64,000 bases of DNA from Membranipora membranacea (Eukaryota > Bryozoa > Gymnolaemata > Cheilostomatida > Membraniporidae), in assembly GCA_914767715.1 (NCBI GenBank), contig OU612071.1:22875681-22939680 (forward strand), read 5' to 3'. The notes under the pieces are model-generated. The model was not told where the DNA came from. It did not search any database and worked only from the letters and a program-made list of their open reading frames with translations. Below are positions 1-64,000 of the stretch, in pieces. Both the position numbers and the translations under genes were made by a program. How positions within the stretch are numbered: position 1 is the stretch's first letter; each line of letters begins with the position of its first letter.

Positions 1-144
1 ACACATTAACCTACCTCTATTCCTCAGATAGTTCCTCAATATCCTTCCCTGCGGGAAGAGTTTCCAACGCACTTGCCTTTACAAAATCCATGGATACAGC
101 CCTGGGTAGAATAGGCAGAGCAGTGCAATAGCCGATTACCATGA

Positions 145-548
145 TCTTTCCCTTGGACTGCCCTTAAACTACTGCTGCCACTCATGCAAATTTGTGCTCA
201 TTGAATTCTGCATAGCTCCAAGATAATTAATTGAGACTTAAATCTCATAATAGTCACCTAATGGACAAATAATTTGCACAAACTGATCTTCAAAATCAGG
301 GCATGAAATCTACGCACCAGCTTATGACGTGACGTGTGCACTAGTAAGACAATCACTATGTCACCTTATGCGGTAGATAATTAATTTCATACCCTAATTT
401 TGACAATCAGCTTGTGCAAATTATTTGCTCATTAGGTGACAATACTGAGATTGCAGCCTCATTTTACTAATTTTGAGCTACACAGAATTCTATAAGCACA
501 CATTTGGCGGTGTGGCAGCAGTGGTTTGAAACAGCCTTGCATCATGAA
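145..548. repeat. Imperfect fold-back (inverted repeat) element
   Basis: Two arms of about 160 bases, roughly 145-308 and 383-548, are reverse complements of each other at perhaps 75-85 percent, around a 74-base spacer. The best part is GTCACCTAATGGACAAATAA at 253 on the left arm, matched by its complement ending at 440. Farther out, the block reading ACTGCTGCCA on the left is matched by TGGCAGCAGT on the right. No coding sequence is visible. It resembles a nonautonomous fold-back or MITE-like element. The tandem duplication described next begins inside its right arm. Confidence 0.7.
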
Positions 549-3500
549 ATTCCTGTGACACAGAATAAATGTCTTTCATATGTTTTGCCTACAATCTGAG
601 CGAATAGCTATAGCCAACGTCACTGGGCACTGATTTTCTTCATCCTTGATTTTGGTACACCAATCCACACATATTTAAAATTAATACCAGTAAAATGATG
701 GTCTGAAATAACCACGGAGGATTATACCCTCTCCCACCCTCCCTGAAATATCAAACTCAGGCAATTAAATTTGAATCCATAATTGCAAAGAATTTGATAT
801 TGTTTTCTACAATATAGCTAGTCTACAGGAGCGAACTCTCACTGCAGCAGCCATTGAAAAATTTTGGCAATAACAGAATAATCTCATTCATTGAACCCAC
901 CATACACAGACCATTTATAAGAGATTTTATCAAATTACATTACATAGCACACTTTGATGTGTAAATACCTAGCCATAATAATCAGCCTTCACTCTATTGT
1001 TTCTTGGGGATTAGGCTTCGCATCCATTGTAATCTCAATGTCAATGAAACTATTTCAAAGAGACAGGAGACACCTATCCTTGTTTAGGTGAACAAACTCA
1101 GAGTAGTTTTCACAAGAAGATGTTTCAATAACAAACCCAGGTGCAATCACCAAGCAGGGTTTATGGTTATGGTTAATCATCATATTGGGCCTATTTGAAA
1201 CGCTGGCAATACACAGAACTCAAAACATGTGAAAAATACGTAATCAAGTGTTCACAGTTGAGAAGAAATGTGTTTCCCTGATCTGACAAAACACTAGAGT
1301 CTAGAATTTTTGAAATATTACAACATAACACAGTGGAATTGCTGTGTGTGCCCCTGTACAATGTAAGATGCTATGAGATACAATGCTTGGATGCTGCTTG
1401 AATTTGCTTCTCTTTGACAGGGATTTGCGAGATTTGTTACTATTACCAGTGCTAATAGTGTTGCTTGATGTGTAAATTTGCTGTGAGGTTATGATCTGGG
1501 CAAGACTCAGTTCATTAAAGTCAATTTTGGCAAATCTTAGGCTAAGAAGTTGTCCTCTCTTGTTGTTGAAATTTGGTGGCTCATTTGCAGTATGGAGTTA
1601 TCACCCATCTATCTATCTGTGTAAAACATTTTAGTTTCAAGCATGTGGCTAGACTGCTTCACAGAGTGAAGGGATACAGAGTAATTTTTTTAACAATAGT
1701 CAAGGAGAGAGTTTTTTACTCCTTGGTCAAGGTACCTGCAAGCTTTGTGTCAAGGGGAAAGTTATGTGAAGCTTGATGCAAAACACTCCTTTCATCTATT
1801 TGTCACAATTATAGGGTTATTGAGAATGACCTGAATTCAAAGTTTTTGATTACAGTAAATAATAGAATATGCAGGCTCTCATGTAAAAGTTTCTTTTTGT
1901 ACAGCCTTACTCCACGATTAGACTTGATGTTTTATGCTTAAATTACACCTGTAACTATCCTAGCTACATTGGTAAGGTGGGTATAGCTAGGAAGGCAGCA
2001 TTGTGGCAGTTATTATGATAGGATTAACTTTTACAATCCTTGAACAATGCTGCCACAATATACCCTTGGTCTATGCAATCATTGAACCTTACATTAATCG
2101 AAAGGACCTCATATCAAATGTATCTGCGATCCATTGTCGACTGGGCTTTGGTTGACAGCCAGGTGTGCTCCGACCTGCCTGCAAACAGAGAGCAACCTGG
2201 CGCAGATATTGTGCCCTGGCCACAAGGCAACGAATTTCGCCGCCCATGCTCCGGGATGTGGCTTGTGACAAGACATCTGATTTAAATCAACTTTCAATTT
2301 TAATCAGATGTAATAATGCAATAATACATAAATATGATAAGAAGCAACAAGTCTTGAGACACAAAGGTTATCCTCAGGTTTTGATATTCTAATATTACAT
2401 TGCCTTTAAATCCTTTGGAAAGGCACAAAAGTAACAAATTCTTTCCCTGTAATGAAAGACAGAGACTGCAATACAACTGGTTGTTTACAAATAAGATTTT
2501 CTTGAGGGATTAGAAAATTTACTCTGAGAAAACAATGCCTGTAATTGCTCTTACTGATATCTTCATCCAGCTTAGGTCTCAATTGTACTTGGATCGTTTC
2601 AATGCACTGCGTGAAGAATTGCTTCCAATTTTGTTTGGAGGCCATCTCAGATTTGTTATTTATTGAGGCAGGCCACCTGTTTGGCTAACCGAATCCTCAA
2701 AAGTAGCAACATCATAACTCGTTGCAGTATAGATGCAGTCCCAGGGCATCCTCTACTTGATTGTGTAATAACTCCCGGTAGAAGGTTTACCCGGCTAGCC
2801 AAGAGTGAAGTGACTGCAACCTTGTATAACTTTTTAGAAGCATGGACCATGGTTTTGTTAAGTAAAGAGAGTGTGGATAATTGAATGTCGACGAGGTGTC
2901 ATGGTCGATTGCAAAAATGTAAATATATGAGTAGCCAGCCACTAGAGTCTATTGATTCAACATAATATGATATGATATTTTATATGCAATATAATTTGGT
3001 ATAAAAAAACCGGGCACACTCAATATGGGCCAATTTTTGTATCAGAACTGGGTTTCGGGCTTGGAATACTGGTAGGAAAATATATTTGGTCTGAGCAGGA
3101 ATTACGAATTATCTAGCACTGGGCTTTGGTTGGCACCCAGGTGTGCGCCGACCTGCCAGCAAACAAAGAGCAAGCTGGCGCAGATATTGCGGCCTGGCCA
3201 CTAAGGCAACAAATCTTGCCGCCTATGCTCCGGGATGTGGCTTGTGACAAGACGTCTGATTTAAATCAACCTTCAATTTTAATCAGATCTAATAATGCCT
3301 TAATACATAAATATGATAAGAAGCAACAAGTCTTGAGACACAAAGGTTATCCTCAGGTTTTGATATTCTAATATTACATTGCCTTTAAATCCTTTGGAAA
3401 GGCACAAAGGTAACAAATTCTTTCCCTGTAATGAAAGACAGAGACTGCAATACAACAGGTTGTTTACAAATGAGATTTTCTTGAAGGATTAGAAAATTTA

Positions 3501-3882
3501 CTCTGAGAAAACAATGTCTGTAATTGCTCTAACTGATATCTTCATCCAGCTCGAACTGCTTCCAATTTTGTTTGGAGGCCATCTCAGATTTGTTGTTTAT
3601 TGAGGCAGCCCACCTGTTTGGCTAACCGAATCCTCAAAAGTAACAACATTATAATTTGTGGCAGTATAGATACAGTCCCAGGGCATGATTTTGAAAAAAT
3701 GTACAAATTGAACCGTAACATGAATGCTGTCAATGGTTATTTCAGGACTGCAATTCCTAAATGGTGATAAATACACCAAGGTCGACCACACAGATACCAG
3801 CTCACTGAAAATGCAGCAGAATATTTCACAAAGAATATTATGTGTTTATTATAAGTTTATTAGGGGTTAGCCCTCCAGACAC
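442..3882 (+). repeat. First copy of 3,441-bp direct tandem duplication
   Basis: The segment is repeated immediately downstream with a constant offset of 3,441 bases and no difference that I could see, including every short reading frame in it. The left breakpoint lies in the right arm of the fold-back repeat. The right breakpoint lies inside element E, whose left end starts at 1506. Within the unit a block of about 500 bases at 2140-2700 recurs in diverged form at 3117-3660, so the unit was already rearranged before it was duplicated. No convincing gene was found. The short ORFs are not supported as genes. Confidence 0.93.
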
Positions 3883-6800
3883 ATACTGAGATTGCAGCCT
3901 CATTTTACTAATTTTGAGCTACACAGAATTCTATAAGCACACATTTGGCGGTGTGGCAGCAGTGGTTTGAAACAGCCTTGCATCATGAAATTCCTGTGAC
4001 ACAGAATAAATGTCTTTCATATGTTTTGCCTACAATCTGAGCGAATAGCTATAGCCAACGTCACTGGGCACTGATTTTCTTCATCCTTGATTTTGGTACA
4101 CCAATCCACACATATTTAAAATTAATACCAGTAAAATGATGGTCTGAAATAACCACGGAGGATTATACCCTCTCCCACCCTCCCTGAAATATCAAACTCA
4201 GGCAATTAAATTTGAATCCATAATTGCAAAGAATTTGATATTGTTTTCTACAATATAGCTAGTCTACAGGAGCGAACTCTCACTGCAGCAGCCATTGAAA
4301 AATTTTGGCAATAACAGAATAATCTCATTCATTGAACCCACCATACACAGACCATTTATAAGAGATTTTATCAAATTACATTACATAGCACACTTTGATG
4401 TGTAAATACCTAGCCATAATAATCAGCCTTCACTCTATTGTTTCTTGGGGATTAGGCTTCGCATCCATTGTAATCTCAATGTCAATGAAACTATTTCAAA
4501 GAGACAGGAGACACCTATCCTTGTTTAGGTGAACAAACTCAGAGTAGTTTTCACAAGAAGATGTTTCAATAACAAACCCAGGTGCAATCACCAAGCAGGG
4601 TTTATGGTTATGGTTAATCATCATATTGGGCCTATTTGAAACGCTGGCAATACACAGAACTCAAAACATGTGAAAAATACGTAATCAAGTGTTCACAGTT
4701 GAGAAGAAATGTGTTTCCCTGATCTGACAAAACACTAGAGTCTAGAATTTTTGAAATATTACAACATAACACAGTGGAATTGCTGTGTGTGCCCCTGTAC
4801 AATGTAAGATGCTATGAGATACAATGCTTGGATGCTGCTTGAATTTGCTTCTCTTTGACAGGGATTTGCGAGATTTGTTACTATTACCAGTGCTAATAGT
4901 GTTGCTTGATGTGTAAATTTGCTGTGAGGTTATGATCTGGGCAAGACTCAGTTCATTAAAGTCAATTTTGGCAAATCTTAGGCTAAGAAGTTGTCCTCTC
5001 TTGTTGTTGAAATTTGGTGGCTCATTTGCAGTATGGAGTTATCACCCATCTATCTATCTGTGTAAAACATTTTAGTTTCAAGCATGTGGCTAGACTGCTT
5101 CACAGAGTGAAGGGATACAGAGTAATTTTTTTAACAATAGTCAAGGAGAGAGTTTTTTACTCCTTGGTCAAGGTACCTGCAAGCTTTGTGTCAAGGGGAA
5201 AGTTATGTGAAGCTTGATGCAAAACACTCCTTTCATCTATTTGTCACAATTATAGGGTTATTGAGAATGACCTGAATTCAAAGTTTTTGATTACAGTAAA
5301 TAATAGAATATGCAGGCTCTCATGTAAAAGTTTCTTTTTGTACAGCCTTACTCCACGATTAGACTTGATGTTTTATGCTTAAATTACACCTGTAACTATC
5401 CTAGCTACATTGGTAAGGTGGGTATAGCTAGGAAGGCAGCATTGTGGCAGTTATTATGATAGGATTAACTTTTACAATCCTTGAACAATGCTGCCACAAT
5501 ATACCCTTGGTCTATGCAATCATTGAACCTTACATTAATCGAAAGGACCTCATATCAAATGTATCTGCGATCCATTGTCGACTGGGCTTTGGTTGACAGC
5601 CAGGTGTGCTCCGACCTGCCTGCAAACAGAGAGCAACCTGGCGCAGATATTGTGCCCTGGCCACAAGGCAACGAATTTCGCCGCCCATGCTCCGGGATGT
5701 GGCTTGTGACAAGACATCTGATTTAAATCAACTTTCAATTTTAATCAGATGTAATAATGCAATAATACATAAATATGATAAGAAGCAACAAGTCTTGAGA
5801 CACAAAGGTTATCCTCAGGTTTTGATATTCTAATATTACATTGCCTTTAAATCCTTTGGAAAGGCACAAAAGTAACAAATTCTTTCCCTGTAATGAAAGA
5901 CAGAGACTGCAATACAACTGGTTGTTTACAAATAAGATTTTCTTGAGGGATTAGAAAATTTACTCTGAGAAAACAATGCCTGTAATTGCTCTTACTGATA
6001 TCTTCATCCAGCTTAGGTCTCAATTGTACTTGGATCGTTTCAATGCACTGCGTGAAGAATTGCTTCCAATTTTGTTTGGAGGCCATCTCAGATTTGTTAT
6101 TTATTGAGGCAGGCCACCTGTTTGGCTAACCGAATCCTCAAAAGTAGCAACATCATAACTCGTTGCAGTATAGATGCAGTCCCAGGGCATCCTCTACTTG
6201 ATTGTGTAATAACTCCCGGTAGAAGGTTTACCCGGCTAGCCAAGAGTGAAGTGACTGCAACCTTGTATAACTTTTTAGAAGCATGGACCATGGTTTTGTT
6301 AAGTAAAGAGAGTGTGGATAATTGAATGTCGACGAGGTGTCATGGTCGATTGCAAAAATGTAAATATATGAGTAGCCAGCCACTAGAGTCTATTGATTCA
6401 ACATAATATGATATGATATTTTATATGCAATATAATTTGGTATAAAAAAACCGGGCACACTCAATATGGGCCAATTTTTGTATCAGAACTGGGTTTCGGG
6501 CTTGGAATACTGGTAGGAAAATATATTTGGTCTGAGCAGGAATTACGAATTATCTAGCACTGGGCTTTGGTTGGCACCCAGGTGTGCGCCGACCTGCCAG
6601 CAAACAAAGAGCAAGCTGGCGCAGATATTGCGGCCTGGCCACTAAGGCAACAAATCTTGCCGCCTATGCTCCGGGATGTGGCTTGTGACAAGACGTCTGA
6701 TTTAAATCAACCTTCAATTTTAATCAGATCTAATAATGCCTTAATACATAAATATGATAAGAAGCAACAAGTCTTGAGACACAAAGGTTATCCTCAGGTT

Positions 6801-7323
6801 TTGATATTCTAATATTACATTGCCTTTAAATCCTTTGGAAAGGCACAAAGGTAACAAATTCTTTCCCTGTAATGAAAGACAGAGACTGCAATACAACAGG
6901 TTGTTTACAAATGAGATTTTCTTGAAGGATTAGAAAATTTACTCTGAGAAAACAATGTCTGTAATTGCTCTAACTGATATCTTCATCCAGCTCGAACTGC
7001 TTCCAATTTTGTTTGGAGGCCATCTCAGATTTGTTGTTTATTGAGGCAGCCCACCTGTTTGGCTAACCGAATCCTCAAAAGTAACAACATTATAATTTGT
7101 GGCAGTATAGATACAGTCCCAGGGCATGATTTTGAAAAAATGTACAAATTGAACCGTAACATGAATGCTGTCAATGGTTATTTCAGGACTGCAATTCCTA
7201 AATGGTGATAAATACACCAAGGTCGACCACACAGATACCAGCTCACTGAAAATGCAGCAGAATATTTCACAAAGAATATTATGTGTTTATTATAAGTTTA
7301 TTAGGGGTTAGCCCTCCAGACAC
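3883..7323 (+). repeat. Second copy of 3,441-bp direct tandem duplication
   Basis: This is the direct repeat of the preceding unit. The downstream continuation at 7324 (ACAGTTATCATAATCC) is also the continuation found in the independent copy of element E near 58.78 kb. This junction is therefore ancestral, and the one at 3882/3883 is the novel joint created by the duplication. The apparent lack of divergence means a very recent event, gene conversion, or an assembly duplication of one locus. Confidence 0.93.
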
Positions 7324-8701
7324 ACAGTTATCATAATCCTATACGCATCCAGCATAATTACATTAGTGTTTTTCAATAATAAAAATATTGGGATGACATT
7401 CGTGTAACATTTAAGCTCAAACATTTGGGTCTATTTTGAAAATGCTATCATTGAACAGTATCCACTGAAAAAGCCAAATCCAAACCATGTTTCGGAATAT
7501 AGAAAAATACAAAGTGAGGATGGTATAGCATAAACACCTCTCCCCCGAGCACCGTCTACTTGATTGTGCAATAACTCCCGGAAGAAGGTTTACCCGGCTA
7601 GCCAAGAGTGAAGTGATCGCAACCTTGTATCACTTTTTTAGAAGCATGGACCATGGTTTTGTTGAGTAAAGAGAGTGTGGATCATTGAATGTCGACAAGG
7701 TATCATGGTCGTTTTCAAAAATGTAAATTTATGAGCAGCCAGTCACTAGAGCCTATTGATTCAACATAATAATGATATGGTATCTTAGGTGCAATATAAT
7801 TGGTATAAAAAAACGGGATACACTCAATATGGGCCAATTTTTGTATCAGAACTGGGGTTTCGGGCTTGGAATACTGGTTGGAAAACATATTTGGTCTGAG
7901 CAGGAATTACAAGATATCTAACGCTGCGTATATAAACCAAAAATTCTATCGAGTTAAAAGTGCAGATCTGACTGGCTAAAAGTGCAATACTATTCTACAA
8001 GACAAACAGAGTATGAATCGGATATAGATTCTGGAAATTTCTGAATATGTATATAGAATGATGAAGATTAATTATTTTGAGGTATATAGTCATTCTGATA
8101 GAATTTGATGGGTGTCTGATGGGTCACCACAATCTATACTGAAAACTTATATCAATCAACAGAAATATTCTTTTGTTTAAGTTCAGTATAGCATCTCCAT
8201 TGTCATTTGTAAATTGCTCCACTCCTTTGATAAAAGGCAATTAAAATTTGTTTGAAACTGTACACAATGTCATAGAAACTACAATTATATAGGCTCTTTG
8301 CACTGCCTTGCGCAACATTGCCACTGCACTGATGGATGAAATAAACACTGTAATGAAAAAGTAAACCGCAATTTTAAATATGATAAAAAAATATTTCAAA
8401 CATGCCCTCAAAAACTCATTTAGATAATGTGATGAACTGATGCTCCAAAAAAAACCAGATCTCTGTGAGTTACCATGTCGAAGTGTAGTTCTGCCCAAGC
8501 AGAAAAACATGAACTTGGAGATTTTTTGTCAGATTTGGAGTTTTTTGCAGAAAAAAATAAATGAATAGTTAGCTGATTGACTAACGATCCAGGTGACCAA
8601 ATGTGGTTATTCTGAATTAAAACCTGTAGGAAGGAGATAGCTTTTGGAAAAGTAAGGAGGAGATAACTACAACTGAGCATTTTTGACTTTAAATAACTGA
8701 G
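4947..8701. mobile_element. Element E, copy 1 (TIR element of about 3.75 kb, unclassified)
   Basis: The ends form terminal inverted repeats. The left end CTCAGTTCATTAAAGTCAA matches the complement of the right end, CTCAGTTATTTAAAGTCAA, at 17 of 19 positions. The element is flanked by GA on both sides (two bases before the left end at 1504-1505 and again at 8702-8703), which may be a 2-bp target duplication. Because of the 3,441-bp tandem duplication the left half is also present at 1506-3882. Relative to the copy near 58 kb this one carries an extra block (about 7549-7920) that also occurs at 2745-3117. Short ORFs exist but no recognisable transposase, so it looks nonautonomous or heavily decayed. 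Confidence 0.65.
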
Positions 8702-9133
8702 GATACGGAAACTTGGTGGCCTGAAAGTGGAAGAGGCAAGCTCATAAGACTTGACAAATTATCTTATAAGTATTAAAAAATGAAGAGTGTACTGTGATCA
8801 CATTAACCCCCATTCATGTGTACTGAAATGACTAAGGTAAAATATTGAATATATCTGCCGGTCCCTGTTTTAGAATCCTAATATTCTCTGTCATGTGGAG
8901 GTTTCTATAATTATTGGTTTTTCTATCATACCTAAGTAATTTTTATATTCTGCTTTCACAATTAAATAAGGGTTCCATCTCCATTTTTAGGAACAATAAT
9001 CTAAGTCAGCATTCGATGCTCATAATCTGTTATCATTTTAAGTGATTTCATTTTTCATGTCTTACTGTATCATTGTATTGTGGTGAGTGCAGTGGCGTAT
9101 ATTAGCACTCACGGCCCACGGATTTCCGTGATT
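8702..9133. other. AT-rich spacer, no gene seen
   Basis: This is noncoding AT-rich sequence between element E and the tRNA-like sequence. No repeat or coding structure is visible. Confidence 0.5.
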
Positions 9134-9217
9134 GACTGAATAGCTCAGTGTGTAGAGCGTCTGCTTTATAATCACTGTATATCAGATTGTTGTGGGTGCG
9201 AATCCCATTAAGATCAG
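9134..9217 (+). pseudogene. tRNA-like sequence with Pol III A and B boxes (tRNA pseudogene or SINE head)
   Basis: TAGCTCAGTGTGTAGAGCG at 9141 matches a tRNA D-arm/A box. GGTGCGAATCC at 9195 is one base from the B-box consensus, and an oligo-T run follows at about 9218. A T-arm (GTGGG/CCCAT with one wobble) and an anticodon-type stem (GTCTG/CAGAT) can be drawn. However, the loop between the anticodon stem halves is about 19 bases, and the expected 7-bp acceptor stem does not pair. It is therefore more likely a decayed tRNA gene or the tRNA-derived head of a SINE than a functional tRNA. The anticodon cannot be assigned safely. Confidence 0.5.
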
Positions 9218-10183
9218 TTTTTTTTCAAAATTTTTCCCGTAATCTTCTACTGCTATTGAGTTGTTTTCTGAAAGTACCCAACAGCTCAGTGAGCTATTGA
9301 AATACCTCTCTGCTTGCACTATTTTGCTACCGATATGCAAAAATTTCCGTGGTGGGAGGGCGCTTAAGCATAAGTTTTTGCCAACATTTCATAATTTTTT
9401 ATGAAATTCATGATTTTTTGCATTCATTTCGTGGATTAAATAGTAATTCAACCACCAAGCCTGGACAATAACTTTCAATCAATTTGTGATGGTTTCTGCA
9501 TCAAATTTAAGAAATGTAGGGGGAGATAACGAGGAAACCATATAAGTCACTGAGCAGTAGATAGGATTTTATTTAGATAAAAACAACACTTAATGGTGTT
9601 GTATTACAACTGTAAATTAACCCTGGTTTGCGGAGATTTCTATTTCACATCAGCTTAGTATTACATCCCTACCTTCTGCTATATATATGATGACCTGAAC
9701 GCCAGAGCGATGAACAAGAATTGAAATAATATCCAATCCAGTACAGCACAACACATCGACCATCACTCCTAGTAAAAGAAGAAAGAGAATACAACTACAA
9801 GTTACCATCAACCTCAGTAATACTTGCACCAGCTGCACCTGAGTGTACAACACTATATCATCAAAGTGAAACCATCTACCAAAAGACTGTCACATGTACA
9901 TCAGTGGCACAACAATACGTATAGACAGCAGTAAGCATTAAAACAGGAGAGCATCAGGACCGTTGTGCTATTCAGCAGTGTTTTAGATTGTAAAATGAAA
10001 TAATTTATTGTATAATATAATATATTATATTGTTGTGTACTTCTGGGTAATATCAGCTGGTCTGTGCTATCAGTGCTTAAGTTAATGTCAAAGACCGATC
10101 CGAATATCAACATATCATATACCGTTGGAAAGCTACCGAGCTACTGAAAATGAATACCTGAACGAAAACTTGAATCGAGGAGG
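9218..10183. other. AT-rich left flank of the satellite, no gene seen
   Basis: This is unique-looking AT-rich sequence with a short AT run near 10010-10035. It changes abruptly to GC-rich satellite at 10184. No coding potential beyond chance ORFs. Confidence 0.5.
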
Positions 10184-13100
10184 CCCAGATTCGATGCGGG
10201 GGAAGCTGAACGCGCAAGGAGGGCCCCCGGCCCTTCGCAGCGTGGCCCAGATTCGATGCGGGGGAAGCTGAACGCGCAAGGAGGGCCCCAGCCCTTCGCA
10301 GCGTGGCCCAGATTCGATGCGGGGGAAGCTGAACGCGCAAGGAGGGCCCCAGCCCTTCGCAGCGTGGCCCAGATTCGATGCGGGGGAAGCTGAACGCGCA
10401 AGGAGGGCCCCAGCCCTTCGCAGCGTGGCCCAGATTCGATGCGGGGGAAGCTGAACGCGCAAGGAGGGCCCCAGCCCTTCGCAGCGTGGCCCAGATTCGA
10501 TGCGGGGGAAGCTGAACGCGCAAGGAGGGCCCCAGCCCTTCGCAGCGTGGCCCAGATTCGATGCGGGGGAAGCTGAACGCGCAAGGAGGGCCCCAGCCCT
10601 TCGCAGCGTGGCCCAGATTCGATGCGGGGGAAGCTGAACGCGCAAGGAGGGCCCCAGCCCTTCGCAGCGTGGCCCAGATTCGATGCGGGGGAAGCTGAAC
10701 GCGCAAGGAGGGCCCCAGCCCTTCGCAGCGTGGCCCAGATTCGATGCGGGGGAAGCTGAACGCGCAAGGAGGGCCCCAGCCCTTCGCAGCGTGGCCCAGA
10801 TTCGATGCGGGGGAAGCTGAACGCGCAAGGAGGGCCCCAGCCCTTCGCAGCGTGGCCCAGATTCGATGCGGGGGAAGCTGAAAGCGCAAGGAGGGCCCCA
10901 GCCCTTCGCAGCGTGGCCCAGATTCGATGCGGGGGAAGCTGAACGCGCAAGGAGGGCCCCAGCCCTTCGCAGCGTGGCCCAGATTCGATGCGGGGGAAGC
11001 TGAACGCGCAAGGAGGGCCCCAGCCCTTCGCAGCGTGGCCCAGATTCGATGCGGGGGAAGCTGAACGCGCAAGGAGGGCCCCAGCCCTTCGCAGCGTGGC
11101 CCAGATTCGATGCGGGGGAAGCTGAACGCGCAAGGAGGGCCCCAGCCCTTCGCAGCGTGGCCCAGATTCGATGCGGGGGAAGCTGAACGCGCAAGGAGGG
11201 CCCCAGCCCTTCGCAGCGTGGCCCAGATTCGATGCGGGGGAAGCTGAACGCGCAAGGAGGGCCCCAGCCCTTCGCAGCGTGGCCCAGATTCGATGCGGGG
11301 GAAGCTGAACGCGCAAGGAGGGCCCCAGCCCTTCGCAGCGTGGCCCAGATTCGATGCGGGGGAAGCTGAACGCGCAAGGAGGGCCCCAGCCCTTCGCAGC
11401 GTGGCCCAGATTCGATGCGGGGGAAGCTGAACGCGCAAGGAGGGCCCCAGCCCTTCGCAGCGTGGCCCAGATTCGATGCGGGGGAAGCTGAACGCGCAAG
11501 GAGGGCCCCAGCCCTTCGCAGCGTGGCCCAGATTCGATGCGGGGGAAGCTGAACGCGCAAGGAGGGCCCCAGCCCTTCGCAGCGTGGCCCAGATTCGATG
11601 CGGGGGAAGCTGAACGCGCAAGGAGGGCCCCAGCCCTTCGCAGCGTGGCCCAGATTCGATGCGGGGGAAGCTGAACGCGCAAGGAGGGCCCCAGCCCTTC
11701 GCAGCGTGGCCCAGATTCGATGCGGGGGAAGCTGAACGCGCAAGGAGGGCCCCAGCCCTTCGCAGCGTGGCCCAGATTCGATGCGGGGGAAGCTGAACGC
11801 GCAAGGAGGGCCCCAGCCCTTCGCAGCGTGGCCCAGATTCGATGCGGGGGAAGCTGAACGCGCAAGGAGGGCCCCAGCCCTTCGCAGCGTGGCCCAGATT
11901 CGATGCGGGGGAAGCTGAACGCGCAAGGAGGGCCCCAGCCCTTCGCAGCGTGGCCCAGATTCGATGCGGGGGAAGCTGAACGCGCAAGGAGGGCCCCAGC
12001 CCTTCGCAGCGTGGCCCAGATTCGATGCGGGGGAAGCTGAACGCGCAAGGAGGGCCCCAGCCCTTCGCAGCGTGGCCCAGATTCGATGCGGGGGAAGCTG
12101 AACGCGCAAGGAGGGCCCCAGCCCTTCGCAGCGTGGCCCAGATTCGATGCGGGGGAAGCTGAACGCGCAAGGAGGGCCCCAGCCCTTCGCAGCGTGGCCC
12201 AGATTCGATGCGGGGGAAGCTGAACGCGCAAGGAGGGCCCCAGCCCTTCGCAGCGTGGCCCAGATTCGATGCGGGGGAAGCTGAACGCGCAAGGAGGGCC
12301 CCAGCCCTTCGCAGCGTGGCCCAGATTCGATGCGGGGGAAGCTGAACGCGCAAGGAGGGCCCCAGCCCTTCGCAGCGTGGCCCAGATTCGATGCGGGGGA
12401 AGCTGAACGCGCAAGGAGGGCCCCAGCCCTTCGCAGCGTGGCCCAGATTCGATGCGGGGGAAGCTGAACGCGCAAGGAGGGCCCCAGCCCTTCGCAGCGT
12501 GGCCCAGATTCGATGCGGGGGAAGCTGAACGCGCAAGGAGGGCCCCAGCCCTTCGCAGCGTGGCCCAGATTCGATGCGGGGGAAGCTGAACGCGCAAGGA
12601 GGGCCCCAGCCCTTCGCAGCGTGGCCCAGATTCGATGCGGGGGAAGCTGAACGCGCAAGGAGGGCCCCAGCCCTTCGCAGCGTGGCCCAGATTCGATGCG
12701 GGGGAAGCTGAACGCGCAAGGAGGGCCCCAGCCCTTCGCAGCGTGGCCCAGATTCGATGCGGGGGAAGCTGAACGCGCAAGGAGGGCCCCAGCCCTTCGC
12801 AGCGTGGCCCAGATTCGATGCGGGGGAAGCTGAACGCGCAAGGAGGGCCCCAGCCCTTCGCAGCGTGGCCCAGATTCGATGCGGGGGAAGCTGAACGCGC
12901 AAGGAGGGCCCCAGCCCTTCGCAGCGTGGCCCAGATTCGATGCGGGGGAAGCTGAACGCGCAAGGAGGGCCCCAGCCCTTCGCAGCGTGGCCCAGATTCG
13001 ATGCGGGGGAAGCTGAACGCGCAAGGAGGGCCCCAGCCCTTCGCAGCGTGGCCCAGATTCGATGCGGGGGAAGCTGAACGCGCAAGGAGGGCCCCAGCCC

Positions 13101-16100
13101 TTCGCAGCGTGGCCCAGATTCGATGCGGGGGAAGCTGAACGCGCAAGGAGGGCCCCAGCCCTTCGCAGCGTGGCCCAGATTCGATGCGGGGGAAGCTGAA
13201 CGCGCAAGGAGGGCCCCAGCCCTTCGCAGCGTGGCCCAGATTCGATGCGGGGGAAGCTGAACGCGCAAGGAGGGCCCCAGCCCTTCGCAGCGTGGCCCAG
13301 ATTCGATGCGGGGGAAGCTGAACGCGCAAGGAGGGCCCCAGCCCTTCGCAGCGTGGCCCAGATTCGATGCGGGGGAAGCTGAACGCGCAAGGAGGGCCCC
13401 AGCCCTTCGCAGCGTGGCCCAGATTCGATGCGGGGGAAGCTGAACGCGCAAGGAGGGCCCCAGCCCTTCGCAGCGTGGCCCAGATTCGATGCGGGGGAAG
13501 CTGAACGCGCAAGGAGGGCCCCAGCCCTTCGCAGCGTGGCCCAGATTCGATGCGGGGGAAGCTGAACGCGCAAGGAGGGCCCCAGCCCTTCGCAGCGTGG
13601 CCCAGATTCGATGCGGGGGAAGCTGAACGCGCAAGGAGGGCCCCAGCCCTTCGCAGCGTGGCCCAGATTCGATGCGGGGGAAGCTGAACGCGCAAGGAGG
13701 GCCCCAGCCCTTCGCAGCGTGGCCCAGATTCGATGCGGGGGAAGCTGAACGCGCAAGGAGGGCCCCAGCCCTTCGCAGCGTGGCCCAGATTCGATGCGGG
13801 GGAAGCTGAACGCGCAAGGAGGGCCCCAGCCCTTCGCAGCGTGGCCCAGATTCGATGCGGGGGAAGCTGAACGCGCAAGGAGGGCCCCAGCCCTTCGCAG
13901 CGTGGCCCAGATTCGATGCGGGGGAAGCTGAACGCGCAAGGAGGGCCCCAGCCCTTCGCAGCGTGGCCCAGATTCGATGCGGGGGAAGCTGAACGCGCAA
14001 GGAGGGCCCCAGCCCTTCGCAGCGTGGCCCAGATTCGATGCGGGGGAAGCTGAACGCGCAAGGAGGGCCCCAGCCCTTCGCAGCGTGGCCCAGATTCGAT
14101 GCGGGGGAAGCTGAACGCGCAAGGAGGGCCCCAGCCCTTCGCAGCGTGGCCCAGATTCGATGCGGGGGAAGCTGAACGCGCAAGGAGGGCCCCAGCCCTT
14201 CGCAGCGTGGCCCAGATTCGATGCGGGGGAAGCTGAACGCGCAAGGAGGGCCCCAGCCCTTCGCAGCGTGGCCCAGATTCGATGCGGGGGAAGCTGAACG
14301 CGCAAGGAGGGCCCCAGCCCTTCGCAGCGTGGCCCAGATTCGATGCGGGGGAAGCTGAACGCGCAAGGAGGGCCCCAGCCCTTCGCAGCGTGGCCCAGAT
14401 TCGATGCGGGGGAAGCTGAACGCGCAAGGAGGGCCCCAGCCCTTCGCAGCGTGGCCCAGATTCGATGCGGGGGAAGCTGAACGCGCAAGGAGGGCCCCAG
14501 CCCTTCGCAGCGTGGCCCAGATTCGATGCGGGGGAAGCTGAACGCGCAAGGAGGGCCCCAGCCCTTCGCAGCGTGGCCCAGATTCGATGCGGGGGAAGCT
14601 GAACGCGCAAGGAGGGCCCCAGCCCTTCGCAGCGTGGCCCAGATTCGATGCGGGGGAAGCTGAACGCGCAAGGAGGGCCCCAGCCCTTCGCAGCGTGGCC
14701 CAGATTCGATGCGGGGGAAGCTGAACGCGCAAGGAGGGCCCCAGCCCTTCGCAGCGTGGCCCAGATTCGATGCGGGGGAAGCTGAACGCGCAAGGAGGGC
14801 CCCAGCCCTTCGCAGCGTGGCCCAGATTCGATGCGGGGGAAGCTGAACGCGCAAGGAGGGCCCCAGCCCTTCGCAGCGTGGCCCAGATTCGATGCGGGGG
14901 AAGCTGAACGCGCAAGGAGGGCCCCAGCCCTTCGCAGCGTGGCCCAGATTCGATGCGGGGGAAGCTGAACGCGCAAGGAGGGCCCCAGCCCTTCGCAGCG
15001 TGGCCCAGATTCGATGCGGGGGAAGCTGAACGCGCAAGGAGGGCCCCAGCCCTTCGCAGCGTGGCCCAGATTCGATGCGGGGGAAGCTGAACGCGCAAGG
15101 AGGGCCCCAGCCCTTCGCAGCGTGGCCCAGATTCGATGCGGGGGAAGCTGAACGCGCAAGGAGGGCCCCAGCCCTTCGCAGCGTGGCCCAGATTCGATGC
15201 GGGGGAAGCTGAACGCGCAAGGAGGGCCCCAGCCCTTCGCAGCGTGGCCCAGATTCGATGCGGGGGAAGCTGAACGCGCAAGGAGGGCCCCAGCCCTTCG
15301 CAGCGTGGCCCAGATTCGATGCGGGGGAAGCTGAACGCGCAAGGAGGGCCCCAGCCCTTCGCAGCGTGGCCCAGATTCGATGCGGGGGAAGCTGAACGCG
15401 CAAGGAGGGCCCCAGCCCTTCGCAGCGTGGCCCAGATTCGATGCGGGGGAAGCTGAACGCGCAAGGAGGGCCCCAGCCCTTCGCAGCGTGGCCCAGATTC
15501 GATGCGGGGGAAGCTGAACGCGCAAGGAGGGCCCCAGCCCTTCGCAGCGTGGCCCAGATTCGATGCGGGGGAAGCTGAACGCGCAAGGAGGGCCCCAGCC
15601 CTTCGCAGCGTGGCCCAGATTCGATGCGGGGGAAGCTGAACGCGCAAGGAGGGCCCCAGCCCTTCGCAGCGTGGCCCAGATTCGATGCGGGGGAAGCTGA
15701 ACGCGCAAGGAGGGCCCCAGCCCTTCGCAGCGTGGCCCAGATTCGATGCGGGGGAAGCTGAACGCGCAAGGAGGGCCCCAGCCCTTCGCAGCGTGGCCCA
15801 GATTCGATGCGGGGGAAGCTGAACGCGCAAGGAGGGCCCCAGCCCTTCGCAGCGTGGCCCAGATTCGATGCGGGGGAAGCTGAACGCGCAAGGAGGGCCC
15901 CAGCCCTTCGCAGCGTGGCCCAGATTCGATGCGGGGGAAGCTGAACGCGCAAGGAGGGCCCCAGCCCTTCGCAGCGTGGCCCAGATTCGATGCGGGGGAA
16001 GCTGAACGCGCAAGGAGGGCCCCAGCCCTTCGCAGCGTGGCCCAGATTCGATGCGGGGGAAGCTGAACGCGCAAGGAGGGCCCCAGCCCTTCGCAGCGTG

Positions 16101-19100
16101 GCCCAGATTCGATGCGGGGGAAGCTGAACGCGCAAGGAGGGCCCCAGCCCTTCGCAGCGTGGCCCAGATTCGATGCGGGGGAAGCTGAACGCGCAAGGAG
16201 GGCCCCAGCCCTTCGCAGCGTGGCCCAGATTCGATGCGGGGGAAGCTGAACGCGCAAGGAGGGCCCCAGCCCTTCGCAGCGTGGCCCAGATTCGATGCGG
16301 GGGAAGCTGAACGCGCAAGGAGGGCCCCAGCCCTTCGCAGCGTGGCCCAGATTCGATGCGGGGGAAGCTGAACGCGCAAGGAGGGCCCCAGCCCTTCGCA
16401 GCGTGGCCCAGATTCGATGCGGGGGAAGCTGAACGCGCAAGGAGGGCCCCAGCCCTTCGCAGCGTGGCCCAGATTCGATGCGGGGGAAGCTGAACGCGCA
16501 AGGAGGGCCCCAGCCCTTCGCAGCGTGGCCCAGATTCGATGCGGGGGAAGCTGAACGCGCAAGGAGGGCCCCAGCCCTTCGCAGCGTGGCCCAGATTCGA
16601 TGCGGGGGAAGCTGAACGCGCAAGGAGGGCCCCAGCCCTTCGCAGCGTGGCCCAGATTCGATGCGGGGGAAGCTGAACGCGCAAGGAGGGCCCCAGCCCT
16701 TCGCAGCGTGGCCCAGATTCGATGCGGGGGAAGCTGAACGCGCAAGGAGGGCCCCAGCCCTTCGCAGCGTGGCCCAGATTCGATGCGGGGGAAGCTGAAC
16801 GCGCAAGGAGGGCCCCAGCCCTTCGCAGCGTGGCCCAGATTCGATGCGGGGGAAGCTGAACGCGCAAGGAGGGCCCCAGCCCTTCGCAGCGTGGCCCAGA
16901 TTCGATGCGGGGGAAGCTGAACGCGCAAGGAGGGCCCCAGCCCTTCGCAGCGTGGCCCAGATTCGATGCGGGGGAAGCTGAACGCGCAAGGAGGGCCCCA
17001 GCCCTTCGCAGCGTGGCCCAGATTCGATGCGGGGGAAGCTGAACGCGCAAGGAGGGCCCCAGCCCTTCGCAGCGTGGCCCAGATTCGATGCGGGGGAAGC
17101 TGAACGCGCAAGGAGGGCCCCAGCCCTTCGCAGCGTGGCCCAGATTCGATGCGGGGGAAGCTGAACGCGCAAGGAGGGCCCCAGCCCTTCGCAGCGTGGC
17201 CCAGATTCGATGCGGGGGAAGCTGAACGCGCAAGGAGGGCCCCAGCCCTTCGCAGCGTGGCCCAGATTCGATGCGGGGGAAGCTGAACGCGCAAGGAGGG
17301 CCCCAGCCCTTCGCAGCGTGGCCCAGATTCGATGCGGGGGAAGCTGAACGCGCAAGGAGGGCCCCAGCCCTTCGCAGCGTGGCCCAGATTCGATGCGGGG
17401 GAAGCTGAACGCGCAAGGAGGGCCCCAGCCCTTCGCAGCGTGGCCCAGATTCGATGCGGGGGAAGCTGAACGCGCAAGGAGGGCCCCAGCCCTTCGCAGC
17501 GTGGCCCAGATTCGATGCGGGGGAAGCTGAACGCGCAAGGAGGGCCCCAGCCCTTCGCAGCGTGGCCCAGATTCGATGCGGGGGAAGCTGAACGCGCAAG
17601 GAGGGCCCCAGCCCTTCGCAGCGTGGCCCAGATTCGATGCGGGGGAAGCTGAACGCGCAAGGAGGGCCCCAGCCCTTCGCAGCGTGGCCCAGATTCGATG
17701 CGGGGGAAGCTGAACGCGCAAGGAGGGCCCCAGCCCTTCGCAGCGTGGCCCAGATTCGATGCGGGGGAAGCTGAACGCGCAAGGAGGGCCCCAGCCCTTC
17801 GCAGCGTGGCCCAGATTCGATGCGGGGGAAGCTGAACGCGCAAGGAGGGCCCCAGCCCTTCGCAGCGTGGCCCAGATTCGATGCGGGGGAAGCTGAACGC
17901 GCAAGGAGGGCCCCAGCCCTTCGCAGCGTGGCCCAGATTCGATGCGGGGGAAGCTGAACGCGCAAGGAGGGCCCCAGCCCTTCGCAGCGTGGCCCAGATT
18001 CGATGCGGGGGAAGCTGAACGCGCAAGGAGGGCCCCAGCCCTTCGCAGCGTGGCCCAGATTCGATGCGGGGGAAGCTGAACGCGCAAGGAGGGCCCCAGC
18101 CCTTCGCAGCGTGGCCCAGATTCGATGCGGGGGAAGCTGAACGCGCAAGGAGGGCCCCAGCCCTTCGCAGCGTGGCCCAGATTCGATGCGGGGGAAGCTG
18201 AACGCGCAAGGAGGGCCCCAGCCCTTCGCAGCGTGGCCCAGATTCGATGCGGGGGAAGCTGAACGCGCAAGGAGGGCCCCAGCCCTTCGCAGCGTGGCCC
18301 AGATTCGATGCGGGGGAAGCTGAACGCGCAAGGAGGGCCCCAGCCCTTCGCAGCGTGGCCCAGATTCGATGCGGGGGAAGCTGAACGCGCAAGGAGGGCC
18401 CCAGCCCTTCGCAGCGTGGCCCAGATTCGATGCGGGGGAAGCTGAACGCGCAAGGAGGGCCCCAGCCCTTCGCAGCGTGGCCCAGATTCGATGCGGGGGA
18501 AGCTGAACGCGCAAGGAGGGCCCCAGCCCTTCGCAGCGTGGCCCAGATTCGATGCGGGGGAAGCTGAACGCGCAAGGAGGGCCCCAGCCCTTCGCAGCGT
18601 GGCCCAGATTCGATGCGGGGGAAGCTGAACGCGCAAGGAGGGCCCCAGCCCTTCGCAGCGTGGCCCAGATTCGATGCGGGGGAAGCTGAACGCGCAAGGA
18701 GGGCCCCAGCCCTTCGCAGCGTGGCCCAGATTCGATGCGGGGGAAGCTGAACGCGCAAGGAGGGCCCCAGCCCTTCGCAGCGTGGCCCAGATTCGATGCG
18801 GGGGAAGCTGAACGCGCAAGGAGGGCCCCAGCCCTTCGCAGCGTGGCCCAGATTCGATGCGGGGGAAGCTGAACGCGCAAGGAGGGCCCCAGCCCTTCGC
18901 AGCGTGGCCCAGATTCGATGCGGGGGAAGCTGAACGCGCAAGGAGGGCCCCAGCCCTTCGCAGCGTGGCCCAGATTCGATGCGGGGGAAGCTGAACGCGC
19001 AAGGAGGGCCCCAGCCCTTCGCAGCGTGGCCCAGATTCGATGCGGGGGAAGCTGAACGCGCAAGGAGGGCCCCAGCCCTTCGCAGCGTGGCCCAGATTCG

Positions 19101-19494
19101 ATGCGGGGGAAGCTGAACGCGCAAGGAGGGCCCCAGCCCTTCGCAGCGTGGCCCAGATTCGATGCGGGGGAAGCTGAACGCGCAAGGAGGGCCCCAGCCC
19201 TTCGCAGCGTGGCCCAGATTCGATGCGGGGGAAGCTGAACGCGCAAGGAGGGCCCCAGCCCTTCGCAGCGTGGCCCAGATTCGATGCGGGGGAAGCTGAA
19301 CGCGCAAGGAGGGCCCCAGCCCTTCGCAGCGTGGCCCAGATTCGATGCGGGGGAAGCTGAACGCGCAAGGAGGGCCCCAGCCCTTCGCAGCGTGGCCCAG
19401 ATTCGATGCGGGGGAAGCTGAACGCGCAAGGAGGGCCCCAGCCCTTCGCAGCGTGGCCCAGATTCGATGCGGGGGAAGCTGAACGCGCAAGGAG
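10184..19494 (+). repeat. Satellite array A: 61-bp unit, about 152 copies
   Basis: The array is a head-to-tail repeat with a strict 61-base period. The first unit (10184-10245) is 62 bp because of one extra base in the GGGCCCCCGGCCC stretch. It is followed by 151 complete 61-bp units from 10246 to 19456 and a truncated unit. The unit starts with CCCAGATTCGATGCGGGGG and continues through a GCGCAAGGAGGGCCCC block to GCAGCGTGG. Only one substitution was noticed inside the array (C to A at 10883). The unit has no stop codon in any minus-strand frame and 61 is not a multiple of three, so huge spurious ORFs result. It is not a gene. Confidence 0.97.
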
Positions 19495-19503
19495 CCCTTG
19501 CGG

Positions 19504-22500
19504 AGATTCGATGCGGGGGAAGCACTTGCCCCCTTTTAAATGCCCAGATTCGATGCGGGGGAAGCACTTGCCCCCTTTTAAATGCCCAGATTCGATGCGG
19601 GGGAAGCACTTGCCCCCTTTTAAATGCCCAGATTCGATGCGGGGGAAGCACTTGCCCCCTTTTAAATGCCCAGATTCGATGCGGGGGAAGCACTTGCCCC
19701 CTTTTAAATGCCCAGATTCGATGCGGGGGAAGCACTTGCCCCCTTTTAAATGCCCAGATTCGATGCGGGGGAAGCACTTGCCCCCTTTTAAATGCCCAGA
19801 TTCGATGCGGGGGAAGCACTTGCCCCCTTTTAAATGCCCAGATTCGATGCGGGGGAAGCACTTGCCCCCTTTTAAATGCCCAGATTCGATGCGGGGGAAG
19901 CACTTGCCCCCTTTTAAATGCCCAGATTCGATGCGGGGGAAGCACTTGCCCCCTTTTAAATGCCCAGATTCGATGCGGGGGAAGCACTTGCCCCCTTTTA
20001 AATGCCCAGATTCGATGCGGGGGAAGCACTTGCCCCCTTTTAAATGCCCAGATTCGATGCGGGGGAAGCACTTGCCCCCTTTTAAATGCCCAGATTCGAT
20101 GCGGGGGAAGCACTTGCCCCCTTTTAAATGCCCAGATTCGATGCGGGGGGAAGCACTTGCCCCCTTTTAAATGCCCAGATTCGATGCGGGGGAAGCACTT
20201 GCCCCCTTTTAAATGCCCAGATTCGATGCGGGGGAAGCACTTGCCCCCTTTTAAATGCCCAGATTCGATGCGGGGGAAGCACTTGCCCCCTTTTAAATGC
20301 CCAGATTCGATGCGGGGGAAGCACTTGCCCCCTTTTAAATGCCCAGATTCGATGCGGGGGAAGCACTTGCCCCCTTTTAAATGCCCAGATTCGATGCGGG
20401 GGAAGCACTTGCCCCCTTTTAAATGCCCAGATTCGATGCGGGGGAAGCACTTGCCCCCTTTTAAATGCCCAGATTCGATGCGGGGGAAGCACTTGCCCCC
20501 TTTTAAATGCCCAGATTCGATGCGGGGGAAGCACTTGCCCCCTTTTAAATGCCCAGATTCGATGCGGGGGAAGCACTTGCCCCCTTTTAAATGCCCAGAT
20601 TCGATGCGGGGGAAGCACTTGCCCCCTTTTAAATGCCCAGATTCGATGCGGGGGAAGCACTTGCCCCCTTTTAAATGCCCAGATTCGATGCGGGGGAAGC
20701 ACTTGCCCCCTTTTAAATGCCCAGATTCGATGCGGGGGAAGCACTTGCCCCCTTTTAAATGCCCAGATTCGATGCGGGGGAAGCACTTGCCCCCTTTTAA
20801 ATGCCCAGATTCGATGCGGGGGAAGCACTTGCCCCCTTTTAAATGCCCAGATTCGATGCGGGGGAAGCACTTGCCCCCTTTTAAATGCCCAGATTCGATG
20901 CGGGGGAAGCACTTGCCCCCTTTTAAATGCCCAGATTCGATGCGGGGGAAGCACTTGCCCCCTTTTAAATGCCCAGATTCGATGCGGGGGAAGCACTTGC
21001 CCCCTTTTAAATGCCCAGATTCGATGCGGGGGAAGCACTTGCCCCCTTTTAAATGCCCAGATTCGATGCGGGGGAAGCACTTGCCCCCTTTTAAATGCCC
21101 AGATTCGATGCGGGGGAAGCACTTGCCCCCTTTTAAATGCCCAGATTCGATGCGGGGGAAGCACTTGCCCCCTTTTAAATGCCCAGATTCGATGCGGGGG
21201 AAGCACTTGCCCCCTTTTAAATGCCCAGATTCGATGCGGGGGAAGCACTTGCCCCCTTTTAAATGCCCAGATTCGATGCGGGGGAAGCACTTGCCCCCTT
21301 TTAAATGCCCAGATTCGATGCGGGGGAAGCACTTGCCCCCTTTTAAATGCCCAGATTCGATGCGGGGGAAGCACTTGCCCCCTTTTAAATGCCCAGATTC
21401 GATGCGGGGGAAGCACTTGCCCCCTTTTAAATGCCCAGATTCGATGCGGGGGAAGCACTTGCCCCCTTTTAAATGCCCAGATTCGATGCGGGGGAAGCAC
21501 TTGCCCCCTTTTAAATGCCCAGATTCGATGCGGGGGAAGCACTTGCCCCCTTTTAAATGCCCAGATTCGATGCGGGGGAAGCACTTGCCCCCTTTTAAAT
21601 GCCCAGATTCGATGCGGGGGAAGCACTTGCCCCCTTTTAAATGCCCAGATTCGATGCGGGGGAAGCACTTGCCCCCTTTTAAATGCCCAGATTCGATGCG
21701 GGGGAAGCACTTGCCCCCTTTTAAATGCCCAGATTCGATGCGGGGGAAGCACTTGCCCCCTTTTAAATGCCCAGATTCGATGCGGGGGAAGCACTTGCCC
21801 CCTTTTAAATGCCCAGATTCGATGCGGGGGAAGCACTTGCCCCCTTTTAAATGCCCAGATTCGATGCGGGGGAAGCACTTGCCCCCTTTTAAATGCCCAG
21901 ATTCGATGCGGGGGAAGCACTTGCCCCCTTTTAAATGCCCAGATTCGATGCGGGGGAAGCACTTGCCCCCTTTTAAATGCCCAGATTCGATGCGGGGGAA
22001 GCACTTGCCCCCTTTTAAATGCCCAGATTCGATGCGGGGGAAGCACTTGCCCCCTTTTAAATGCCCAGATTCGATGCGGGGGAAGCACTTGCCCCCTTTT
22101 AAATGCCCAGATTCGATGCGGGGGAAGCACTTGCCCCCTTTTAAATGCCCAGATTCGATGCGGGGGAAGCACTTGCCCCCTTTTAAATGCCCAGATTCGA
22201 TGCGGGGGAAGCACTTGCCCCCTTTTAAATGCCCAGATTCGATGCGGGGGAAGCACTTGCCCCCTTTTAAATGCCCAGATTCGATGCGGGGGAAGCACTT
22301 GCCCCCTTTTAAATGCCCAGATTCGATGCGGGGGAAGCACTTGCCCCCTTTTAAATGCCCAGATTCGATGCGGGGGAAGCACTTGCCCCCTTTTAAATGC
22401 CCAGATTCGATGCGGGGGAAGCACTTGCCCCCTTTTAAATGCCCAGATTCGATGCGGGGGAAGCACTTGCCCCCTTTTAAATGCCCAGATTCGATGCGGG

Positions 22501-25500
22501 GGAAGCACTTGCCCCCTTTTAAATGCCCAGATTCGATGCGGGGGAAGCACTTGCCCCCTTTTAAATGCCCAGATTCGATGCGGGGGAAGCACTTGCCCCC
22601 TTTTAAATGCCCAGATTCGATGCGGGGGAAGCACTTGCCCCCTTTTAAATGCCCAGATTCGATGCGGGGGAAGCACTTGCCCCCTTTTAAATGCCCAGAT
22701 TCGATGCGGGGGAAGCACTTGCCCCCTTTTAAATGCCCAGATTCGATGCGGGGGAAGCACTTGCCCCCTTTTAAATGCCCAGATTCGATGCGGGGGAAGC
22801 ACTTGCCCCCTTTTAAATGCCCAGATTCGATGCGGGGGAAGCACTTGCCCCCTTTTAAATGCCCAGATTCGATGCGGGGGAAGCACTTGCCCCCTTTTAA
22901 ATGCCCAGATTCGATGCGGGGGAAGCACTTGCCCCCTTTTAAATGCCCAGATTCGATGCGGGGGAAGCACTTGCCCCCTTTTAAATGCCCAGATTCGATG
23001 CGGGGGAAGCACTTGCCCCCTTTTAAATGCCCAGATTCGATGCGGGGGAAGCACTTGCCCCCTTTTAAATGCCCAGATTCGATGCGGGGGAAGCACTTGC
23101 CCCCTTTTAAATGCCCAGATTCGATGCGGGGGAAGCACTTGCCCCCTTTTAAATGCCCAGATTCGATGCGGGGGAAGCACTTGCCCCCTTTTAAATGCCC
23201 AGATTCGATGCGGGGGAAGCACTTGCCCCCTTTTAAATGCCCAGATTCGATGCGGGGGAAGCACTTGCCCCCTTTTAAATGCCCAGATTCGATGCGGGGG
23301 AAGCACTTGCCCCCTTTTAAATGCCCAGATTCGATGCGGGGGAAGCACTTGCCCCCTTTTAAATGCCCAGATTCGATGCGGGGGAAGCACTTGCCCCCTT
23401 TTAAATGCCCAGATTCGATGCGGGGGAAGCACTTGCCCCCTTTTAAATGCCCAGATTCGATGCGGGGGAAGCACTTGCCCCCTTTTAAATGCCCAGATTC
23501 GATGCGGGGGAAGCACTTGCCCCCTTTTAAATGCCCAGATTCGATGCGGGGGAAGCACTTGCCCCCTTTTAAATGCCCAGATTCGATGCGGGGGAAGCAC
23601 TTGCCCCCTTTTAAATGCCCAGATTCGATGCGGGGGAAGCACTTGCCCCCTTTTAAATGCCCAGATTCGATGCGGGGGAGCACTTGCCCCCTTTTAAATG
23701 CCCAGATTCGATGCGGGGGAAGCACTTGCCCCCTTTTAAATGCCCAGATTCGATGCGGGGGAAGCACTTGCCCCCTTTTAAATGCCCAGATTCGATGCGG
23801 GGGAAGCACTTGCCCCCTTTTAAATGCCCAGATTCGATGCGGGGGAAGCACTTGCCCCCTTTTAAATGCCCAGATTCGATGCGGGGGAAGCACTTGCCCC
23901 CTTTTAAATGCCCAGATTCGATGCGGGGGAAGCACTTGCCCCCTTTTAAATGCCCAGATTCGATGCGGGGGAAGCACTTGCCCCCTTTTAAATGCCCAGA
24001 TTCGATGCGGGGGAAGCACTTGCCCCCTTTTAAATGCCCAGATTCGATGCGGGGGAAGCACTTGCCCCCTTTTAAATGCCCAGATTCGATGCGGGGGAAG
24101 CACTTGCCCCCTTTTAAATGCCCAGATTCGATGCGGGGGAAGCACTTGCCCCCTTTTAAATGCCCAGATTCGATGCGGGGGAAGCACTTGCCCCCTTTTA
24201 AATGCCCAGATTCGATGCGGGGGGAAGCACTTGCCCCCTTTTAAATGCCCAGATTCGATGCGGGGGAAGCACTTGCCCCCTTTTAAATGCCCAGATTCGA
24301 TGCGGGGGAAGCACTTGCCCCCTTTTAAATGCCCAGATTCGATGCGGGGGAAGCACTTGCCCCCTTTTAAATGCCCAGATTCGATGCGGGGGAAGCACTT
24401 GCCCCCTTTTAAATGCCCAGATTCGATGCGGGGGAAGCACTTGCCCCCTTTTAAATGCCCAGATTCGATGCGGGGGAAGCACTTGCCCCCTTTTAAATGC
24501 CCAGATTCGATGCGGGGGAAGCACTTGCCCCCTTTTAAATGCCCAGATTCGATGCGGGGGAAGCACTTGCCCCCTTTTAAATGCCCAGATTCGATGCGGG
24601 GGAAGCACTTGCCCCCTTTTAAATGCCCAGATTCGATGCGGGGGAAGCACTTGCCCCCTTTTAAATGCCCAGATTCGATGCGGGGGAAGCACTTGCCCCC
24701 TTTTAAATGCCCAGATTCGATGCGGGGGAAGCACTTGCCCCCTTTTAAATGCCCAGATTCGATGCGGGGGAAGCACTTGCCCCCTTTTAAATGCCCAGAT
24801 TCGATGCGGGGGAAGCACTTGCCCCCTTTTAAATGCCCAGATTCGATGCGGGGGAAGCACTTGCCCCCTTTTAAATGCCCAGATTCGATGCGGGGGAAGC
24901 ACTTGCCCCCTTTTAAATGCCCAGATTCGATGCGGGGGAAGCACTTGCCCCCTTTTAAATGCCCAGATTCGATGCGGGGGAAGCACTTGCCCCCTTTTAA
25001 ATGCCCAGATTCGATGCGGGGGAAGCACTTGCCCCCTTTTAAATGCCCAGATTCGATGCGGGGGAAGCACTTGCCCCCTTTTAAATGCCCAGATTCGATG
25101 CGGGGGAAGCACTTGCCCCCTTTTAAATGCCCAGATTCGATGCGGGGGAAGCACTTGCCCCCTTTTAAATGCCCAGATTCGATGCGGGGGAAGCACTTGC
25201 CCCCTTTTAAATGCCCAGATTCGATGCGGGGGAAGCACTTGCCCCCTTTTAAATGCCCAGATTCGATGCGGGGGAAGCACTTGCCCCCTTTTAAATGCCC
25301 AGATTCGATGCGGGGGAAGCACTTGCCCCCTTTTAAATGCCCAGATTCGATGCGGGGGAAGCACTTGCCCCCTTTTAAATGCCCAGATTCGATGCGGGGG
25401 AAGCACTTGCCCCCTTTTAAATGCCCAGATTCGATGCGGGGGAAGCACTTGCCCCCTTTTAAATGCCCAGATTCGATGCGGGGGAAGCACTTGCCCCCTT

Positions 25501-26748
25501 TTAAATGCCCAGATTCGATGCGGGGGAAGCACTTGCCCCCTTTTAAATGCCCAGATTCGATGCGGGGGAAGCACTTGCCCCCTTTTAAATGCCCAGATTC
25601 GATGCGGGGGAAGCACTTGCCCCCTTTTAAATGCCCAGATTCGATGCGGGGGAAGCACTTGCCCCCTTTTAAATGCCCAGATTCGATGCGGGGGAAGCAC
25701 TTGCCCCCTTTTAAATGCCCAGATTCGATGCGGGGGAAGCACTTGCCCCCTTTTAAATGCCCAGATTCGATGCGGGGGAAGCACTTGCCCCCTTTTAAAT
25801 GCCCAGATTCGATGCGGGGGAAGCACTTGCCCCCTTTTAAATGCCCAGATTCGATGCGGGGGAAGCACTTGCCCCCTTTTAAATGCCCAGATTCGATGCG
25901 GGGGAAGCACTTGCCCCCTTTTAAATGCCCAGATTCGATGCGGGGGAAGCACTTGCCCCCTTTTAAATGCCCAGATTCGATGCGGGGGAAGCACTTGCCC
26001 CCTTTTAAATGCCCAGATTCGATGCGGGGGAAGCACTTGCCCCCTTTTAAATGCCCAGATTCGATGCGGGGGAAGCACTTGCCCCCTTTTAAATGCCCAG
26101 ATTCGATGCGGGGGAAGCACTTGCCCCCTTTTAAATGCCCAGATTCGATGCGGGGGAAGCACTTGCCCCCTTTTAAATGCCCAGATTCGATGCGGGGGAA
26201 GCACTTGCCCCCTTTTAAATGCCCAGATTCGATGCGGGGGAAGCACTTGCCCCCTTTTAAATGCCCAGATTCGATGCGGGGGAAGCACTTGCCCCCTTTT
26301 AAATGCCCAGATTCGATGCGGGGGAAGCACTTGCCCCCTTTTAAATGCCCAGATTCGATGCGGGGGAAGCACTTGCCCCCTTTTAAATGCCCAGATTCGA
26401 TGCGGGGGAAGCACTTGCCCCCTTTTAAATGCCCAGATTCGATGCGGGGGAAGCACTTGCCCCCTTTTAAATGCCCAGATTCGATGCGGGGGAAGCACTT
26501 GCCCCCTTTTAAATGCCCAGATTCGATGCGGGGGAAGCACTTGCCCCCTTTTAAATGCCCAGATTCGATGCGGGGGAAGCACTTGCCCCCTTTTAAATGC
26601 CCAGATTCGATGCGGGGGAAGCACTTGCCCCCTTTTAAATGCCCAGATTCGATGCGGGGGAAGCACTTGCCCCCTTTTAAATGCCCAGATTCGATGCGGG
26701 GGAAGCACTTGCCCCCTTTTAAATGCCCAGATTCGATGCGGGGGAAGC
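19504..26748 (+). repeat. Satellite array B: 42-bp unit, about 172 copies
   Basis: The array is head-to-tail with a 42-base period. Each unit begins with the same 23 bases that open the 61-bp unit (CCCAGATTCGATGCGGGGG then AAGC). It continues with ACTTGCCCCC, which is the complete unit of the next array, and ends TTTTAAATG. There are 171 complete units from 19543 to 26725 plus partial end units. Three length variants break the phase: six G instead of five at 20145 and 24219, and one missing A at 23679. The unit holds an imperfect inverted repeat, GGGGGAAG against CTTGCCCCC. Being 14 codons long it produces periodic peptide ORFs, which I regard as spurious. Confidence 0.97.
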
Positions 26749-27378
26749 ACTTGCCCCCACTTGCCCCCACTTGCCCCCACTTGCCCCCACTTGCCCCCAC
26801 TTGCCCCCACTTGCCCCCACTTGCCCCCACTTGCCCCCACTTGCCCCCACTTGCCCCCACTTGCCCCCACTTGCCCCCACTTGCCCCCACTTGCCCCCAC
26901 TTGCCCCCACTTGCCCCCACTTGCCCCCACTTGCCCCCACTTGCCCCCACTTGCCCCCACTTGCCCCCACTTGCCCCCACTTGCCCCCACTTGCCCCCAC
27001 TTGCCCCCACTTGCCCCCACTTGCCCCCACTTGCCCCCACTTGCCCCCACTTGCCCCCACTTGCCCCCACTTGCCCCCACTTGCCCCCACTTGCCCCCAC
27101 TTGCCCCCACTTGCCCCCACTTGCCCCCACTTGCCCCCACTTGCCCCCACTTGCCCCCACTTGCCCCCACTTGCCCCCACTTGCCCCCACTTGCCCCCAC
27201 TTGCCCCCACTTGCCCCCACTTGCCCCCACTTGCCCCCACTTGCCCCCACTTGCCCCCACTTGCCCCCACTTGCCCCCACTTGCCCCCACTTGCCCCCAC
27301 TTGCCCCCACTTGCCCCCACTTGCCCCCACTTGCCCCCACTTGCCCCCACTTGCCCCCACTTGCCCCCACTTGCCCCC
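26749..27378 (+). repeat. Satellite array C: 10-bp unit ACTTGCCCCC, 63 copies
   Basis: There are sixty-three perfect head-to-tail copies of ACTTGCCCCC. The array starts seamlessly inside the last 42-bp unit, which contains the same decamer. On the minus strand it reads GGGGGCAAGT repeated, placing a G5 run every ten bases. That is a strong G-quadruplex pattern, with i-motif potential on the plus strand. Confidence 0.97.
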
Positions 27379-28078
27379 TCGGGAGCAAGTGGAGGCAAGT
27401 GGCAGTGGAGGCAAGTGGAGGCAAGTGGAGCAAGTGGAGGCAAGCAGGAGCGTGTTGGAGCCAGTTTAAGCATGTGAAAGCATGTTTAGGTAAGTGTTGG
27501 TGAGTGGGGATAACTGTAGGCAAGTGGAAGGAAGTTGATGCTAGTGGAAGTAAATGGAAGTAGATGGGAGGAAGCGGAAGTAAGTGGAATCAAGTGGTTG
27601 TAAGTGAAAGCAAGCGGAAGTAAGTGGATGCAAGCGGAAGCAAGTGGATGCAAGCGGATGTAAGTCAAAGCAAGGGAAGTAAGTGTAGGCAAGTGGAGGT
27701 AAGTGTAGGCAAATGGAAATAAGTCGAAGTAAGCGGAAGTAAGTTGAAGCAAGTGGAAGCAAGCAGAAATAAGCGGAAGTACGTGGAAGCAAGCGGCAGT
27801 AAGTGTTGGTAAGTAGAAGTAAGTAGATGCAAGTGGAATCAAGCAGAAGCAGATGAGAGTAAGTGAAGGCAAACAAGAGTAAGTGAAGGCTAGCAAGAGT
27901 AAATGAAGGCAAGCAAGAGCAAGTGAAGGCAAGCGAAGGCAAGTGAGAGTAAGTGCAAATAAGTGAAGGCAAGCGACGGTAAGTGAGAGTAACCGAGAGC
28001 AAGCGAAGATGAGCGAGAGCTGGTGAAGGCAAGTGAGAGCAAGTTAAGGCAAGTGAGAGCAAGTGAAGCCAAGTGAGA
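27379..28078 (-). repeat. Degenerate 10-bp-period tract (decayed decamer satellite)
   Basis: After a near-palindromic joint (CCCCCTCGGGAGCAAGTGG) the sequence continues as a loose 10-base repeat of CAAGTGGAAG and TAAGTGAAGG types, running into the gap. CAAGTGGRRG is the complement-strand form of the array C decamer (CAAGTGGGGG), so polarity flips at about 27378. Many substitutions, and indels of a base or two, separate the units. The minus-strand Leu/Ser/Thr-rich ORFs seen here are a consequence of the repeat. The tract is probably an older edge of the same satellite system. Confidence 0.85.
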
Positions 28079-28578
28079 NNNNNNNNNNNNNNNNNNNNNN
28101 NNNNNNNNNNNNNNNNNNNNNNNNNNNNNNNNNNNNNNNNNNNNNNNNNNNNNNNNNNNNNNNNNNNNNNNNNNNNNNNNNNNNNNNNNNNNNNNNNNNN
28201 NNNNNNNNNNNNNNNNNNNNNNNNNNNNNNNNNNNNNNNNNNNNNNNNNNNNNNNNNNNNNNNNNNNNNNNNNNNNNNNNNNNNNNNNNNNNNNNNNNNN
28301 NNNNNNNNNNNNNNNNNNNNNNNNNNNNNNNNNNNNNNNNNNNNNNNNNNNNNNNNNNNNNNNNNNNNNNNNNNNNNNNNNNNNNNNNNNNNNNNNNNNN
28401 NNNNNNNNNNNNNNNNNNNNNNNNNNNNNNNNNNNNNNNNNNNNNNNNNNNNNNNNNNNNNNNNNNNNNNNNNNNNNNNNNNNNNNNNNNNNNNNNNNNN
28501 NNNNNNNNNNNNNNNNNNNNNNNNNNNNNNNNNNNNNNNNNNNNNNNNNNNNNNNNNNNNNNNNNNNNNNNNNNNNNN
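28079..28578. other. Assembly gap of exactly 500 N
   Basis: This is a run of 500 N. The round number indicates an arbitrary scaffold gap (500 is used by some Hi-C scaffolders), so the true distance is unknown. It interrupts the decamer tract on its left. Sequence on the right is not satellite, so an unknown amount of the array may be missing and left and right may not be true neighbours. Confidence 0.95.
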
Positions 28579-29157
28579 GTACAATAGTTTTATCATCACA
28601 ATTTGTCTGATTGAGTGGGAATCTAAGTTTTGTTTTACTTCTGCCTGTTATCTGATTGATTTGACCTTGTAGCTGCTCACATACCTTCAGTTGTTGATGA
28701 TTCTTGAGCCGACCTTATATCTTCGTCACCACCCTGGCAAGGTCTTGCCGAGAGTCTCCAGGAGAGATTTGGTATTCTGAACCATATCACTTGTGCTGGG
28801 AATGATGTTCCTCGTATCCCACAAAAAAACAACCATGCGATTACCGCCAACTATGAGCAATATGGGTATGAGTTCGTTGATTCTGGTTTGGTGATCCAAC
28901 CCGCCTCACAAACAAAATCTTTCACCTATACATTGAACCAATCATGTGAAAATGTGAATGTGAAAATGTGAAATGTTAATCAAACCGAGTTAATGATAAG
29001 GTAATATACCCAATGATTATATGTCACCATCAAAGACATGATACCCATGTGATAAATATATGAAGAGATTTCCTTAATGGCGAAACCAGTATTGATTGAG
29101 AGTCGAAATAAACTTCAAATGATCCCAAAGTACCATACTCTAATCAGAAAAACTTAC
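28579..29157. other. Post-gap region with ambiguous coding-like segment
   Basis: About 28708-28975 is open on the plus strand for some 88 codons without an ATG. The overlapping part on the minus strand, about 28900 down to 28730, is open for some 60 codons and contains motifs such as IVGGNRMVVFLWD and LLETLGKTLPGW. The minus-strand reading looks more protein-like and would agree with the exon-like segments just upstream on that strand. No splice junction linking them could be fixed. Confidence 0.25.
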
Positions 29158-29841
29158 AAGGTCTTGTAATTTTAGAGGAGGCCACTCAATAAACTGCTGA
29201 AAATGCTCTCGGTCCTCATAGTTTTGCAGGCGCTGCACTCTAGTCTTTGTGAGCAGTTGTTCTAGGAGTGCACTATTGGCTAACTAGCTATCAACTCTGC
29301 TACCATGTTTTTTTGAGGTCCTATCTTTCCTCTTCTGTTGTTGAGGGTAGTGCTGCAGTGGGAGCTTGTTCATTTTCCACCTAATATGAATTGACAATTC
29401 TTCTTTTGAAAAATGTGTGGGATAATATGGAATGATTGCACTTAAAGGATATCACAGTTGTTATTGCGTGTATCGGACATTAACACAATCAAAAAAGGAT
29501 GCAATTATCAAATTTATATCCCTATCTATACTGACAGCTTGTGAATATTTTGTCAATCATCCTTTATATATTTCTTGGTGGTCAGAGTTTGAGTTGTCTT
29601 CCAATAATTTCACTTGTAAGTGATTGTAGGCTGTGTTTTTATGGTTATGATGATTTGCTTACCCTAGCTCACATCTCTAGAGTCATAACAACCTTCTCTG
29701 AAGTATCTTCCTTCCTTTTGTGATTAGCAGCATGATAGTCGTTTCTCACTGGCTGGGCTACAGGCCAATCCCCCTGCGTGTACTGGAATGGACGGATCGC
29801 TACTGACGTACTTTTTGATTGCCATTTATTGAAGTCGTAAC
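29158..29841 (-). pseudogene. Two exon-like segments of an unrecognised minus-strand gene, one in-frame stop
   Basis: On the minus strand, 29841 to 29673 is preceded by a good acceptor (pyrimidine-rich, ending TTCACAG) and followed by a GTGAGC donor. From 29380 to 29158 a second segment lies between CATATTAG and GTAAGT. Joining them keeps one frame: the phase-2 end GAG AT of the first is completed by the first G of the second. The first encodes a stretch with TSVAIRPFQYTQGDWPVAQP. The second is basic and then helix-like (LLEQLLTKTRVQRLQNYEDR). A TAG at 29284-29286 interrupts the second segment. I do not recognise the family. It may be a pseudogene, or a gene with an assembly or allelic error. 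The hAT remnant at 30.3-31.4 kb lies where upstream exons would be. Confidence 0.4.
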
Positions 29842-30268
29842 CTGTGAAGAATTGAAAATTATTAGATTGGAATTCAAAACCTATGTAGGTGAAGAGATGA
29901 GATGTGAAACAAGATACATAGAAAATTATGCGCACAGTTTGACATGCAGTAATGAGGAAAACACAGGTACACTGACGGGATTAAATTGTTTTATACAATA
30001 TTTTAACTTACAATTTTTAACCCTTTACGCAGGTGTAAATTTAATTATCCAGAGACTCAGCTTTACATTGATAGTGACCTAAGACAAAATGAATTAAATC
30101 ATAAATGCAGGTTAAATAAATTGGTTGCCTGAAAGACACAAAATAGTATCCAGCATAGTGACATCAAATAAGCAGATTCAGAGACAGTTACAGTCTCAAT
30201 TCAGACAATTACAATACAATAATCATGTAACTAAAAATGAGAAATGAGTTAACACTTACAAGTTTGAT

Positions 30269-30450
30269 GCATGGGCGTAGCTGGGTCATCATTGAGGGTG
30301 TTCTTTTAAGTGGGATGTAGTCTCACGAAGGCGCGAAGCGCCTGAGCCGACGGCACGTAGTGCCGGAGTAATACAGCTGGGAGGTCAGGGGGGTGCTGTA
30401 AGCCCCCCAGTGGGGTCCGGGGCAACGCCCTGGCCGCTGAAGCTTTTGGT
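30269..30450. repeat. Probable hAT element end with cluster of mini-hairpins
   Basis: CATGGGCGTAGCTGGG at about 30269 resembles the terminal sequence common to hAT-type elements, and it lies at the 3' side of the hAT coding remnant. Just inside it are perfect short palindromes in series: AGGCGCGAAGCGCCT (30329-30343), CGGCACGTAGTGCCG (30351-30365), G6/C6 arms (30388-30408) and GGGCAACGCCC (30420-30430). Subterminal GC palindromes in an AT-rich genome are typical of transposon ends. No second terminus was located. Confidence 0.5.
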
Positions 30451-30645
30451 TAGCTAACATATCACCAGAATCGATTTCAGCTGCTAAATCATAGAAATGT
30501 AACAGTAAAATAAGATGTATTTTTTATTACTTTTAAAGTCAAAATGAAATAAATGGCCCAGGCTTGCCCAATCAGTGGTGATTTTTAGTAGTGACCTTGA
30601 ATCGTGATGTAAGTTTTACTATATATTATATTATTAACATGTTAG

Positions 30646-31440
30646 TTAGCTCAAAATATTTAACTCCAATCGCCGTGGGTGGAGCTGAGCAAATAGATTT
30701 ACAATGTGTTCAACATCTATTTCCATGCTTTGATGGATGCTCATCATGGCGAGAGCGTCTAGTCTCTCGGAGCTCTGTGCAGCACGAAGGTTAGTGTTAA
30801 GCCTCCTGAGTCCACTTAACGATCGCTCACACTCATGGCTGGTCACAGGCCACGTGCAGGCAATAGATAGCATGATATAAATATTCGGATAAATGTCAGA
30901 GTCACATAATTTGATAGCTGATGCAAGAGTTGAAGGCAATTCCTCAAGTTTCCTGCACATGGCCTGCTAGCGTTTGTATTCCTGTTTAAATACCTCTGGT
31001 GACGGCAAGTCATCACGATACAACACTATAACCTCACTAAAGTCTTCCATAGCTGCAGGCTTACATACCCCAGAAGGCACCAAGTAGAGCACCTTAATGG
31101 CTGCTCCGCATAATCCTAAAGATAAATTGAGGTAGGATGAAGGTAGTGTTCTTCCTAAATGTCCCAGTTAACAAGGCCTCGTCTCATTATTATTTGCTTC
31201 TTAGTCTCATCTACCTTTGCTGCTATGTCCTAAGATGAGTCTATTGGGTCGATTCTAACAAAGATGGACACAACTTTTTGTACTCCGTTTCAAACGTAAA
31301 TACTACGAACGTTATATAAACATACTATCCAGTTCTGATATGATTTGGTCTAGCATGGGAATAAAGCTGTTGATTCTATAGTAGTCTTCTGTGCTGACAG
31401 CAGGGGCATTAGGCCCGTGCATGCTTCTTCTTCCTTGCAA
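30646..31440 (-). pseudogene. hAT-superfamily transposase remnant (C-terminal part)
   Basis: The last 104 residues (30960 to 30646) carry the C-terminal hAT dimerisation domain: a YPNIYIML start, PVTSHECERSLSGLRRL in the middle and a LHPRRLELNILS end. This is the arrangement seen in ZMYM1-like hAT proteins. The same frame continues upstream with recognisable pieces (LYRDDLPSPEVFKQEYKR; EDYYRINSFIPMLDQIISEL) but is broken by stops at 30967-30969, 31168-31170 and 31312-31314. The first replaces a position where the family usually has Trp. The N-terminal zinc finger and catalytic core were not found. The gene cannot make a functional transposase. Its product would normally cut and paste DNA in the nucleus. 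Confidence 0.8.
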
Positions 31441-31821
31441 TGCATATTGCAAATCCACAAAAGATTCTCCCCTACCTGGATAGTGTTGAAAAGAAGCTGT
31501 CTAGCTTTGGCTGCCCTCTCTTCTCTTTCTTAGATGACATGTCTCTCTCTCTGTCTCTCCCTCTCTCTATGTTTTCTACGTTTTTTCCTTCTGTTTAAGT
31601 TCATGCAATGGAGCCTAGTCTGCATTTATCCTAGCACGATGATGCTGTCTGAATTAAATGGCGTTGATCACAATGTCAAGTTCTTCCGCAGTTTTACATA
31701 AAATTTAGTAGCTACGACGGCGCCTTGAAGCTCCATCCTTCGTATAGTTGGGGGCTCTGGTGGTGCTACCCTATCCTTTGACAAAACCAATGAGCAATGT
31801 ATCTGATAAGCAGCATCAACA

Positions 31822-34370
31822 AATGTGTCATCTCATCACGCTTATAACAGTGATCAGGGTGCACAATACACTGTAGCGTTCGATAACTTTATCAAGCATG
31901 CCCAGATTGTTTTGCCCTGCAGATATGTGCGAGTCCTTGAGATGAAATATAACTTACTTGCAGGGTTTGCAAGATTTAATCTTATAGGAAACTCTCAACT
32001 CACACCCTAGTTTCCTTGTCGGCTCTATTTTTTTGGAATCATTGTCTTTCCGCGTGAGTTGTCTTTTTTCTGAATTCACTGTCGGTAAAGTCTGCCCCCA
32101 GCTGCTTCTTTTTGGTTGTTATATCAGCTTCCCTTGATGGATCCACTTTTATTGGCTGGAAGTATCCTCTTGCAGATGAAGAGTAACTGAAGTGATTGAT
32201 CAACATTTCCGTAAGGAAATAACAATTTGATTTGTCTTTCTCTTGACTGTGAAAAGGTATATGTATAGGTAACAATAATGTGGCCCTTTTTTTATCTTCT
32301 GTAGCTTACCCCAATCAGTTTGTCATTTCTATTTTTCCAGGCTCTGTGTACCAAGGATTGCTTCTGGTGAATAAAGGTACACGTTAGGCTAAAACAGCAT
32401 ACATCTAGGAACTTAGGCCTTACAGTTTGAGATAAAGATTATTATTTACTTACCTCTGGTATATTCCTAGTTTAATATTGGTTTTCACATGTTAAATATC
32501 TGCATTTCATTGAATAGACCCAGACAGGTGACATTCACAAGATCTTTCAATGTTCAGCTGTTCGTGAATATTAAGTGGAAAAAACACAATGTTATGTCAG
32601 GTGCAGATTGACCCGCACACCCCATTCACTTTTCTCCTGTTGTGGAAGCAGAAGTTCAGTTGAGAAATATGTGAGTGATCAAGATGGTCTGATACTAATG
32701 GTTATTGCTATCTTGTTCATAATTTCATTCTCATTTTTTGGTATAGCAATTCATCCAAATGTAAGGTGAAACAAGCGAGGTAAGAGGCCCCTGTTGTGCT
32801 ATGGTGTCAACCTGTACAACAGGTACCTTATGGGAGTGGGGACATGTACTCAGTCTGGTTCCTTGGGTGGCCTGGCGGCGCGCCTGTGGGAGGGGGTTTG
32901 ATTGTGTGCAGGTTTCGGGTGTTTTGCTCTGTCGTTCCGGAAGGCGAGTGTGGCGCCGAGAGTTCTAGTCGGGCAGTCTCTGCTCTAGCTTCGTGCTATC
33001 TGACTGTCCCATTGCTTTTTAACTTTTTATATACCTTTGATACCGTTTTACTCATTCTAGTTTTTTTATAGTAAGCAATAAACACAAAAAAAATACAGTA
33101 GACGCCTACCGCAGTGTTCAAAGTTTTATTATTTGAGGAGCTGAGATGCCTTCTAATTGTGACAAGAGCTTGGTGGTCTACTTTGAATATTACTGGATAT
33201 ATATGGCTGAATATCCCTATAGTTCTACTAGTTTCACAAAAATTAATTCTTGCATATTGGTATTCATGACTTATGAAACTAATGTTTCAATGCTTTTCCA
33301 TCAGTGATGATGAATATAACAGTCTAGCAATAAACGGATGTAGGAAAACTACAGTTGTTCATGAAGTCTCAGTATGACTCACGAGGTATCTAAACGATAT
33401 TTAAAGGAACTGCTGCATCCAAATTGCACTATTCAATAAAATCACTAGAAGAGGCAGCAATTGAGCAGCAAATAAAAATTTAATGATTCAGTTAATATAA
33501 AATACATTTCAAGTCTGAAATATTTCCACTATCTGAATGGTTGTCCCAAATCCATGCCCAGATCATTTCATAGAAGCCTTGAGATATGGTCCACTGTTAT
33601 AGAGTTTTTCAATAACCACATCATCGGTATCTGAGATTATAACGGCTTAGATGCTATGGATGTTATGGACTCATCCCCAATTCCATCACCCAAAAAACTT
33701 GTTGTTAGGAATTACAAGTTAATCGGGGCTGGGTTGCTTGTTGGTAAATTGATTTATACGTTCTGATAACGAACCCAAATAATCTCAAAGATTGAGTGGA
33801 AAACACCAATATTTTTAATTCCTGGATAACAGATATTATAGAACATACTTACAGACACGTAGTAGCTGCACACTCTCTATACTCTATATATCAAACAGCT
33901 TTGATATTGGAACGATCGCCTTAGCCTCATCTGTTGGGTGGCCTAGTTTGCTAAAAGAGTTGAATAGGGGGGTTCACATTTTGACTAAGATTACTTCTCC
34001 GAAATATTTGTCTCACTATGGGACTTATGGTTATCTTGTCGGTAACAAGCTCCCCATTCTTTCCAATCCTAATAAAATCGAGGGTTATTTGCACCAATGG
34101 ATTTCCAAAATCTAGCTCCCTGTCCATGGCCTTCTTCTTAAGTTGATCGTCGTATGGGAGGGCCTTTGATATATTTAATTTTATGTCATCCGTTTCGAGT
34201 TTCCGTTTGCTCCATCTGTATTGCCATTGCAGGCGACTTTATTTGTAGCTATGATTGTTACGGGATTGTCCCGAGCGGATACAACAATCTCTTAACTAGT
34301 GCATTGCATGTTTAATCAGGATTTTTTCACAGTCTCTCAACCCTTGCATACACACCATGTAATGTCTCCC
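31822..34370. repeat. Diverged segmental duplication, copy 1
   Basis: The segment aligns in order and orientation with 35.87-38.96 kb. Anchors include ACAGTGATCAGGGTGCACAA against ACAGTGATCAGAGTGTACAA at the start. In the middle, TATAACAGTCTAGCAATAAA and ATTCCTGGATAACAGATATT are shared, and near the end TTAATCAGGATTTTT and CAGTCTCTCAACCCTTG. Identity is perhaps 75-85 percent with indels. About 0.9 kb (32.28-33.18) has no clear match in the other copy. No gene is supported. It is probably an old repeat family or local duplication. Confidence 0.75.
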
Positions 34371-34374
34371 TGGC

Positions 34375-34804
34375 CTGTTAGCTCTTATCATGGGTAATAT
34401 ATATTATATGGACTGTCTTCTCTAATTATATTAAACTTGTGACACTGAAATCTTTGTAAATATAATAAATGTGGAGCAATAAATGTAAATTGAGTTTAAA
34501 AGGTCTCTTTCAAAGATTACAGTATATGAGTGATGCTTAAAATAATGTTATGGATTGAAAGTTTGTTGCTAAAATATTAAAGTGTTATCATTATCATTTA
34601 GAATCCAGAGGGATGGTTTCCTCTTTATAAATAAAAATGAATCGGAAACACTTCATTTGTTTGAGAAAATTTGTTGTTATGTAATCAGATTAACGATGCT
34701 CTTTGTTACTAAAGTATAAGTAAAGGATTTTCTGGAAAATCAAGGGTGAAATAGTCCTATGAACATGGACACACAAACATTCACACATTCATAGCTCTTA
34801 ATCC
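34375..34804. other. AT-rich noncoding stretch
   Basis: No ORF, repeat copy or structured element was recognised. Confidence 0.4.
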
Positions 34805-34993
34805 TTAATAAATAACAAACCTATTCTTTTTGAGCTTTCTGGCTTGATAAGATTTCATCTCCCGCAACCTCAGATTTAGCTCAACTTTGGAAACAGATGG
34901 CTCTATCCAAGCATTACTTGCCGAAGAGAAAGCGATAAGCGAATGCTCAAGCTTGTATGCATGATTAACCTTGAACAGAAGAGACGCAACATG
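34805..34993 (-). pseudogene. Coding-like remnant or terminal exon, unrecognised
   Basis: A minus-strand frame of 62 codons ends at TAA (34805-34807). It has a protein-like composition: a hydrophobic/Ser block, then a basic helix-like end with VELNLRLREMKSYQARKLKK. An acceptor-like CTGTTCAAG lies inside the frame, so the true exon could be shorter. There is no ATG at the left end, so it would have to be an internal or last exon. No family was recognised, and no partner exon was placed with confidence. Confidence 0.25.
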
Positions 34994-35864
34994 TTAACAG
35001 GTTTAAATCAACCTGTATAAGGAACTTTAAACTATATGGCCAATATAACTCACCAAATCATGAACATTTTTTCTAATGAAAATAAAAAACAAAAATATTG
35101 TCGCTATTATTAATTGAACGTTTTCTGCTAAATAAAATGAATATTAGAATATTATGATAACATGAAAACAGTACATCGCTAATATAATCCTGTGCATTCC
35201 TCAATTTTATAACTGCTTATACAGCGACACGGCTGCAGAAAGCAGAGATGACATCTCCAATTTTCTTTTTATTCTTTGCCCGCACAGCTCATGTGAATGT
35301 CATGGACTCCATCTCTTGGTGTTCTCTGATTTGAGATAGCAATATTTATGAGTTTTGCTGATAGGATTGTTAAACACTTCCTTTAATCAATCACCCTGGA
35401 AATAACTGTAACCTTTACCAGTTTTGTAAGCAGACATAGCTTCACGATTCAATCCGACGCTGCTGTGTTCCCTCATGAACCAATGTATGTCCATTTATGA
35501 TACTGCTGGCCACAATGTCTTCTCATCTAGCCCGTTTTTCAGTTTTACTGGGTCAGTTTACAGCAGACCTTGTGTATAGACCTTCGTCATCTTTTTTTAG
35601 ATAGCTCCTTTCATATTCGCTCTCAGTTTCAGGAATGCTGTTATTTACCAAGAAATAGGCCCTTGAGACTAGTTCTTTCTCAGATCCAGAGACTTAATGC
35701 CCTCACCTTCGCAAACAATCTTTCAAACAATCCACACTCCACATTTCGATTGTTCTGTTTTGTCTGCTGTCTGTCCATGGATGATGTTGCCATTTCTATT
35801 TACAAACTTGCATCAAATTACAAGCGGTATTTGCTTATAATCAAGCTGTAATTTGATTGCTATC
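34994..35864. other. Noncoding stretch between the duplicated segments
   Basis: AT-rich sequence. A 93-codon plus-strand frame at 35570-35851 has no recognisable domain and is treated as chance. Confidence 0.4.
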
Positions 35865-36714
35865 GTCACAGAAGGATTATCTCATCTCATCAAGGAATTG
35901 GCAGTGATCAGAGTGTACAATACACTGTTGCATTCAATAACTTTATCAAGCATTCCCAGTTCTTTTTGGCTTTCAGATATGCTGAGTCCTAGTGACAAAA
36001 TATAATATACATGCAGGGCTAGACTCATACCCACCCCAATCCATGTTATTTCTACAAATTTAGCTGAGGCTAGATGATAACCCATGATCACTTTGTGTTC
36101 TGAAGGCGGAGATAACTCTTAGTTAAAACCAGGGTACAGAAAACTCCACCCACACCCTAACTTCCTCGCTGACTCGGAATCACTTTTCTTCCACATTAAT
36201 TGTCTTTTTTTTTCTGAATTCACTGCCGATGGAGTATGAGGCCAGCCGATTCAACCAATATGTTTCTTATTTTTGCTCATATCAGTTGCCCTGGAATCCA
36301 CTTATATTGGCGGGTAGTATCCTTTCGCATAAGAAGAGTAAGTAAAGTGATTCATCAACATTACTGTACGGAAATAACACTTCGGCTTGTCTTTACTTGA
36401 CGGCAAATCAGTATCATCAAAAAATGGCCGTTTTTTTGTATTTTGTTGGGCAAATAGTTAGTCTCTTGAAACAGAGATGGATGCACAACTTACACTATAA
36501 ATTAAAAATGATTTTCTTCTACGAAAAATGTTGTTGTATTTTACAGTTCATTGTTGTCAATATGTGTGCATGAGATATCGGCGTGCAAAACCAGTGCGTG
36601 GCAAAGGAAATCTTCTGCGCTCAGGGAATGAATTGTCTGGCCCTGTTTTACATTAGATTTTGGTTGTGTGATGTGTTTTTTTTGGCCACCAACCCTCGTA
36701 GAAGCAGTGGGCTG

Positions 36715-38005
36715 TTATTTGTTGTGTTGTTCTTCAATGTTTACGGCCATATTGTGATTGTAAATGTTGGAGCCATAGATTGTAGCTTGTGGGATTGTGT
36801 TATTTGAATAACTACTCCTATAACTACATTCAGCTGACTTACGACTTGATGCACCTTTGTAGCCTTTGCTTCTGGACCTACCTCCATTGGAGTTTTCATA
36901 TTTGAGTTTTGGCTTGCCTCCACTATTACCATGCCTAACAAATGAACTGAATCGAGTGACACCGCCTGTTGCATTGGGAAATTCATGAGTATTACTGTTA
37001 GCATGAGCATGAGCACTATGGTTTTCACCATTTCTAATTTCCATGTTTTGCATTTCGACCATTTCATGTGATACTGAAATACCCATAAGCCTTGCTAGGT
37101 CAAGAGTTGCCCCTGCTTCTAAGAGCATTTTTCTAAGTGCATCATAATAGCAACCTGAAACAATCTGATATATATTATATATATTATAGAGCCGTTAACA
37201 TCACCATACTCACAGCCAATAGAAAATTTCCTAAATCTACCTGCAAATTGAGCTATCGTCTCATCTGCTGTCTGACGCATTTGCCTAAACACATGACGCA
37301 TGAACCTTTTATTTTGTTTTACCAAAAAATGAGCGTTCAAGATTTGACATTTCTCACTATCCACGCCGAATAAATCGTTATGATTCTTAAAGGTCCCTAA
37401 GCAGGGTTCACCATACGAGACGAATTAGCAACACCATGTCGTGCGCGAGAGTCTTCTACATACCTGGTCAAACTTTCATTGCATTTGAACAAATAGGGCC
37501 CCCTTGGCAGCTTCTCAAATACATCAATGTCTATCAGCCGCCTCAAAAACATGCCTCAGTTGATGAAGGCTTTTGATGATGCGTGTTGTTTCCTCATGAT
37601 TATATATACCATTCATACTGAGTTCCTATTGGCTAATAACTAAGCATAAGTCATGTGACCTTATGGCTTATCAACTCACATTAAAAACTGAATTTTGCAC
37701 TAAACTGTGGTATTTTTTTTTTTTTTTATGTATCAGTCGATTTAATCCTCAACATTTTTGTCTGTATTCTCATTTCAAACTCACCAACACATTCTGGATA
37801 ATGAAATAGTCAAATTACATCTGATTTTAACCAGGCATTATACCCCAAAGGTCACATGACTTATGCTTAGTTATTAGATGTAAAAGACTCTCGCGCACGA
37901 CATGGTTTTGCTGATTTGTCTTGTATGGAACCCTGCTAGGAGATCTTTAAGCACCTCACAAACAGGTGATCCACCACAGAACAACATAGTCTCATTCTCT
38001 TTACC
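36715..38005 (-). pseudogene. Ty3/gypsy-type gag remnant, split by a MITE
   Basis: On the minus strand the coding remnant begins at about 38005 just after a stop, and reaches the MITE with a stretch containing NETMLFCGGSPVCEV. On the other side it continues with CQILNAHFLVKQNKRFMRHV, then RQMRQTADETIAQFAGRF and CEYGDV. This is the retrotransposon gag pattern seen in many invertebrate gypsy elements. Around 37165-37195 an AT microsatellite shifts the frame. Downstream the LLEAGATLDLARLMGISVSH segment follows, then a Gly/Ser/Lys-rich tail. On the same strand TGGCGACGAGGAT (38024-38036) matches the sequence usually found right after a 5' LTR. No protease, reverse transcriptase or clear second LTR is present. 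It is a dead fragment. Confidence 0.75.
37391..37946. mobile_element. 556-bp MITE with TTAA target duplication
   Basis: The element lies between two TTAA copies (37387-37390 and 37947-37950). Its long terminal inverted repeats begin AGGTCCCTAAGCAGGGTTC on the left and AGATCTCCTAGCAGGGTTC on the complement of the right, and continue through CCATGTCGTGCGCGAGAGTC. A second paired block (ACTAAGCATAAGTCATGTGA and its complement) lies farther in. There is no coding capacity. TTAA duplication is the habit of piggyBac and Kolobok elements, so a nonautonomous relative of one of these is likely. It sits inside the gag remnant. Confidence 0.85.
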
Positions 38006-38960
38006 TCAATCTTTTTGAGTTTTATCCTCGTCGCCAATGTTCATTTTTTGTTTTGTTTGTCATATAAATCAAACTGTTTGATTTGTTGTCGGAACGGGTA
38101 TATTCATTATCGGCATGCTCAGATGATCATGTTAAATTAATTAGTGGTCACATATTATGACGACACAACACTTGGATGTCAACAGCGAATATAACATAGG
38201 GATAGTACCAATATCCTTATAGCTCTACCAGTTCCACAAAAGTTATTTTTTGCATAGGGTTTCCATGGATGAGAAACTCATGTTTTCTATGGTTTTCAAA
38301 GAGTAATGGTTAATATAACAGTCTAGCAATAAAATAGATAAAATCACAATATGACTCACAAGGTATCTAAATGATATTTAAGGGAACTGTTGCGTCAGAA
38401 TATCACAAATCCATAAAATCACTTGGAGAGACAGCAATTGAGCAGCATTTAAAAATTTGATTAATTTGATAAGATTTTCAAGTCTGATATATTTCCACTA
38501 TCTAGATGATTGTCCTAAGTCCATGCCAAGGGAATTTTTCAATAACCACAATATCAGTACCTGAGGTGAAAACGGCTGAGATGCTAAACAACCCATTGCA
38601 TGATAGATGATAGACAATGCAGTGATGTCATGGACTTATCCTCAATTCTAACGCCTAAAAACTTGTTGTAAGGAATATCAAGGTAATTAGTGGCTGGGTT
38701 GTTTGCTGGTCAGCTGTTTTATACATTCTGATAACGAACCATGATAATCTCAAACATTGAGTGGAAGACACCAATATCTCTAAATTCCTGGATAACAGAT
38801 ATTATAGAACATACTTACAGACAGGCAGTAGCTGCACACTCACAAATATCCAACCGCTTCGATATTGGTTTTATTAACTAGTGCATCGTATGTTTAATCA
38901 GGATTTTTCTCAGTCTCTCAACCCTTGTATACACACCATGCAATGTCTCCAAAGACACAA

Positions 38961-41697
38961 ATAATCCATCACTCAAGCTGACTTTGCAATGTCTGTTTCA
39001 GAGTCCAAACCGTTTTAATGTCTTATCTTAACAACCAATTATTATTATGTTTGTATTTGGTTGAGCCTGTGTTTGTGATAACAGTTTGCATATATCAGGC
39101 TTGAGAGCTCATTTGTCATAAACAAGATCCTGTTTTATTAATTAAATTAGTTCACAAAGCTTGGAGAAGCAATAGCTGATCATATATGGCTATGTGAAAC
39201 ATAACAATTTTTATATTTTGCACCAGAGTACCCAAAACCAGGGACATGCGTTTTTCAATTTCAATCATCTCCATGCTCAGTGAAATGAGAACAGGTACTC
39301 TTATGCATTGCTGTAATGGCATTCTGAATACCTATGTACAGCAAGAATGTTTTCACTGGTCAATACTGATAAGAAAATAATAATAATATTAGGCACTATA
39401 TGGTCAACACCCCCTCCCCCAACCCCGGAACCTGAGAAATGTTGATTAGAAGATGGATGTTACATCGAGGTGAGAACATCTCTAAAATAGATATCCATAT
39501 AAATGAGGAATACATTTAAAACACTAATAATTACATTCCTCTGTTGAGTTTGCTGAGCCATGTTTCTAGACATTATTTTTTGCTCAACAGATATAGCCTG
39601 CAGCGTTCTCTGCTTCGCCTAATGATGGTGCTACTTTTATCCTTTGATTTTGATAGGCTGATTTAAGAGGCCTGGATGTCGAAGAAATTTTCAACTGCTT
39701 CCTCATTTAAATACATATTTCCTCAAGATGAGCATTGCAATCAGAGTTTCAGACTTATCTAGCAAATGTAACTGTTATTAAACAATATATTACCATTTTC
39801 ATTTCCTTTGTTTGAACATCTTTTTTTTTCTGCAAACAACAACCTAAATGAGGAAAGTGTTAACCTTCAATGTAAGCATTAAAATAAAAATGTCTGGAAA
39901 TTCTTTGTCTACAATTTATGCATCTAGATATTCACATAAATCAATTCTGGCGGGTTGATATAAATGCAACATTACAATGAATAATGCAACAAATAACATA
40001 AATAAACTTACCTGCACTATATTGACTGTCTAAGTCTTGTTAGTACTCTATCTATGAATGTATAGCTGCCGTATTTGTCACTGAAATTGCATACAATAAA
40101 GGGTTATTATTTTATTAGTTAATAGGATGTCTACCACACATTTGAGCGTACCCGCGGCCAAAAATATCCCATCTGGCAGCTCCACTTATCACGATCATAG
40201 ATTCTCAAGTCCAGTGTTACAGTTATTTCTCAGATATGAAAACTATGTGGTTAGACTGAAGTACAGAATCTTGATAGTGAAAGGATCCAGGGAAATATCA
40301 TCACTTGTGTTTATACAAAATATCATCGTAAACCTTTATCTGCAAACCAGCGAATCATCAGACAGAAAACCTGATATACAACTATTCGTACAGTATCAGT
40401 TGTTTTTATATCTTACCCCAATGACTTTGTGGGCTATGCTGCCAAGAATAAGACAGCCCAACATAGAGGGTAGTAGAGCATAAATACTGTGTTCATCCTC
40501 TTTGATGTACATCTCTCGTAACTTCATCACAGAAAGGGCAGTTTTCTTTTACTGTAAGCACAGGCCCCTCAACTCTTTCCTCAACTCAACTGAAAAAGAG
40601 GGAGGATTTTTGAGAGTGGATTCTTATACATCTCTTCTTCTGCCTATGCATTATCATATTTATACCTGTGGCTACCCTGAAGTCAAGCTATAAACAAATA
40701 ACAAAACAAAAATATGACTATATCTTATTATGAAAACAATCATTCTAAGGAGACTCAAACTACATCAAAGTGTATTGTGCATATGATAGTTGTTAGAAGG
40801 TAACTGTTCCTTTATTGAATTGAGCATGTTTTGCAAATTTTGCATTGAGCTGCTTTCTTGATAATGTGTGTAAAAACTTTTCATGATGACGATAATTGGT
40901 AATCATAGATAACAGGTGTTGAGGATAAACATTAAAGCCTATAAGGTTTAAATATCCAATGTGATCAAGGAGAGTATTAGTATCTGTTGTGGTGATTGCA
41001 TGAAAGAAGACCAACCCCTGTAGTCTCAGGTATAAGCTGGCACTAAGAGTTAAGAGTGTTCGGTTTGTTCGGTATGACATACGCTAGGTAAAAGCGTAAA
41101 ATGACAGCGATCCGTGTCAAGTGAACACTGTTCAGTTAAATGTCAACTGATCCTTGCTTTTTCTCCTTTTAAATTCTCTTTATGTATCATCAGTTTACAT
41201 TGATCGTCAACAGAGGTTGATCTCCGATCTCGACCCACACCACTGCTGCCCCAAGCCTCTTTTTTTGTCAAATAGTTGGGCATGTATTTTGCATTTGCAG
41301 CTTTTTTCTTCTCTTTTTTTTGCTGAGCTGAACATTATACTCTCCGGTAAGCTGTCAGGCACATGCTTGTACATTGATTCTACCTTACAGAAGGTTTTAA
41401 TAAACACGCTGCTCTATGAGAACTACAATAACAAAAGCATAAGGAAGCAAACTCATTCATGATCTCGCCAAGTGTAGGAGAAAAAATATTGTTTCTAAAA
41501 ATTGCACGAGCCTTATAATGTCACATCTGTGTCAAGGCAACAATATCGGACAAAAGCAGAAGAAAAATAGATTGTCACCTCAACACTTTGTAGCTGGAGA
41601 GAACCTCCAAAGAGAATCATTTGTTTAAGGCACCTAAATTCACAAGTGATGCTTCTGTAACAAGAACAATGAGATTGGAATTTCAACATTCCATTAT
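38961..41697. other. AT-rich region without supported gene
   Basis: Several frames of 60-118 codons occur (for example 40127-40483 plus and 40793-41080 minus). None shows a recognisable domain or clean splice context. No repeat copy was recognised apart from the general AT-rich background. Confidence 0.4.
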
Positions 41698-42252
41698 ATA
41701 TATATTGATGACCCTCCAGTCCAAAAATATATGATCCATCTTTGAGTACTTCTGCCAGCATTCATCAAGGAGATAATCAGAAACTCTCTCCTTATGCGCA
41801 GCAAAAGCTGCAGGATATACAGCATCCCACAGCATCGCTGCCTTGTGACTTCAGCGACCTGCCGAAATCACCTTCCAACCGCTTCATATTATAGCCTCTC
41901 ATCACGCGGGTTGGTAGATAGTGCTATCCTTCGTTCCTTTAATATCTTTGAAGAACCGTTCTTGGCATTTAGTAATGAGAAATCTCGATGCAACTTTCAT
42001 GAACCACTCTGGGAAGTGTGTAGTTATGGAATGAAATGAAATGGCATTCAGCATGCCTTTTAGGAAAATTTACCTTTTTTGAAATCCAGTCGGAACACAT
42101 AAGTTAGCCCCACCCGTAAAGTGCAAAATGTTTGTCTTGTTTGTCCTAAAGTCAATGGCATACGCAAGGTCTTCAATGTGGCACAGATTTACTATCATCC
42201 TATACAATTGTCTTCCATTGGGTTGTTCGTGTATCTCCTCAGCATTGGACAA
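41698..42252 (-). pseudogene. Minus-strand coding-like segments with tiny possible introns, unrecognised
   Basis: Three neighbouring minus-strand pieces look protein-coding. The first, around 42.23-42.08 kb, is followed by a GTAAAT donor. The second, 42.02-41.92 kb, contains KVASRFLITKCQERFFKDIK after a CACTTCCCAG acceptor. The third, 41.85-41.70 kb, contains LWDAVYPAAFAAHKERVSDY. Intervals of roughly 55-75 bases with GT and AG edges would join them in phase, but two frames of the first piece are open and the choice is not certain. No family was recognised. It could be a decayed transposon gene or part of a host gene with very short introns. Confidence 0.3.
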
Positions 42253-43408
42253 ATGATTTCCCTGATTCCAAAAATAGCTTTTCTGGCATTACTTCCTGAG
42301 ATTTCATGATGATGATATAAACTCGTTGCCGATGCAATTAACTCTAGCTATTATCGAGTGGTCATGCCATAGTGCGTACTTCCTGTTTGTTATCTTACTA
42401 TTGAGGCCTGCGATGTCAGCTGCCTTAACTGTTGTACCTGAAATGAGAAGGGTCACTTACTGCAGTTAAATTGAATAAAATTTGTCTCTCAATTCACCGA
42501 CTTTTAGAGAAGGGAAGAAAGAAAGTTAAATACATGATAGCCGTCTACACACTGGGTCCAAAAGCTTTTTTCTCAGGCTTTTTTTACCTTTTACTTCAGG
42601 TTCTCACTTGGCCAGTACAAACGAGAAGTGTGTGGGATAGGATTTTCTATGCAATCCTCTCATGTACCTGTTCTCTCAATAGATAAAAAGTTAAAAAAAA
42701 AGACATTGTCATGCCCTAAAAACTCAAAGTTCGTTTCTTGGTAATGACGGCTGGTGATACCTCAAATCATATGCTAATGCTATAAATAAGCCTCTGCCAT
42801 GATTACCATATGAGAACAACACCAAAGACAACAGGGTTAGTATAATTTAGGAAGCAAAGCAACATTAATAATCAATTTGCATATCTGTTATTCTTGCTCC
42901 GGGGGGGGGGGGGGGGGGGGCATCAACTGGTGGTCAGGACTTTAGTCTCTCCACTATCTTTCGGCACTCTGCTGTGAAAAAAAGACAATTGCACAATTGT
43001 CAGATATATTGATTATTATATACTAATTATATGTGATATTATAATATATGTAGACATTACTAAGGAAAAAGTGTTGAACAAATCATATCTTTCTAATTCA
43101 GGCTGTTAGGGTTCTCCGGTCTGGTTTTGAATGCATCCAAACAACTTTCACATTGACCATTCAAGTTGATCCCGTCCTCATCAGATCAAACTTGATCTAC
43201 TCTACATAGGTCAGGCAAATTGGAATGGGATAAAGTGCAATACCCTGATGATAGACAAGACTTCTCACAGCATCAGTTCTCGCATTGAGTCGTGCAAACG
43301 TAAATGGTCTCTCTGGCAGATTCTAGATATCCAAGTATTGCATGAGGAGACTCGATTCCATCCTGAACTTTTCTTTTTACAGCTCTGGTGAGCCTCTTGT
43401 CAGTCGAT
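42253..43408. other. Noncoding stretch containing the G20 tract
   Basis: Apart from the homopolymer at 42901-42920, nothing structured was seen. Confidence 0.4.
42901..42920 (+). repeat. Homopolymer of 20 G
   Basis: An uninterrupted run of 20 G lies in AT-rich surroundings. Such tracts fold into G-quadruplexes and are prone to length error in both replication and sequencing. Confidence 0.97.
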
Positions 43409-43580
43409 TAAAAAGGTTATTTAAAATCAGGTGTCTTTTCACTCGCCCATCCCATGGCATGGGCGGCGGAATATTTGTGCCTTATTGCTGAGGTCGCAAT
43501 ATCTGCCCCATAATGCTCTCTGTTTGCAGGCAGGTTGAAGCCGACCAATCCCCAGTAGAAGATAGACTGCAGGTTTCAAT
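43409..43580 (-). repeat. Diverged piece of element E (coding-like block)
   Basis: The complement of this stretch aligns with the element E block at 2140-2290 and 58025-58190 (shared CCTGCCTGCAAACAGAGAGCA and GCAGATATTG). In one frame the similarity is visible at protein level: YWGLVG, then LPANRE, then GADI occur in the same order as in the 58-kb copy. That suggests this part of E once encoded, or captured, a protein segment. The family of that protein is not recognised. Confidence 0.6.
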
Positions 43581-45107
43581 GCTTCATCATTTGCCTGTAA
43601 AACAGGAAAGGTATGTTCTCATGACCTTGGTTAGCCTGAGCAGGCTGTCGGGGGTGGATTGGTGCCCGGGTTACAAAGATTTCCAGTTCTATATGGGCAA
43701 TTGCCAATTTTATGAACTATCATAGTGGTTTGTTTCTACTGTTCTTGCCTTTCTATGTAAAGTCTCTCTGAGCAGAGCCCTTCATCCAGTTTGCTTCGGA
43801 GTCAGTCTTTGATATTTGAAAGTCATATTTCGTACACCCTTCTGGCATCTGCAAGTACATTCAATAATTACACATTGTTATAACTATCAAAATGATGATC
43901 CAATCTTCTTTAGTATCTCGAATCGGAAATCGCCGCTTCTTTTGATTTGGGTGATCAGATTCTGGGTTGGCCTAGATTAATTCCGAAGCGACATTAACAC
44001 AACATTGGATGCCTTGATAGGCAGGCCTATGTGAAAATATATGACGGGTTTGATTAACTGCACTTATTGACATTCAAAAGATTGCCAGAAATTTGTTTCG
44101 GATGCTGGCTTGATATAATGCGCGGCACATTTATAACACAATTGACTCAATAATCCACATATGCATATTAATGAAGAAAAAAACGGGTAAAACAGCCAAT
44201 ATAATATTGTTACTTTCTAACTACCTACAGCCACTACTACAAGTTTTAATAATTACATTTACATTATTAATTAGTCTTCAAGTTGCACAATTATGGTCTA
44301 TCAAAACATGAGAACCTCTATTTTTTATTAGTGAATCTTAAAATATTTACGCCTGCTATACCAAATATCAACTCGGACAAACCTGCTGTGTTCGACTTTC
44401 TTTTGATATCCTTTAGTAATCTGGCATCTGGCTACACCAATTACTATGCAGGTTGTTTTTTATGTCTTTGTATTATTTGTGAGGTTTGACTCTGATATAC
44501 ATCCACAAAACACAACAAACATCCCTTCTCTAGTTTTTGGTCATTTTTTAAGTTCATCAAACTTATCCTGGTTGTTTTTTTCGCAACCGAGTCAGTGTGC
44601 TATGAGAGTGAAGCTGTTCTGTGTGGTTGATAACTTGGCTCCACCATCAGTAATTTTTACACCGAAGGAGCCTCTGTTGATCATTAACAGCTTTTTCTCT
44701 GTAAGGCAACTCAGTCTATCTCCTACATTAATCATTGATATTACACATCAGTTTGATGTTTTCCTTTCGAGCAGCGTGTAAATCCTTACAGCGAGAGATC
44801 CATCCTCAGCCTTACCCTGATAATCATTTAGAGATCATAGTCATTGTTTCCCAAGTTCCACACTCACATAGTTGCAGTTGCTTGCGTTGATGGTCTCCGT
44901 GATTGCACTGCTTTTTGTGTTCTGTAGTCTTGATCTCTGCCTAGATTGAAGGTTTTGTTTAAGAAGTTTTGCGTTTAGTCAGAGTTAAGATGTGCTCTCA
45001 TAGCTCATGTGATGCATTTATATTTTTTTCTGAGTTGCACATTATACTCGCAAATCAGCTGGATGTAAATTTATTTTTGAGATTTTGTATCACTATTAAC
45101 TAGTGAA
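43581..45107. other. AT-rich region, no supported gene
   Basis: A 111-codon plus frame (44446-44781) and an antisense open stretch over the same bases both look plausible but show no domain. I cannot choose between them and annotate neither. Confidence 0.35.
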
Positions 45108-45545
45108 ACTCGGCTTGCTAAAAGTTCTGGGTTTAGACTATCCAAGGAAGATTATAGATTTGCTTTAGCTAATTTCGGTGCTCATAAGTTTAACGAATTA
45201 CCCAATCATGTTAAGCTGAGTCAATCCCTTGCTACATTCAAAAAGGCCACTCGGAGCCACGTCCTCAAACTTCTCAATTAATGAGTCAGTTCTCATCATT
45301 TCATTTTAGCATACTGCTATATTGTTCTAACTTTTCTTTTCCTAGCTATTGTGTATTAACTTGTGTTATGTTTTACTGCTAATTAATGCCTGCGTGTACT
45401 TTGTAATTTTACCTGTCATTGTTCTTGATTATTAGTTACATGTCTTTTTAATTCTACACCATATTTTTATCAATTTTTCTGTTTTCTGGGTACAAGTCCT
45501 AAGGACTTATTCTTCTCCATAATAAAAATGGAATATATATATATG
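45108..45545 (+). mobile_element. 5'-truncated non-LTR retrotransposon 3' end
   Basis: An open frame from about 45108 to the TAA at 45279-45281 encodes the typical C-terminus of a CR1/L2-type LINE ORF2. It starts TRLAKSSGFRLSK, contains FGAHKFNELPNHVK and ends TFKKATRSHVLKLLN. It is followed by about 230 bases of 3' UTR with TCCTAAGGACTTATTCTTC and an A-rich/AT microsatellite tail (ATAATAAAAATGG, then repeated AT). Everything upstream of the C-terminus is missing, the usual result of incomplete reverse transcription. It belongs to a different family from the LINE at 51-55 kb. Confidence 0.75.
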
Positions 45546-48500
45546 AAAGGAAACAAAACAAACTCAGGTACATTTGAGACAGAATAACACTTTTCCATAA
45601 AACCAGTAAAGGAGCAGCAGATTTATACAAGTGCACTACCCAGCAAACGGCCAACATTCCTATTATCAAATCAAACACGCCACCTCTGTTTTATCGATCA
45701 CACACACGCATGCACACACACACACACTCAATGTGCATGAAATCAAAATCAAAATTTATTTTTTATCTTTCTTACTTTGACCTACATAAAAGAGATTGCT
45801 TTATCTGCGACCATACCTTGATACGAAACAGCATTAAACATTTCACAGCTACAGTGGTTTTTGAACTAGTATTGCAATATTGAATTAGTGATGAACAGCT
45901 ACTGAAACTCATGATAAATACAAATGGAAATCAATCTACCAGCAAACAGCAGAAAAAGTGATGTAAAAATAACACCTGTTATTGATGGTATGAGGAAGCA
46001 GAAGCATTTTGATACTAGTTCATAATTGAACCTAAAATACTGTGTGATGATTAGAAACTATCAAAATGTGTAATGTAATCACAATGTGGTTTCATAAGGA
46101 TTACAAACCAATAGCGTCGTGGTTTCACTACCAAATCACTCTTGAATGTAATGGTCTGGTAGGTTTTAGAGTATCTTTCTATATGACTTGTTTGAGTCAA
46201 GTAGGAGATGATGCCAACCTCAATTTGTCTGTTGACTTTTCTGTTTCCGTGTTACGCAAAATATTATACAGTAAATTATTTTTAGTCCATACTTTGCTTT
46301 ATTTTTATCAAAAATTGAGTTTGAATATGAAAAGAAAGAAGTAAAGAGATTTCATAACAAAAGAAGGTATTTTAAGGGTTATAAAATGTATAAAAACAAT
46401 GCCTGAGTAAAAAAAAAGGAATTACTGGTTAGCAACTATGAGGAAGAATTTTCGTAATAAAATTTGTGTATTATGTGAGATATGAGACTAGTTTACTCTG
46501 AGAAAATTCGGATTAAAAAATTTAAAATTGGATTATAAAAAAATATTTTAAATGTTAGATTTTTAATTAAATGGACTTGCTCATTATAGGACACGTCGCG
46601 TCTCTTGCACGTTGGCCCAGATTGATGCTTTTTTTTATAAATAAGCCGACAACAATTTTTTAGCACGCCATAAAAGGATTTTACGCTTTCTGAGTATTCG
46701 ATATTACATACCCAGTACAGCATAAACAAGGCCGGACTGTCTCAGCCATGGTCCTTGCCTGGAGTACCGAGCCTGCAGGCACCACAACCGAGACCTTCCG
46801 ATTGAAGTAGGTTAGCACTGGCACTTTAGTGCACAGTGCACTGCTGACAGGGTCAGTCTCTAGGATTAACCCTCTCTCTGGCTTTGCCTTCTGGCTGAAA
46901 AACTTAACCATGGTTATGAGGTTCTCTAAAAGATGGAAGATTGCAAAAGATAACTCCACAATACTTATTTGAGATTGTTAAAATGTTTATAGATCTTGTA
47001 CTGAAAAGCTATTTTCAGCTATGTTTAATATCCTCAATGAGAAGCTAACGGGTGGGGAGAAGAGATACAACAAATTGCAAATGTCTATCTGCTCAACCAA
47101 GGAGAATTCTCCCTGGTTCAACCCTGAAGCGGGGAATTTACCAGTCAAATGAATACAACTTATTCAAATGATGATAAAATGTCTGATAGATGTGGTTGAT
47201 GGGAGCAACTAAAGTGCCTCAGGGGATGGCTCAATTTTTCTGGAAACAGGTACTCTAGAGGGATGGCATTGAGACAGCGAGTCATATGACTGTGTGAGTG
47301 AGATACGACATTGAAATGTCTGGTGACAATGGTGTTGTCATTGCTTTGCAGCCAGCAATTCATATATTTCGTAACTTAATCAATTTTGATCCAATTAAGA
47401 TTTTGTCATGGAGCATGGCAAGCAACAATATTTTTTTATGAAAGCTTGAGAAGAAAGAAGCAATGATATGTTTTAAGACGGCTTTTAATCTAGTATAATT
47501 CACACATCACAACACAAAAATAAAATATACATACAAATAAAAATAGTAGTTAGTCATTATGGACTAGTAAAAATGATAGTTTGTATAATGATAATACGCA
47601 ATAATATAAGTAAATACATAGTGTACATATGGGACAGTTTAGCGTAGCATCATATTCAGCATGTCCGAATAAGATGTTGATGGCAGATGGCTAATTTCTT
47701 CCTGGTACTGATAATAATTAGTAATGTCGCTTCGTTAAGTCGGTAAGTGTGTTGCTTTCTTGTTATAATGTCCACAAATGATGTGAGTATCTTGGACTGT
47801 AGGAATGCTCTTTCAGCAAATGACAGCGTCCTCAGTTTGTACCCCTGCATATCTGCAAAGCTTTGGGAGTCATCCTGAAACTACAAGAATTGTAAAAAAA
47901 AGAGTCAAATATAGACTTGTGGAACTTAAATATCTCGATATAGTCAACACCAATACAACTGCAGATCACACTCCAAAAACTCATGGTAGGCAAGAGAAAT
48001 ACACAGATTATATTCAAGCACTCGGCATGATGAGCTATGATCATTACATAAAATAAGTGTATTATTGCAAGTAAAGATCAAGTCTCAGTAATAATATTCT
48101 GACAAAATAAATGGCAACACAGCAGCACAAGTACAGTAGACCTTGCATACTATCATCTGTACTGATCTCATTTACTTACCTCCTGAGAACAGGAGCTGCA
48201 TTCAAATCCTCCTGACTCCCCTTTTCGTCTCTTCACCCAAAATAATTGATGCATCACATAAATATTTGTTAGAGTTGAGTTTGAGTCATGAGTAAACTAT
48301 GCATTCCAAGTAACCTAAAGACCTTTTTTAAAGAGAGTCGGTAGGCTTCGTGAGGTTGAGGTTTGACAGCTTTTGTACAAAACTGTACAACGAAATTCCC
48401 TTTCCAAGAAATAGTTGACAGAGCGGGTTTTTGTTTGGGAAATATAATACATGCTACACATCAGGAGGTAGTAAAAAAACGCAATTATTCATTTGATTAA

Positions 48501-51385
48501 CAATGAGCAGCCTGTTGGAGTTTGGTTTGCTAGATTTGCTAGACTTCAAAAATAATTAACGATGATGGTAGGGCACACAGAAATTGTTTGAGTGAAAGGA
48601 TTGTAAATCATATGTACACAAAGAAATAAAGTCACACTGTCTCGTGAAGCAACACGGCCAAAGTAGGCTTAAGGCTTCTCCTAGCTAACGCTTTAACTTA
48701 ACATTTTCGCTTATTTCCTTTCAATGCTCTTGCTCTCACATTGTAATTCATTGCCCGTGCCAATATCTAAAGTAAAATTCCAGTTCAGGTGAGCTTCAGT
48801 AGTGGTAAAATGATAGGGTTCACTCTGAGGGCAGACTGATGGTTATTGAGTTTCTGATATACCAGTAGGACGCTTCAGAATTTCATCGTACCTATTCGCA
48901 TATGTTAACTATCTTACCAACCACATGGATATAATATGAATTGAAGTCTTCGAGCACCTTACTGTCAAAATGAATTGTTGCTAATAATATGATCATCAAT
49001 CATCAGCTCAAGGTCTATTAAATATTCATCTGGATTTACAAGTGAAAAAGGGTTGTCACAAAGTCTCCATGCTACAACCAAAATTCTTTTGGTTAATCGG
49101 CCGTGAGAGCACCAATTAAATAACGTGAAAAAAGTGGGAGATCTAAATTACAGAAATTTCTGAAACTTGGCTATACCATTGAGCTAAGCAAAGAAAATAA
49201 TCCCACCAAAAAAAATCAATTATTTTACATGAATGGTTTAGAGGGCCCCCCAAAGAAATGTGACAGATACGGGGACAAAATTTATAGCAAGTTTGACCCC
49301 TTAAAAAATTTCACCTTGGGTGAAATAACAAAACATAACTAAGTGTATTAACTCTGTCACATGCTGGACCTTAAGTCCGTATCTTTGCCTGCAAGGCTAA
49401 TATCAACCAAGAAAGTGTCATACAGCCGACAAACCTAACAAAATAAAAAGTGTTAATTCACCTATTGAAAAATAGCTGCTTCCAATGATACCTCTCTATT
49501 GCTGCACCTTTCAGATCTCAGTTTAACCATATCAATCTGGTTTCGGTGTCAATTTGCAGTTTGCCCTCCGTTTCGGCCGCATAATTTAGTAAGAACATGG
49601 TTATAGTGGTGACTTGGTATGATGCTGTTTATACGTGAGGTGTTTCAACTGAAATGGAATAACATGACCCTTCCATTCGTCATTGATGGTGTCAAAGATC
49701 CCGACAAAGTCCCCATTTCTTTTATCTCACAGAGCATTGGACATCACATCACACAGTCTGGCGAGTTGTTCCATTGTTTGATGTTTTGTCCTCCTCTCCT
49801 TAGCAATGATGTCATAACGGGATGCAGAGAATCTGTCACTGTGTATCGCTAGGCATTTGCATAACTGAAGTAACAGCAGTTACACATGTACGTAAAGTTA
49901 TGTCTTCATTTTTCACTTTTGAGGACGTAACGCAACATATTCTGTTATCTAGTTTGTATGAGGTATATGGTTTTTGAATTCATCCAAGGGCATAGTTTAG
50001 GGGTAGGCAACGAGACTGGTAGTTCTGTCTTGGACCTGTTTTGCTGTCCTTAAAAACTTAGCTATTATTATCGATGCTTACAGGGACAATTTAGTAGGTC
50101 TGTATAGTCCATGCAAATACCGCAGACTAAACTTTATCCAAACACTTTGCTACTGATTTGTTGTCCTGCAGTGATAATAACAAGGCTAATGTTGTTTACA
50201 TAATGCTTGGCAACAAGATGTGATACTGGCCAATCAAATGGTCCTTGGGTTTTCTCCCCTTGTAAGATCTGATGCAGACGACAATGCAGACGACCAAGCT
50301 CACTAGTTTGGACTGGTACCAATTTGCAGAGGGTAAGTGAAATTTAAGTAGTGCATAAACTTTGTTCTTTTGAGGAATTTCTGGGCATATAACACTTATA
50401 ATATGCTAAACTTTCAAGTATCCCAACTCTGAATTATACACCTAGTCATTTGGAAGCTAATTCACAAGGATGGATTGGAATTCTGCGTAATAGTATCCCG
50501 CCACGTTGTAATATCACTCGATATAGCTGAAAGTTAGATGTCATTGAAGTGACTAACAGTTCATGTAGATGATACATCTCCCGATGGGCCAGTCACTTAT
50601 ACCGAATAAATTTAACTATTTAAAAATCATGATAGGTCGCTAGTCTATGACCACCCAAGTTGTAAGAACCGTAACTGCTTATATTTGGCAGTTTGATTCA
50701 TCTGAATGCATGTCTTCATATTGGCAACTCTTGCTTAAACTTAAGCGGTTATGTATTCTCATGGATTACATTAGATGTGAAGCGAGCATGCACTGGACCA
50801 CCCAAGTTGATACGGCGAAAAACAGAGAAAAGAGCTATTTTTGTGCTAAAAGACACAAATCATTTGTTTTTAGTAGACTCCTCTCTGCACCCACAATATC
50901 AACTTGCTCTCAACTCACGACAACATATTTAGTTATAATATACGTTTCATTCAGAAAATTTATTTCACTTAATTGTTAATAATAAGAATGGTAATAGTAG
51001 AAATCAATCCAAGCATAGAAAGATGATCATTACAATCTCCATTTGAGAATAAGATACAATCCCATATGAATAATAGTAGATGATATCAGGAACAAAGCGT
51101 GTAACTTTGGTTTGATAGCGGGTGATAGATAAAAAGCGGCTTTCCTTGTAAGAGTCATAGTTGTCACTTCATGCTCATTGAGATGATAACTTCAAATTAC
51201 CACATGTCCTACAAGGAATTTCATTACCCACCAACTTTTCTTGTGTAATTACAAGACACTACTAAATTTGCACAGCAGATAGCAGGCTTATCATTAAATT
51301 ATATTCCATATTGTTTCTTATGCCTAAGATAACCATTTCTGCGTCATCTTGTAGATTTTATCCAGTAGGGCCTAACCGTTGCAAG
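45546..51385. other. Long AT-rich intergenic stretch, no gene supported
   Basis: It contains a CA-rich microsatellite (about 45698-45728) and scattered frames of 60-110 codons (for example 46681-46959 minus, 49619-49852 plus, 50647-50979 plus). None has a recognisable domain, repeat partner or splice context. Nothing else was seen in these 5.8 kb. Confidence 0.45.
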
Positions 51386-54300
51386 TACTACTACTACTAC
51401 TAGAGGGACCTTGACCTTAATGGCGGCTAGCCAGTTTTAAATCCAGCTGAAAATTTTAAAGAGGTTTTAGCATAATTTTAACCCGAAATTCAAGTGTTTT
51501 AGAGGAACAGCTTTTATAAAACATTCCCTAAGTCTCCCTGAACCCCATCCCTCGTCATTCTACGCTTCTACTGTCTGACACTGAGAGATATTCTTCATTG
51601 TTCAGCAGCTGCTGAATCCAAGATGGCCACCATTCAGCCTGATCCTGTTTTAACATCATCATAAATAACAGAACTCAGCTCATCTGTTTACTTGTGTGGC
51701 ACATGTAAGCACCCATTTGGAGACTGGGGTGAACCTGGTGTACTATGTGAGATATGTGACGTTTGGTACCACCTATACTGTCAAAGAATTCCATCTCATG
51801 AATATTCAAAACTAGGTCACGACAGTGTTAACTGGATCTGCTCACATTGCAACACCAGCCACTATTCAACAACATCCCCAGACTTACTTCAAGTAGATAA
51901 TCAATCTCAATGTAACCATGACTCGTGTGTAGAAGATAAATCATACCACACCTCAACCGAAACTATTGACTCTCTGGACTCTGCCAGTAAGCCAGTACAC
52001 ACATCCTCCCCAACCAGACCTAGGCTACCGCCCGCACGGGGACGGCCACTGCGCTTCATTAATATCAACTGCCAATCACTAGTAAGGAAAAAAGGGGCTT
52101 GGCAAAATCTCATCTCATCCACTAAGCCAGATGTCATTATTGCGACTGAGACTTGGCTGGATCCAAGCATTGGCGATGCTGAACTGGAATCTGAGTCCTA
52201 TACCATTTATAGAAAAGACCGCGCAACATGCGGCGGTGGTGTTCTGATTGCTGTGAACAACTCCATCATAAGCACAGACGCTACGATCACCACCTCAGCT
52301 GAAATAACATGGGTGAAAATAAACTGCAAAACCCATCGCGACATTTACATCGCTGCATGTTACCGTCCCCAAGTATCTGACACCAACTTCAATACCCAAC
52401 TACAGTCATCACTCAACCATATACTAGGGAAGAAGAGACCTAGCTCTGTAATTGTGGCCGGGGATTTTAACTACCCTGGTTGGGACTGGTCAAGTAACAG
52501 TCTTAAAACAGGAGCCCAACATAGAGCTCTTCACTATGAGTTTGCTGACATCCTGGACGATTTTGGGCTCACCCAGATTGTCACTGAGCCGACCCGTCTC
52601 CATAACACTCTAGACCTCGTCTGCACAAACATTCCAGATCAAATAAACAGAGTCAAAGTCATCCCTGGCATAAGTGACCATGCAGCTGTGTTCTTTGAGA
52701 TCAATGTCACTGCTATTAACAGAACACAAAAACTCAGAAAAATATGGTTGTACAGACACGCTGATTGGCAGGGTATGACAAAATACCTCGCACCCCGCCT
52801 CACCAGCATAGATCAGCAATACCACACAAGTCCTGACGAACTATGGACTGATATCAAAACACTAATCCTGGAGGCTATGGAGATCTATATCCCTCGGCGG
52901 AAACCCAAGCGTAAGGATTCCTGTCCCTGGATAACAAAAGACCTCCATAAGCTGATAAAGATCAGGAATAGACTTTACAAGCGTGTCAAGAAAAGAGGTT
53001 GCCCTCGTCTGGAGGCAAGGTATCTTTTATATTGTGCCTTAGTAAAGAAGCAACTGAGGACAGAACATGCCGACTATGTGCACCGCTTGTTTACCGAAGA
53101 AGATAAATCCCAACGAAACATCTCAAAACGCTTCTGGACCTATATCAAACACAGACGCTCATCTGCTGTCTCTAATATAGGCCCTCTGAAGAAAGGAAGT
53201 GCTCTGACTACCACTGCTAAGGAGAAGGCCAACCTGCTGAATCAGCAATTCATGTCAGTCTTCTCCAAGCCAACGCCAAGAATAGACTACCTGACATTGA
53301 CCCTTAAATCAGTCATGCCCAACATCTCCATATCCACTAACGGCGTCCACAAGCAACTTAGAACTCTAAACCCATACAAGGCCACGGGCCCAGACGGCAT
53401 TAGTCCCAGGGTGCTCCGAGAGCTGGATGACGTACTTACCGCACCACTATCGAGTCTTTTCCAACTCTCACTCGACAAAGGGTCTGTTCCACTGGACTGG
53501 AAGAAGGCCATAATATCGCCAATCTTCAAGAAAGGGGACAAGTGCTTACCATCCAACTACAGGCCTGTTAGTCTTACCTGTGTAGTCAGCAAAGTTCTAG
53601 AGCATATTGTCACCAGTCAACTAACATCTTATGCTGAGTCACAGGGACTGCTCTTCAAGAACCAGCACGGCTTTCGGGAAGACCACGGTTGCGAACGCCA
53701 ACTCATTGAACTAGCCAATGATATCGCCAAAAACCTTGACAAAGGGATCGAGACAGATGCTTGTGTGTTGGACTTCTCAAAAGCCTTTGACAAAGTTAAC
53801 CACAGCAAACTATTACTGAAGTTAGCAACGTACGGAGTGTCCTTTCAAGTGTTATCATGGATTGATGACTTCCTTATGAACAGGACCCAGAAGGTTGTAG
53901 TTGAAGGAGAAGAGTCAGACGTCTCCCCTGTCACCTCAGGAGTTCCTCAGGGTTCAGTGATCGGCCCAACTCTTTTCTTGTACTACATCAATGATATGCC
54001 CGACAACATCAAGTCAACAGTACGATTGTTTGCTGACGACACAATTGTATACTCTGATGCAATCAACCACCAAACACTCCAAGATGATTTGAGCAGGCTT
54101 GAGCAGTGGGAGAATCAGTGGGACATGGAGTTTCATCCCTCGAAATGTGAGCATATTTGTTTCACAAGGAAGAAACGCCCATCAGAGAACTCCTAAAAAC
54201 TCCACAACATCGAGATCCCCCGCACCAACTGCACCAAATACCTTGGTGTGTATGTTGACTCAAAACTAACCTGGCACGAACACATAGCCAAAATCACTAG

Positions 54301-54959
54301 TAAGGCAAATGCCACCCTAGCCTTCATACGACGTAATGTCCTCACAACATCAGAAGACATTCGCTCCACCGCCTACAAACAGCTAGTGAGACCAGTACTC
54401 GAGTATGCTTCCTGCGCTTGGGACACTCTTACCCAGACTGTAGAGACCAAACTCCAAGCAGTTCAGCGTCGCGCAGCCCGGTTTATCTGTGGCATCCGGC
54501 GCAGCGACAGGAAAACCAGCACCACAGGTCTTCTCTCAAAGCTTGACCTTCAACCACTGGATGACCGCCGTAAGTGTAGGCGACTGCAGGTCTTTCGCAC
54601 CTACCACTTTAATGCTCCTCACATCATCAATGAACATGTGTCTAGATCAACACACCACTCCAGCAGACGCCATGCACAGCAGTATTTCATTCCATCTACC
54701 AACACTCTGCACTATCGCCGGTTCTTTTTTGTTAGAACTGCCAAAGACTGGAACTGTCTACTGCCTGGTTGCCCACTGTTAACAGCCCCTGCCCCGAACC
54801 CCGGTTAGATGTAAAGCTGTTCCTTATTGGTTTACCGGTAAATGACCTGGAAACGTAAAACGATTCATCAGTTTTTAACGTTCCTGAAGTCACGACGCTG
54901 AAGTCGGCGCTAGGAGCTAAGAATCATCAGGTGAGACATCAGGTGAGACATACTACTAC
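51386..54959 (+). mobile_element. Near full-length non-LTR retrotransposon (Jockey/CR1-like group)
   Basis: The element comprises about 220 bases of 5' UTR, a single long ORF and a short 3' UTR ending in two copies of an ATCAGGTGAGAC-type unit. It is bounded by (TAC)5 at 51386-51400 and (TAC)3 at 54951-54959. The TAC runs could be the target duplication, a microsatellite target, or a 3' tail. It lies directly upstream of the 280-bp repeats and the PHD/P-type genes in the same orientation. Confidence 0.75.
51623..54808 (+). pseudogene. LINE polyprotein: PHD finger, AP endonuclease, reverse transcriptase; two nonsense codons
   Basis: From the ATG at 51623 one frame of 1,062 codons runs to the TAG at 54806-54808. 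It is interrupted only by TAA at 51662-51664 (codon 14) and TAA at 54194-54196. Domains by residue: a PHD finger at about 25-76 (CGTCKHPFGDWGEPGVLCEI start, WYHLYC, WICSHC). Next is an APE-type endonuclease at about 144-360 with NINCQSL, the ATETWLD acidic site, AGDFNYPGWDW and a SDH motif. Then comes reverse transcriptase with YKATGPDGIS, SNYRPVSL, GVPQGSVIGP and the catalytic LFADD at about 802-806. Last is a C-terminal region with KYLGVYVD and a WNCLLP-like end. The enzyme nicks target DNA and primes reverse transcription there. PHD fingers are known in CR1-like LINEs. Both lesions are single codons, so inactivation is recent or the stops are assembly errors. The clade cannot be fixed by eye. 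Confidence 0.88.
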
Positions 54960-54966
54960 ATCTCTC

Positions 54967-55607
54967 ACATCTCTGTTATTTGTTGTAAGTATCTGTACCA
55001 CCTTAACTTTCACTCACTCATCATAATTGGCTCACCTGCAAGAAATAAATTGTTTCATAGTTATCATCACTATTTCTTGTAATATAGCCTGGGCTTATAT
55101 CAAATCGAGACTTGATTAACTAATTTGAAGCTATATGACATTCAGAGAATTGTAATGAACTCACTGTCTGACTCTTTTATTCTGTGTTACAGATTTTGTA
55201 CCGTTGCCTGTTGCCGTATCCTGTTACTGACGCCGTTCTCTTTCGCACATCTCTGTTATTTGTTGTAAGTATCTGTACAACCTTAACTTTCACTCACTCA
55301 TCATAATTGGCTCACCTGCAAGAAATAAATTGTTTCATAGTTATCGTCACTATTTCTTGTAATATAGCCTGAGCTTATATCAAATCGAGACTTGATTAAC
55401 TAATTTGAAGCTATATGACATTCAGAGAATTGTAATGAACTCACTGTCTGACTCTTTTATTCTGTGTTACAGATTTTGTACCGTTGCCTGTTGCCGTATC
55501 CTGTTACTGACGCCGTTCTCTTTCGCACATCTCTGTTATTTGTTGTAAGTATCTGTACAACCTTAACTTTCACTCACTCATTATAATTGGCTCACCTGCA
55601 AGAAATA
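54967..55607 (+). repeat. 280-bp tandem repeat resembling a duplicated exon-intron module
   Basis: Two full 280-bp copies (54967-55246 and 55247-55526) and a partial third (to about 55607) are nearly identical. Each unit contains an acceptor-like TTTTATTCTGTGTTACAG, then 72 bases, then TTTGTTGTAAGTATC with a consensus GTAAGT donor. The 72-base exon-like pieces (55193-55264 and 55473-55544) are multiples of three and open in two frames. The module sits upstream of the 55,962 ORF, whose own leader begins after TTATTTGCAG at 55914. The repeats may therefore be alternative or repeated 5' exons of that gene. Confidence 0.75.
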
Positions 55608-55961
55608 TATAGTTAAAAGTAGTAATCCCTATAATCATAATTTCTGCCTTTCTTAGGAGTTACCCTCTCTAAAATTATTATGTTCAAAGAGCGGTCAACT
55701 CCCAAACAAGAAAATACACCGCTCTGTTATACCAGGGAGTTTGGGACCCAACTCCCTGGTTATACCAGCTGCGCACTCCTGTAAAACGCTCACTGCATAA
55801 TTATCTCTGCTCTCATCAAATACAATAGAAATATTTTCTACAGGGACAGTGAGCAAATGACCATATTTTTATGAAATACTTCATAGTATCTTATTCATTA
55901 TTTGCAGACAACAGAAACAACAGAAAATCAGAAAATCAGAAATCTCTCAAGGTGAATAGAC
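55608..55961 (+). promoter_or_regulatory. Putative intron and 5' leader of the downstream ORF
   Basis: AT-rich sequence ending in an acceptor-like TTCATTATTTGCAG (ending 55914), then a 47-base A-rich leader to the ATG at 55962. No promoter element could be identified. Confidence 0.3.
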
Positions 55962-56885
55962 ATGTTGGAGTTCAACATTACCTTCCTAAACGAGTTCATC
56001 GCAAAAAACAACCTTGTTACCACCTCAGATCATGATGTTGTTCAATTATACAACAAAATTATCCAAAAGATCCGAACACTTGAGTGTAAACAGAATGATA
56101 AGACACTCAGTAAGGTTATGTGGTTTTTGCGGGAACCAGATATGGAAATATATACCTTCTTCACTAAATGCATTTCACTTACACATAACAATCAAAACAA
56201 TAATGACCACTCTTCATATACCTTCTTACCAAATCTGCGTGCTGCATTCTCTAGCCTCGTCCTTGCTCTAATTCATCCTGCTCTATCAAAAGCTCAAACA
56301 AATCAACCTTCTTCATCAGAGACGAAACATCTATTTACACCCGTCGCATTTGAAGATCTACCCTCTGACCAAGCTGATAGATTGTCTTGGATCAGTGGCT
56401 GGGTTCTTATGCGATGCCGACAAAACAAAAAATCTCTCATTCCATCGGTTGAATGCCTTGGTAAAGACCAACAGGATGCCAATGGTAAGTTCTCTGTTCT
56501 CTCACATGCACCTTACCTCAAATTCTTCTACAAGCTCTCAAATTTTATCTTTGAAAAATTGAATATGGAAAATTGTAAACAACTAACCTCTCAACTCGCA
56601 AACCACATTATCACCGATATCAAGTCTCACCATCCCCTTCATGTTCATTTCAAAGAGCTCTTCCCACCTCATTTCACCAGTCAAACCATCACCCTTCTGT
56701 TGCAGGAAATGTCGCAGCTGACTATGAAGTCAGCTGTCAATCAATTCCTCAACGACAACTCACTGAAACCAAAAAAACAAAGCTTTGCCTTACGCGTCAC
56801 CCTCTCTGTTGAATCACAATCATCTCCTTCCACATCTGCATCCACCATGCCTGCTCATCATCATCTAAACGGAAATCATCTATAG
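55962..56885 (+). CDS. Hypothetical protein, 307 aa, possibly transposon-encoded
   Basis: The frame is intact from the ATG at 55962 to TAG. The protein is soluble-looking, largely helical by composition, with no signal peptide or membrane segment. Its C-terminus is Ser/Thr-rich (SVESQSSPSTSASTMPA) and His-rich. Around residues 130-150 it has AFEDLPSDQADRLSWISGWV. Later come SHAPYLKFFYKLSNFIFEKL and a region ending VNQFLND. This order loosely recalls the C-terminal part of P-element-type transposases (an IAGY-like motif, then a helical tail), but the resemblance is weak and is inference only. A PHD finger is encoded in the overlapping -1 frame just downstream. The gene lies between the LINE and the P-type transposase gene, all in the same direction. 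Confidence 0.6.
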   Translation: MLEFNITFLNEFIAKNNLVTTSDHDVVQLYNKIIQKIRTLECKQNDKTLSKVMWFLREPDMEIYTFFTKCISLTHNNQNNNDHSSYTFLPNLRAAFSSLVLALIHPALSKAQTNQPSSSETKHLFTPVAFEDLPSDQADRLSWISGWVLMRCRQNKKSLIPSVECLGKDQQDANGKFSVLSHAPYLKFFYKLSNFIFEKLNMENCKQLTSQLANHIITDIKSHHPLHVHFKELFPPHFTSQTITLLLQEMSQLTMKSAVNQFLNDNSLKPKKQSFALRVTLSVESQSSPSTSASTMPAHHHLNGNHL

Positions 56886-57073
56886 TAAAAATATCAAAAT
56901 ATAAAAAGACAAAAAGATTTGACTGTACCAAAGGATGCAAAAGCAGTTGTAGCGATTGGGTGCAGTGTAGCAGGTGCGATGGGTGGTATCATTTAGTGTG
57001 TGTTGGTATGGTTGCTAGGGATGTGCCAGATGGGGACTGGTTTTGCAGCAAGTGCACAAATATAGAATTGTAA
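56813..57073 (+). CDS. PHD finger encoded in the -1 frame at the 3' end of the 307-aa ORF
   Basis: This frame is open from 56813 (after a TGA) to TAA at 57071-57073 and overlaps the 307-aa ORF by 73 bases. It lacks its own ATG before the domain. It reads a Ser/Lys-rich linker (SSSSKRKSSIVKISKYKKTK) and then a PHD-type Cys/His array. The array starts CTKGCKSSC, continues WVQCSRCDGWYHLVC and ends with a final DWFCSKC pair. PHD fingers bind histone H3 tails, often methylated Lys4. The most likely product is a C-terminal extension of the upstream ORF reached by a small intron, by frameshifting, or through a one-base assembly error. No classical slippery heptamer was seen in the overlap. Confidence 0.65.
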   Translation: MTIISFHICIHHACSSSSKRKSSIVKISKYKKTKRFDCTKGCKSSCSDWVQCSRCDGWYHLVCVGMVARDVPDGDWFCSKCTNIEL

Positions 57074-57138
57074 ATGATTGTTTTTTTTACTATTATATAA
57101 TAATTTGACTACATTTTTTTATGTTTTTAGAATAAAAC

Positions 57139-60100
57139 ATGGAAAACCATATATACCACCAGCCAATAATCATACTCTCTCGAAAACTGTCGATTACAAT
57201 AACACATGTAAAGTATGGAAGTCACACGGCAGTTGTGCGAAATGGTCTCCTAGAAGGACAAAAAACCATATCTCAGTGGTTTCACCTGCGCGTGAAACAA
57301 CTTCTGCCGGTCAAGGCTAGGAAAGCTGGTGAGCATTTAGAAAATCTGATATTCAAAACAATCATCAACATCAATTTGATATAATTATCTATTCTCAGTT
57401 CATTAAAGTCAATTTGGGCAAATCTTGGGCTAAGAAGTTGTCTTCTCTTATTGTTGAAATTTGGTGGCTCATTTGCAGTATAGAGTTATCACCCCATCTA
57501 TCTATCTGTGTAAAACATTTTAGTTTCAAGCATGTGGATAGACTGTTTCACAGAGTAAAGGGATTCAGAGAAAATTTTTTAACAATAGTCAAGGAAAGAG
57601 TTTTTTACTCCTTGGTCAAGGTACCTGCGAGCTTTGCATCAAGGGGAAAGTTATGGGAAGCTTGATGCCAAAAACTCCTTTCATCTATTTGTCAGAATTA
57701 TAGGGTTCTGGAGAATGAACTGAATTCAAAGTTCTTGATTACAGTAAAATATAGAATATGCAGGCTCTCCCGTAAAAAACTTCTCTTTGTACAGCCTTAC
57801 TCCACAATTAGACATGAAGTTTTATGCTTAAATTACACCTAACTATCCTAGCTAAATCGATACGGTGGGTATAGCTAGGAAGGCAGTATTGTGGCAGTTT
57901 TTACAATAGGATTAACTATTACAATCGTTGAATGATGCTGCCACAATGTACCCTTGGTCTGTGCAATCATTGAACCTTAAATTTATCCAAAAGGCCTCAT
58001 ATCAAATGTGTCTGCGGTCCATCGTCTACTGGGGTTTGGTTGGCACCCAGGTGTGCGCCGACCTGCCTGCAAACAGAGAGCAACCTGGCGCAGATATTGT
58101 GGCCTGGCCACTAAGGCAACGAATTTCGCCGCCTATGCTCCGGGATTTGGCTTGTGACAAGACATCTGATTTAAATCAACCTTCAATTTTAATCAGTCTT
58201 GAGACACAAAGTTTATCCTCAGGTTTTGATATTCTAATATTACATTGCCTTTAATTTGGAAAAGATAAACAAGGCACAACAGTAACAAATTCTTTCCCTG
58301 TAATGAAACACAGAGACTGCAATACACTGGTTGTTTACAAATAAGATTTTCTTGAGGGATTAGAAAATTTACTGTGAGAAAACAATGTCTGTAATTGCTC
58401 TAACTGATATCTTCATCCAGCAGAGGTCTCAATTGTACTTGGATCGTTTCAATGCACTGCGTGAAGAATTGCTTCCAATTTTGTTTGGAGGCCATCTCAG
58501 ATTTGTTGTTTATTGAGGCAGCCCACCTGTTTGGCTAACCGAATCCTCAAAAGTAACAACATTATAACTTGTTGCATTATAGATGCAGTCCCAGGGCACG
58601 ATTTTTAAACAAATGTACAAATTCAACCGTAACATGAATGCTGTCAATGGTTATTTCAGGACTGCAATTCCTTAATGGTGATAGATACACCAAGGTCGAA
58701 CATACAGAAACCAGCTCACTGAAAATGCAGCAGAATATTTCACATAGAATATCATGTGTGTTATTAAGGGTGAGCCCTCCAGACACACAGTTATCATAAT
58801 CCTATACGCATCCAGCATAGTTACATTAGCGTTTTTCAATAATAAAAATATTGGGATGACATTCGAGTAAAATTTAATATCAAACGGGTGTAGTTCGAAA
58901 ATGCTATCATTGAGCAGTATCCACTGAAAAAGCCAAATCCAAACCATGTTTCGAAATATTAATAATATTAATTATTTTGAGGTCTATAGTCATTCTGATA
59001 GAATTTGATGGGTGACTGATGGGTCACCACGATCTATACTGAAAACTTATATCAACCAACAGAAATATTCTTTTGTTTAAGTTCAGTATAGCATCTCCAT
59101 TGTCATTTGTAAATTGCTCCACTCCTTTGATAAAAGGCAATTAGAATTTGTTTGAAACTGTACACAATGGCATAGAAACTACAAATATATAGGCTCTTTG
59201 CACTGCCTTGCGCAACATTGCCACTGCACTGATGGATGAAATAAACACCGTAATGAAAAAGTAAATCGCAATTTTAAATATGTCAAAAAAATATTTCAAA
59301 CATGCCCTCAAAAGCTCATTTAGATAATGTAATGAACTGATGCTCCAAAAAAAACCAGATCTCTGTGAGTTACCATGTAGAAGTGTAGTTCTGCCCAAAC
59401 AGAAAAACACGAACTTGGAGATTTTTTGTCAGATTTGGATTTTTTTGAAGAAAGAGATAAATGAATAGTTAGCTGATTGACTAACGATCCAGGTGACCAA
59501 ATGTGGTTATTCTGAATTAAAAACTGTAGGAAGGAGATAGCTTTTGGAAAAGTAAGGAGGAGATAACTACAACTGAGCATTTTTGACTTTAAATAACTGA
59601 GTTGTATTGACATTAACAGTTGATTGTTGAAATTATTAATCTTGCGAAGAGAAACCAAACCACTGAATTGTAAATAATACTGCTAATTGAGGTATAAGAC
59701 AGCTGCAAATACATAATCAGTAATCACCAAAGCATAGATTTGATGCAAAATACAATCATGGCAAAAAATTTGCAAGACAAGCACAGTTTGCTAACTAGTG
59801 GTATTATCTTGTAGGTTACATTAGAAGAGGTCTCCTAAGAATAAATGGGCTGACATTAAAAGAAATAGAGGCAAGGAAAGAAAATAGAAAATGCAGGAAA
59901 ATCATATACCAAACATACCGCAACATTATCGACACCCAATTCCAAATAAAGATGGACACATCAATTCATCACAACCAGCTTCACATCGGATTTATGGAGA
60001 GAAGCCTGGAGGGAGAGGTGCGACTGCGGTCTGCAGGTTGCAGAGCTCCAGTAGGACCAAACTTACTCTGTAAACAATGTAAAACAATACTAACACTGAT

Positions 60101-63100
60101 TAAAAATATAGGACGAAGAAAAACCCCGCCAGAACCGGAAATAGAACAAGAAGCTCCAGAAGCTCAGGGAAATGAGATCTTTCAAAATCTCAAGCTCAGG
60201 CTATCCAACCCCATCTGTCGGTGGACAGGCTGTGAGGAAGCAGAGTATGCCTTTGGCACTGTGCAAGATCTCACCAGTCACATCTCAACTCACGTTGACC
60301 TTCAGCTTGACACTGCTCCGATCCTGAAGGAGTATGTTTGTAGATGGGAGAATTGTGGGAAGATTTATCAGAAGGACAAGCTGCTTTTCACACACATTCA
60401 GGATATACATACAGGTGAGAAACCCATACATCTAACATCGAGACAATATTTAAGCTAAAATTCAATCAATTTCAACCAAGAATTCAAGCTCACTTCTTTT
60501 TGGCTCTAACCTCACTTAAATATTATTGTTCTTGATACATACCTGCAGCTGTGACTTGTGCCATCATTGTCTCTCTTTAATATGTGTCGGGATAATCTGC
60601 TGTAGCTACACTTTGATTCATTACGTGTCAGTCCCATCACAAAAACACCAGCTGAAAAAGAGAATTTATTTGTTTATATAGGCTGCACTCAGGATCAGTT
60701 CCGTTTGGATCTGATCGAAGACCAGATCAAAAACTTCGATCTTGTGGCAAGACAGAGAAGGTGGAGTGTGGGGACAATCAAGTTTTGTGTTGGAGCCCTC
60801 AGAAGAGGTATGTTGGTGCCAGCTTTGCTAATTTATCTGAATTGTTAAAGGAAGTGACTACTAGGCTTGTATGAGTCTTAAAAAAATGGAGGAAAACATA
60901 ATGCATCCATTGAAGCTTTCACACTGGACATACGATGACTTTTTCACACTGGACATACGATGACTTAAGTAGTAAAATGCTCAGTGCACTCGACTTCGTT
61001 AAAGGTTTGTTTTGTCTTCGTGAAAAAATTGATCATTGCATCCAATTAAAAATGTGTTAGGCCTATGTGTTTTAAATTTTTTTCAAATGAAGTATACTGT
61101 ACTTTAATCAAGGTGAACTTGATAAGCTAAGGAAAGCTGGGATGTGTCTCCCTAGTTCCTCAACTGTGAGGAGATATAAGAGTTATGGGCACAGCACCAG
61201 TGGTTGGGACGATAAGATAATAAAAGATCTCAGGGACACCATGACTTTGCTTCATCTTCCACCAAAGGCCAGATATGGTATCGTCTGTTTTGATGAGGTT
61301 GAGGGGAAAGAGGGAATCGTGTTCAATCCTCACACAGGAGATTTAGTTGGTAAGTGGTCAATCTCTAACTGATGTGCTTCATATTGATATTCATACCACA
61401 TATAGCTAGTCCAAGTTTTGCAAAAACAACACAATGTTCCGTGCTATCACAAGTCATGTATCATTTAACTATAATGAACCACCATATAATAGCTACCAGT
61501 TCTAACAGATATCACAGTCATATCAGATATCACACCTTGGTTGGTTGATAATGTTTAAAACTGATGTTTCAGGTTTTTGTGAAGAGTCGAGTGAACTTGG
61601 ATCACATGTTCTCCAGTTCTTCTGGACATGCGCATTTACGAACTTCAGTTATCCTCTCGCCTACTTTGTAACAACCACAGTCAGTTATATTGACATTCAC
61701 AAATACTTCTGGGAAGGTGTCCGTCTGCTGATGCAGAATAACCTCTGCATCATGGCTACCATCTTTGATGGTTCACCTGCCAACAGAAAATTTCAGGTAA
61801 GCATGATGTATTGATTGTTTTGACTGGAGAATTAATTCAAAATAAAATTGCATGTAAAATTGTTGAAGTCAAGCTTGTAATATTGTATGATGCTTTAAAC
61901 TGGTTCCTTTGGTGTGTGAAGCTCAAGATTATTATTTTGAACTCTTATCATATAGGATATCATCACCACTGGATCAGAAAGCCACCTGGCATTCAACATC
62001 ATGGCCGAGAAGACGGAGTTTATCATCGTCATATCCGACCCCCCTCACTTGCTCAAGAAGCTGAGGTACGTAACACACATATTAGAATATCACCCATCAG
62101 TTTATTGATCCAAAGTTTGAGAAAACAGAGGGTTTAAGGAATCATTTCCACAAGGCCATAAGGGAGTCTTACTTTAGCGCATCATATTAAGATTTAAAAA
62201 TATTCTATTTATTTTACAGAAACGCTCTGAATAACAGTAGAACTGAGAAAATATCTACACGCCACATGATCAGGGAAGGCGAACGGCTGGTATGGTCTCA
62301 TGTAGAAGCCATCAAGGATGCCCCACGAAGTATCGGGTGGAGCATGTCCAGGATACCCAACAATGCTGTGTACCTGAATAACTTCTCCAAAATGAGAATC
62401 CCACTCATGGAAAAGGTGAGTCTTTTTTTCTGCCCGAATAGGTGTCGACTGTCGAAGGATATATAATAATATAGTAAAGAGAAAACAAGAACAAATTTAA
62501 AATTGAACATTTATCTTTGAATTTAGCAATGTATGAGCCAGTCTTGAATCCAATTATATACAAGAGGTTTGAATATTCATTTTGATTTTCAGGTCATCAA
62601 TGAACAGGTCGCAAATGAGCTAGAGAAGGCTGGATACGAACAGACAGGTCTCTTTGTTAGAATGTGTGCACATCTGTGGGGTATCATGAATACCAGAACG
62701 GTGGTGAAAAAAGACGAACTACCACAGTTCAAGCGGGTAAGCAGCTTTTCACCAAAGCAGAACACATGCAATCTTTCTTCTTCACAGACAACAATAAAGA
62801 CCAGCTCAAAATCTTTTTCTGCTAGCTCCTAAAACACACTTCATTATTCACAGACCTAATAAATCAGGACATTTTAACATATTTTTACTCCAAGTCGATA
62901 ATTATCTTACCATTTCAAGTTGATATTCATTTGGTTATAGAAACTCCAGCCCATACTGGACTACTTCACTGCCTGGGATCATGACAGATTTGACCCACAC
63001 AGCCCTAGAGTGCCAAGCCCATCTGATGTGCCACCTGTAACAACGCTGAGTGATCTAAAGACAGCCTGCAGAGGATTTGCTGCCCTGTGTGACAAAGCTG

Positions 63101-63597
63101 TTGAGCTAGGTCATGGACTAATTCCTCACCGAGTTAGCCAAGACGTGTTGGAGAACTGGTTCGGTCACCAGAGGCAGGCTTGTGGATCCAACAGCAACAT
63201 GACAGGTCAGCGCTATAACATTGCAAAAATATTAGTCAACTGCTATTGAAAGAGGCAGCTATATTATGCCAGGTGTGGTGTTCCATTTTAGAAAATCGAA
63301 TTAGATAACCAGTGCTTCGGTTAATATGATCAATCAATGTATCGCATAAAGTTTGACAGTGTGCCTACATCACAGATTGAATAGGAAAGTGAAACGTCCC
63401 CAGCATCTATATTTGTAACAGGAAACTCAATAATTCCTAATTCTCATTTATTTACAGTCTCAACATATGGTAGCAACACAGTTAACATTCAATTTATGAA
63501 TGTTGCTGCAGGGAGTTATCACCAGGACTGTGACCAGCTTGTAGCCAGGCCACGTGAGAGCAACCGGAAGCTGCCGTGGATCACTCTTGATGAGTAG
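57139..63597 (+). CDS. P-element-like transposase protein with two C2H2 zinc fingers, 10 exons, 743 aa
   Basis: Exons: 57139-57328, 59815-60414, 60682-60807, 61113-61349, 61573-61796, 61956-62065, 62220-62415, 62593-62736, 62941-63205, 63458-63597. All introns are GT-AG, phases agree, and the 2,232-nt total is one open frame. The ATG has a good context (AAAACATGG) eight bases after a TTTTTAG acceptor. C2H2 fingers: C198/C203-H219/H223 and C239/C244-H257/H262. The RNase H-like P-type core follows. It has RWSVGTIKF (from about 291) and LPSSSTVRRY (about 318), then CFDEVEG with D366, ATIFDGSPANRKF with D450, SDPPHLLKKLRN (487-497) and SQDVLENWFGHQRQ with E680. D366, D450 and E680 are the candidate D-D-E catalytic residues. 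The fingers stand where P elements and THAP9 have a THAP DNA-binding domain. The role is DNA transposition, or sequence-specific DNA binding if domesticated. Intron 1 is swollen by element E. The protein ends 63 residues after E680, shorter than usual, so the 3' end may be incomplete. Confidence 0.85.
57394..59601. mobile_element. Element E, copy 2 (2,208 bp) inside intron 1
   Basis: It begins CTCAGTTCATTAAAGTCAA and ends with the complement of CTCAGTTATTTAAAGTCAA. TT lies on both sides (57392-57393 and 59602-59603). It matches the copy at 4.9-8.7 kb closely at both ends and in the middle but lacks the extra block present at 7549-7920. It shows the uninterrupted order of segments from before the local duplication. 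Subtracting it leaves a host intron of about 278 bases, the size of the other introns of this gene. A short plus-strand ORF ending KVPASFASRGKLWEA and a minus-strand start MASKQNWKQFFTQCIETIQV are shared with copy 1, but no transposase is evident. Confidence 0.72.
60931..60966 (+). repeat. Short tandem repeat in intron 3
   Basis: CACTGGACATACGATGACTT occurs twice in tandem with a 23-base period (about 60931-60966). It is noncoding and near the middle of the intron. Confidence 0.7.
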
Positions 63598-64000
63598 CCG
63601 TGAGTATGGTTTAAAAGAGGCGGCCTCGAGAGGCGACGAAGGGTGCATGAGGGCGTTAGACTCCCCCGTTGTCGCTGAGGTGGCGAGCCAGCCGGAAGTA
63701 GGGGAGGGAGGGAAACCGCTGAGCGAACTGAAACCGGAAGGGGGGCTCCCGTGTCAGGTTTCACGTGCCGCCCCCTGTAAGTACTCAAATAGCATTGATA
63801 TGACCATCATTTGGCAATGAAGGCAAGCAATCAAAGGGCTTGTGATTGGATTAATTGAACATTGATGACATTATTCAAGTAATAGCATATAAATGCTATT
63901 TGAGGAAACTGATGGACACATATCTGTATGTACCTGTTTGTTGTTGTATCTCTTGCAGTATCGCTGGCACATACATGGCAATCATCACAGTTTATGACAG
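63598..64000 (+). other. GC-rich 3' flank with possible further exon
   Basis: Bases 63600-63780 are much more GC-rich than their surroundings. They end in a strong donor (CCCCCTGTAAGTACT). An acceptor TATCTCTTGCAG follows at about 63947-63958 and opens into unbroken frame to the window edge. Within exon 10 a GTGAGAG donor-like site at about 63553 would also join to that acceptor in phase. The transposase gene may thus continue beyond the window by alternative splicing. Otherwise this is 3' UTR or an inserted element. Confidence 0.35.

Follow-up and report, generated by a model that had tools for sequence, protein, structure and literature searches.

In the whole 64,000-nucleotide stretch of DNA from the bryozoan Membranipora membranacea that was analysed (hereafter the window), a ten-exon gene had been predicted to encode a P-element-type transposase with C2H2 fingers and no visible THAP domain. 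P elements are a textbook transposon, and the locus raises the question of whether this gene belongs to a mobile element or has been domesticated by its host, and what stands in the place of the THAP domain. With a probability of about 90%, we read it as the transposase of a mobile cut-and-paste P-superfamily transposon, of a lineage carrying a tandem CWCH2 zinc-finger pair at the THAP position.

The transposase gene and its catalytic core

When the frame was reconstructed again, the ten exons (57139..63597, forward strand) gave 2232 nt and, as originally predicted, 743 codons in one unbroken frame, with a single, terminal stop; all nine introns are GT-AG. Exon 1 (57139..57328) is the least secure. 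Exon 2 (59815..60414) contains a cysteine cluster (C139/C149/C152) and both fingers, and the region alignable to the P transposase core begins in exon 3 (60682..60807). The candidate catalytic residues D366 (61292-61294), D450 (61767-61769) and E680 (63151-63153) lie in exons 4 (61113..61349), 5 (61573..61796) and 9 (62941..63205) respectively, and a candidate insertion resembling the GTP-binding domain (GBD-like) lies in exon 7 (62220..62415). Exons 6 (61956..62065), 8 (62593..62736) and 10 (63458..63597, including the stop) complete the gene. A relative elsewhere in the genome (L048, C1:36378001-36388000), with 40% protein identity to the window transposase, has a spliced frame of 803 aa in ten exons with the same nine intron phases, although its splice sites were picked by hand under the guidance of tblastn matches and two of the donors are weak (GTAGGA, GTTGGT). 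Because of this shared structure, we consider the window frame to be beyond chance.

For exon 1, tblastn found matches only in the window copy (on C7) and in a sister copy on C8 and none elsewhere, and the full-length alignment left it unpaired with the first exon of L048; in a direct comparison, the first exons of the two genes were 25% alike across 61 columns, and 16 of 1000 shuffles scored at least as high. The start of exon 2 is supported by a relative on C4, whose match opens exactly at residue 64, where this exon begins. Two frames are open through exon 1, the alternative one making it the would-be tail of an upstream PHD protein. In L048 the PHD protein stops before the equivalent of exon 1, and that exon opens with a similar ME..., by which L048 appears weakly to favor the transposase frame.

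The profile searches suggested with the original prediction matched both a P-type core and a C2H2 pair. In Pfam, the window protein matches PF21787 at 3.5e-11, while PF21789 (1.3e-4) and PF21788 (1.4e-3, 19.4 bits against a cut-off of 24.8) fall below their cut-offs; the GBD-like insertion represented by PF21788 is weak in the window copy and passes the cut-off in four of the five related proteins P0004-P0008. As a single query against the PDB, the window protein retrieved no P transposase chain at E<=1, and its top match was GLI at only E 0.064. A ten-sequence profile reached 4.1e-45 against 6p5a, the transposase of Drosophila P, and placed D366, D450 and E680 opposite the catalytic D230, D303 and E531, which bears out the candidate triad; by eye, D528, a GTP contact of Drosophila P, stands opposite D677 in the same alignment. 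The AF2 model of P0004, with a mean pLDDT of only 51.8, also had the Drosophila P transposase as its best PDB match (E 5.6e-15, TM 0.36/0.58). In P0005-P0008 the sequence ends before, or diverges at, the third catalytic residue. Judged by sequence, then, the 743-codon gene encodes a P-superfamily transposase, and it is like Drosophila P (6p5a, 6pe2) in its RNase H core with D-D-E, its multi-exon gene and, as a candidate feature, its GBD-like insertion.

A transposon with inverted ends and sister copies

The gene lies within a transposon that occupies 49985..64000 of the window (forward strand) and extends 891 bp past its end, 14,907 bp in all. A search for inverted repeats and target duplications, proposed with the original prediction, found both: the left terminal inverted repeat (49985..50018, forward strand) reads CAAGGG, an 8-nt spacer and AGGGGTAGGCAACG..., and is preceded by the 7-bp target-site duplication ATTCATC (49978..49984); the right terminal inverted repeat, on the other strand, reads CAAGGG, T and AGGGGTTGGCAACG and ends at C7:22940571, outside the window, where the right copy of the duplication abuts the element end (L025). 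The ends are asymmetric, and in Drosophila P too the inverted left and right ends are arranged unequally, according to parts of PMC7776569. Terminal inverted repeats flanked by target duplications of 7 or 8 bp are a feature of the P superfamily, and the element has it. Its duplication is 7 bp long, compared to 8 bp in Drosophila P, and most copies of Galileo, a P-superfamily element of Drosophila with a P-type transposase, likewise have 7-bp duplications (PMC4168063).

Two insertions foreign to the element are nested in it, without which it measures about 9.1 kb (about 9 kb, compared to 2.9 kb for Drosophila P). The first is a LINE (approximately 51403..54950, forward strand) and the second a separate 2.2-kb transposon (57394..59601) that makes up 2208 bp of the 2486-bp intron 1 and has 65 other matching pieces genome-wide at 79-99% identity; both are absent from the C8 copy. 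The 280-bp tandem repeats at 54963..55614 (forward strand) are part of the element, and each unit contains, by eye, a short segment with an acceptor-like site on one side and a donor-like site on the other, possibly a repeated leader exon. The earlier picture of an intact gene next to broken transposons stands for the transposase frame itself, but the companion gene upstream is frameshifted, and one of the supposed neighbors is the LINE inserted within the element.

A second full-length copy is present on another chromosome (C8) with a different target duplication. The C7 and C8 copies have diverged by 1.8%, equally in exons (40/2231) and introns (36/1981), and the C8 transposase is broken by a 1-bp loss in exon 2 and the loss of the donor after exon 4. 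With the companion gene broken in C7 and the transposase broken in C8, we saw no wholly open copy of the window subfamily. The 25 left-end and 20 right-end matches yielded these two and 16 more left-right end pairs (seven left and two right ends without an evident partner were left out), and exact 7-bp duplications flank 17 of the 18 elements examined, the remaining one matching at 6 of 7 positions. Exon-level transposase matches number at least 79 in the genome and at least 59 outside C7 and C8, some with internal stops (best 60 of 237 candidates).

These observations bear on the two readings offered originally, an element that was active recently and whose DNA-binding module is unusual, or a domesticated transposase. 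A host gene could account for the long unbroken frame, the many introns, and the pN/pS of 0.52 obtained when C7 is compared with C8 (from uncorrected counts, with a Fisher p of 0.051), though a value near 0.5 is equally expected of a transposon selected only during its jumping phase. Domestication would also entail immobility, the lack of ends, and host selection; instead, inverted ends and target duplications flank both the gene and its second full-length copy, exons and introns have diverged equally, the C8 copy no longer has an intact frame, and further exon-level matches, some with stops, are scattered beyond the two copies. We therefore regard domestication as highly improbable and retain the reading of a recently active element. 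For L048, both of whose genes are open, element ends were not found within the 10 kb of C1:36378001-36388000.

Zinc fingers at the THAP position

The predicted GLI-like fingers proved to be a tandem CWCH2 pair (residues 198-262; 60216..60410, forward strand), each finger of which carries C-x-W-x2-C as in GLI/ZIC-type pairs. Over the fingers, the profile matches GLI (2gli) at 1.3e-17 and ZIC3 at 2.7e-10, and ordinary C2H2 proteins such as WT1 match as well. GLI, ZIC and Zap1 share the pair and the tryptophan between the two cysteines of each finger, but they are regulators of transcription, chromatin or homeostasis, and the 11 gene classes named for tCWCH2 in the relevant portion of PMC2837044 include no transposase. 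The CxWxxC pair occurs in the window protein, L048 and P0004-P0008, the last five of which were retrieved by a query that contained the fingers, and is lacking in P0001 and P0002. Although they have diverged widely, all seven aligned lineage members retain the ligands as well as both tryptophans, while a decayed copy (L049) has lost one cysteine from each finger.

A THAP domain (PF05485) is not detected in the window protein in Pfam at E<=1, nor in the element among the 150 genome THAP places listed (the best 150 of 283 candidates), in line with the original observation. THAP is readily detected elsewhere in the genome, for example beside the P-type core of L008, which served as a control. A C2CH pattern scan recovered the THAP of L008 and gave one match in the element, which we read as chance because it overlaps the upstream ORF1 in another frame. 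Since no THAP was detected, we place the element in the P superfamily outside the THAP-bearing branch (P, Galileo, THAP9). Drosophila P has a THAP domain, as does Galileo, which differs also in its unusually long inverted repeats (PMC3688188, in part), and THAP9 and L008-type copies have the catalytic core in common with the window protein but bear THAP at their N-terminus. A tree built from 13 core sequences, trimmed after the fingers and not including THAP9, groups the window protein with L048 and P0004-P0008 (92/98; 92% of 200 bootstrap trees) and puts the THAP-bearing L008 in a different group (100/98).

The finger pair may be the DNA-binding module of the transposase. We propose that the asymmetric ends would be recognized by N-terminal zinc modules (the cysteine cluster and/or the finger pair) together with an HTH-like part, after which the transposase would pair the left end with the right end, cut, and insert with a 7-bp stagger. 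Somewhat less probably, though still a serious alternative, the pair is structural or contacts proteins, and the ends are recognized by the HTH-like part, the cysteine cluster or the exon-1 region, so that "fingers instead of THAP" would describe position only. In the sections of PMC2837044 that treat them, tCWCH2 pairs are described as finger-finger contact units, and roles apart from direct DNA binding are proposed; moreover, conservation extends to the cysteine cluster, and P0002, a protein without the finger pair, has a counterpart of it. The retention of tryptophans and ligands in all seven members, with decayed L049 as the exception, argues against a merely structural role, as does the finding of ends by an N-terminal zinc module in Drosophila P (PMC7776569, in part).

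A companion gene with a PHD finger

Unlike Drosophila P, the bryozoan element has a second gene with a PHD finger. In the window copy, ORF1 (55962..56885, forward strand; 307 aa) is separated by a frameshift from the PHD finger (56936..57055, forward strand; PF00628 at 9.2e-8). ORF1 and PHD share one open frame in L048 and also in P0003, which probably comes from another organism since its best match in this genome is only 63%. Pattern-based scans found no relatives of P0003 or P0007 in viral contigs, and none of P0003 in prokaryote genome contigs.

The PHD finger would be expected to read chromatin, and ORF1-PHD, acting in trans, might bring the complex to marked chromatin or keep it off. Alternatively, ORF1-PHD may be a passenger (a captured host gene or an unrelated frame) outside the transposition machinery, which we think the less likely reading. 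No Pfam family matches ORF1 above its cut-off, the AF2 model of ORF1-PHD is poor (mean pLDDT 46), several transposase loci have no ORF1 match, and in the C4 copy ORF1 is missing from the interval that separates the left end from the transposase. Against this, ORF1 precedes the transposase on the same strand in C7, C8 and nine of ten other ORF1 loci (several of them sister copies), at identities to the window ORF1 as low as 24%, and the single frame with PHD is shared by L048 and P0003. The one exception is a fragment at C2:32184536, whose nearest same-strand transposase match lies about 29 kb off; three PHD-only matches (C6, C4, C1:6943233) were excluded as ORF1 loci.

ORF1 has an "I-[AS]-G-W / V-A-G-Y" motif in common with the C-terminal region of P0001, and one speculative reading is that ORF1 is the domain which this transposase lacks at its C-terminus, now a separate gene. 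An hhalign comparison of five ORF1 sequences with two C-terminal rows was not significant (E 0.07, probability 0.8%), four single-sequence comparisons of ORF1 with the C-terminal region did no better, and the idea survives as no more than a lead.

RAG1L-RAG2L transposons likewise combine a DDE transposase with a second gene, most often with a terminal PHD finger (PMC7204232, in part). They have a RAG/Transib core, a 5-bp duplication, convergent genes and a kelch RAG2L, whereas the bryozoan element has a P core, a 7-bp duplication, same-strand genes and no Pfam kelch match in ORF1, so the parallel would be a loose analogy and not kinship. We entertain only tentatively a two-protein P lineage in which a CWCH2 transposase has replaced THAP and ORF1-PHD reads histone marks to steer or license transposition, as an independent parallel to RAG1/RAG2.

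The P superfamily is known; what appears new, as far as sequence can tell, is a lineage of P elements that combines C2H2 fingers with a PHD companion, and none of the papers listed by literature searches, which did not extend to Repbase, appears to describe a P transposase of the C2H2 type. A lineage in which a transcription-factor-type zinc module apparently accompanies the same chemistry would mean that the end-recognition part is swappable, and the linked PHD gene would offer a second setting, besides RAG-like transposons, for how a transposase acquires a PHD partner. Both questions are directly testable with one sequenced species.

The transposase gene and its catalytic core

Splicing of the window DNA (C7:22875681-22939680 of the 339.3-Mb genome) reproduced the originally predicted transposase gene on the plus strand, with ten exons (57139-57328, 59815-60414, 60682-60807, 61113-61349, 61573-61796, 61956-62065, 62220-62415, 62593-62736, 62941-63205, and 63458-63597) that give 743 codons with a single stop at the end and introns that are all GT-AG. 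The same gene occurs in L048, a stretch of another chromosome (C1:36378001-36388000), where ten exons with identical intron phases (splice sites chosen by hand, guided by tblastn matches) encode an uninterrupted protein of 803 aa, 40% identical to the window transposase. The start of exon 2 is confirmed by a relative on C4, whose match begins at residue 64. Exon 1 is the weakest exon of the model; the L048 exon in its place opens with ME and is 25% alike over 61 columns, with a similarity score equalled in 16 of 1000 shuffles, and a full-length alignment left the two first exons unpaired.

In the proposed search with P-type profiles, PF21787 (TNP-like RNase H N) matched the window transposase above the Pfam cut-off (3.5e-11), while PF21789 (1.3e-4) and PF21788 (1.4e-3) remained below it. 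Searched alone against PDB with phmmer, the window sequence matched no P transposase chain at E<=1, its matches being C2H2 proteins only (best GLI, E 0.064). A profile of ten transposases including it matched the Drosophila P transposase 6p5a (4.1e-45, 6p5a residues 133-559), and in this alignment the earlier catalytic candidates D366, D450, and E680 fall on D230, D303, and E531 respectively, the catalytic residues of the Drosophila enzyme. The AF2 model of P0004, a related protein (see below), is poor overall (mean pLDDT 51.8); its best PDB match is likewise the Drosophila P transposase (E 5.6e-15, TM 0.36 on the query).

CWCH2 fingers and the lineage that bears them

The GLI-like C2H2 fingers predicted on the N-terminal side lie at residues 198-262, finger 1 reading C-R-W-T-G-C ... 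H219 ... H223 and finger 2 C-R-W-E-N-C ... H257 ... H262, which is the tandem CWCH2 pattern as outlined in PMC2837044. Pfam places Zap1_zf1 on two stretches above cut-off (1.2e-6), and the finger stretch of the ten-sequence profile matches GLI (2gli, 1.3e-17) and ZIC3 (2rpc, 2.7e-10), as well as Zap1 and AEBP2 structures and C2H2 proteins of the ordinary kind, WT1 among them. A second Cys cluster upstream of the pair (C139, C149, C152) is likewise conserved in the alignment. Its position makes the pair the likely end-finding module, in which case the fingers would bind DNA; pairs of this type may, however, have contact between fingers or with other proteins as their task.

That no THAP domain is visible also held: Pfam gave none at E<=1 in the window protein, and among the matches listed for the genome (at least 150 for THAP) none lies in the window copy of the element (C7), its second copy (C8), L048, or L049 (a decayed sister copy). 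A THAP domain is readable beside a P core at another locus, L008. P-type cores of several kinds are abundant in this genome (at least 134 matches), some with long intronless frames, for example one of 762 codons at C11:7308354.

When the window and L048 proteins served as query and the best 7991 candidates by shared words were scored, five relatives came up, P0004-P0008, which match at E 3.3e-92 to 2.4e-77 and are 31-33% identical to the window protein; their recovery with fingers is partly by design since the query contained fingers. PF21787 is present in all five, and THAP in none at E<=1 (Pfam). The CWCH2 pair is shared by the window protein, L048, and these five, and absent from two further proteins, P0001 and P0002; in L049 a cysteine is gone from each of the two fingers. 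P0005-P0008 either end short of the third catalytic residue or diverge there; within the lineage this residue is therefore compared in the window protein, L048, and P0004.

In a tree of 13 sequences built on the core after the fingers, the seven CWCH2 members share one side of a branch (92/98), and the other side holds P0001, P0002, and four copies from the Membranipora genome, among which THAP is confirmed in L008. Under midpoint rooting the next branch out is P0002, which has the Cys-cluster motif and short C-terminus in common with the CWCH2 members but lacks the finger pair. The simplest reading would be a single acquisition of the fingers, and the finger-bearing transposase, on these alignments, appears to be a lineage, not a one-off.

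Ends, copies, and mobility of the element

A second copy, recovered by DNA search, lies on the minus strand of C8 and matches window 55600-64000 at 97% identity apart from a stretch of intron 1; the blocks common to both copies span window 49985 to 891 bp past the window end. Here the proposed search for terminal inverted repeats and target duplications recovered both: a left end (49985-50018) of CAAGGG-CATAGTTT-AGGGGTAGGCAACG, a right end (in L025, the stretch past the window) of CAAGGG-T-AGGGGTTGGCAACG, and direct 7-bp repeats at the edges (ATTCATC at C7, TCTGTGA at C8). The spacer from CAAGGG to the inner AGGGG block is 8 nt on the left and 1 nt on the right, which recalls the unequal spacing of Drosophila P ends.

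The genome has 17 exact matches to the 21-base right end and 20 when <=3 mismatches are allowed (4 for a reversed control pattern). A left and a right end pair up at 16 further places, at a distance of 2.0-3.1 kb in fifteen and of 17.7 kb in one; 15 of these pairs keep the left spacer unchanged (it is altered in L073), and the 7-bp duplication is exact in 15 of 16, with 6 of 7 bp matching in the remaining one. The pair in L083 (2.7 kb; the only one read inside) holds no frame of 100 codons and matches the right 680 bp of the full element at 77% identity; the spacing suggests that most other pairs are non-autonomous as well.

The C7 copy contains a LINE (51403-54950, in a TAC repeat) and, in intron 1, a 2208-bp transposon (57394-59601). 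The C8 copy has both insertion sites without either, and spans 12.9 kb nonetheless because additional repeat units and other sequence enlarge it. The LINE encodes an endonuclease and a reverse transcriptase (PF00078, 119 bits), with a PHD finger at the N-terminus, and its frame is broken near 54196; the transposon has ends starting CTCAGTT and a duplication of about 2 bp (TT), and 65 other pieces of the genome match it at 79-99% identity, many of them as an overlapping pair. In the tandem 280-bp repeats at 54963-55614, every unit has an exon-like stretch flanked by acceptor-like and donor-like sites, and the units, possibly repeated leader exons or promoters, are more numerous in C8. Repeats also precede ORF1 (see below) in L048. 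Elsewhere in the window, long, near-perfect tandem satellite arrays (10182-27378; about 99% self-identity), spaced at about 61 bp and further on at about 84 bp, are followed by 500 N (28079-28578).

Between C7 and C8, 40 of 2231 exon positions and 36 of 1981 intron positions have changed, the pattern that neutral decay would give after a fairly recent jump. The dN/dS check, suggested for related species and run here between C7 and C8, gave a borderline pN/pS of 0.52 per site (14 synonymous, 26 non-synonymous; Fisher p 0.051), which is also expected of a transposon. The C8 transposase has lost its frame in exon 2 and the splice donor after exon 4. A domesticated transposase, one of two original readings, is unsupported given the ends with 7-bp duplications, the second copy, and exons and introns diverged alike. 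The other, a recently active element with an unusual DNA-binding module, is retained: this is a real transposon of the P superfamily, apparently recently mobile, that belongs to a C2H2 lineage and has a PHD gene as its companion. No prior description of such a transposon was found in the literature searched (Repbase lay outside the search).

The ORF1-PHD companion and a proposed mechanism

Upstream of the transposase on the same (plus) strand are ORF1 (55962-56885) and a PHD finger (56936-57055; PF00628, 9.2e-8, above cut-off), in different frames in both C7 and C8 through different small indels. In L048 they form one 356-aa protein, and the protein P0003 is the same fusion, its best match in the Membranipora genome being 63% identical. 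ORF1 relatives lie at ten other loci, nine of which (C1:36380 kb, C2:21567, C2:21217, C9:20190, C9:20293, C10:2326, C2:32261, C2:32149, and C3:30090) have a same-strand transposase match downstream within about 10 kb; the tenth, a fragment at C2:32184536, has no such transposase. The nine are not independent cases: the C1 and C2:21567 loci are 92-96% alike in DNA, the frames of C10 and C2:21217 read nearly identical, and the C9 loci seem to be a pair of sister copies as well. The PHD finger adjoins ORF1 at 7 of 11 places examined. The genome search gave no ORF1 match at other transposase loci, so the link is common, not universal. Next to a C9 relative of ORF1 and the transposase, L041 (2521-3252) has a long proline-rich repeat frame (PPQIPD...) after the Cys-cluster region, about where fingers are expected.

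P elements are outlined in PMC7776569 as having a transposase with an N-terminal zinc module for the ends and an HTH domain for pairing. By this description and the anatomy of the protein, the zinc module would locate the element ends, the HTH domain would help pair the two unlike ends, and the RNase H core would then cut and join them with a 7-bp stagger. The PHD protein would most simply be a partner that reads chromatin, as suggested by its analogy to the RAG2-like proteins outlined in PMC7204232.
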